Shown here: in pieces, positions 1-40,172 of the stretch
How positions within the stretch are numbered: the stretch's first letter is position 1
Layout: each line of letters begins with the position of its first letter
DNA from: a virus
Reading direction: 5' to 3' (one strand)
IMG/VR virus record: IMGVR_UViG_3300022602_002180
Coordinates: 1 to 40,172 of that record
Length of the DNA: 40,172 bases
Notes under the pieces: model-generated
The model's input: the letters and a program-made list of their open reading frames with translations, nothing else
Databases searched by the model: none
Told to the model about the DNA's origin: nothing
Position numbers and translations under genes: made by a program

Positions 1-2
1 AA

Positions 3-806
3 ATGTGGCGCGGCACACAAAATGCCGCACAATTTGTGTTTAGCGAGCAAGTATATCACTATGACCCAACGCAGACAAATGCTATAAATGGTGATGCTTA
101 TATAGGTACACACAATATAAAAGGTACATTTCAATTAAAAACTAGATTGCCTAGTAGTAGCAATCCTGCTACAGGAACATATCTAGATGGATTACAATTA
201 AGAACAATCGTTAATGACAGCACACAAGATTTGTTCTTTGACATGCAAGGCGGAACATTTGCTTTAGGAATTGTTAACAGCACCAACTATGAAAGTCGTA
301 TCGGTACTGAAAATGGCGGAAACAATAATCAAATTCCAAACGTTCAGTACGTAAAAAGTTACGTAAGTGCTACAGGCGGTGTTGCTAACGTAAGTCTTAT
401 ACACTATCCATTAACTGGAAGTTATAACACAGTGGCCCAAGCTACTAGTTCAAGTATTGACTTTTTAGTAGGATCTCAACTTAAGGCACAGGTTACAGCA
501 GGCGGATTTGAAGTTAACAATGTGTTACTTTCAGGCGACACAATTACCAACGTTAGCGTTAACAATTTGGTAATAACCGCAACTAATAACAATGTAGAAG
601 TAAACGCAATATTAAATTTAGATAATCAGTCAACTGATGTCACAACACCGGCAAGTACCAGTACTAAAATTTACACCAAGGCCGCAGAAGGTCCTGGACG
701 TACTGGAATATACTTTACAAACAACACAGCGTATGGAGCACTTTCATACCATAATGACGAATTAGTAAGTAAGAACCGAGCAGTATTGCTAAGTATTTTA
801 CTATAA
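3..806 (+). CDS. Fiber/adhesin-type virion protein, probably 3' part of a longer gene
   Basis: The frame reaches the left window edge, and its first Met lies at base 3 with no room for a ribosome site, so this is probably the C-terminal part of a longer protein. The visible 267 residues are rich in Asn, Thr, Ser and Gly and poor in charge, as in phage fibers. Near residue 110 the motif IPNVQYVKSYV resembles the segments IPTQRAIKSYL and VPTQKAIKAFI near the C-termini of the two giant adhesins in this window, which links it to the same virion class. The next gene starts 9 bases after its stop. Function beyond structural is not visible. Moderately sure of the class, unsure of the start. Confidence 0.6.
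   Translation: MWRGTQNAAQFVFSEQVYHYDPTQTNAINGDAYIGTHNIKGTFQLKTRLPSSSNPATGTYLDGLQLRTIVNDSTQDLFFDMQGGTFALGIVNSTNYESRIGTENGGNNNQIPNVQYVKSYVSATGGVANVSLIHYPLTGSYNTVAQATSSSIDFLVGSQLKAQVTAGGFEVNNVLLSGDTITNVSVNNLVITATNNNVEVNAILNLDNQSTDVTTPASTSTKIYTKAAEGPGRTGIYFTNNTAYGALSYHNDELVSKNRAVLLSILL
788..795 (+). promoter_or_regulatory. Possible T4-type late promoter box (GCTAAGTA)
   Basis: GCTAAGTA resembles the T4 late box TATAAATA and lies 28 bases before the start at 816, the same distance as the GATAAATA box before 13961. It lies inside the end of the upstream gene. One of six related boxes in the window; weak by itself. Confidence 0.3.
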
Positions 807-815
807 GGAACGAAC

Positions 816-1163
816 ATGGCACTAACAGCAATTCAAGTCACAGCAACATCAGTATCTAGTGGTAGTCCATCGGGTACTGTAATTTATTCAAGTACTGGTA
901 ATAATGCAATTACTAGTATCATAGCTTGTAATAATAGTGGAAGTTCGATAAATTTAACAGTTTACGCAGTTCCTAGCGGAAAAACTCCTTATGCTAATCC
1001 AGAAACAACAATAGTTAGTGTTATGCCAATTCCCGCAGGTGAAACATTAAGTTTAGATCAAGAAAAGTTAGTATTAGGCAATGGAGATAGTTTGAATGCG
1101 GTTGCTAGTTCAGCTTATTCAGGCACAGGAATTGGCATAGTTGTAAGCACATTACCGGTATAA
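816..1163 (+). CDS. Small beta-rich virion protein
   Basis: A 115-residue protein, mostly Ser, Thr, Gly, Ala and Val, with no signal peptide, membrane segment or catalytic motif. The order is beta strands, then IPAGETLSL, then LVLGNGDSL. This parallels IPANTSARV followed by LVLGPSTNV in the gene at 4375, so the two probably share a C-terminal fold. The start is supported by AAGGAACG upstream of the ATG at 816. It sits 9 bases after the preceding fiber gene and 2 bases before the next gene, inside the fiber block. Likely a minor virion or fiber-associated protein; the exact role is not recognised. Confidence 0.65.
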   Translation: MALTAIQVTATSVSSGSPSGTVIYSSTGNNAITSIIACNNSGSSINLTVYAVPSGKTPYANPETTIVSVMPIPAGETLSLDQEKLVLGNGDSLNAVASSAYSGTGIGIVVSTLPV

Positions 1164-1165
1164 AC

Positions 1166-1969
1166 ATGAGATTTTTAAAACAACGTAACCTTAGTCGTAG
1201 AATTCCAAACGATACAACATTGTATTCAGATGTAACAAATTCTAACGTGTACATTCAGCCTACAGGTGAAGGTAGTGTTGTATTACCACGCGGCACTGAT
1301 GCGCAAATTCCATCTAGTCCTGTAAACGGAATGATGCGTTATAACACTGATCACAACGAAGTTCAGGTATACCAAAGCAATAGTTGGAGAAGTTTGCGTT
1401 TTAAAGAATCAACTCAGATTACTCAACAAAATCTTGGCGCTGGTGATGCTAACACAGTTTATTTTGGTCCATTGAACCCTGCTCCTCCGACAACTGTTCA
1501 AAGCGGAACAACATGGGGCGGTCAGAATATTCTAGTAATTGTCGAGAATGTTATACAAATTAGTGGTACAAACTATACAATCGTACAAAACCCAAGCATT
1601 GCCAACGAAACTTACGCAGGCCATACTAACGGTGCTGTAACTAGCGGATCGACCACTATTAACTTTGATGCTACAACTGGAACAACTGGAATTACTATCT
1701 ATCCAGCAGTTAACATAACCGGTGCTACCGTTACTGGAAGCTCATATTTACAAAGCGGAACCACTGTTGTTTCATATACAACAGATTCAACTACTGATGC
1801 TTTAACAAGTATTACTATTAACAAGCCAACTATTACTGGAACTATTGCCAATGGTACAACATTGACGATTACAGAAGGTAGTAGAACTGGATCAGGATAT
1901 TATCTATATTTTAGTAGCCCTGTTCCATACGGAAAAACTGTCACAGCACTAATTGGCTTTGACCAGTAA
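1166..1969 (+). CDS. Fiber-type structural protein with an inserted beta module
   Basis: 267 residues. The N-terminal third contains GMMRYNTD (about 55-62) followed by a Trp-containing strand, a motif seen again near the C-terminus of the fiber starting at 3316. The C-terminus has PVPYGKTVTALIGFD, a strand pattern I associate with T4-like cyanophage structural proteins. Between NYTIVQNP (about 136-143) and the C-terminal strand lies a Thr/Gly-rich stretch of about 80 residues (roughly 155-236) that looks like an inserted beta module of the kind abundant in the giant adhesins. It starts 2 bases after the previous gene. Structural role is likely; position in the particle is unknown. Confidence 0.65.
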   Translation: MRFLKQRNLSRRIPNDTTLYSDVTNSNVYIQPTGEGSVVLPRGTDAQIPSSPVNGMMRYNTDHNEVQVYQSNSWRSLRFKESTQITQQNLGAGDANTVYFGPLNPAPPTTVQSGTTWGGQNILVIVENVIQISGTNYTIVQNPSIANETYAGHTNGAVTSGSTTINFDATTGTTGITIYPAVNITGATVTGSSYLQSGTTVVSYTTDSTTDALTSITINKPTITGTIANGTTLTITEGSRTGSGYYLYFSSPVPYGKTVTALIGFDQ

Positions 1970-1984
1970 AGGTAGGAGTCTACC

Positions 1985-3172
1985 ATGGGGCGAGAACTAG
2001 GAAGAATTAGCGGCCCGTTACTAGCAGATAATTTAAAGCGTAACGGTAATAATCTTGCCTTTGAAAGTAGCCTTCTATACTTAGACGTTGTTAATAATCG
2101 TATAGGTTTTAATACTAGTATTCCTACAAGAGATTTACTAGTAAAAGACAATACAAACACTACAAATTTAATTGTAACTACAGAAGCAGATCTTGGCTCA
2201 AACTTAGTATTCACTGGTAGTCAAATACAAAATTTTGTAGATGTAATTTATATCCAACCCAACCAATCAAGTAATCCTAGTATTGTTGCTCCAACAATTG
2301 GAACTGACAGTTTAAATTTTGGTACTAATGTAATCACATCTACTACCAATAGCGACATAAATTTTAGTCCTGCTGGTACTGGCGGTATCGTACTTAATAG
2401 TAATACACTAGTTTCAGGAAATCTACACGCTACTGGCAATATTACATGGGATGGCAATGTTACATTAGGAAATGCTAATACTGATACCATTACATTTGCA
2501 GCAGGTATTCATAGTGATATCATCCCTACAAATCCTTTAGAATTAATAACTCCAGTATCAGAACCAGTATTAGCTGAAGATGGACAAATACTATTATCTG
2601 AAGATGGACAGACTTTATACACTAATCTAGGAGTACCTTTTTATCAAAATACTCCTATATTCAATTTAGGATCAAGCAGTTTAGAATGGAACAGTATATA
2701 TGCCCAAGGGTTATACAGTTCAACTGGTAGTTTTGATAATTTAACTGCTGGAAATATGTACACAGGTGGATTAAGAATAACAGATAATACAATTTCCAGC
2801 GTTAATCCAACTAGCGATATTATTTTAAGACCTACAGTAAATCCACTAGGCGTAGTACTTACAAACAGTAATATACAATTGAACAATTATAATTTTGTTA
2901 ATTCTAGCAATATAGCATTTACGATATCTGGAACATCTAATGGTTATATTAAATTTTCTGGATCAAACGGCCTAGCACTACCCGAAGGCAACAGTAGTAG
3001 TAGGCAATTAACTCCTGAACCAGGTACTACTAGATTTAATACGGACATAGGAACTCCTGAAGTGTATGATGCTACAGCAGGATGGATTCCTGTCCGCGGA
3101 ACACAATCTGTTATCAACACCGATACGGTCACCGATATCGCCGATATTTGGAGCCTCATACTGGGGTTATAA
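1985..3172 (+). CDS. Tail-fiber-like protein, GRISGPLL family (paralog 1)
   Basis: 395 residues. It is a paralog of the next fiber gene: both begin with GRISGPLL, then a charged DNL..NG segment and SLLYLDVVN, and both carry LHATGNIT in the middle and a TRFNTD/MRYNTD motif before the C-terminus. The repeated hydrophobic-Gly-Asn-Thr pattern fits a trimeric beta fiber. Compared with paralog 2 it has about 40 extra residues (roughly 183-223) containing two copies of an EDGQ unit. The start at 1985 is supported by TAGGAG upstream. It is followed by the 143-base structured leader of paralog 2. Likely a late virion component, possibly a fiber or baseplate-attached adhesin. Confidence 0.75.
   Translation: MGRELGRISGPLLADNLKRNGNNLAFESSLLYLDVVNNRIGFNTSIPTRDLLVKDNTNTTNLIVTTEADLGSNLVFTGSQIQNFVDVIYIQPNQSSNPSIVAPTIGTDSLNFGTNVITSTTNSDINFSPAGTGGIVLNSNTLVSGNLHATGNITWDGNVTLGNANTDTITFAAGIHSDIIPTNPLELITPVSEPVLAEDGQILLSEDGQTLYTNLGVPFYQNTPIFNLGSSSLEWNSIYAQGLYSSTGSFDNLTAGNMYTGGLRITDNTISSVNPTSDIILRPTVNPLGVVLTNSNIQLNNYNFVNSSNIAFTISGTSNGYIKFSGSNGLALPEGNSSSRQLTPEPGTTRFNTDIGTPEVYDATAGWIPVRGTQSVINTDTVTDIADIWSLILGL
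2533..2652 (+). repeat. EDGQ-repeat insertion in fiber paralog 1
   Basis: The 11-base unit GAAGATGGACA occurs at 2576-2586 and again at 2600-2610. The surrounding 120 or so bases encode about 40 residues that are absent at the same position in paralog 2, where DILPSTTATYNLGS is continuous. Boundaries are estimated by eye. Confidence 0.55.
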
Positions 3173-3180
3173 CCAAAACA

Positions 3181-3188
3181 GCTAAATA
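3181..3188 (+). promoter_or_regulatory. Possible T4-type late promoter box (GCTAAATA)
   Basis: GCTAAATACTAT here and GATAAATACTAT before the 3859-residue gene share TAAATACTAT. This box lies 9 bases after the stop of paralog 1 and would start a transcript carrying the structured leader before 3316. Confidence 0.45.
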
Positions 3189-3194
3189 CTATTA

Positions 3195-3315
3195 CTGTAA
3201 AATCTGACCAAGGTTTTACGATATTCAACTGTGGTAAACCGACAAAGAGCCGAAAGGCTGCGGGCGTGTGCCCAAACTAGGTTAACCGTGAAACACGGGG
3301 TATACGGGAGCGTAA
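3195..3315 (+). promoter_or_regulatory. GC-rich structured 5' leader, candidate cis-regulatory RNA
   Basis: A non-coding leader between two AT-rich fiber genes. Bases 3231-3315 are about 55 percent G+C. Hairpins read directly: AGCC-GAAA-GGCT (3248-3259, GNRA-type loop), GGGC-GTGT-GCCC (3262-3273), CCGTG-AAA-CACGG (3286-3298), and TACG-GGAG-CGTA (3303-3314), whose loop is the likely ribosome site of the gene at 3316. AACC 3237-3240 can pair with GGTT 3280-3283 to close a multibranch junction around the first two hairpins. Competing pairs exist: GTAAAA 3197-3202 with TTTTAC 3214-3219, and GGTTT 3212-3216 with AAACC 3236-3240. Marine-phage RNA motifs such as manA and wcaG are possible matches; I cannot confirm either. 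Confidence 0.65.
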
Positions 3316-4371
3316 ATGGCTGTTGGTCGAATTTCGGGTCCGCTCTTAAAAGATAATTTGCTTCGCAACGGGGTAAATTTAGCTTTTGAGACGAGCTTAC
3401 TTTACTTAGATGTAGTTAATAGCCGCGTGGGTGTTAATACATCATCTCCATCCTACGACTTAGATGTCAATGGAACAACCCGTACTACCAATCTTCAAGT
3501 AACAAATTCAACTACTATCGGGCAAATAACAATTGCCAATAGTACAATTTCTAGCACCAACAGTACAATCACACTATTGCCAAACGGCGCTAGTGGAGTT
3601 GTATATCAAGGCACAATCACAGTTGGGCAACTACAAATTACTAATAACGTAGTTAGATCAACAGGCACAAATACAGATATCAACATTACCCCATCAGGGT
3701 CAGGTAGCGTTAATCTAAACGCTAATACGCTGGTTAACGGAGATTTACACGCTACTGGAAATATCACAGCTGATGGAAATATTACGTTAGGTAATGCTAG
3801 TTCTGATACTGTTGTATTTGATGGCGAAGTTAACAGCGACATACTTCCTAGCACGACAGCTACATATAATTTGGGCTCGAATAGTCTTCAATGGAATAAC
3901 GTATATACAGTAAATTCATACTTAACTAATGCTAACATTTCTACTGTAACTACCAATAATTTTTATTCCAGTAGTCTTAAGATAAGTACTAATACAATTA
4001 GCGCAATATCGTCAAATACAGACATTAATCTTTCAACTACAGGCACTGGCGGCATAGTAATAGGAAATTTAAAGTTTGTTGGTAGTAGTGTTACTAACAT
4101 AGTGCCTAACGCTGTAACTACATTCGTAGAATCTGGAACTGGTTATGCTAAATTTCCAGGCACATATGGCGTCGTAGTACCCGTTGGAACTAGTAATAAC
4201 AGACCTGCTATTCAGTATTCTGAAATAGGTATGATGCGATATAACACTGATTTACAGTATATGGAAGTGTTTAATGGAACAAACTGGATTAGCGTAACCG
4301 GAACAAGTACAGGTGTAACTTTCAATGATGCTACAGATATTGGCATTGAAGCGGCACTAATGATAGGATAA
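3316..4371 (+). CDS. Tail-fiber-like protein, GRISGPLL family (paralog 2)
   Basis: 351 residues. N-terminal GRISGPLL (residues 4-11), then SLLYLDVVN and the beta-fiber body with LHATGNIT, and a C-terminal GMMRYNTD (about 304-311) followed by EVFNGTNWISV. It parallels the preceding fiber gene along its length but lacks that gene's EDGQ insertion. Its ribosome site GGGAG sits in the loop of a 4-bp hairpin at the end of the structured leader, so translation may be controlled there. The neighbouring gene begins 3 bases after its stop. Likely a virion fiber or an attachment adaptor. The conserved N-terminus shared by the paralogs suggests a common docking site with different distal parts. Confidence 0.75.
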   Translation: MAVGRISGPLLKDNLLRNGVNLAFETSLLYLDVVNSRVGVNTSSPSYDLDVNGTTRTTNLQVTNSTTIGQITIANSTISSTNSTITLLPNGASGVVYQGTITVGQLQITNNVVRSTGTNTDINITPSGSGSVNLNANTLVNGDLHATGNITADGNITLGNASSDTVVFDGEVNSDILPSTTATYNLGSNSLQWNNVYTVNSYLTNANISTVTTNNFYSSSLKISTNTISAISSNTDINLSTTGTGGIVIGNLKFVGSSVTNIVPNAVTTFVESGTGYAKFPGTYGVVVPVGTSNNRPAIQYSEIGMMRYNTDLQYMEVFNGTNWISVTGTSTGVTFNDATDIGIEAALMIG

Positions 4372-4374
4372 GAA

Positions 4375-4926
4375 ATGACAACAAATTTTAAAAATGCGTT
4401 AGCAACAGGAATAGGAACTCAATTAACTGTGACATCAGTTACACCTAGTTCACCATCTAGCGGATCTGTAACACTAGCATTTGCCAGCCAAGGCACATCA
4501 CCATTTACAGTAGGTCAAAGTATTACAGTATCTGGAATTTCAGTATCAGGTTACAATGGAACATATACAGTCACTGGGTGTACAGCAACTACAGTAACCT
4601 ATGCTAATTCAACTACAGGTGCGGCTACCGGCGGCACAATAACATTTTGTGCTCTGGTAACTAATGCCAGCGCAAAGACAACTGTTATTGGTCTAAGTTT
4701 ATCTAATACTACACCAAACGTTATTTTAGGTAGTGTACAGTTAGCGGATACGGTAGCAGGCACTACTGCTTATTATGCTTATAATATTGTAATTCCAGCA
4801 AACACCAGCGCACGAGTTATCAACGGCGGCGAGCGTTTAGTTTTAGGACCAAGTACCAATGTTATGGTAACGAGCAATCAAGCGGCAAGCATTGACTTGG
4901 TAATGAGCTGGGTAGAAATAAGCTAA
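4375..4926 (+). CDS. Small beta-rich virion protein with an inserted module
   Basis: 183 residues. Residues 1-18 and about 92-183 look like one small structural protein: SAKTTVIGLSLSN, then IPANTSARV, ERLVLGPS and a final strand DLVMSWVEI. The gene at 816 shows a parallel order. Between them, about residues 19-91 form a separate module with TVGQSITVSG, GYNGTYTV and VTYANSTTG. That module resembles the insertion at 14265-14525 in the 3859-residue adhesin. No enzyme motif is seen. The gene is packed between fiber paralog 2 and the gene at 4938. Likely a minor structural protein. Confidence 0.65.
   Translation: MTTNFKNALATGIGTQLTVTSVTPSSPSSGSVTLAFASQGTSPFTVGQSITVSGISVSGYNGTYTVTGCTATTVTYANSTTGAATGGTITFCALVTNASAKTTVIGLSLSNTTPNVILGSVQLADTVAGTTAYYAYNIVIPANTSARVINGGERLVLGPSTNVMVTSNQAASIDLVMSWVEIS
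4429..4647 (+). repeat. Inserted VGQ/GYNGTYTV beta module
   Basis: About 73 residues separating the two halves of the small virion protein. It shares the order LTxT, SGxxTLxxAxQ, PFxVGQxIT, (Y)NGTYTV and TxVTYA with the module at 14265-14525. Boundaries are by eye. Confidence 0.5.
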
Positions 4927-4937
4927 GGATTAAAATT

Positions 4938-5330
4938 ATGACATATTACATTGGTAATGAATACAATTTAAACGATTTACTAGGTAGTGGTAATCCTAGA
5001 TATTTCTACGGACTAGCAAGATCCGACAGCGGAACAAGCGACGGCACTCTTTATTTTTATAAAGTAGACCAGTTAACTAGTACCGGTTCTTTAACAATAA
5101 ACAACCCAGGTGCTAACGCAAATAATTTTGAACAATTTGAATACGGCATAGATTTCTTTGACGGAAGACTAGCGACTGATCATAGTCGACCATATACAAA
5201 TTTAACATTTGATCAATATCGCTGGGACAATAAAAATTGTTATTACTATATCGATAGTGCGGGAGAGTTAGTAGTCCGTATCAATCAAGTATATACATAT
5301 TCACAATCACAAATAGTTAGCGCGAACTAA
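4938..5330 (+). CDS. Small virion-associated protein, unrecognised
   Basis: 130 residues, Tyr- and Asn-rich, with no repeat and no insertion. Visible features are YYIGNEYNLNDLLG at the N-terminus, an acidic-aromatic middle (FEYGIDFFDGR) and a C-terminal YYYIDSAGELVVRINQVY strand pair. The start is supported by AAGGA upstream. It lies 11 bases after the gene at 4375 and 15 bases before the first giant adhesin, so it is probably made with it. It could be a fiber connector or an assembly aid. I do not recognise the family. Confidence 0.6.
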   Translation: MTYYIGNEYNLNDLLGSGNPRYFYGLARSDSGTSDGTLYFYKVDQLTSTGSLTINNPGANANNFEQFEYGIDFFDGRLATDHSRPYTNLTFDQYRWDNKNCYYYIDSAGELVVRINQVYTYSQSQIVSAN

Positions 5331-5345
5331 TAGGAAAGAACAAAA

Positions 5346-8300
5346 ATGGCAGCAGAATTTAAAATTGGTAGATTACGATACAACTGGGCAGGAACATGGA
5401 CACCTACTACAGTATACGCAAGAGACTCTGTAGTATCAAATGCTGGATCTGTGTATGTTTGTTTAGTTCCAAACACAGCAGGCACAACCTTTGCGGGAGA
5501 CTTAAACGCAAGTCCTTATCCTTATTGGAAACTGATGGCGCCAAGCAATCAGTTTTTAGGACCTTGGCAATCAGGCGTTAGTTACAGCGTAGGCAGTATA
5601 GTTTTCTACGGCGGCTATCTTTATTCTTGTACAACAGCAAACGTCAGTTCAAACTTGTTTGCTAGCGATGCTACCAACTGGTCAACTCTAGTTGCCGATA
5701 ACACTTGGGCAGGAGTATGGACACCTAGTACACCATACGGTGTAGGTGCTACTGTAACTTACGGTGGTATTGTATATAAATGTATCTCAAACCACACATC
5801 TGCTGCCAATGCTACTACTGGCCTTGAAGCAAATCAATCTGCTTGGTCTACTTGGTATCAAGGAGTTGTATACAAAGGCGCATGGGCATCGAATACTCGT
5901 TATAAACTTAATGACCTTGTAAAACTTAATGCTAACATTTATATTTGTACACAGTATCATACATCGCAAACTACATTTAATTCTAGCAACTTTACATTAT
6001 ATTTGCCAGGACAAGATTTTAGTTTAGTATGGTCTTCGGCAACTACTTATCAAGTAGGCGATGCTATTGTCTATGGCGGTAGTGCGTATGTTTCTTTAAC
6101 TAATAATAACTTAGGCAATACACCATCATCCTCATTATCTAATTGGGGATTATTTGATGTAGGTTATAGTATTCAAGGCGACTGGAATAATGCTTCAACT
6201 TATCCGCTTGGCGCCGTAGTAAGACGTAATGGTAGACTATATGAAGCAACAGTAGACAATACAGCTCAAGATCCTAATGCGGGATTCATGTCAACAACCT
6301 ATACATCAAACACTGGAACAACTTTAGTAGTGGGTAGTACTACAAGTATTTCTCCAGGAATGATTGTCGTTGGCGCAGGATTTACTTTAGGACAAACAGT
6401 AACGTCTGTTACAAATGGAACTACTCTTGTTTTAGATCGAGCTCCGGATAATAATCCAACTGCTAACGAAACAATTAAGTTTTTTGGTGTTAATGGTTCT
6501 TATTGGAAATTATTAATTCCAGGAACATACTGGTTAAATCGTTGGGCCACTGGTACTACATATCAAACAGGTGATACAGTAACCTGGATTAATACCGCAT
6601 ATACTTGTGTTCAATTACATACTTCAAGTAATTCAACAGGTGGTTCTGGTGGAACAAATCGTCCAGATTTAGATACTACTAACACATATTGGACCATCAT
6701 GGTTGCCGGTGTTAGAAATAACTCATTGACTTATTACGGTGACCTTGAAACATTTAATAATGGAAAATATGTTCCAGTTCCGATCGGAACCAACACATAC
6801 AACTTGGTTGTAAGCGGTAGTGTTCCAAATTGGAGAAAGATTAACGTTGTGCCTGCTGTGTACTATGTTGACGTTGCTGTTGGAACAGATAGAGCAGACT
6901 ATGGTGTAACATGGGATCAGCCATGGAAAAGTATTAGATATGCTTGTAACATTGTAGGACAAGGCCAATATTTCCCTAACGCATCTGCTTCTTTATTAGC
7001 TAATAAAGGATGGATGATAACTGAAATGACCCAATGGATGTACTATCAGATGGCTAATAGTATTAGTCCTTTTGATCCAACTAGCTTATGGGATCCTTTC
7101 TATACACAACGCGATGCTGGTTATATTATTGATGCCGTTATCTATGACATGCAGAGAGGCGGCAATAGCCAAACTGTTGCGGCCGCATTGAGATTTTTCT
7201 TCTATGGTAGTAAAACACAAATTGTTAATAGTTTAACAGAGTCTGTGTTACCATACATTGTAGCGTCTTTAAATTATCTAGTAACTTTAATGCAGAATGT
7301 TGTGGCAAATACTGCGCCAGCATCTAGCTATCAAGTGTTAAATGGTATTGCTAAAGGTTCTGCTGGATATGTAAATCAAAACTTAACAGGTTTAGCAGCC
7401 GAATCAGGAATTGTTGCTGAAATTTCTAGTTTAATGTCAATTATAATTACAGCATTGACAAATCAAAACGCTAGTACTATACCTTCAACCAACAGCGGCA
7501 TAACAGCTATTATTAATGTTAAGACTGGTACATACAGCGAAGTTTTACCAATCCTTATTCCACAAAACGTAAGTATTGTGGGCGACGAATTACGTAGCGT
7601 TGCTGTACAACCAGCCACTAGCATACAATCTTATGCTACTGCCACCAGCGGACTTAATAATACTATAACAGTATTAAGTACTACAGGTTTGGTAGATCAA
7701 ATGCCAATCCAGTTCATCAGTCCGTATGTTAATAATGCTACTACTTCTTTTGAACCAAACATTACTCCAGGACAAACTTATTACGTCCTAGGAACTTCAT
7801 TAACATCTTCTTCATTTAAAATTTTAAATGCTCCAACAATATCATTTACTGGTACAACTGTATCAGGTAGTAGTGTAATTTCTAATGCTAGTAAGATTAC
7901 TAATCTAGTAGTTGGTACAACTGTAACCGGCCCTGGCATTCCAGCAGGTACTACGATTGTGTCATTTACTCAATCTATTAGTAGTATTTCTACAGTAACG
8001 TTGTCTCAGGCGGCTACAGCATCTGGTATACTACAAACATTTACAGCCACAGGATCTGTTGTTACATTAACAGGTAACGTAGGTAATATGTTATTCTACG
8101 CAGGCGATTGTTTGAAAGACATGTGGTACATGACTGACGGTACTACTATGCGTAACTTGTCAAACTTTGGTCTATTAGGCCAGTTGACACAAACTGATGC
8201 TTATGCTATCGCAAGACCTACTGGCGGAAAATATGTAAGTTTTGCTCCAGGTAATGGTCCAGATGACACAACAGTATGGATTAACAAACGTTCTCCTTAT

Positions 8301-11300
8301 GTTCAGAACGTTACACAATTTGGTACAGGATGTGTAGGTTATAAAGTAGACGGCAACTTACACGGCGGTGGTAGCAAGTCATTTACATCAAACGACTTTA
8401 CCATGGTACTAAGCGATGGTGTTGGCATATGGTGTACAGGTAGCGGTGCTATTACTGAAGCAATTAGCGTGTTCACATACTATAATTATATCGGTTATTT
8501 TGCTGAAGGCGGTGGACGTATTCGTTCTGCTAACGGTAATAGCTCATATGGTACTTTTGGTGTTGTGTCAGAAGGTTATAACGTTAATGAAATTCCAGCA
8601 ACTGGTACAATTTTCAACCAAAGTACTCAAGTTCAAGCTGGAGTAAGTAATGCGTTCGGTACATCAAACAACATTTTAAAATTAAACTATAACAACGCCG
8701 GTTCTGGTTATTATACTCAAACAACTAATATGATGCAGTATAGTAATAACTTTGTATCAAGCAAATGGACCAACGATGGTAACGTATCGTTTATTAAAAA
8801 CGAAACAGCACCAACAGGTTATACAGAAGCATGGTTGCTTACTGGTAGTATTTCTACACCAGGCACTGGTTATATTCAACAATCTGTTAGTATAAATCCT
8901 CCAGGAGCATTCTATTCTGCTGTATCAGGCACAACACAAAATAGTGCTCCAGGCGCTGGCGCTACATTTGATATTACTGTTACAGCAACAGCATATACCG
9001 CAGTAGTTCATTCAGGTAGTATTGGCTCAAACTATACAGTTGGAAACAGAATTTTAATTAAAGGTTCTCAGTTAGGTGGTATCGACGGCACTAACGATTG
9101 TACACTTACTGTAGGTGCTTTGAATGGTACTGGTATTTTATCATTGTCTTCTGTTACAGGAACAGTGCCAGCAGGAAGCGCACAGTCTTACACATTAAGT
9201 ATGTATGTTTACCCAGGAACAAGTTCAACAATTGATATTCAAGGAATATTTTCTGGCACAACTACAGTAGTAAGTGGTATAACTTATAACGTAACTACAA
9301 ACGTTGTAACTCCTTACGCAGGCACAGCATATGGAAATAGTACTAACGCAGGCGCAATACCGGCATACTATGGAGCACAGAAAACTTTAGTAGCAGGTTG
9401 GTATAAAGTTTGGGTATCAGTTTATGATATCACTGCTCTTAACAATACACTAACTTATAAATTCTTTCCGCAAGGTGCTAATGCTCCAAAAGCAGGAACA
9501 TATTCAATTATATATGGCGCACAATTAGAAGTTTCTAATCCTACTGCTACAGTAGCGTATGGTCCAGGTTTTTATCTTGAAACTCAGTCAAGTACATATA
9601 CTGCTTATGCTAATTACGAAGTCATAGGAGCTGGTTCGGGTGCGATATTATCAGGAGATGAAACTCGCAGTCAATCAGTATTCCAAGCTAGAATTACAAC
9701 AGATACCGCAGGCTATACTGGTGGTAGCGGATACGCTACATCATTAAATACTGCACAAGGTGGTAACACTTATAGTATACAAATATCTAACGCTGATCCA
9801 GGTTTATACAACTATATCGGTATGAGAATTTTCATACAAGCAGGTACCGGTGCTGGACAGTATGGATACATTACATATTACAACGGAACTAACGGTACTG
9901 TAAATGGCATTCCTACAAAAACAGCATTGATTTGTCAAGACGAAGTTGATCAAATTTCAATTACAAATACAACAACATCTACTAACTTGCTTACACTGGC
10001 TACAGGAACAGATACTAGTAAATTATACGTTAATCAAATAGTACAATTTACACCAACATATTTTACATCTGTTGTAAATTCTACCTCAGTCGGAACAGCA
10101 ACTGCAGTGGCAACACTTGGCGGAACAACTAACACTATCCAAATGGCCAGTACTGCCGGCTTGGCATTGAACATGCCAGTTATATTCAGTGGTAGTGGAT
10201 TTAACATAACTTCAGGATATCAATATTATATTGTTAGCATCAGCGGAAATTATATACAAATTTCAGCAACATTATATGGTAACGCAATTCAATTGTCAAC
10301 TGTAAATGCTTCAGCTAACGTAACAATGTCAATGGCATATCCTAACTATTCAGGATATTTGACCAGCACTGGAACTGCTACAGTTCTTAATGTTACAAGT
10401 ATTACTGGCACAACTGGTGTGTTTGGCGGAACAGGATTCAACTTGTCAGTAGGTCAAACAGTTACAATTACTGGTATACTATCAAGTGGTAGTATCGGTG
10501 GGTATGTCGAAGGATCTACTTATTATGTTATTGGTAGTCCTACAAGTACTGCCTTCCAGTTGTCGGCAACTTATGGCGGATCACCAATCACAACTAGCGT
10601 GAGTTCAGGTACACTTACTGGTATAACTGTAACTGCTTACTCTATCACGACAGCTAACGCATTGCCTAATATTGCTATTCAGTTTACAGGTATTGCGCTA
10701 GGCGGAGTAACATTAGGCACAACATACTATATTCAAGATATTATTGATGGTAACAACTTCTCAATATCGGCACAACAATTAGTGTTGTCTGTAGCGTCTT
10801 CAACTGGTGGTACAACTAATACTATCAGTGCTACAACTAGCAGTATGGTTCCGTTGAATCCTGTAGTGTTTAGTGGAAACAATATCGACGCAAGTCTTAC
10901 AGCCAATACTGAATATTGGATTAGTAGTATTGTAGATGGTAATAATTTCCAAGTAGCAAGCAGTATTATTAGAACAACTATTATAGCTACACAATTTACT
11001 ACAAACTTAATTACAGTAAACGGATCTGTATCAAGTTTTGTACAAGGCCAACCAATTATTTTTAGTGGAATACCACAAGGACAAACTTTTGGAAACCTTG
11101 TTTCAGAAACTGTTTATTATATTTTAACAATTAATACCAATAACAACACAATCGTTGTTTCAACAGATAAAACTAACCAGTTCCCATTAACTAGTGCGAC
11201 TGGTCTAGTTAACGCAAGAACTTGTCCAGCACCTATGCCACTAGGCGGAAGCGCAGGCGGGTATACTGTAAACAGTACTGGTGCTAAATTAGTAGTTACT

Positions 11301-13907
11301 AACAGTATTGGTGCTATTGGTACAATGAACGGAACTTATCAAACAAGTTTAATTGGTGGTAGCAGTATCAATTCTTATACAAGATACTATATAACCGCTA
11401 TTGATAACGTTGCTGGCACTATTAAAGTTAGTACCACACAAAACGGTTCTGCTGTGTCATTGACTACAGGTATTGGAAACATGCAGTTATGTGTTAGCGG
11501 ATGGGATAACATTAATCCGGGAACACCTTCAGTATCAGCATTAGATTCGACTACTAGTTATTTTATTGAACCAAGAGTGTCATTTTCATCTCCAGGCTGG
11601 TCACAAACTACTGGATCTATGTCAGCACCTTTAGCTGGCGGAAATACTTGGTCGGCTATTGTATACGGCCAAAATTATTTCTTAGCTATTCCAAAATCTG
11701 GATCAACTGGCGCACAATCAGCAAATGGCTTAACTTGGTCATCAATGGTATTACCATTGCCAAACGGGGCTGCCAGCGTAACCTGGACCGGACTAGCTTA
11801 CGGAAATAACTATTGGATTGCTTTAGGACAACCAAATACTGGATCACAAGTAGCAATATATTCTAACTCAAACGGCGCAGGCTGGCGTTCTGTAGCATTG
11901 CCTGCTACAACCGGCAGTAATCCATATACAAGTATAGCATATGGTAATGGAATATTTGTAGCTGTTGTGTCTGGTACAACAAACGCAATATATTCTATCA
12001 ATTATGGAGCATCTTGGACAACAACAACATTACCAGCTAGTAACAAAACATGGGTTGGATTGTCATATGGATTGAATAAATTCTTCGTAGTTGCTAGTGA
12101 TGGAACTGGTGCTTATAGTTTCGATGGCATAACTTGGTTCTCTTCGACATTACCACAAGGTTCAGCAACCTTGTCTAATATTACAATTACAGGCGGCGCA
12201 GGATCGTTCAGCTGTAATAATTCATCTTCGCAATTACTAGTAGGACAAACAATCTATATTACTGGTTCAAATGTTGGATCAGGTAGTATTACTGGATATA
12301 ATTCAGCAGGTACTGCTTATTTGATAAGTGCTACTAACGGTTATTCAACATTTACGTTAACAACCCTTGGTAATCAAGCTATTACAACGTCAGCGGGTAA
12401 TTTAAGTGGAATGACATTCACTGTAGGACCAGCAAATTATTCAGCGTTAGCATATGGTGATAACAGATTCTTAGCTGTTCAAAATGGAACAGGTTTGTAT
12501 TCTGCTTATAGTTTCGATGGAATTACTTGGTATCAATCGTTAACTTACATTTCTGCTACATCGGTGGCGTATGGACAAGGCAGATTTGTAGCAGTACAAT
12601 CTACAGGAACTACAGAATATAATTCACACTCTGGTGTTTATTGGACTCAACGAACACTAACTTATGGAAACATTGGTGTTCTTGGTTACGGTTTGAATAC
12701 TAGTAACGTAGGAGTGTTCCCAGCGTTCTCTGGCAACGGAGCTTCGCTTGGACAAGTAACAACTATTTCAGAAGGAACTCGTACGCAAGGTCGTGCTACA
12801 ATTACTTCAGGAGTAGTTACAGCAGTTACATTATTTGAAACTGGATCGGGATACACATCCGTACCAACTGCTACACTTACTGACTTTAACTCGCAAGTGA
12901 CAGCAGTAATTACACCTCGTATTAGTAATGGAACATTGTCAAACCCAACGTTTGTATCACGCGGTACTGGATATAACACAACCAGTACAGTAGTAGCGAT
13001 AACTGGTAACGGTTTCGCTGATACATATCAAACAGGTTATACTTTAATTATTAACAACCTAGCGTCATTACCATTAGTTGGTAGTAACTTAACTATTGCT
13101 GGTAACAGTCAAGTTTATAAAGTTACCAGCGCAACAGTTGTGTATGGTACACAAGCTCCGTTTATCGAAGCTAACGTTCAAGTATCTCCAACTATGTCAG
13201 CGGCACTAAGTCCGACAAACGGTACACAAGTTTCAATACGTCAACTTTACAGTCAGTGTCGTTTAACCAACCATGACTTCTTGTCAGTAGGTGTTGGTAA
13301 TCAACTAGCAACCAACTATCCATTTATTAATGAAAGTCTTGCTATACCTGGTAACGAAGCAATTGAAGTTAATCAAGGTCACGTATTCTATACCAGTACA
13401 GACGAAAACGGTAACTTCCTAGTAGGATCGTTATTTGGAGTACAACAAGCAACTGGTACAGTTACCTTAAGTGCTACACAATTTGGATTACAAGGTCTAC
13501 AAACGTTGAGTTTGGGCGGTATCGCTGTTGGCGGCTCAAGTGTAGTTGTTACTCAGTTTAGTACAGACCCAACATTCGTTGCTAACTCAGATGCGATTAT
13601 TCCGACCCAACGTGCTATTAAATCTTACCTAAGCGGAAGATTAAGTCAAGGTGGTTCTAATACATATACTGGAGCATTTACCGCAGGTACTATTACAGTA
13701 GGTGGAGCAAACTATATTCAATCTACTATTCCTAACGGTTCTCCAGGATCTGTTGTTAAAATGGTTAATAAAGTCTACATTAGCGGTAAAGGTGGCGTTG
13801 CTGGTAGCATGCAAACTTTAGATGTATTCATGGGTGCCGCAAGAACTAAGACTGATATAGCGGCAGATTTTACATCAGGCAATAACCCAATACAGAATGG
13901 GTATTAA
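5346..13907 (+). CDS. Giant modular adhesin / tail fiber (2853 residues)
   Basis: Order of parts, residues approximate. 10-450: seven repeats of the type W...T.Y..GD.V.Y.G..Y.C, resembling chitinase-type CBM5/12 modules. 458-760: a helical segment with RDAGYIIDAVIYDMQRGGN, then a pectate-lyase-like turn region (VKTGTYSEVLPILIPQNVSI). 915-1080: beta-helix. 1128-1405: a jelly-roll carbohydrate-binding-like domain (YSNNFVSSKW to YGAQLEVSN), interrupted by a GSNYTVGNRILI module. 1540-2045: short beta modules. 2085-2450: BNR-like propeller blades (AYGNGIFVAV, SFDGITWF), interrupted by one module. C-terminus: TQFSTDP, IPTQRAIKSYL. No signal peptide or membrane segment. Likely a host-surface-binding virion protein; whether it cuts glycans is unknown. 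Paralog of the next gene. Confidence 0.8.
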   Translation: MAAEFKIGRLRYNWAGTWTPTTVYARDSVVSNAGSVYVCLVPNTAGTTFAGDLNASPYPYWKLMAPSNQFLGPWQSGVSYSVGSIVFYGGYLYSCTTANVSSNLFASDATNWSTLVADNTWAGVWTPSTPYGVGATVTYGGIVYKCISNHTSAANATTGLEANQSAWSTWYQGVVYKGAWASNTRYKLNDLVKLNANIYICTQYHTSQTTFNSSNFTLYLPGQDFSLVWSSATTYQVGDAIVYGGSAYVSLTNNNLGNTPSSSLSNWGLFDVGYSIQGDWNNASTYPLGAVVRRNGRLYEATVDNTAQDPNAGFMSTTYTSNTGTTLVVGSTTSISPGMIVVGAGFTLGQTVTSVTNGTTLVLDRAPDNNPTANETIKFFGVNGSYWKLLIPGTYWLNRWATGTTYQTGDTVTWINTAYTCVQLHTSSNSTGGSGGTNRPDLDTTNTYWTIMVAGVRNNSLTYYGDLETFNNGKYVPVPIGTNTYNLVVSGSVPNWRKINVVPAVYYVDVAVGTDRADYGVTWDQPWKSIRYACNIVGQGQYFPNASASLLANKGWMITEMTQWMYYQMANSISPFDPTSLWDPFYTQRDAGYIIDAVIYDMQRGGNSQTVAAALRFFFYGSKTQIVNSLTESVLPYIVASLNYLVTLMQNVVANTAPASSYQVLNGIAKGSAGYVNQNLTGLAAESGIVAEISSLMSIIITALTNQNASTIPSTNSGITAIINVKTGTYSEVLPILIPQNVSIVGDELRSVAVQPATSIQSYATATSGLNNTITVLSTTGLVDQMPIQFISPYVNNATTSFEPNITPGQTYYVLGTSLTSSSFKILNAPTISFTGTTVSGSSVISNASKITNLVVGTTVTGPGIPAGTTIVSFTQSISSISTVTLSQAATASGILQTFTATGSVVTLTGNVGNMLFYAGDCLKDMWYMTDGTTMRNLSNFGLLGQLTQTDAYAIARPTGGKYVSFAPGNGPDDTTVWINKRSPYVQNVTQFGTGCVGYKVDGNLHGGGSKSFTSNDFTMVLSDGVGIWCTGSGAITEAISVFTYYNYIGYFAEGGGRIRSANGNSSYGTFGVVSEGYNVNEIPATGTIFNQSTQVQAGVSNAFGTSNNILKLNYNNAGSGYYTQTTNMMQYSNNFVSSKWTNDGNVSFIKNETAPTGYTEAWLLTGSISTPGTGYIQQSVSINPPGAFYSAVSGTTQNSAPGAGATFDITVTATAYTAVVHSGSIGSNYTVGNRILIKGSQLGGIDGTNDCTLTVGALNGTGILSLSSVTGTVPAGSAQSYTLSMYVYPGTSSTIDIQGIFSGTTTVVSGITYNVTTNVVTPYAGTAYGNSTNAGAIPAYYGAQKTLVAGWYKVWVSVYDITALNNTLTYKFFPQGANAPKAGTYSIIYGAQLEVSNPTATVAYGPGFYLETQSSTYTAYANYEVIGAGSGAILSGDETRSQSVFQARITTDTAGYTGGSGYATSLNTAQGGNTYSIQISNADPGLYNYIGMRIFIQAGTGAGQYGYITYYNGTNGTVNGIPTKTALICQDEVDQISITNTTTSTNLLTLATGTDTSKLYVNQIVQFTPTYFTSVVNSTSVGTATAVATLGGTTNTIQMASTAGLALNMPVIFSGSGFNITSGYQYYIVSISGNYIQISATLYGNAIQLSTVNASANVTMSMAYPNYSGYLTSTGTATVLNVTSITGTTGVFGGTGFNLSVGQTVTITGILSSGSIGGYVEGSTYYVIGSPTSTAFQLSATYGGSPITTSVSSGTLTGITVTAYSITTANALPNIAIQFTGIALGGVTLGTTYYIQDIIDGNNFSISAQQLVLSVASSTGGTTNTISATTSSMVPLNPVVFSGNNIDASLTANTEYWISSIVDGNNFQVASSIIRTTIIATQFTTNLITVNGSVSSFVQGQPIIFSGIPQGQTFGNLVSETVYYILTINTNNNTIVVSTDKTNQFPLTSATGLVNARTCPAPMPLGGSAGGYTVNSTGAKLVVTNSIGAIGTMNGTYQTSLIGGSSINSYTRYYITAIDNVAGTIKVSTTQNGSAVSLTTGIGNMQLCVSGWDNINPGTPSVSALDSTTSYFIEPRVSFSSPGWSQTTGSMSAPLAGGNTWSAIVYGQNYFLAIPKSGSTGAQSANGLTWSSMVLPLPNGAASVTWTGLAYGNNYWIALGQPNTGSQVAIYSNSNGAGWRSVALPATTGSNPYTSIAYGNGIFVAVVSGTTNAIYSINYGASWTTTTLPASNKTWVGLSYGLNKFFVVASDGTGAYSFDGITWFSSTLPQGSATLSNITITGGAGSFSCNNSSSQLLVGQTIYITGSNVGSGSITGYNSAGTAYLISATNGYSTFTLTTLGNQAITTSAGNLSGMTFTVGPANYSALAYGDNRFLAVQNGTGLYSAYSFDGITWYQSLTYISATSVAYGQGRFVAVQSTGTTEYNSHSGVYWTQRTLTYGNIGVLGYGLNTSNVGVFPAFSGNGASLGQVTTISEGTRTQGRATITSGVVTAVTLFETGSGYTSVPTATLTDFNSQVTAVITPRISNGTLSNPTFVSRGTGYNTTSTVVAITGNGFADTYQTGYTLIINNLASLPLVGSNLTIAGNSQVYKVTSATVVYGTQAPFIEANVQVSPTMSAALSPTNGTQVSIRQLYSQCRLTNHDFLSVGVGNQLATNYPFINESLAIPGNEAIEVNQGHVFYTSTDENGNFLVGSLFGVQQATGTVTLSATQFGLQGLQTLSLGGIAVGGSSVVVTQFSTDPTFVANSDAIIPTQRAIKSYLSGRLSQGGSNTYTGAFTAGTITVGGANYIQSTIPNGSPGSVVKMVNKVYISGKGGVAGSMQTLDVFMGAARTKTDIAADFTSGNNPIQNGY
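5385..6690 (+). repeat. Seven Trp/Tyr carbohydrate-binding-like repeats
   Basis: Repeat units of about 50 residues begin near 5391, 5562, 5710, 5876, 6027, 6174 and 6538, each with a leading Trp, a Tyr, GD or a variant, and YGG..Y. A Thr/Gly-rich module of about 65 residues separates units six and seven. Confidence 0.7.
8910..9160 (+). repeat. GATFDITV/YTVGNRILI module inside a jelly-roll domain
   Basis: The module interrupts the jelly roll between QQSVSINPPG and AQSYTLSMYVYPG. A second copy of the same family lies at 15217-15465 in the 3859-residue gene, with GAATFDVTI, AYSVVVHSGS and YAVNDTLTILGTNLGG. Confidence 0.6.
12164..12430 (+). repeat. VGQ beta module inside the BNR-like propeller
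   Basis: About 89 residues (SNITITGGAGSFSC to GMTFTVGP) fall between the propeller pieces DGITWFSSTLPQGS and YSALAYGDNRFLAVQ, which would otherwise be joined. The module matches the tandem copies at 18625-20106 of the next gene. Confidence 0.6.
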
Positions 13908-13932
13908 ACTAAAAATAAAGAATTACAGTAAA

Positions 13933-13940
13933 GATAAATA
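13933..13940 (+). promoter_or_regulatory. Likely T4-type late promoter box (GATAAATA)
   Basis: GATAAATA differs from the T4 late box TATAAATA in one base, lies in the 53-base gap between the giant genes and is 28 bases before the ATG at 13961. It is followed by TATCAGAGGAT, also present before the gene at 28240. Confidence 0.55.
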
Positions 13941-13960
13941 CTATCAGAGGATGATATAAA

Positions 13961-16900
13961 ATGGCAGAATTTAAACTAGGTAGAATTAAGTTTGTGTACC
14001 AAGGTACATGGGCACCAAACACATCTTATGTGGTTGATGACGTAGTTACAAATGGCGGAAAAACTTATATTTGTGTAATAAGCAATACAAGTTCGAGTTT
14101 GTTTACAACAGATTTAAATAACGTTACGCCATATTGGAACTTAATGGCCGATGGTCAAAAGTGGACAGGAGCATGGGCTAATTCTACTTATTATAACCTA
14201 GGTGATTTAGCACAGTACGGCGGTATTGTTTATCTATGTACTACTGCTCACACAAGTACTAGTGCTACTGCTACTTTAACAGCTACAGCATTTACAGTTA
14301 GCGGCGGAACAGCTACATTAACTTATGCCACACAACCAGTTCAACCATTCCTAGTTGGTTCAACTATTACACTAGCAGGATTTAGTCCTACTAGTACAAG
14401 CGGATCAGTTAACACAGTTAATACAACATTCACAGTTGTAACTTGTTCAACTACTCAAGTTACTTTTGCCTTAACTGGTACATATACTGTTTCAGCGTTA
14501 GGAACAGTTTCTGGAACAAGTCAATTAGGTTTAGAAGCAAATCAAAGTAGCTGGTCTGCTTTTGCTAGCAACCTTAACTGGTTAGGTGCTTGGACTACCA
14601 ATACACGATACAAAGTAGATGATTTTATCTACTACGGCGGCATTACTTATGTTTGTACAACTGCTCACATCAGTGCTAACACAGCTTCTTCAGGTTTAGA
14701 AGCAAATCAAAGTAGTTGGTCTGCGTTTAACTCTGGATTAAATTATCTAGGCGCTTGGGCAACATCTACACGTTATAAATTAAATGATATTGTTAAGTAC
14801 GGTGCGGATCTATGGATTTGTACAACTCAACATACAAGTTCAGGCACAACACTTAATACCAGCAACTTCACATTGTTTGTTAATGGTTTTGAATTTATGA
14901 ATTCATACAATCCATCAACAGCATATATTGTTGGTGACGTTGTAACATACGGTGGTTATACATATACTTGTATCCAAAGCGGTACCGGACAAACTCCAAG
15001 TACTGCTACAGGATACTGGCAAGTCTTTACTTCAGGTATTACATTCGCAGGCGCATGGGCTAGTGGAACATCATATAAAGTTGGCCAAGTAGTATCATTA
15101 GGTGGTTATACTTATGTTGCTATTGCTGATAATTCTGCTTCTCAACCACCAAGTGCTAACTGGAGTCAATTAAATTCTGGTATTCGTTGGAATGCTCCTA
15201 CTACTTACACATTGTCAGCAGTCGCTAGCTCAAACTTAGTAAGTGCTGGCGGAAATGGCGCGGCAACATTTGATGTAACTATAACTGGTACAGCGTATAG
15301 CGTAGTAGTTCACAGCGGGTCTGGTGGTAGTGGATATGCTGTTAACGACACATTGACCATTCTTGGTACAAACTTAGGCGGAACAGTAAACAACAATCTT
15401 GTTGTTAAAGTTGCTACAATTAGTGGTAGTGCTATCGCTACTGTTACAGTTGTATCTGGATACGCTGTAACATGGAAATCAGGAACAGTTTATGTTGCTG
15501 GTGATGCAGTTTATTATGGTAATAGCAGTTATATCTGTATCAGTGCCCACATTGGAGCATCAGGCAATAACCCAATCGCAGATACAGCTGGTACTTACTG
15601 GAACATTTTATCTAGCGGAGCAGACAGTGGCGCATTAACTACTACAGGTGATATCGTTTATTACGGTACAAACGGCGCCCAAAGATTGCCTATCGGAACA
15701 GACGGACAAGTATTGCGTGTTAACGGTAGTGTTCCATCATGGTCATACTATGGTTTATTAAACAACGTTGTATACGTTGCTCAAAACGGAACTGACTCTC
15801 AAGGTAGTGGTCAAGGTTTAACAATTGATAAACCATGGGCAAGCGTATTATATGCGGCTAGACAAATTGAAGAAGGTTATCTAAATCCTAATGCTGGTTT
15901 GGCTCTTAAGTCTAACAAGCAATTCATGTTGAAAGAAGTTAACAACTATATCCAAACATTATTTTCATATAATGTTACCGGAAGTGCAGCGGCTAACAAC
16001 TTAATCACAGTAGGCGGATCTAGCACATCTAGTCAAACTACTACTGCGGGTATGTATGCGGGTATGCCAATTACATTTAACCAAGCAACTGCTGGACTAA
16101 CAGTAGGTACAACTTACTATGTTACTTCTGGTAGTATTACATCAACTTCGTTTGCTGTATCAACAAGCTATGCTAACGCATTGGCAGGTCAACGTTTAGG
16201 TATTACTGCTAACAGCGGTGTAGCTTCTACTGTTTCTTTCTTCTATGACAAGAGCAAGGCAGAGCGTGATGCTGGTACATTAATTGACTGTGTAATTTTT
16301 GACTTAACCCACGGTGGTAATTTATACTGTGTAACTGCTACACAAACATTCTTCTCTACACTAACAAGTTATATTTCTAACAATGCCACATACGAAATGA
16401 ACGTATGGGTAGCAAGTTTAACTTACTTAGAAAACTATTTGTTCACTGCGGTAATGAATGGTACTGCTCCTAGTGTAAACTATCAAGCATTACAAAACAT
16501 TCCAGCGGCAAACAGAGCACTACAAAATACAGTAACAGCACCTGCGGCTACAATCGAATCTGGTGCGTTAGTAAATGCTCAAAACTTATTAGCTATTGTT
16601 GTAAGTGCGTTGAGCGCAGGCACATACGCAAACGTTCCAACATTACAACGTCCACGTACAACTATATTCTTAAAAACAGGAACATACAACGAGTACGGTC
16701 CAATTGTTTTAAGCCAAGATACTGCTCTTGTCGGAGATGAACTACGTAGTACTATTGTTCAAGCCGCTCCAGCTAAGCCATATCTAGTAAATGACGCTCC
16801 TAAAACAGCGGCAGCTTTACAAAGAATACAAGGTCAGTTGAGCAATTTAATCAGTAATTCAACTATTACTGCTACTTCAACAGGCCCTTTCCCAAATACA

Positions 16901-19900
16901 CAAACACAGGTAACAAGTTTGCCTGCTGGGGACACTGGTAATGCTACTGCAGCTAACCTTGTAGTAACTAATACTAAGACTATCCAAGATATCATGGCTG
17001 GCGGTTCGGTAATTACTGGACCAAATAACTCAACAGGTTACGGATCGAATCAGGGTCTAATACATCAGCCAGCATTTAATATGCCTACTGTAGCATCATA
17101 CAACACATACTATCTAGTAGGTTATGGTAATGCAGTTGCTCAATTAGTACAAAACTATCAATTCATCAAAGATGAAATTGCTAATTATCTAAACAACACA
17201 TTATCTGGTACAACTTGGTCACAGTATGGTCCAACATACCAAGCAGAGACTATTCGAGATTTAAGTAGTGTGTTAGATGCGTTACAATATGACTTAACAT
17301 ACGGTTGTAACAATCAATCATTAATTGTTGGTAATTCATACTACAGTTTGAATACAGCGTTAATCGTAGCACCTTACACTACTGGCGTATTGGCAGCGTT
17401 GAATCGCTTGTCAGCAATACTTCCTTATGTGTTAGATCCATCAGATAACGGTACTGCTTCCTCAGCAAGTTTAGTAAGTTCAGGTAATAATACAGCACAG
17501 GTAACAACTGGAAGTTCTGGTTCACAAGCCGCAGTAAAATTTGCTCAAGCTCGTGTTGCTGATATCATTTATTTCTTAAACAACAGTGGTTTCCCTAACA
17601 CAACAACTGGAACAACAACTGGTTATATTAGTGGAACTACATTGACAGTGACTAGCGGTACTGGATTGGCAATCGGTCAACTAGTAACAAGTACTGTATT
17701 AACAACAACTGCCACTGCTACAGCACAAACTACCAACGTTGTAACATTAGCAAGTACTACTGGAATTGTAGCTGGTATGGCTATTACATTCAGTACTCCA
17801 TACACTTATGGAAATCAGTTTTCTTTTGGCGGATTAACACAAACAACATATACAGTTAACGTTGTTTCAGGTAACACAGTTACACTATACAACTACGGTA
17901 CAACTACAAGTCCAACATTATCAACAGCAACTGGTCAGATGACAGTTACAGTTGGTATCAATCCAGGTACATATATCACAGCAGGTAGTGGCACAAGCTG
18001 GACAGTTAGTGTAAGTCAAACATACGGCACTTCAGGTGCCCAATTACCAATTACTGGAACATTTGCTATTACTCCGCAAGCATCTGGAGCAATCGCATTT
18101 GCTACTCCTGCCAACCAAGGATCGTTTAATGCTATCCAAGCCCGCGCAACTGAAATTGCCAACGATGCTACAGCATTTGTTAAAAAATTCTATCAAAGCG
18201 AAAGTCCAAGTTTAGTTCTAACTACACGTGACGCAAGTTATGTAGTTACTGCCCTAAGCTACGATACATTGTTTGGTAGTAACTTCTACAGTATTATTAC
18301 TGGACGTTCATATCAGAGATTAATTCCACTAGTAGCGGCTTTACAACAAACACTAGCTGACAGCACTTATGGAGCTATTGGCTTTATTGGTGAGCGTTGT
18401 AAACTATTGGCCGCAAACGGCGCAGTTGCTCAAACATCTATTGTTATAGATGAAATGGTAGCAAACCTACAAGGACAGCCAACTAATAATGCTGTATTCA
18501 ACGGTACTATTACTGGAACACAAATTATTGTTAACAGTATTACTAGCGGCGTAATTACAGCAGGTATGACTATAAGCGGTATTGGTATTACTACAGGTAC
18601 TACACTAGTATCTGGACCAACAATTTCAATTACTGGCGCATATCTAAGTGGTACAACAGGTGTGTTTACACTTGCTACTCCATTAAGTACTCCATTAGTT
18701 GTAGGTCAAACAGTTACTATTAGTGGAACATTCTCAGCAGGTAGTATCAGTGGATACGCATCTGGAACAGTTTACTATGTTATCGGTACTCCAACAACAA
18801 GCGCATTCCAGTTGTCAGCAACACAAGGCGGCTCAAATGTTACTTCTACCGCAGGTGGTAGTTCAGGAAGTCCTATAACCGGAATTACTATCACAGCTAG
18901 CCCAATAAACTGGTTAACTAACTATAGCCAATCAGTAAGTTCAACAACTACATCAGTTGTTAACGCAATTCCTACTACAAATTATTTGACATTAGGTACT
19001 ACTGTTGGTATGGTTCCTGGATTACAAATTACTCTCAGCGGAACTGCTATTGGTAATTTAGTATCCGGTGTTTATTATATTAAACAAGTATTGAGCGCAA
19101 CTCAATTAACTGTTAGTTCTACTTATGGTGGTTCTGTATTTGCTATCACTCCAACTAATACATTAACTGGAGTTCAAATTACAAGTGCTAACGGTACATT
19201 CACATGTAACGCAGTAAGTTCTACACTAGTTGTAGGTCAGCCAGTTACATTTAGTGGAACATTCTCAACAGGTAGCATTGTAGGATATAGTACACCAACT
19301 ACTTACTATATCATTGCTACTAACGGTTCAACATCGTTTACATTGTCAGCAACAGCTGGTGGTAGCGCAGTTGTTACAACAACATCAACAGGAACTATTA
19401 GCGGAATTACTGCTACAGTAGGTTCTATTGGCGCAATGACAGCCGTTGTTTATGGTATCTACAGTGGTTTATCTACAACAACAAATATTACAGCTTCAAG
19501 TACAGCTATTCCTGTAACAGCAGTTACAACTAGTACAAACTTAATTACTGTAAACAGCAACGCTGGTATGTATGTTAATATGCCAATCGTATTTACAGGT
19601 TTGCCTGCTCCAGTAACAACAACTGTACTAGCTACAATCGGTTCAACAACTAATACACTTACACTTGCAGCAACTGCCGCAAGTTTAGGTATTGTAGCAG
19701 GTCAGAAGATTTGGTTTAGCGGAACAAACTTAGGCGGTATAGTAAACTATCAAACCTACTATGTTATCAACCCAAGTGGTAGTACAATTCAATTGTCAAC
19801 TACATTAGGCGGCGGAGCTTTTAGTTTACAAACTAGCCCAACACTAAGCACAGTTGCTATTACTGGTACAGCTGGTCAGTTTAGCTGTGCTAGTACAACA

Positions 19901-22900
19901 CTAGTTGTAGGCCAAGCAGTTACAATTAATGGTGTATTATCTGCTGGTACAATCAACGGTAGTGCTACAGTAACCGCTACAACATTCTACATACTTGCTA
20001 CTAACGGTTCAACTACATTTACTCTAACAGGTACATTAGGTTCTAGCGTAGCAATTACAACTACAACAAGTGGCGGAACAATAACAGGCGCAACATTTGG
20101 ACTAAATGCTCAGTTAACAGCAACAGTAAACCAATCTGGTGGTATTTGGAATGGTAACATTTACTGGATCAACTCTGTAACAGCTGGCACATATCCAAAT
20201 GCTGGTACAAGTATTACAGTAACAAGTACATATAAGAGTGGTACAGCCCATGTTATTACTAATACAATTACTGGTTTAACAGCAACCGCCACAGCTGGAT
20301 TACAATTAACACAAGGTTCTCCATCTAAGATTATCAACGGTACAGTTGCTCCAGGATACGGAATTGTTTCTAACTATAGTGCTAGTGGTTATAACAATAC
20401 AATGACCACAATTCAAGGTGCTGAAATTATTCGTGCTAACAAAACATTCTTATCAAATGAAATTGTAGCATACATCATGAGCACTTACGGCGGAACTGTA
20501 ACTGCTACAGCAACTAATGGTACATTTACTACAAGTTCTGCTCACAACTTGATAGTTGGTGATCCAGTACAGTTTGGCTTAACTGGCACAATCTTTGATG
20601 CTAATATTTCTGCTAATACTCCATACTGGGTATTAACAACTCCAACTACTACTACATTCACAGTAAGTACTGTACAAGCAGGAACTGGTACACAATCTAC
20701 AGTAACGCTAGTCGGTGGCACCGGTTCTATGAACGTTGCTTACTATACTAATACAACTAAGTGTGTACGTGATACTGGATATTTCTTTGATGGACTTGTT
20801 TACGACTTGGCCAAGACAGGAAACTACAAAACTCTACGTGCTGTAAGTTCACACTTGTCAATTATCACAGGCGCAACAGCTAACGACTTGTTCCGTTTAC
20901 AAAGCGGTACTGGTATACGTAACATGACTTGTAACGGATTGTCAGGTAGCTTGGCATTACCAAATACATATGGCACACGTCGACCAACAGCTGGCGCTTA
21001 CGTAGCATTTGACCAAGGTTTTGGTCCAAACGACTCAAGCACATGGATTAACTATCGTTCACCATATACACAAAACATTACTAATTTTGGTAATGGTTGT
21101 ATAGGTATGAAGATTGATGCCGCATTACACAATGGCGGATTTAAGTCTATGGTGTCAAATGACTTTACACAAGTATTGTCAGATGGTGTAGGTATTTACT
21201 GTACAGGTTCAGGCGCTATTACTGAAGCAGTTAGCGTATTCTGCTACTATGGTTACGCAGGATATCTATCAGAATTAGGCGGACGTATCCGTTCTACAAA
21301 CGGTAACAGTTCATATGGTACATATGGTGTTATTGCCGAAGGTATCGACTCGTACGAAGCTCCAATTTATGCTACATTAAACAATCGTTATAACTCAGCA
21401 TACGTTACTAACGTAATTACAGATGCTACTAACTATGTATGGCGTTTAGAATATGAAAACGCAGGTTCATCATATACTAATGCTATTCCAACAGTCAGTG
21501 GTGCTGGTTATAATATTACTACAACACAAGACGAATTCCGTGATTCAGCAGTATTTGAAACACGTTTAGTTGACTTAAACAATGGACAAGGTGTTGGTGG
21601 TAGTAACTACTTAACAATCAGCAACGTAGCTCAAGTTGGCGCAGTTGGTTCTATTACAATTGCCAACTCAGATACTAATTTGAGTTCAGCATATCTTGGT
21701 ATGCGTGTTCAAATTACTGCTGGTACAGGTGTAGGACAGTACGCAAACATTATCGGTTATAGTAGTGCTTCAAAACTTGCTAACATTGTTCGTCCAAGTT
21801 TTGCTAGTTTAACTATTACATCAAACACAACAAGCGCATTTACTGTAGCAAGTACATCTACAATGTACGCCGGACAGCCAATTTACTTGTACACGCCTAT
21901 TGCTGGTTTATCAGCATCAACAGTTTACTATGTAAGTTCAGCAAGTTTTACAAGCACAGCATTCCAAGTTGCTGATACAGCGGCTCATGCTACAGCAGGT
22001 ACAAATAGCTACACACTAACTGCTACAACTTCAACACCAGCTACAATGGCAGGTTCAACTATTGTTGGAACTACATTAACAATTGGTGGTTCTATCACTA
22101 ACACTATCTATATTGGTATGTTATTAAGCGGAGGAACAGTTGCTGCAAATACTTACATTACAGCAGGTAGTGGTACAAGCTGGACTGTTAGCGTAAGTCA
22201 AAACATGGCAAGCACAACATTAACTGGTACAATCAGTGTTCCAGTATATGAAGCAGGTTGGGATCATGCTATTCCAGGCTATACAATTCAACCAGTATTA
22301 GATGCCACTTCAACTTATATTATTGAACCAGCAATCGCTTATACAAGTCCTGGTTTCTCAAGTAGCGCACGTACATTAAGTGGTGCTGGAAATACATGGG
22401 CTGGATTAACATACGGAGCAGGTAACTTTGTAGCTACGTCAACCGGCGCAACAGCAACATCTTACAGCACTGATGGCAAAACATGGAACGTCGGCGGTGT
22501 AATGCCAAGTTCTACAACATGGAGCAACGTAGTATACGGTGGCGGCCAAGGTGCTACAGCAACAGCAGTTGTTGGTGGTGTTGGCGGATCTGGAGCTATT
22601 CTTACTCCAGTTATTGGATCTGGTAACACAGCTGGACAAGTAGTAAGTATCACAGTTACTAACGGTGGCTACAACTACTTAACTCCCCCAACTATTGTAA
22701 TTACAGATAGTACTGGTACAGGCGCAACAGCAATTTGCCAAGTGTTAAATGGTACAATTCAGTTAGTTACAATGACAATTACAGGTAGCGGATATACTAA
22801 CCCAACTGTAACTGTAGTAACTAGTGAGTTATCAAGTATTACTGCTAACGTATGGGGACAAAACTACTTTGGCGCACCTACTGTTACAATTGGCGCTCCA

Positions 22901-25540
22901 TTTACAGCAACAGCATGGACTTCAAGTGGTTCAGCAACTGCTAACGCTTACTACTACTATGTAGATACTAGCGTATCACCAAACGTTCGTAACTATTACC
23001 AAGCTGGCGCATCAGGAACATTTAGTTCAACTGCTCCAACATTTACAAATAGTGTATACGGTAAATCAGGTTATGGAGCAACTGGTGTTGGAGCAAGTGC
23101 TACATATGGTGTAACATTAACTTATGTTGGTACACTAGCAGTAGCTACAGCTAACTTGACAAACACTGGTGTAAGTAGCTTTACAATTACACAATCAGGT
23201 TATGGTTATGCTACAGCACCAACTATTACTATTACAGATCCAAACGCTGGATTCTTAGCAATATCAAGCGCAAGCACAGCAAATGCTTATAACTTACCTA
23301 CAACATTAGGAAGTGCGTGGACAGCTAACTCAAACGTATTACCAACAAGCACAATGACATCGTTGGCATATGGTAATAACTTGTTTATTGCTGTCGGTGG
23401 TAGCGGATCGGCAGCGGCAGCTTCGATAACAGGCGCACCTTCTACAGCATGGACTAACCAGTCAAGCAATATTATTGCTAACTCAAGTGGTTACACTAAA
23501 GTTGCTTATGGTGGTGGCGTATTCTGCGCAATCGGTGGAACTGTAACTGCTTGGATGAAGTCGGATCCAACAACATGGTCTACAGGCGGAACATTGCCAA
23601 ACAAAACTTGGACAGGTTTAGCATATGGTAACGGACGTTTCGTAGCACTAGCTAGCGATGGTACAGTATACTATACTTACAACTGGCAGACTAGTGCGTG
23701 GGGTACAAGTCCAAACGTAACTAATAATACATGGGTAGCAATTAAAAACAACCCATTATATGCTAGTGGTATAACAACATGGAGCAAAATTAGTTACGGT
23801 GAAGGGTTATTTGTAGCAATCGCAACAAGTTCACAAGCGGTGGCAACTAGCTGGGACGGTGTAAACTGGACATTCTACGCAACAGGTATGCCAAGTTCAA
23901 GCAACTGGACAGGATTAACATTTGGTAATCCACAAAATGCTACACTAGGCGCAGTTCCAACTTGGGTAAGCGTATCAGCTACTAGCGGTACAACAGCGGC
24001 TACATTACAAACTGGAGCAACACCACTAGGTCGTGTTAAAGTTGTAAGTAATGCGGTATCTGAGATTCGTATGGTTGAACCTGGAAGCGGATTCCCACGT
24101 GGAAACGTAACAGCAACAACATATTATGCTAGTACTAGTGTAACTGTAAACTCAAGCTTCTCGTCCACAATCACATTGGCCAGTGCTGCAACATTAGTAC
24201 AAGGTCAACCAATTGTATTTGCTTCTAGTTTTGGTAATGTTGTTGGCGGAACAGTATACTATGTATATGCTACGACAGCGGCAAGTACAAGTGTTCAAAT
24301 TAGCACAACTTTAAACGGTTCAGTATTCACAGTTGGTACAAGTACTAGTGTAAGTATTGTTGGTACTGTAAGCGCATTGAGCTTGATTACAGCTGATAGT
24401 ACAACTAACTTGGTAGCTAATCAACCAATTGTATTCAACGGTACAAGCCAAGGTGGTATTACTACTGGACAATATTACTATATTGTTCCTAACAGTATTA
24501 CTGCTACACAATTCCAAGTAGCATTATCTAGCGGTGGATCATCGTTTACAGCAACAACCGCGGCAATTTCTAGCATGACATATTTTGCTAGCCCAATTGT
24601 AACAATTACTGATCCGAACCACGTTAATAATGCTCCAGTAACAGCACGTATTGGTAACGGTGCGTTAGGTAATCCTACATTTACAAACCGTGGTACTGGA
24701 AATACGACTGCTACAGCAAGTTACGCTGGTGACGGATATGCCGATTTGTATCAAACAGGTACATTTATCAACGTAAGCGGATTGTATCAAATACCAAAAG
24801 CAGGTTGTAACGTAATATTCTCAAGTATTTCAAATACTTGGTATAAACTTGTTGCGGTAACTAACATATTAGGTATTGCTGGTAACTATACAGCTACATT
24901 CCAAATTAATCCAGGAATTAGCACATTACTAGCACCACCAAATGGCACATTAATTACAACAAATCTATTGTACAGTAATACACGTATGACAGGACATGAT
25001 TTCTTGTATATTGGTACAGGCGGAGTAACATCAACTAACTATCCAAACATTGACCCGACTAAGGCAGTTCAAGCTAATCAAACATTAAGTACTGGCGGAG
25101 GTCGTGTGTTCTTTACAAGTACTGACCAAGACGGTAACTTTAACGTTGGTAACTTGTTCGGAGTTCAACAGTCAACTGGTACTGCTACATTGAACGCTAG
25201 TGCGTTTAACTTAGCTGGATTACAATCATTGACACTTGGATCAGTAAGTTTAGGAGTTGGAAGTGCTACAATTACCCAATTTAGTACAGATCCATACTTT
25301 ACAGCTAATAGCGACAGTGTGGTACCAACCCAGAAAGCTATCAAAGCGTTTATTACAGCCCAGATTGGTGGCGGTCAATCAACATTGAACGTAAATACCA
25401 TAACATCTGGACAGATATATATCGCTGGAAATACGATAAGTAATACATCAAACGCACAAATTTATGTGTCAAGTAAGATGTTATTTACAGGCGGAATTGA
25501 TGGGGCACCTGTTGCTCTAGCATTCTTTACTCAGCATTAA
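13961..25540 (+). CDS. Giant modular adhesin / tail fiber (3859 residues)
   Basis: Longest gene in the window and a paralog of the preceding giant. Residues approximate. 10-545: Trp/Tyr repeats, one interrupted at 101-188 and a YAVNDTLTILG module at 419-502. 603-640 and 901-938: pectate-lyase-like region (KTGTYNEYGPIVL, ALVGDELRSTIVQ). Around 660-800, 1065-1125 and 2160-2290: copies of a helical repeat ending in RD..... D....DL.. G, two of them split by beta modules. 1555-2049: three tandem VGQ modules with others between. 2310-2464: beta-helix. 2794-3350: BNR-like blades (AYGNGRFVAL, YGEGLFVAI). C-terminus: TQFSTDP, VPTQKAIKAFI, as in the other giant. Ribosome site AGAGGA. Likely a virion adhesin. 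Its extra length comes largely from inserted modules. Confidence 0.8.
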   Translation: MAEFKLGRIKFVYQGTWAPNTSYVVDDVVTNGGKTYICVISNTSSSLFTTDLNNVTPYWNLMADGQKWTGAWANSTYYNLGDLAQYGGIVYLCTTAHTSTSATATLTATAFTVSGGTATLTYATQPVQPFLVGSTITLAGFSPTSTSGSVNTVNTTFTVVTCSTTQVTFALTGTYTVSALGTVSGTSQLGLEANQSSWSAFASNLNWLGAWTTNTRYKVDDFIYYGGITYVCTTAHISANTASSGLEANQSSWSAFNSGLNYLGAWATSTRYKLNDIVKYGADLWICTTQHTSSGTTLNTSNFTLFVNGFEFMNSYNPSTAYIVGDVVTYGGYTYTCIQSGTGQTPSTATGYWQVFTSGITFAGAWASGTSYKVGQVVSLGGYTYVAIADNSASQPPSANWSQLNSGIRWNAPTTYTLSAVASSNLVSAGGNGAATFDVTITGTAYSVVVHSGSGGSGYAVNDTLTILGTNLGGTVNNNLVVKVATISGSAIATVTVVSGYAVTWKSGTVYVAGDAVYYGNSSYICISAHIGASGNNPIADTAGTYWNILSSGADSGALTTTGDIVYYGTNGAQRLPIGTDGQVLRVNGSVPSWSYYGLLNNVVYVAQNGTDSQGSGQGLTIDKPWASVLYAARQIEEGYLNPNAGLALKSNKQFMLKEVNNYIQTLFSYNVTGSAAANNLITVGGSSTSSQTTTAGMYAGMPITFNQATAGLTVGTTYYVTSGSITSTSFAVSTSYANALAGQRLGITANSGVASTVSFFYDKSKAERDAGTLIDCVIFDLTHGGNLYCVTATQTFFSTLTSYISNNATYEMNVWVASLTYLENYLFTAVMNGTAPSVNYQALQNIPAANRALQNTVTAPAATIESGALVNAQNLLAIVVSALSAGTYANVPTLQRPRTTIFLKTGTYNEYGPIVLSQDTALVGDELRSTIVQAAPAKPYLVNDAPKTAAALQRIQGQLSNLISNSTITATSTGPFPNTQTQVTSLPAGDTGNATAANLVVTNTKTIQDIMAGGSVITGPNNSTGYGSNQGLIHQPAFNMPTVASYNTYYLVGYGNAVAQLVQNYQFIKDEIANYLNNTLSGTTWSQYGPTYQAETIRDLSSVLDALQYDLTYGCNNQSLIVGNSYYSLNTALIVAPYTTGVLAALNRLSAILPYVLDPSDNGTASSASLVSSGNNTAQVTTGSSGSQAAVKFAQARVADIIYFLNNSGFPNTTTGTTTGYISGTTLTVTSGTGLAIGQLVTSTVLTTTATATAQTTNVVTLASTTGIVAGMAITFSTPYTYGNQFSFGGLTQTTYTVNVVSGNTVTLYNYGTTTSPTLSTATGQMTVTVGINPGTYITAGSGTSWTVSVSQTYGTSGAQLPITGTFAITPQASGAIAFATPANQGSFNAIQARATEIANDATAFVKKFYQSESPSLVLTTRDASYVVTALSYDTLFGSNFYSIITGRSYQRLIPLVAALQQTLADSTYGAIGFIGERCKLLAANGAVAQTSIVIDEMVANLQGQPTNNAVFNGTITGTQIIVNSITSGVITAGMTISGIGITTGTTLVSGPTISITGAYLSGTTGVFTLATPLSTPLVVGQTVTISGTFSAGSISGYASGTVYYVIGTPTTSAFQLSATQGGSNVTSTAGGSSGSPITGITITASPINWLTNYSQSVSSTTTSVVNAIPTTNYLTLGTTVGMVPGLQITLSGTAIGNLVSGVYYIKQVLSATQLTVSSTYGGSVFAITPTNTLTGVQITSANGTFTCNAVSSTLVVGQPVTFSGTFSTGSIVGYSTPTTYYIIATNGSTSFTLSATAGGSAVVTTTSTGTISGITATVGSIGAMTAVVYGIYSGLSTTTNITASSTAIPVTAVTTSTNLITVNSNAGMYVNMPIVFTGLPAPVTTTVLATIGSTTNTLTLAATAASLGIVAGQKIWFSGTNLGGIVNYQTYYVINPSGSTIQLSTTLGGGAFSLQTSPTLSTVAITGTAGQFSCASTTLVVGQAVTINGVLSAGTINGSATVTATTFYILATNGSTTFTLTGTLGSSVAITTTTSGGTITGATFGLNAQLTATVNQSGGIWNGNIYWINSVTAGTYPNAGTSITVTSTYKSGTAHVITNTITGLTATATAGLQLTQGSPSKIINGTVAPGYGIVSNYSASGYNNTMTTIQGAEIIRANKTFLSNEIVAYIMSTYGGTVTATATNGTFTTSSAHNLIVGDPVQFGLTGTIFDANISANTPYWVLTTPTTTTFTVSTVQAGTGTQSTVTLVGGTGSMNVAYYTNTTKCVRDTGYFFDGLVYDLAKTGNYKTLRAVSSHLSIITGATANDLFRLQSGTGIRNMTCNGLSGSLALPNTYGTRRPTAGAYVAFDQGFGPNDSSTWINYRSPYTQNITNFGNGCIGMKIDAALHNGGFKSMVSNDFTQVLSDGVGIYCTGSGAITEAVSVFCYYGYAGYLSELGGRIRSTNGNSSYGTYGVIAEGIDSYEAPIYATLNNRYNSAYVTNVITDATNYVWRLEYENAGSSYTNAIPTVSGAGYNITTTQDEFRDSAVFETRLVDLNNGQGVGGSNYLTISNVAQVGAVGSITIANSDTNLSSAYLGMRVQITAGTGVGQYANIIGYSSASKLANIVRPSFASLTITSNTTSAFTVASTSTMYAGQPIYLYTPIAGLSASTVYYVSSASFTSTAFQVADTAAHATAGTNSYTLTATTSTPATMAGSTIVGTTLTIGGSITNTIYIGMLLSGGTVAANTYITAGSGTSWTVSVSQNMASTTLTGTISVPVYEAGWDHAIPGYTIQPVLDATSTYIIEPAIAYTSPGFSSSARTLSGAGNTWAGLTYGAGNFVATSTGATATSYSTDGKTWNVGGVMPSSTTWSNVVYGGGQGATATAVVGGVGGSGAILTPVIGSGNTAGQVVSITVTNGGYNYLTPPTIVITDSTGTGATAICQVLNGTIQLVTMTITGSGYTNPTVTVVTSELSSITANVWGQNYFGAPTVTIGAPFTATAWTSSGSATANAYYYYVDTSVSPNVRNYYQAGASGTFSSTAPTFTNSVYGKSGYGATGVGASATYGVTLTYVGTLAVATANLTNTGVSSFTITQSGYGYATAPTITITDPNAGFLAISSASTANAYNLPTTLGSAWTANSNVLPTSTMTSLAYGNNLFIAVGGSGSAAAASITGAPSTAWTNQSSNIIANSSGYTKVAYGGGVFCAIGGTVTAWMKSDPTTWSTGGTLPNKTWTGLAYGNGRFVALASDGTVYYTYNWQTSAWGTSPNVTNNTWVAIKNNPLYASGITTWSKISYGEGLFVAIATSSQAVATSWDGVNWTFYATGMPSSSNWTGLTFGNPQNATLGAVPTWVSVSATSGTTAATLQTGATPLGRVKVVSNAVSEIRMVEPGSGFPRGNVTATTYYASTSVTVNSSFSSTITLASAATLVQGQPIVFASSFGNVVGGTVYYVYATTAASTSVQISTTLNGSVFTVGTSTSVSIVGTVSALSLITADSTTNLVANQPIVFNGTSQGGITTGQYYYIVPNSITATQFQVALSSGGSSFTATTAAISSMTYFASPIVTITDPNHVNNAPVTARIGNGALGNPTFTNRGTGNTTATASYAGDGYADLYQTGTFINVSGLYQIPKAGCNVIFSSISNTWYKLVAVTNILGIAGNYTATFQINPGISTLLAPPNGTLITTNLLYSNTRMTGHDFLYIGTGGVTSTNYPNIDPTKAVQANQTLSTGGGRVFFTSTDQDGNFNVGNLFGVQQSTGTATLNASAFNLAGLQSLTLGSVSLGVGSATITQFSTDPYFTANSDSVVPTQKAIKAFITAQIGGGQSTLNVNTITSGQIYIAGNTISNTSNAQIYVSSKMLFTGGIDGAPVALAFFTQH
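14000..15610 (+). repeat. Trp/Tyr carbohydrate-binding-like repeat array
   Basis: Units begin near 14009, 14171, 14586, 14754, 14898, 15045 and 15468. Two adjacent units share the linker GLEANQSSWSAF, and one of these is split by the insertion at 14265-14525. Confidence 0.7.
14265..14525 (+). repeat. Beta module splitting a Trp/Tyr repeat
   Basis: The second repeat reads CTTAHTS, then about 87 inserted residues, then GLEANQSSWSAF. The third repeat reads CTTAHIS, a six-residue linker, then GLEANQSSWSAF. The insertion is therefore seen by comparison with its own neighbour. It resembles the module at 4429-4647. Confidence 0.7.
17701..17953 (+). repeat. Beta module nested inside another beta module
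   Basis: The outer module (GTTLTV ... GTYITAGSGTSWTVSVSQ) is interrupted here. An uninterrupted copy lies at 22043-22237 (GTTLTIGGS ... NTYITAGSGTSWTVSVSQ). Flanking DNA just after the interruption matches that copy at nearly nine in ten bases over about 50 bases. Confidence 0.65.
18625..20106 (+). repeat. Three tandem VGQ beta modules with interposed modules
   Basis: Copies at about 18625-18905, 19165-19435 and 19846-20106 share LVVGQxVT, SGTFSxGSI, a YYII segment and a TNGSTxF-type strand. The first two keep clear DNA similarity (for example TTAGTGGAACATTCTC and the variant TTTAGTGGAACATTCTC), which suggests fairly recent duplication. Confidence 0.65.
20495..20738 (+). repeat. Beta module splitting a helical repeat
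   Basis: The helical repeat reads FLSNEIVAYIMSTYGG, then about 80 Thr/Gly-rich residues, then TTKCVRDTGYFFDGLVYDL. Copies at 7000-7210 and 17155-17330 run through this point without the module. Confidence 0.6.
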
Positions 25541-25562
25541 AATATAATTGGAGAAATAAAAC

Positions 25563-25925
25563 ATGTCAACAGGAAGAGTAGCATCAACACAATTAACCTC
25601 AGGTACAATAGCCTTAACAACTCAATTACCTGTATACACAGTACCTAGTGGTTATTATGGAATATACAATATTTCATTTACAAACACTAGCTCAAGTGCT
25701 GTACAAATTCGACTAGCAATATCATCAAGCTCAACAGCAGGTGGTGTTGGCGCAAGTGAATATTTTGAATACCAGACAAACATAGCACCGTATGGTGTGT
25801 TTGAACGTACTGGTCTAGTGGCATTAGGCGGAGCGTTGTCAGCATCGACTCCTTATATCTACGCAACTAGTACTGGTACTGCTGTAAACGTGAATATTTA
25901 CGGCATTGAAACAAGCACATCATAA
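25563..25925 (+). CDS. Small beta-rich virion protein
   Basis: 120 residues with a TVPSGYYGIYNISFTN strand pair in the first half, EYFEYQTNIAPYGVFERTG in the middle and alternating hydrophobic-Thr strands at the end. This is the profile of the small structural proteins found beside phage fibers, and it resembles the genes at 816 and 4375 in size and composition. GGAG lies upstream of the start. It follows the 3859-residue adhesin by 22 bases and precedes another fiber gene by 23, so it probably belongs to the same late transcript. No catalytic motif or signal peptide is seen. The exact role is not recognised. Confidence 0.65.
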   Translation: MSTGRVASTQLTSGTIALTTQLPVYTVPSGYYGIYNISFTNTSSSAVQIRLAISSSSTAGGVGASEYFEYQTNIAPYGVFERTGLVALGGALSASTPYIYATSTGTAVNVNIYGIETSTS

Positions 25926-25948
25926 TCGGAACAAAGAGAGACTAATCT

Positions 25949-26938
25949 ATGGCACGTTATAATTCGCAATTTACCGTTAATTCGGTTTCATCAGCTGTTT
26001 CTAGTCCGCTTATACCTCAGCAAGGTGTACTAACTGAATTTACAGCAAGCGCACCTTACACAGTTCAACTTCCTAACCCAGTGCTTTTTCCTGGGTTCAG
26101 TATGTCATTTTATAATGCTTCGACTTATACAATAACATTAAGCACTACAGCTACAAGCGGTATTATTACTGGCCCAGGTACTAGTGTTGCAAACACTTGC
26201 GCATTAGGATCATTGAATTCTGCGGTATTTGTATCAGACGGTACTAACTGGGTAGCAACAGCATTCAGTGGCGGCGCAGGAGCATTTACTACACTAACAG
26301 CTAGTTCTACTGTTAACTTAAACATGGCCAACGCCAGTGTATCGTTAGCACCTACAGGAACTGGCACAGTTACAATTAACCCAGCAACAGCTGGCACTAT
26401 TAACAACGTAACTATTGGACAATCAACTGCGGCAGCTGGTTCGTTTACAACGCTATCGGCTAGCTCAACAGTTAGTGGCGCTGGTTTTAGTACATATCTA
26501 GCAAGTCCTCCAGCTATTGGTAGCTCGGCAGCCAGCACCGGTGCTTTTACAACACTAACAGCTAGTAACGTATTAACAGCTACTTGTATTCAAGAGGTAT
26601 TAGGGACAAACTCAAGCCCAGGTTCAAGTCCTGCTCTAAGTTTTACAACTAGTGATGTTTGGTATTTGACCAGTTTGAGTGCTAACTTTGTTCCAAACTT
26701 TACCAACATACCTACAACTGCTGGTAGAACCACCACACTTACATTAATTCTAGTACAAGGTGGTACACCATACTATCCAACCAGTGTACAGCTTAATGGT
26801 ACAGGTTATAGTATTACATGGGCAGGCGGATCAGCACCAAGTCCACGTGCTAACAAAGTTGAATTCGCAACATTTATTGTTACTAACCCAAGCGGATCAT
26901 TTACCTATGTGTTAGGTCAGTACGGTTCATTCGGTTAA
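25949..26938 (+). CDS. Phage fiber protein with G-(A/S)-F-T-T-L repeats
   Basis: 329 residues. Three copies of G[AS]FTTL[ST]AS occur at about residues 111, 164 and 198, a repeat common in phage tail fibers and often preceded by IG...A. Here the preceding turns include IGQSTAAAGSF and IGSSAASTGAF. The N-terminal half has strands typical of a particle-binding domain (PYTVQLPNP, FVSDGTNWVATAF). The C-terminal part (about 225-329) is a separate beta domain ending YVLGQYGSFG, probably the distal or receptor-facing end. GAGAG precedes the start. It lies in the same transcript direction as its neighbours. Confident of a fiber-like structural protein; the receptor is unknown. Confidence 0.75.
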   Translation: MARYNSQFTVNSVSSAVSSPLIPQQGVLTEFTASAPYTVQLPNPVLFPGFSMSFYNASTYTITLSTTATSGIITGPGTSVANTCALGSLNSAVFVSDGTNWVATAFSGGAGAFTTLTASSTVNLNMANASVSLAPTGTGTVTINPATAGTINNVTIGQSTAAAGSFTTLSASSTVSGAGFSTYLASPPAIGSSAASTGAFTTLTASNVLTATCIQEVLGTNSSPGSSPALSFTTSDVWYLTSLSANFVPNFTNIPTTAGRTTTLTLILVQGGTPYYPTSVQLNGTGYSITWAGGSAPSPRANKVEFATFIVTNPSGSFTYVLGQYGSFG

Positions 26939-26961
26939 TCAAATTAATTTAGGAGCATAAT

Positions 26962-28206
26962 ATGCCATTTTTAGGAACAGTAGGCGGTAGTAATGAAGCT
27001 AAAGGTCAGGGTGGCTATCACCCAGGTCAAAGCCCTATCGACGGATCAGGCAGTAGTGCCGCAGGTAGTCTTGGAACAACAGCAGTAAGTGGAAACGCTG
27101 CAAGTCCTTCAGCATCGACAGTAACTGGCCAACGTGTTGCTATTGATCCTTTCTTCCAAGGGGCAATTACTTATAGCCTTGCTTCAGGTAGCCTTCCTCC
27201 AGGTTTTAGTTTAAACTCCAGTACTGGAGTTGTAACAGGAAACTATACAGTAGCCGGTACTAATTTTGATGGCACCGTATATACATTTACTGTACGTGCT
27301 ACTACTGCTGGCATTCCTAGTTATACAGATAGAACTTATACAATTACCTTGTCAGTACCTTTCTTATATAGACAAGTTATTACACGTAATTACATGGTTG
27401 GCGGTTATCAAAACAGTAACTTATGGTCAAATGCCAACAGAACTACACACTCTAATGATACATCAGTAAATCTTGGTGACGGAGCTGTAGACAACTATCA
27501 CTATAAATCAGGTGGCTGCGGTGATACCTACGGTTATATCTGGAACGGTAACAGCACTACTCGTTTCAATCTCAGAACTGAATCTAAACAAAATGGTACA
27601 GGTGCCCCAGGCTATGGTTGTGCTAATAGTGGTTCTGCCGGATCAGCTGATAGAACTAAAATTTATACTTGCGGTTCTGGTGTAGGTACTATGTTTAAAT
27701 TTAATATTCCAACCGAAACATTTAGCAATTTAGGAGTAGCAGGTTCAACCAGTGACATGTCGGCAATACAAGGCGAATTTATTTCTATGCATTATGATGG
27801 CGGCACACCTTATCAAACAACATTTTCAACAGATACTACTGTACAGACTGGTGTCAACGGCGGCGCAAGTGGACAACAAAAAGGTCTTAGCGGTAAGATA
27901 GGATACGCATATGGCGGCGACCAAGGTAGTTATAACGGTGGCTACAATTTTAGAAAAATTAATTTAACTACTACATCGTCTTCCGATACCGGCGGTAGAC
28001 CAGGCAAGATCCTAAGTAATACTGGCGAAGAAAATTACGGTATAGGACAGCTATACGGGTACTGTATTGGTAGTTACGATAATACACAGAACAATAGAGC
28101 TGGGAAATATGTTTATTCCAGTGATACACCACAAGAGATCAACGGAGCCTTACAACCTGGCGGACACGGTGGAGCCAGTTCTGGTTTTTGCTTCCAAAGA
28201 GATTGA
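26962..28206 (+). CDS. Ig-like and Gly-rich propeller-like virion protein
   Basis: 414 residues. A Gly/Ser-rich N-terminus is followed by a putative Ig domain of the He_PIG type at about 56-132, with the signature ITYSLASGSLPPGFSLN then TGVVTG. From about 140 to the end there are Gly-, Asn- and Tyr-rich repeats (GGCGDTYGYIWNG, KIYTCGSGVG, GYAYGGDQGSYNGGYN) that resemble kelch-like blades. No signal peptide or enzyme motif is seen. Ribosome site TTTAGGAG. It is the last gene of the fiber block; the next gene has a different composition and may have its own promoter. Likely a virion adhesin or decoration protein. Confidence 0.7.
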   Translation: MPFLGTVGGSNEAKGQGGYHPGQSPIDGSGSSAAGSLGTTAVSGNAASPSASTVTGQRVAIDPFFQGAITYSLASGSLPPGFSLNSSTGVVTGNYTVAGTNFDGTVYTFTVRATTAGIPSYTDRTYTITLSVPFLYRQVITRNYMVGGYQNSNLWSNANRTTHSNDTSVNLGDGAVDNYHYKSGGCGDTYGYIWNGNSTTRFNLRTESKQNGTGAPGYGCANSGSAGSADRTKIYTCGSGVGTMFKFNIPTETFSNLGVAGSTSDMSAIQGEFISMHYDGGTPYQTTFSTDTTVQTGVNGGASGQQKGLSGKIGYAYGGDQGSYNGGYNFRKINLTTTSSSDTGGRPGKILSNTGEENYGIGQLYGYCIGSYDNTQNNRAGKYVYSSDTPQEINGALQPGGHGGASSGFCFQRD

Positions 28207-28217
28207 TAATTACAGTA

Positions 28218-28225
28218 TATAAACA
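28218..28225 (+). promoter_or_regulatory. Possible T4-type late promoter box (TATAAACA)
   Basis: TATAAACA differs from TATAAATA in one base. The segment after it, ATATCAGAGGATTATAT, resembles the sequence between the GATAAATA box and the start at 13961. The box is 22 bases before the ATG at 28240. Confidence 0.4.
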
Positions 28226-28239
28226 TATCAGAGGATTAT

Positions 28240-29112
28240 ATGGAAAATAGTGTGATAAAATTTCATTCAAGACAAGAGCTACAGGTTATTAATACTGACA
28301 CGGGAATGTTGTCAGATGACGATAAAGCAATTTTAGAAAAAGCACATAATAAAGAATGGAAAAATCCTAAATTTAAAGTACGCTGGTTCGTAGGCGAAAG
28401 CCAGTTTACTCCATATGGAAAGATGAAGCAATTTTTACTCGAATTAAAAAGCAGAGAAAATACTGTTGAAATGATCGAGTATGAAATTGCTAAATTTGAA
28501 GTTCAAGAAAAAATTCATCTTAGAAATTCTGAAAATACAGATGATGAACTAGAAGCAGAAATGGAAAGAATAGAAGCCGCTAAAGTTAGAAAAGATATTA
28601 ATAAAAGTATTAATAGAGTTGCGGATTTTTACAGAGAAAGAAACGATCTCATTGATTGTCTAAATGAATTTTTAGCCAGCAGTGAAAGCAAAACACCCGA
28701 CGGCAGAAGTCTTATGGATATTTTAGATACTCCAGAAGAAGAAGAGTACGAAAGACAATATTGGACCGTAAGACTAGCAAGACAAGCTGCCATGGACATG
28801 TGTTCATATGGTAGAATTGGAGCTGGAAATTTAGAAGCTATCATGATGTTAGATAAAGATCATCAAGTTGAAGTAATTGGTTTAGCCAATCATTTAAATT
28901 TATCTTATGATACAAGACATCAGTTGATCAGAAATCAAGTAGCACAGCAACTAGGTATAACACCGCCTAAAGATGTGTTAATAGGCGGCGGCTTAGAAGC
29001 AGATTTAATTAATAGTATGATCCAAGCGGATCGTCCAGGCGTAATAGATGAGCTTACAAATACACCGCAACAAAATACTAATGAGGATTTAAACAATGTT
29101 TATAATCTGTGA
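28240..29112 (+). CDS. Charged, helical protein of unknown function
   Basis: 290 residues. Its composition differs sharply from the fiber genes: rich in Glu, Lys, Asp and Arg, with long predicted helices, notably about 85-150, where heptad-like spacing (EIAKFEVQEKIH, ELEAEMERIEAAK) suggests a coiled coil. A short conserved-looking segment RWFVGESQFTPYGKMKQFL lies at about 48-66. The C-terminus turns Asn-rich. The ribosome site is AGAGGA. Its end overlaps the next gene by 17 bases, which suggests coupled translation. Its place straight after the fibers would fit a fiber chaperone or assembly protein, but this is position-based inference only. I do not recognise the family. Confidence 0.6.
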   Translation: MENSVIKFHSRQELQVINTDTGMLSDDDKAILEKAHNKEWKNPKFKVRWFVGESQFTPYGKMKQFLLELKSRENTVEMIEYEIAKFEVQEKIHLRNSENTDDELEAEMERIEAAKVRKDINKSINRVADFYRERNDLIDCLNEFLASSESKTPDGRSLMDILDTPEEEEYERQYWTVRLARQAAMDMCSYGRIGAGNLEAIMMLDKDHQVEVIGLANHLNLSYDTRHQLIRNQVAQQLGITPPKDVLIGGGLEADLINSMIQADRPGVIDELTNTPQQNTNEDLNNVYNL

Positions 29113-29722
29113 AGCGTTCCCACCAGCAGATCCTAAAATGGAAAATTTAACTATACGTCATAGAATATGGGCGTACTATGTTTGCGAAGTTAATTCAGGT
29201 TTTGAAAACTCTATAGATGTTAATTCTGTAAACGGATCGGTATTAGAAGATGCTGTGGCAAAAGCTAGCATTTATTCACATTTAAATTTATTAAGTAACA
29301 ACGGAAGAAATATTAAATTTCCTGTAAATGCTAGTGAAGTTCAAGAATGGGCCGCTCCACATTTATCTTTAGATCCTGCGGAAGCAAGTCCTAAGGGTAA
29401 AGTTGCTTATACCTGTAGCGACGAAGATATTGCTAATACAGCAAAGTTTCTAAAAGAAATGATGCTTGTAGAATTGAACAATCACTACAATGCTCTTACC
29501 GATATAGAACAAGCAACTTTTTCTGATAAGAAAAATGAAATAATTTCAGAAATAAATTCATGCGAAGGCATTTTAGATTGCCAACGATTGTTGAATAAAA
29601 GATTTGACTATGCCGCTACTAATCAACAAGCTGAACTAGAAAATCTTCCTTCTCCAAAATGGGATCTTAGTACACCAGGATTAGAAGTTCGTTTAGGCGT
29701 TAAAAAAGTAACTTCAGAATAA
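29096..29722 (+). CDS. Protein of unknown function coupled to the upstream gene
   Basis: 208 residues, starting inside the end of the gene at 28240 (17-base overlap). Visible features: RHRIWAYYVCEVN (about 22-34), AYTCSDEDIANTAKFLKEMM (about 102-121) and a helical second half, then a C-terminal WDLSTPGLEVRLGV. There is no signal peptide, membrane segment or recognised catalytic motif. Paired Cys residues (about 160 and 165) are not arranged as an obvious metal site. It could form a complex with the upstream helical protein. It is followed by 47 non-coding bases that carry an inverted repeat before the tailoring operon. Confidence 0.6.
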   Translation: MFIICEAFPPADPKMENLTIRHRIWAYYVCEVNSGFENSIDVNSVNGSVLEDAVAKASIYSHLNLLSNNGRNIKFPVNASEVQEWAAPHLSLDPAEASPKGKVAYTCSDEDIANTAKFLKEMMLVELNNHYNALTDIEQATFSDKKNEIISEINSCEGILDCQRLLNKRFDYAATNQQAELENLPSPKWDLSTPGLEVRLGVKKVTSE

Positions 29723-29741
29723 TCTATCCGCTAGTAACACT

Positions 29742-29770
29742 TAGATAAGTATCTAACAAGGACTTATCTA
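29742..29770 (+). promoter_or_regulatory. Inverted repeat over the start of the tailoring operon, with GATAAGTA box
   Basis: TAGATAAGT (29742-29750) pairs perfectly with ACTTATCTA (29762-29770), a 9-bp stem around an 11-base loop that contains the AAGG ribosome site. The right arm ends on the A of the ATG at 29770. The left arm contains GATAAGTA (29744-29751), a late-promoter-like box 26 bases before the start. It could be an RNA hairpin that shields the start, or an operator. Confidence 0.5.
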
Positions 29771-30966
29771 TGACAAAAACCGTAGCCATCATTGGCGCTG
29801 GAACAGCAGGAATCTTATCAGCGTGTTATTGTTGCTCAAATCTTGGAAAAGGCTGGGCAATAACTTCAATATATGATCCTTCTAAAAAAATTCTAGGCAT
29901 TGGCGAAAGTTCAAATCCTTCTTTTATTTCAGCATTAGAAGAAGCTATCAATTTTAATATCCATGATGACTTGCCAGCCTTAGATGCTACACATAAATTT
30001 GGCACTAAATTTATCAATTGGCGCGAGCATGACTACTTATTTCCTCTAATAGAAGGTAATTGTGCTATACATTTCAATAACTTTAAACTACAGGAACTAG
30101 TATTTCCAAGACTTAAAAAAGCCTGGCCTAAAAAATTCAGTGAAATTTTAGGATCAGTTTCTTCTGTTGAAAATAAAATAGATTATGTAGAAGTTGTAGT
30201 GGACAATGTCACTCACAAATTTGATTATGTAATAGATTGCAGAGGGTTTCCTGAAGACTATTCAGACTATCATCTAGTAGACACATTACCGGTTAATCAT
30301 TGTTTAGTACATAATTTTAATGAACCTGGTGAATGGAAATATACCGGTCACAGGGCACACAGAAATGGGTGGATGTTTGAAATTCCTCTCACTACTAGAA
30401 AAAGTTACGGTTACTTATACAACGATTCTATAACTACAAAAGATCAAGCACTAGATGATTTTTCAAAAGAAATAGGCATAGACAAAACCGACTGGCAAGG
30501 AATCGAATATAAATTTAAGCCGTTTTATAGTAAAAATGTATTCGATGGCAGAATAATGAAAAATGGTAATCGTGCCATTTTCTTCGAACCGATTAGTGCT
30601 ACATCTATCTTTAGTTATGATCAAGCAAACAGAATTTTTATTGCTTACCTGATAGGGCAGATTAAAGATGTAGAAACAGTCAATAAAGAATTTACCAACG
30701 TAGCCGAAGCAGTAATAGATATCATTTGTTATTTTTATCATGGGGGTTCAATCTATGATACTGATTTTTGGAAATACGCTCAAAATATTACAGCCTCTAG
30801 AGTAAAAGATAGTAAAATGTTAAGAGTACTTGTACCAGAATATAAAGAAGCACTGCGTCGAGATTTACCTAAAAGCGGACCGACTTGGTTTTGGAAAGCA
30901 AAAGATATTTTGAAATTCTCGGAAGCCTTCGGCTATAATTATTTTAAAGGCAACAATAATGAATAA
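29770..30966 (+). CDS. Flavin-halogenase-like protein, degenerate active-site motifs
   Basis: 398 residues, shorter than the two other halogenase-type proteins here (506 and 492). FAD-binding motif GAGTAG at 9-14, GIGESSNPS near 43-51 and a Lys in ATHKFGTKFINW at 76, the place of the catalytic Lys of tryptophan halogenases. Two signatures have changed: WxWxIP is WMFEIP (201-206), and EPLE(S/A)TG is EPISATS (273-279), so Ser replaces the Glu that assists catalysis in PrnA/RebH. It is probably an FAD protein of the halogenase superfamily with altered or no halogenation activity. It opens the operon and overlaps the next gene by 8 bases. By-eye alignment; family assignment likely, reaction unknown. 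Confidence 0.7.
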   Translation: MTKTVAIIGAGTAGILSACYCCSNLGKGWAITSIYDPSKKILGIGESSNPSFISALEEAINFNIHDDLPALDATHKFGTKFINWREHDYLFPLIEGNCAIHFNNFKLQELVFPRLKKAWPKKFSEILGSVSSVENKIDYVEVVVDNVTHKFDYVIDCRGFPEDYSDYHLVDTLPVNHCLVHNFNEPGEWKYTGHRAHRNGWMFEIPLTTRKSYGYLYNDSITTKDQALDDFSKEIGIDKTDWQGIEYKFKPFYSKNVFDGRIMKNGNRAIFFEPISATSIFSYDQANRIFIAYLIGQIKDVETVNKEFTNVAEAVIDIICYFYHGGSIYDTDFWKYAQNITASRVKDSKMLRVLVPEYKEALRRDLPKSGPTWFWKAKDILKFSEAFGYNYFKGNNNE

Positions 30967-32635
30967 AAAGATTTTTAGTATTCCACTCAACCCTAAGTTA
31001 TCACCGGATCAGTTTCACTTTTTCTATAACTGGCTCTTGTCTAACAAAGACTATATCTACGATTTGTATTTTACAGCTCGTATTCCTCCTTTCACACAGG
31101 ATGCTATGGGCGATATATTTGTTATCGAAGAAGATAGAATTTCTTTGATAGAAACAGCTATTAATATCCAGGCGCATACTGGAATTTCTGTAAGTGCTAC
31201 ATTTAATAATACACAAATTCCTCCTACACAAAAAAATCTAGATTTGTTTATTAAAAATTTTAAACCAATGTATGACGCAGGTATTAGAAGTGCTACTATT
31301 CCTCACACTCACTGGGTAGCAACAGGGCAGATCCAGGCAGCCTTTCCTGAATTATATATTAAAAATACAATTTTAAGAGATGTGCGAACAGCAGTTGAAG
31401 TAGTAAATTTAGCAAAAGCTGGTTTCAATTACATCAACTTAGACAGAGATTTAATGAGAGATAGGGATACGTTACTTCGTCTTAAAGAAGCTAAGGAATG
31501 GATTAAGAAAAATTTAGGAAAAGAAATTAAATTTAGTCTGTTAACTAACGAAGGCTGTCTAGGCGCATGTCCTATGATGGTGGAACATTTTGAATACAAC
31601 AATACTAGAAGTAACGAACAGCCACAGTATTTTTATGACCCAATTAGTCGTGTAAGTTGCCCTAAATGGGAAGTACAAGATCCAGCAGTTTATCTCAAAA
31701 CTGCTAATCTTCCACCCTGGAGAGAAGAGTGGGAGGAGTTTTTAAACGACTTGGGTATAGATGTTTTTAAAATGCATGGTCGCGAAAGCTCGGAAAGATT
31801 TGGAGAAACATTAGATATAGTCGATAGATGGGTAAGAGGAGAAGCTATTCTTCATGAAAACTTTGAAAATTATTTAGAAGAAACTAATTTAGCAGGTAAA
31901 CCTATCGAAGCGTGGCGTAAGAAAATTAAAAATTGTAAGTTTGATTGCTGGGAATGTCAGTATTGCGACCGCATTGAAGAAATGAAAAGTAATGTAGACT
32001 ATACTGATCTAGTCAAACACGTAGCAGAAGCAGTTGCTACATCGGGTGTTCCTAAGATTAATAACAAGATTCCTGGGTTAACTAGTCAGCGTGTTCAGAC
32101 TTTATTAAATAGCATCGCGCAAGGTGTTGGAACTTATTTAGAAATTGGATCATACATTGGCGCAACAGCGGCTTCAGTATTACAAAATAATCTTATAACA
32201 GGTTATTTTATCGATCTATGGCAAGAACAAATACAACCAAGTAGACCAGATATTGCAAGAACACCTAATAATAATAAAGAAAAATTCATTGAAAATATTA
32301 AACCATATGTTAAAGAATCTAAAATAACTGTTATTAGCTCTGATATGTTATCGGTAAATCTTCAAGATATTAAAGAACCGATACAAATGATGTTCTACGA
32401 TGGTCCTCACGACCATGAAAGTGTAGTTAAAGTAATACAATACTACTATCCCGTTTTAGCAGAAGAAGCTGTTATTGTTTTCGATGATGCTAATTGGGAA
32501 GGAGTTGTTAGTGGAGCAACAGTAGGATTAGAATCTGTTAATTTAAGAACAACTTATAAGAAATTAATATTGAACGAAGAAGAAAGTTCTCAAGATTGGT
32601 GGAACGGGTTGTATATTGTTGTGGTTAAAAAGTAA
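30959..32635 (+). CDS. U32-like Fe-S barrel fused to an SAM-dependent methyltransferase
   Basis: 558 residues in two parts. Residues 1 to about 345: barrel-like protein with NEGCLGACPMMVEH (C200, C204), C234 and a dense CKFDCWECQYC cluster (C326, C330, C333, C336). The N..C...CP....H pattern and late Cys set suggest the U32 (UbiU/TrhP/RlhA) class, whose studied members act in oxidative modification of rings or RNA and hold a 4Fe-4S cluster. About 375-558: class I methyltransferase, with YLEIGSYIGATAASVL as the SAM-binding glycine loop, YFIDLW, and MMFYDGPHDHESV plus VIVFDDANW. The order fits Methyltransf_24-type enzymes. The next gene starts one base after its stop. The substrate is unknown; the fusion is unusual. 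Confidence 0.65.
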   Translation: MNKKIFSIPLNPKLSPDQFHFFYNWLLSNKDYIYDLYFTARIPPFTQDAMGDIFVIEEDRISLIETAINIQAHTGISVSATFNNTQIPPTQKNLDLFIKNFKPMYDAGIRSATIPHTHWVATGQIQAAFPELYIKNTILRDVRTAVEVVNLAKAGFNYINLDRDLMRDRDTLLRLKEAKEWIKKNLGKEIKFSLLTNEGCLGACPMMVEHFEYNNTRSNEQPQYFYDPISRVSCPKWEVQDPAVYLKTANLPPWREEWEEFLNDLGIDVFKMHGRESSERFGETLDIVDRWVRGEAILHENFENYLEETNLAGKPIEAWRKKIKNCKFDCWECQYCDRIEEMKSNVDYTDLVKHVAEAVATSGVPKINNKIPGLTSQRVQTLLNSIAQGVGTYLEIGSYIGATAASVLQNNLITGYFIDLWQEQIQPSRPDIARTPNNNKEKFIENIKPYVKESKITVISSDMLSVNLQDIKEPIQMMFYDGPHDHESVVKVIQYYYPVLAEEAVIVFDDANWEGVVSGATVGLESVNLRTTYKKLILNEEESSQDWWNGLYIVVVKK

Positions 32636-32636
32636 G

Positions 32637-33254
32637 ATGAAAATAACATCATATCCTCAAGGATTTTTAGTCGTTGACGATACTTACACATCTGACGAAC
32701 TAACGAAAATTTGGGAAGATATAGCTTCTATTGAAAATAATGATTATTTATTAGCACCCGAAGATTCAGGATCTGCTAAAAATCTTGACACTGGTGAATT
32801 TCTTAAAAATAATAAATCTGGTTTTTTAAATAGATTATTCGAAGAAGGAAAATTGAAATATATTGTTCCTTGCGGAGCTAAATTATTAGGGTTGGATGTT
32901 ATCGAATCTCTAAAAAAGATTCATCCAGCATTAGGTATTTACGAAAATCTTAATACTTACACTACTATGTTAAGCTACTATGATGATGGTATGTATTACA
33001 AGTCACATACAGATAATAGTGTTTTTACATTATTAACATGGTTTTATCGAGAACCCCGGGCATGGTCCGGCGGTGATTTAATATTAAATGACTGGAACAT
33101 AAAAATAGAAGCAAAAAACAATCGTTCACTAATAATCCCAGGATCTTATTCACATAAGGTTGTTCCGATAGTAAACAGTAGTACAGTTGACAACATGGGA
33201 AGATATTGTTTAACACAATTTTGTTTTGTGGAACCTAAAAGGATGGAAGCATAA
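32637..33254 (+). CDS. 2-oxoglutarate/Fe(II) dioxygenase, prolyl-hydroxylase type
   Basis: 205 residues from the ATG at 32637, which lies one base after the upstream stop. A TTG at 32616 in the same frame lies inside the upstream gene and is a poorer start. Jelly-roll oxygenase motifs in order: YYKSHTDNS gives H124-x-D126, the first two iron ligands; GSYSHKV gives H173, the third; MGRYCLTQF supplies R189, which would bind 2-oxoglutarate. The strand WSGGDLIL is typical of the prolyl 4-hydroxylase-like group. All key residues are present, so it is probably active as a hydroxylase. The substrate may be a peptide or a small molecule. It overlaps the halogenase-type gene that follows by one base. 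Confidence 0.8.
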   Translation: MKITSYPQGFLVVDDTYTSDELTKIWEDIASIENNDYLLAPEDSGSAKNLDTGEFLKNNKSGFLNRLFEEGKLKYIVPCGAKLLGLDVIESLKKIHPALGIYENLNTYTTMLSYYDDGMYYKSHTDNSVFTLLTWFYREPRAWSGGDLILNDWNIKIEAKNNRSLIIPGSYSHKVVPIVNSSTVDNMGRYCLTQFCFVEPKRMEA

Positions 33255-34774
33255 TGCTATTAAACAAAGTAAAAAATATTATTATTTTTGGAGGAGGTAC
33301 TAGTGGCTGGTTAACTGCCGCATACCTTGTTAAAAATTTAAAAAATTCTCCAAATATTATTCTAATAGAAAATAAAGAATTAGGACCAATAGGAGTAGGA
33401 GAAGGAACACAACCTGCTACATCGAGATTTCTATATGATGCCGGTATAATGCCTAAAACATGGATGAAACCAAGTAAGGCTAGTTTTAAACTTGGGGTAG
33501 AACTAATAGGGTGGAACGATGAACCTTATTTTGTTGATAATGATTATATTGAAAATACATTGATCAGCCATGATCTTAGAACACCTGACTATTTTATTAA
33601 CAAACCAGCTAAGGAGTTTTTTGACTGGTTGCCAGCGTATAGACTAGCGAAAGAAAATAAAAGTCCAAAGTTAGGTGGTTACGATATTGGATACGCTTCA
33701 TCGGGTATACGAGACTTTGGTGCGGTTCATTTTAGTGCTTTAGAAATCGTTTCTTCTATACGTGATATTATTTTTGATAAGATTTATTATTTTGACACTA
33801 AAATTGTCGACGTACAGACGAACGAAAACGGAATCGTATCTCTACAGGACGAACAGGGCCGTATACATTCGGCAGATTTATACATTGACTGTTCAGGTTT
33901 TAAATCTTTGTTATTAGAAGACGCTCTAGGTGTTAAATTCAATAGTGTAGAAGATATATTGCCATGTAATCGTGCTGTAGCAATGCCTACTAATTTTACC
34001 GATCCAGACAAAGAATGTCATCCTTATACTAAATCCACAACGATGAAAGCAGGATGGCGTTGGACTATTCCTACTTATGAACGCATTGGAAATGGGTATG
34101 TGTACAGCGATAAATTTATTACTCCAGAAGAAGCTGAAGAAGAATTAAGACAAGTTCTTGGAGAATTTGACGCTCCTGTTAGACATTTAAAAATGCGATG
34201 TGGCACACACGATCAGATCGCCTATAAAAATGTACTAGCAGTTGGATTAAGTGCTGGATTTGTAGAACCGCTAGAAGCTACAGGTATCACTTTTACTACT
34301 AAAATTGTAGAAGCATTTGTAGCTCAGATAAATCAAGCAGGCGGAGTTTGGGGAGACACATCTAAAAAGTCATTAAATGCGTCCTATAAAACTATGACAA
34401 CAGAAATTTTAGCATTTGTGTGGGCACACTATCATTTTAGTAAAAGATCCGACACTGATTTTTGGAAAGCGATTAGAAAACAAACTATCGATGATGCGCC
34501 TGAAGACATAAGAAAAGTATTTGCTAACTTTGTACCTGCTTTACACAATAATCCTTATCTAGATAAAACATCTGGGTTCCATATTGGACATTGGTTCAGT
34601 GTATTACACGCCGGTGGTTTATATAAAGACTCTGCGAATTTAACTCCTGAAAAACAAGCCTATATAGAATATTGGCTCAAAACTAGAGATGCTACAGTTG
34701 AACTAGTAAAAGAAAGATTTCCAAATCACTATGAATTTTTAAAAGAATGGTACGAAAACAATGAACCTATTTAA
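33254..34774 (+). CDS. Flavin-dependent tryptophan-halogenase-type protein
   Basis: 506 residues, close to the usual length of about 500-540. GGGTSGW at 13-19 is the FAD site with the Trp common in halogenases; GVGEGTQPA lies near 48-56. Lys79 in KASFKLGVELIGW matches the catalytic Lys79 of PrnA, even in number. WRWTIP at 268-273 is the signature WxWxIP, and EPLEATG at 338-344 keeps the catalytic-type Glu (E341). It should use reduced flavin from a host or partner reductase; no flavin reductase gene is seen here. Substrate could be free tryptophan, a Trp in a peptide or a phenol. AAGGATGGAAG lies upstream. It overlaps the next gene by 14 bases. Family is confident, substrate unknown. Confidence 0.85.
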   Translation: MLLNKVKNIIIFGGGTSGWLTAAYLVKNLKNSPNIILIENKELGPIGVGEGTQPATSRFLYDAGIMPKTWMKPSKASFKLGVELIGWNDEPYFVDNDYIENTLISHDLRTPDYFINKPAKEFFDWLPAYRLAKENKSPKLGGYDIGYASSGIRDFGAVHFSALEIVSSIRDIIFDKIYYFDTKIVDVQTNENGIVSLQDEQGRIHSADLYIDCSGFKSLLLEDALGVKFNSVEDILPCNRAVAMPTNFTDPDKECHPYTKSTTMKAGWRWTIPTYERIGNGYVYSDKFITPEEAEEELRQVLGEFDAPVRHLKMRCGTHDQIAYKNVLAVGLSAGFVEPLEATGITFTTKIVEAFVAQINQAGGVWGDTSKKSLNASYKTMTTEILAFVWAHYHFSKRSDTDFWKAIRKQTIDDAPEDIRKVFANFVPALHNNPYLDKTSGFHIGHWFSVLHAGGLYKDSANLTPEKQAYIEYWLKTRDATVELVKERFPNHYEFLKEWYENNEPI

Positions 34775-35519
34775 GAAAAAACTTAAGATTGAATTCTTTT
34801 CAACAGTTCCGGGTGTAAGTTCAGTATATCCTGTTATACCTGCTAAAAACTATATGCCAAACTGGGTTGAAAAAACCAAGGAACACTATAAGGATTTTAT
34901 CAAACATAATCAAACTTCTCGACAAGTTCATATCTATAGATGCCCAGGAATTTTTGATATACTACGAACAGGGTTTTATGTAACTATGCCATGGGATGTG
35001 TTAATAGAGACTAGAGGAGATCCTTGGGATTTTAAATGGACAGTCCCAAGCGCCGAGTTATCTGAATTAATGTATCCACATCCGTTAGTTGCTTCACATA
35101 AAGAGCTTGCCAGAATGTTGCCCACACCTCCGGGCGCAATGACTACAGTTATTAAGTTAGCTACACCTTGGCAGATCAAAGCACCTAAAGGTATCAAATT
35201 TATGGTATTGCCTTTGAGTTACTCGGACGCTTGGCAATACGAACATGTTCCAGGAATATTAGATCCGTCAGATAGCAGTGAAGTTAATTTTCAAGTATGG
35301 TGGTATGAAACTAACGGTCCTTATACAATAAAAGCAGGTACTCCCATCGCTCACTTAATTCCAATTACTGAAGAAGATTACGAATTAGTTGTTAGAGATG
35401 CTAATGAATTAGATAAATTATGGGTAACTAAAAGAAAATATCTGAACAACATTAGTTTTATGCACTTGAGAAACAAGTTGAAAAAAGCCTACTGGAGTCA
35501 CTGGAACAATGACGAATAA
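34761..35519 (+). CDS. Operon protein of unknown function, beta-rich
   Basis: 252 residues. An aromatic N-terminal half (MPNWVEKTKEHYKDF, RTGFYVTMPWDVLIETRGD) leads to a beta-rich half with GIKFMVLPLSYSD, a WWYETNGPYTIKAG strand and GTPIAHLIPITEED. The G..IAHL.P turn resembles the end of dUTPase-like barrels, but the catalytic motifs of those enzymes are not visible, so I do not assign that function. A DUF6065-type domain is a possible match that I cannot check. It overlaps the halogenase-type gene upstream by 14 bases and the oxygenase-like gene downstream by 11, so it is probably a partner protein in the tailoring pathway, perhaps substrate binding. Confidence 0.6.
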   Translation: MNLFKKKLKIEFFSTVPGVSSVYPVIPAKNYMPNWVEKTKEHYKDFIKHNQTSRQVHIYRCPGIFDILRTGFYVTMPWDVLIETRGDPWDFKWTVPSAELSELMYPHPLVASHKELARMLPTPPGAMTTVIKLATPWQIKAPKGIKFMVLPLSYSDAWQYEHVPGILDPSDSSEVNFQVWWYETNGPYTIKAGTPIAHLIPITEEDYELVVRDANELDKLWVTKRKYLNNISFMHLRNKLKKAYWSHWNNDE

Positions 35520-36021
35520 AAAAGAATTGTTTCCTACAACAATCCTTAGTGGCAATATCAGTATTGACAATGCTACAGTAGACGATTATCAAAAATGGAT
35601 GGAAATTCAAAAAGAAATTTCTACGGATACATACAATTCAACTACGCACAACGGTTTTCAACAAGCTCTCAATAGTGGTATGAAAGCACCCATGTGGTAC
35701 AAAAATATTTGGGATCAGCTTTCCACATTAATCGATGGAAAAATTAAAAGTGTTTGGGCCATTGATTACGAAATAGGCGGCTATCAAGATCCGCATATTC
35801 ATGCTCATAGCAAATATACAGTAATTTTAAACATTAGTGGACAGGGAGAGTTATTATTATTTGACCCTAGACCAATGGCAGCGGCAATAAGCGAACCTTT
35901 GGCAGAAGAAGTTATTTTAAATCCTGGAGATTTTATAGGATTTCCAGGATGGTTGATGCATTCTAGTCGACCTACAAGGACCAATAGAAGTATTTTAGTT
36001 ATGGATTTTAGTTATGATTGA
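35509..36021 (+). CDS. 2OG/Fe(II)-type oxygenase-like protein with an H-x-H motif
   Basis: 170 residues. The jelly-roll core is visible: DPHIHAHSKYTVILNISG holds H96-x-H98, with H100 nearby; LLLFDPRP follows; GDFIGFPGWLMHSSRP gives the distal H151; and TNRSILVMDF holds R160 in the place of the 2-oxoglutarate-binding residue. The usual H-x-D/E is replaced by H-x-H, as in the TIGR02466-like oxygenases of phages and marine bacteria, so metal binding is plausible but the chemistry is uncertain. A cupin is the alternative. It overlaps both neighbours by 11 and 8 bases. Probably a hydroxylase acting with the neighbouring enzymes. Confidence 0.65.
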   Translation: MTNKKELFPTTILSGNISIDNATVDDYQKWMEIQKEISTDTYNSTTHNGFQQALNSGMKAPMWYKNIWDQLSTLIDGKIKSVWAIDYEIGGYQDPHIHAHSKYTVILNISGQGELLLFDPRPMAAAISEPLAEEVILNPGDFIGFPGWLMHSSRPTRTNRSILVMDFSYD

Positions 36022-36595
36022 AAGATGGTTTTCGACTCCCTTATTTGTAGTGGATCTTGAAAAAGAAGATTTAGAAGAAATTCAAGAAGAAATTAAACAA
36101 GCACTACCGGATATACGTCAATCCTGTTCCTCCATTATACAGAACGGCAGTGTTGCTACGACATTTAATTTTGCTAACGGCACTCCTAATGATATTGAAG
36201 ATTTTAAATTAGTAAAATTTAAAAGAGAAATTGAATATCAACTGAATGAGTATATAAAAAATATCAAGTACAAAGGTGCTCCTTTAGAATTAATTAATTC
36301 TTGGACTACTTTTTATAATAAAGGCGGCTGCCATTTTGATCACATCCATCCCTTGAGCCGAGTATCCGGTTGTTATTATTATCAAACAAATGGTTCGGAT
36401 GGAAACATTATTTTTATGAATCCTAATCCCCATGCTCACACATTAGGATTTCCATCAGACGGCGTAAAAAACGAAAATGTAAATTATGCTCCTAAGGTAG
36501 GAAGATTAATATTTTTTCCTAGTTGGCTAATTCATAGAGTTGACATGAACTGTACTGATAACGAACGAATTAGTTTAGCTTTTAACTTTGAATAA
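36014..36595 (+). CDS. 2OG/Fe(II)-type oxygenase-like protein (TIGR02466-like)
   Basis: 193 residues. The motif CHFDHIHPLSRVSGCYYY at about 106-123 contains both H107-x-D109 and H110-x-H112, so the iron pair cannot be fixed by eye. The family pattern H-x-H...S..SG.YY favours the second. GRLIFFPSWLIHRV holds the distal H174, and ERISLAFNFE supplies R185 for 2-oxoglutarate. Length and motif order fit TIGR02466 putative oxygenases, which are common in T4-like cyanophages. The first base of the next ATG is the last base of its stop. Likely a hydroxylase; substrate unknown. Confidence 0.7.
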   Translation: MIERWFSTPLFVVDLEKEDLEEIQEEIKQALPDIRQSCSSIIQNGSVATTFNFANGTPNDIEDFKLVKFKREIEYQLNEYIKNIKYKGAPLELINSWTTFYNKGGCHFDHIHPLSRVSGCYYYQTNGSDGNIIFMNPNPHAHTLGFPSDGVKNENVNYAPKVGRLIFFPSWLIHRVDMNCTDNERISLAFNFE

Positions 36596-37191
36596 TGACG
36601 ACTGTTACTCTTAAAAAATTATTTCCTAAAAGTTTGTTAATAATCGATGACTTGTTATCGACCAGTGATCTTGTTGATCTAAATATCAATGCTAACAAAC
36701 TACTAATAAAATATGGAACTAACAAAGACACAGTATTATCGGTAAATTCTTCCTTTGGCACAAACAATTCATTGTTTAGTGATCCAGAACTTCGAGTAAT
36801 TGCAGATCTAATAATGTTACACGCTAAAGAATATGTAAAATTGTTAGGGTTCTCTGATAAAACTGCTGATAATTTAATTTACAGAAATATGTGGATAAAC
36901 ATTAGCAATGAAGGAGATTTTAATTTTCCGCACGTACATGGTGATAGTTTAATTTCTGGAGCATTTTATGTGCTATCTACTGCAGGATCTACTATTAGAT
37001 TTTTTAACGATATTACCAATACAATGCCTAAGCCAAAGACACCCACTGAGTTAAGTTTTGATTATTCAGATTTTGAATGTATAGAAAATAGATTAATTTT
37101 ATTCCGAAGCGATTTCTTACATGGAAATGCTAGACAACCCGCAGGAGAAAAGATTGTCATTTCTTTTAACATCGGAATAGGCAACAGCTAA
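36595..37191 (+). CDS. 2OG/Fe(II)-type oxygenase-like protein (divergent TIGR02466-like)
   Basis: 198 residues. EGDFNFPHVHGDSLISGAFY (about 106-125) gives H113-x-H115 and the S..SG.(F)Y strand of the family. RLILFRSDFLHGNARQP holds the distal H176, and EKIVISFNIGI places K186 where relatives have Arg, a conservative change for binding 2-oxoglutarate. It aligns in order with the preceding gene, so the two are probably old tandem duplicates. A 1-base overlap links it to the gene upstream. A 20-base gap with a GCTAAGTA box separates it from the next gene. Likely active as an iron oxygenase; substrate unknown. Confidence 0.65.
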   Translation: MTTVTLKKLFPKSLLIIDDLLSTSDLVDLNINANKLLIKYGTNKDTVLSVNSSFGTNNSLFSDPELRVIADLIMLHAKEYVKLLGFSDKTADNLIYRNMWINISNEGDFNFPHVHGDSLISGAFYVLSTAGSTIRFFNDITNTMPKPKTPTELSFDYSDFECIENRLILFRSDFLHGNARQPAGEKIVISFNIGIGNS

Positions 37192-37194
37192 GTA
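37187..37194 (+). promoter_or_regulatory. Possible late promoter box (GCTAAGTA)
   Basis: Same eight bases as the box at 788. It lies 25 bases before the start at 37212 and overlaps the stop of the gene at 36595, so part of the match (TAA) is explained by the stop codon. Confidence 0.25.
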
Positions 37195-37211
37195 GAACAG
37201 AGAGGAAAAAT

Positions 37212-37793
37212 ATGGAAGACTTATTCATCGGCCGATGGGACAACTTACTTACAAAGAGAGAATGTAATCAATTGATTCAATATTTTGAAGATATGAAATC
37301 TCTTAACAAAACATTTAATCGACAAGAAGATAAACACGGTGATCGACACAAAGTAGACGATGAAACTGTGTTTGTTACCGAACCAGAAGAATTTTCTTTT
37401 GACCATACACAAACAGCAATACAGCCATTTATACAAAAATTTTGGCCGGCTTATAATGAATATGTAGAAAAATACAGCGTAATCAAAGCTAGTAATGAAC
37501 ACGCTATGCTAAACATGAGATTACAAAAGACAAAACCAGGTGGCGGATATCACGTTTGGCACTACGAAACTAGCAGTTTTATTTCAAGTCCTAGATTTAT
37601 TACATACATGATATATTTGAACGATGTTGAAGAAGGCGGAGAAACAGAATTCTTATACCTACATAAACGTATTAAGCCTAAAGCGGGAACATTACTTATA
37701 TGGCCTAGCGGATTTCCCCACGCTCACCGTGGAAATACTCCGTTAACAGGGGACAAGTATATACTAACCGGGTGGTTAAATTTTATTAAATGA
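37212..37793 (+). CDS. 2-oxoglutarate/Fe(II) dioxygenase, prolyl-hydroxylase type
   Basis: 193 residues. LQKTKPGGGYHVWHYET carries H117-x-E119 as the first iron ligands. RFITYMIYLNDVEEGGETEF is the typical strand pair of prolyl 4-hydroxylase-like enzymes; PSGFPHAHRGNTP gives the distal His (H172, or H170); and GDKYILTGW places K182 at the 2-oxoglutarate site. All roles are filled, with Glu in place of the more common Asp. GAGAGGAAAA lies before the start. It ends the + strand operon; its last 18 bases overlap the end of the - strand halogenase-type gene. Likely a hydroxylase of a peptide or small molecule. Confidence 0.8.
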   Translation: MEDLFIGRWDNLLTKRECNQLIQYFEDMKSLNKTFNRQEDKHGDRHKVDDETVFVTEPEEFSFDHTQTAIQPFIQKFWPAYNEYVEKYSVIKASNEHAMLNMRLQKTKPGGGYHVWHYETSSFISSPRFITYMIYLNDVEEGGETEFLYLHKRIKPKAGTLLIWPSGFPHAHRGNTPLTGDKYILTGWLNFIK

Positions 37794-39254
37794 TCTCATT
37801 TTGGCTATTTCAAAATTAGTCATTGTGGTCATGTAGGCTGTTTTTTTATTTTTGTTAAAAGAATCTTCTAGCATAAATCGAGCAGATTTTTCTGGAACTT
37901 GTTTAACAGCATAATCTATACCTACAGCATCCATCCATATGTGTTTGTTGTGTGTTCCAAAAAGATGTTTATCACTTTGTTGTACAAACCACTGACGTTT
38001 ATACTTAAATTGTTCAATTGTAGCTAGTAAAGTGTCAGTAGGTTGATTATATTCCTGTACTTTTTTCCAGAATAATCCTGTTCTTTGGTTGTTAAGATAA
38101 TGGAGACCAATAAAATCCATAGCAGTATCATACCTAATTGATATTATGCTATTAAAACAATCAACATCGTCTTGTGTGTAAAAGCCTTTCTTTACTAAGT
38201 CACTAGAATTTACAATACCATCTATCATTAATTGTAGTCCGGTACTTTCTAATGGCTCAATGAATCCGCTAGCAAGTCCGATACTTAAACAATTATGTCT
38301 CCAATTTTTCTTATTATATTCTGGTTTAAATTTAATATGATTTAAACTGCTACTGATAATTCTATCAGCACCCCAATGATTTACAAATTGTTCTTCAGCT
38401 TCGGCAGGAGATAATAAACTACTGTCGTATACTAACCCAGATCCAATACGTCCTTGAATAGGAATCTTCCAAATCCATCCGTGATCAACTGCTTGAGCTA
38501 TTGTATAAGGACGCATACCGCTTTCTTGATCCTTATAGGCTATTTGACCAGCAACTGCTGAATTAAGAAGCAACATACTACTCTTGTCAACCCATTGACT
38601 ATCGGGTAGACTACTGCTTAGTAATCTTTTAAATCCAGTACAGTCAATATATAAGTCAGCTGTAACTTTTTCGTCATTGTCTAGCAGTAGATATTCTATG
38701 CCATGATCGTTAACTTTAACCTGTTTTACATTAGTCTGTTTATAGTTAATTTTAGGCATACATTTTTTAGATAAAAAATTAGCTAGTTTAATACAGTCTA
38801 AATGATAACCTTTACGAATATTGGCATTTGAAACTTTATTTTTAAGAACACATGTGGTCCAATCATCTAGGGCATACGTATTGTAATCGTATAATGTTTT
38901 ATCTTGAATGTTGTGCCACAACTCTATGTCACTAAGTTCTTCGTATTCCTGTCTAGTACGAGTAGTATTGAATGGATGCCAAACTACAGTTTTTTCATCT
39001 CGCCAACCAGGATATAGTATTCCGCATTTATAAGTAGCATCAGTTGCGGCCATCCATTCACTAGGATGTATCCCGCAGTTGTTTAAGAAATCGTCAAACC
39101 CTAAGATTGTAGCTTCGCCAACTCCTACGATTGGAATATTAGGGCTTTCGATTAGTGTTAAATTAATATCCGGTACTTGTCTGAGATAATAGGCTGCAGC
39201 AATCCAACCGCTAGTACCTCCTCCAACAATAACTATATTTTTTACTTTTCTCAT
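37776..39254 (-). CDS. Flavin-dependent tryptophan-halogenase-type protein
   Basis: 492 residues. GGGTSGW at 11-17 is the FAD site, GVGEATI lies at 44-50, and Lys76 in ATYKCGILYPGW is in the catalytic position. WIWKIP at 260-265 is the WxWxIP signature, and EPLESTG at 333-339 keeps the catalytic-type Glu (E336). All halogenase hallmarks are present, so it is probably functional given a flavin reductase from elsewhere. It is as different from the halogenase-type protein at 33254 as members of separate subfamilies would be, so it is not a recent duplicate. Its start overlaps the NUDIX gene stop by 4 bases (ATGA), and its end converges with the + strand operon. Substrate unknown. Confidence 0.85.
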   Translation of the reverse strand: MRKVKNIVIVGGGTSGWIAAAYYLRQVPDINLTLIESPNIPIVGVGEATILGFDDFLNNCGIHPSEWMAATDATYKCGILYPGWRDEKTVVWHPFNTTRTRQEYEELSDIELWHNIQDKTLYDYNTYALDDWTTCVLKNKVSNANIRKGYHLDCIKLANFLSKKCMPKINYKQTNVKQVKVNDHGIEYLLLDNDEKVTADLYIDCTGFKRLLSSSLPDSQWVDKSSMLLLNSAVAGQIAYKDQESGMRPYTIAQAVDHGWIWKIPIQGRIGSGLVYDSSLLSPAEAEEQFVNHWGADRIISSSLNHIKFKPEYNKKNWRHNCLSIGLASGFIEPLESTGLQLMIDGIVNSSDLVKKGFYTQDDVDCFNSIISIRYDTAMDFIGLHYLNNQRTGLFWKKVQEYNQPTDTLLATIEQFKYKRQWFVQQSDKHLFGTHNKHIWMDAVGIDYAVKQVPEKSARFMLEDSFNKNKKTAYMTTMTNFEIAKMRSFNKI

Positions 39255-39700
39255 ATTAAATCTACTAAATCAAATACAGTTTGTAGTTTAGTTCTAATGG
39301 TTTTTGAGCTAAAGCTATTACGTAAACCCTGATGTAAAGGCTTAGGAGCACGGTCTATAGTTGCCCACGCCCATCCGTAATGCTCGTCGCTTAGATAAGG
39401 AACAAATTCTTCCTTAATCACACAAAGATAAGTGTGAAAATTAAACACTTTATCATTGCTGACAAAAGTTTCGAGAGGAATTGTTTTAATTATTTCTGGA
39501 CTTGGTCCAATTTCTTCGTTGATTTCACGCACTAACCCTTGCCAAGGAGTTTCACCTTGTATGTTAGTACCACCAACTAAGCCCCACGTGCCTTCGTGTT
39601 TGCCGTGAGCTTTTTGTAACAGCAGAAAGCGTCGTGTAGACTTAGCATAAAATAATGCTCCACTACAAACAATTGATTCTTTTACAGTACTATTTTCCAT
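39251..39700 (-). CDS. NUDIX hydrolase
   Basis: 149 residues. The NUDIX box is complete: G44, five residues, E50, seven residues, then REINEEIG at 58-65, which binds the metal and the diphosphate of the substrate. The preceding KHEGTWGLVGGTN strand is typical and resembles GDP-mannose mannosyl hydrolase and ADP-ribose-type family members. Such enzymes cut nucleoside diphosphates linked to another moiety; the exact substrate is not readable. It overlaps the upstream virion gene by 19 bases and the downstream halogenase-type gene by 4, so the three are probably translated together. It may clear nucleotides or supply the halogenase-linked pathway (inference). Confidence 0.85.
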   Translation of the reverse strand: MENSTVKESIVCSGALFYAKSTRRFLLLQKAHGKHEGTWGLVGGTNIQGETPWQGLVREINEEIGPSPEIIKTIPLETFVSNDKVFNFHTYLCVIKEEFVPYLSDEHYGWAWATIDRAPKPLHQGLRNSFSSKTIRTKLQTVFDLVDLI

Positions 39701-40172
39701 TGTGCGGCCGTATATTCACCTTCGAAACTTTTAACCCATGAAACGCCGTTCCATAAGTATTGTATTCCAGTATATATATTCGTTTGCCACACTAGTGTAT
39801 CATGAACCTGAGTAGAATTAAACACCACATGCCATTCTGATCCTGTCCACTCGATAATATCGTTTGCTACCGCTATTAATGCGCCCCATTCGTGCGCAGG
39901 TTCTTCGTTAATTGTCGCTCCAATATCTTCCACTAGTAAATAGCGTGTACCTACTGCTACTGTTACATTAGGTGGATTCACTTCGTTATGAGGACGATGT
40001 GGATTAAATGTCTGCGGATTTATAATAGCATCAAATGTTCCAGGGCTGTTAGGTCTGTAACTAGTGCTTGGGCTATAATGTACAGTATCTGAATCTAAAT
40101 AACCGTTACTATCTATACCAGTATTTGTTGTTAAGGTATCATCGTTCCAGTTAACAGTTAGTACATTATAAT
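39682..40172 (-). CDS. Virion structural protein, 5' end beyond the window
   Basis: The frame is open from 39682 to the right window edge, with no stop across 162 codons. A GTG at 39979-39981 could be read as a start, but upstream codons continue without a break (GYLDSDTVHYSPS, FNPHRPHNEVNPPN), so the gene runs past the edge. The visible part has TRYLLVEDIG, DIIEWTGSEWHVVF and a C-terminal YLWNGVSWVKSFEGEY. I associate this pattern with virion structural proteins of T4-like cyanophages, of the neck, tail or baseplate kind. It overlaps the NUDIX gene by 19 bases. Class likely; exact identity not settled. Confidence 0.6.
   Translation of the reverse strand, partial: YNVLTVNWNDDTLTTNTGIDSNGYLDSDTVHYSPSTSYRPNSPGTFDAIINPQTFNPHRPHNEVNPPNVTVAVGTRYLLVEDIGATINEEPAHEWGALIAVANDIIEWTGSEWHVVFNSTQVHDTLVWQTNIYTGIQYLWNGVSWVKSFEGEYTAAQWKIVL

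Follow-up and report, generated by a model that had tools for sequence, protein, structure and literature searches.

A recurrent phage island of halogenase and oxygenase genes as a candidate late protein-tailoring module

The window analysed in this study, a stretch of 40,172 nucleotides (positions 1 to 40,172 of the IMG/VR virus record IMGVR_UViG_3300022602_002180), carries a compact enzyme island that recurs beside the tail-fibre genes of marine T4-like phages and that, in our reading, would be expressed late in infection and would tailor the phage's own proteins; judging from the sequences, we give this reading a probability of roughly 45%. The island consists of nine genes on the + strand (29770-37793; Table 1), with a tenth enzyme gene converging from the - strand, and encodes a degenerate short halogenase, the fusion protein M, five oxygenases of the 2OG-Fe(II) type, the intact halogenase H and the DUF6065-like protein B. 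Its genes overlap by 1-14 nt, except for gaps of 1 nt before 32637 and of 20 nt before 37212. Fibre genes lie on one side of the island and neck genes on the other, and no intergenic gap between the giant adhesin and the last oxygenase exceeds 53 nt. The initial annotation had already recognized this compact nine-gene operon, and both its coordinates and the overlaps were confirmed. That it forms a working modification pathway in the window, as also proposed there, is what we infer in the following.

Table 1. Genes of the enzyme island and its surroundings in the window
Feature	Position	Strand	Matches and remarks
Giant adhesin, seven CBM_5_12 modules	13961..25540	+	PF02839 1.1e-39
phrog_1409-type protein	28240..29112	+	phrog_1409 5.6e-37
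208-aa protein, conserved upstream of M in related loci	29096..29722	+	64 homologues in M-type loci
Short halogenase-type flavoprotein, 398 aa	29770..30966	+	PF04820 E 2.7e-33
M, phrog_1458	30959..32635	+	phrog_1458 9e-169; Methyltransf_24 1e-10
Oxygenase 1, PKHD/2OG-Fe(II) type	32637..33254	+	phrog_61 2.6e-14; NCBIfam PKHD type 6.7e-7
H, intact FAD-dependent halogenase	33254..34774	+	PF04820 1.3e-91; PyrH-type and VirX1 matches
B, phrog_7084	34761..35519	+	remote DUF6065 relative; dUTPase-like beta fold
Oxygenase 2, PF13759/phrog_81 type, HxH...H...R	35509..36021	+	phrog_81 5e-13
Oxygenase 3, PF13759/TIGR02466, HxD...H...R	36014..36595	+	PF13759 7e-22; TIGR02466 2.4e-22
Oxygenase 4, PF13759/phrog_81 type, HxH...H...K	36595..37191	+	PF13759 4.8e-9
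Oxygenase 5, PF13640/phrog_61, prolyl-hydroxylase-like HxE...H...K	37212..37793	+	PF13640 1.8e-12; phrog_61 4e-49
Convergent intact halogenase	37776..39254	-	PF04820 E 1.2e-96; VirX1 (6QGM) E 2.3e-67

The same gene set is found across hundreds of viral contigs. A halogenase lies directly upstream of B in 35 of 47 testable non-redundant B genes, most of these halogenase-B loci have three to six oxygenases within the next 6 kb downstream, and the order M, H, oxygenase, B is repeated in many of the 80 loci with M; convergent halogenases are likewise common at related loci. The initial annotation had named genes that are scattered and never together in related phages as an outcome that would speak against it, and what we find is that halogenase, B and oxygenases stand together in most B loci, which supports the view that the island genes belong together. 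The halogenase of Campylobacter phage CP21, considered as a further member, has no island around it.

All three halogenase-type proteins of the window, of which the initial annotation had correctly called one degenerate and one convergent, retain the GxGxxG FAD-binding motif. H has GGGTSG, K79, WRWTIP and E341 in place, the convergent protein retains every motif, and the catalytic pair of Lys (K79) and Glu (E346) is kept in both. Among 85 halogenase-type proteins, the catalytic Lys is present in all and the catalytic Glu in 84; the sole exception is the product of the 29770 gene, which reads EPISATSI instead of EPLESTGI while retaining the Lys. Given that it also has WMFEIP in place of WxWxIP, this protein, which groups with the short S-SSM5 type, belongs to the halogenase family by descent and is probably inactive as a halogenase. 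The best solved relative of the convergent halogenase is VirX1 of cyanophage Syn10 (PDB 6QGM), a member of the same family as the window halogenases and identical to the H of the halogenase-B pair in the syn9/Syn10 island (97/97 residues compared); H of the window differs in belonging to its own clade, together with M-type loci. VirX1 is reported to have a large open active site, to take bulky substrates and to be without a known native substrate (PMC8407142), and it has been studied solely as an isolated biocatalyst.

The five iron-oxygenase-like genes noticed in the initial annotation all match PF13640/PF13759 or phrog_61/81; oxygenases 1 and 2 stay below the Pfam cut-offs, and their matches to 2OG families of PHROG are at about 1e-13 to 1e-14. 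The HxD/E...H iron ligands and a distal Arg or Lys are present in oxygenases 3 and 5 and, as read by eye (HTD...H...R), in oxygenase 1, while oxygenases 2 and 4 have HxH instead, as do 273 of the 484 family members examined. Oxygenase 1 starts at an ATG at 32637, the listed open reading frame beginning at an upstream TTG (32616), and a close homologue is absent from the other islands compared. Oxygenase sets vary from phage to phage, and 2OG genes are found outside the island, too. Similar tandem PF13640/PF13759 genes in T4-like cyanophages (S-CREM1, S-SCSM1, syn9) have been published as auxiliary metabolic genes (PMC9602691, PMC9964418); in the literature examined, we did not find a conserved link of these arrays with a halogenase, B, a late promoter and a tail.

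M had been described as a fusion of a U32 protein with a methyltransferase. Its methyltransferase half stands (Table 1), and the model (pLDDT 83) comprises an N-terminal TIM barrel followed by a SAM methyltransferase, with structure matches to both. The U32 label for the N-terminal half, in which a Cys is conserved, is weakly supported: the Peptidase U32 family model PF01136 gave no match at E<=10, and among 26 E. coli proteins compared with M, TrhP ranked first and RlhA second, the best hit (TrhP) being weak (E 0.0018, probability 15%). M shares weak profile similarity with TrhP/RlhA, and a TIM-barrel/methyltransferase architecture with these and TrmR, but remains below any family cut-off, unites both halves in one protein and is linked to a halogenase and oxygenases. 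As a relative of UbiV, M gave no match. Since it frequently occurs without halogenase or B, M may have a role of its own.

B, noted initially as a beta-rich protein, is indeed modelled as a dUTPase-like beta fold (pLDDT 93; nearest Foldseek match a dUTPase, E 1e-4). The likeness is one of fold only: by direct reading, the dUTPase motif 4 (RxxQ) is gone and AGTPxxH/Q stands in its place, and we rejected a catalytic dUTPase on this motif. A scan with the single sequence returned no relatives of B, whereas alignment-based searches did; hhalign profile comparison with a DUF6065 protein gave a probability of 95% (E 2e-8), and against the DUF6065 model (PF19541) 4 of 49 members matched weakly (best E 0.0028), with no match over the whole record. 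In 297 genomes of one phylum, we found a single DUF6065 match, without a halogenase or oxygenase nearby, and B therefore gains no guilt-by-association from cellular genomes.

The timing of expression is indicated by T4-type late promoter motifs, scored as consensus matches. Of 45 islands, 13 have such a motif in the 120 nt that precede the first halogenase, often right behind a terminator hairpin, against 2 of 440 oxygenase or B genes; overall, 97 of 223 occurrences fall within 80 nt upstream of an ORF start, compared to 16 at random positions. In the window, a late-promoter-like motif (GATAAATACTAT) is found at about 13933, before the giant adhesin. In cyanophages such as syn9, the motif does not directly precede the halogenases, and sigma-70 promoters and terminators showed no excess over shuffled sequences. 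Since in many related islands the late promoters stand ahead of the first halogenase, with hardly any before oxygenases, the island appears to be a late operon rather than one of early host metabolism. The idea of a modification module is thereby supported and extended, as it fits these promoters and the position between fibre and neck genes better than a metabolite route does.

A candidate substrate emerged from sister islands, where the halogenase gene is immediately preceded by one for a small phrog_1787 protein with a conserved, tryptophan-rich C-terminal tail, PAWKRYPGW (REVPCWKRYPGWSGYIPPEDSV in syn9 gp40). All 51 phrog_1787 proteins that are followed by a halogenase are extended at the C-terminus by at least 25 aa that include a Trp, and 47 of them have P[ACS]W, compared to 0 of 51 without a halogenase (median extension 1 aa), the two sets having been sampled differently. 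In the anchored tails, P and W are invariant and the preceding linker is more variable; the motif is conserved as protein and not as DNA, with all four Gly codons and several Arg codons in use. The tail accompanies the halogenase even where B is missing (three loci, L184-L186), and S-B64, whose halogenase is encoded elsewhere in the genome, has the short form without the tail. The tail-bearing proteins form one clade with one change on the tree, so that the association represents one acquisition retained and not many independent events; as the tail arose once, its link with the halogenase is a correlation and not proof. MibH and ChlH are peptide-acting FAD halogenases of RiPP pathways, which act on Trp in the tail of a ribosomal peptide whose gene neighbours their own. 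The tailed phrog_1787 proteins resemble such precursors in having a conserved core after a variable linker and a gene that adjoins the modifying enzyme, but here a phage protein bears the tail, modification of the tail is predicted, and we noticed no peptidase, exporter or lanthipeptide/lasso gene with the island. As far as sequence comparison can tell, this tail gives viral halogenases their first concrete candidate substrate.

phrog_1787 is absent from the window, and its nearest analogue there is the tail EDLNNVYNL (29083-29109) of the phrog_1409-type protein. This VYN tail is present in 40 of 43 cases with a halogenase, in 1 of 21 without and in 0 of 6 further cyanophages; these early strong counts are confounded by the start codon of the next gene, which overlaps the tail in 30 of 41 cases, and we therefore give the tail little weight and do not retain it as the substrate in the window. 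T4 gp26- and gp51-type hub genes, considered as identities of two upstream genes, showed no profile similarity.

If the enzymes do act on the phage's own proteins, the structural and fibre genes and the enzyme operon would be read together late in infection. The FAD halogenase (H in the window, VirX1 in sister phages) would attack an aromatic residue in the exposed C-terminal tail of a small phage protein encoded immediately upstream, and the row of 2OG-Fe(II) oxygenases would hydroxylate proteins of the same assembly, probably on Pro, Asp, Asn or Lys side chains. M may add a methyl group, its TIM-barrel half possibly performing a second oxidation, and B could be a partner of the halogenase or a scaffold. 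The island of the window is presumed to act like its sisters.

PrnA-type relatives of these halogenases act on free tryptophan, as would be expected if the enzymes altered host metabolites, be it the 2OG/nitrogen balance or an antibiotic-like halogenated compound. This is also the published reading, in which 2OG genes are connected with NtcA and nitrogen stress (PMC3037559) and prnA, in terms called speculative, with protection from antibiotics (PMC2984593; PMC9964418). We consider it rather unlikely in view of the late promoters and the position among virion genes; moreover, we noticed no gene for a carrier protein, NRPS or PKS in the window or in the islands annotated, and the halogenase-linked tail of the adjacent protein would be left unexplained. 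Many large contigs with the island lack psbA, and its role is therefore not tied to photosynthetic hosts.

Modification of the neighbouring giant fibres for receptor binding, an idea of the initial annotation, gains from a giant ORF upstream of B in 19 of 29 testable loci and from the adhesins that directly precede the island in the window without large gaps; these could still serve as substrates of the oxygenases without being targets of the halogenase. However, the Trp- and Tyr-rich N-terminal repeats proposed as special substrates turned out to be standard CBM5/12 modules (5 + 7 CBM_5_12), an ordinary origin of this richness that weakens the idea. The window fibres contain no collagen-like Gly-X-Y runs, many M loci have no ORF >1000 aa in the flanks examined, and our literature search yielded no publication in which oxygenases modify the tail fibres of phages. 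Adhesins are thus unlikely targets in our view, and the phrog_1787 tail of the sister islands appears to be the stronger substrate candidate. Quite improbable is a modification of nucleic acids, with the 2OG enzymes, B and the methyltransferase acting on phage DNA or host tRNA and M perhaps being a TrhP-TrmR-like fusion that makes methoxyuridine in tRNA. TrmR is the only PDB sequence match of the methyltransferase half of M, the weak likeness to TrhP, the fold of B and the occurrence of M apart from halogenase and B point the same way, but other methyltransferases equal TrmR in fold match, and the late promoters and the altered motif 4 of B argue against it.

In marine T4-like phages, few unexplained genes are as common as those for halogenases and 2OG enzymes, which tend to be classed with host metabolism. 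Extending the protein-tailoring reading, we tentatively suggest that these phages may halogenate and hydroxylate the C-terminal tail of a small late virion or assembly protein of their own, that VirX1-type halogenases would have evolved for this RiPP-like post-translational modification, and that the window may represent the version of a lineage not tied to cyanobacteria. With a conserved late module and a tail that follows the halogenase, the natural role of VirX1 becomes a simple question for a peptide assay. Should this hold true, phages would be using halogens to tailor their own particles, which would be new to virus biology and would provide a source of halogenases that act on peptides.

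The enzyme gene cluster in this linear 40,172-base viral record, a fragment, is real and conserved. All ten genes of the initial annotation are present with the overlaps it described, as a check of the gene coordinates confirmed. Family searches place its three halogenase-type genes in the Trp_halogenase family and its five candidate iron oxygenases among the 2OG-Fe(II)-type oxygenases. The halogenase it called degenerate is short and has lost its catalytic Glu and part of the WxWxIP motif; the other two keep every catalytic motif. Three of the oxygenases carry the usual HxD/E...H iron-ligand pattern and two carry HxH, which is common within their branch. The gene M (phrog_1458) encodes a fusion of a TIM barrel and a methyltransferase, for which the proposed label 'U32' fits weakly: TrhP and RlhA rank top among the 26 proteins compared, but there is no family match. 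The supposedly unknown beta-rich protein, B (phrog_7084), is distantly related to DUF6065 and has a dUTPase-like fold.

Coordinates of the features discussed in the window
Feature	Position	Strand	Remark
Giant adhesin	5346-13907		5 CBM_5_12 modules, N-terminal
Giant adhesin	13961-25540		7 CBM_5_12 modules, N-terminal; late motif ahead of it
phrog_1409-type gene	28240-29112		C-terminal end EDLNNVYNL
Enzyme island	29770-37793	+	
Degenerate halogenase	from 29770	+	
M (phrog_1458)	30959-32635	+	
Intact halogenase (H)	33254-34774	+	
B (phrog_7084)	34761-35519	+	
Convergent halogenase	37776-39254	-	
NUDIX hydrolase	39251-39700	-	directly upstream of the convergent halogenase, overlapping it by 4 nt

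Relatives of B were detected in 188 viral stretches; 80 loci were kept and, together with annotated phages, gave a non-redundant set of 50 proteins, in which a halogenase lies directly upstream of B in 35 of the 47 testable genes. In most B loci, 3-6 oxygenases follow within 6 kb; a convergent halogenase lies further on in 15/23 and a giant ORF upstream in 19/29. The block sits between fibre and neck genes in the annotated phages S-RIM44, Sf-FR1 and Sf-FP1, and is also found in syn9, P-TIM40 and S-CREM1. Among 80 M loci, a halogenase is present in 49 and B in 46, usually in the orders M-H-o-B, M-o-H-o-B or M-H-o-o-B (o, oxygenase); the window is a locus of this kind. Halogenases split into clades specific to gene position, and since the window's convergent gene lies outside those of other convergent pairs, this layout may have more than one origin. 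Exactly 123 phage records contain M and exactly 123 contain the phrog_1409 gene, distributed identically over organism names; the two therefore probably always occur together, even without a halogenase. S-SSM5, with a short halogenase directly 3' of the late-transcription accessory gene gp33 (L014:7992-9158), and pelagiphage HTVC008M (L010), with minus-strand oxygenase genes beside neck genes and a separate halogenase, show other arrangements of the same parts. In three annotated cyanophages (L008, L013, L292), genes labelled 'DNA endonuclease V' or 'ferrochelatase' match 2OG oxygenase families and look misannotated. A 188-kb contig filed as Nonlabens xiamenensis (L097) resembles a cyanophage genome near P-TIM40 and is probably a contamination of that assembly.

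Of 223 occurrences of the T4-type late motif (TATAAATA or TAAATAnTAT), 97 lie within 80 nt upstream of an ORF start, compared with 16 for random positions, and the distance to the start peaks at 30-40 nt. In 13 of 45 islands the motif precedes the first halogenase, in many cases just behind a terminator hairpin, but it precedes only 2 of 440 oxygenase or B genes. From the motif ahead of the second adhesin to the end of the last oxygenase, no gap in the window exceeds 53 nt. Judging from these motifs and this near-gapless run, the island is probably transcribed late, together with structural genes.

Immediately ahead of their first halogenase, cyanophage-type islands carry a gene for a phrog_1787 protein whose C-terminal extension ends in motifs such as ELPAWKRYPGWKGY. 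Where a halogenase follows, all 51 proteins have a Trp-containing extension of at least 25 residues, 47 of them with P[ACS]W, whereas this motif occurs in 0 of 51 proteins without a halogenase (median extension, one residue), the two groups having been gathered by different queries, with short forms sampled too. The motif is conserved at the protein level, its glycine being encoded by all four codons. The tail originated once on the phrog_1787 tree, is retained where the halogenase occurs without B, and is missing in S-B64, whose halogenase lies elsewhere in the genome. A docking site and a substrate are equally compatible with these data. The window has no phrog_1787 gene; the VYN tail of its phrog_1409-type protein goes along with the halogenase in related loci, and was found in none of six further cyanophages without a halogenase at that place. 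As the next gene's start codon falls inside this tail in 30 of 41 cases, its conservation may reflect nucleotide constraint, and this overlap leaves it little weight as evidence for the substrate.

VirX1, the characterised halogenase of cyanophage Syn10, is reported to be trimeric and broad in scope, and its active site to be large and accessible; a review gives no natural substrate for it (PMC8407142). It represents the halogenase of the syn9/Syn10 pair (97/97 compared residues identical to syn9 gp42), and in syn9 the next gene is B. Cyanophage 2OG genes have been interpreted as serving nitrogen stress, DNA repair or general metabolism (PMC3037559, PMC9602691, PMC9964418), and the halogenase as possible antibiotic protection, flagged as speculative (PMC2984593); in this literature we found neither the phrog_1787 tail nor any account of the island as a module for late tailoring of proteins. 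psbA/psbD are carried by syn9 and one other contig, but were not found in any M-type island contig checked (up to 245 kb) or in several B-type contigs of up to 278 kb, some of which may be incomplete records; this pattern speaks against a function that depends on a photosynthetic host.

The adhesins had been proposed as substrates for their Trp- and Tyr-rich repeats. These repeats turn out to be CBM_5_12 modules, which is enough to account for their aromatic content; the modules suggest binding of chitin-like or other polysaccharides. We rank adhesin tailoring, host metabolism and nucleic-acid modification behind protein tailoring; which reactions take place, on which substrate, and what M and B contribute are inferred. 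With a probability of about 0.45, protein tailoring is the best-supported reading of what the island may do.
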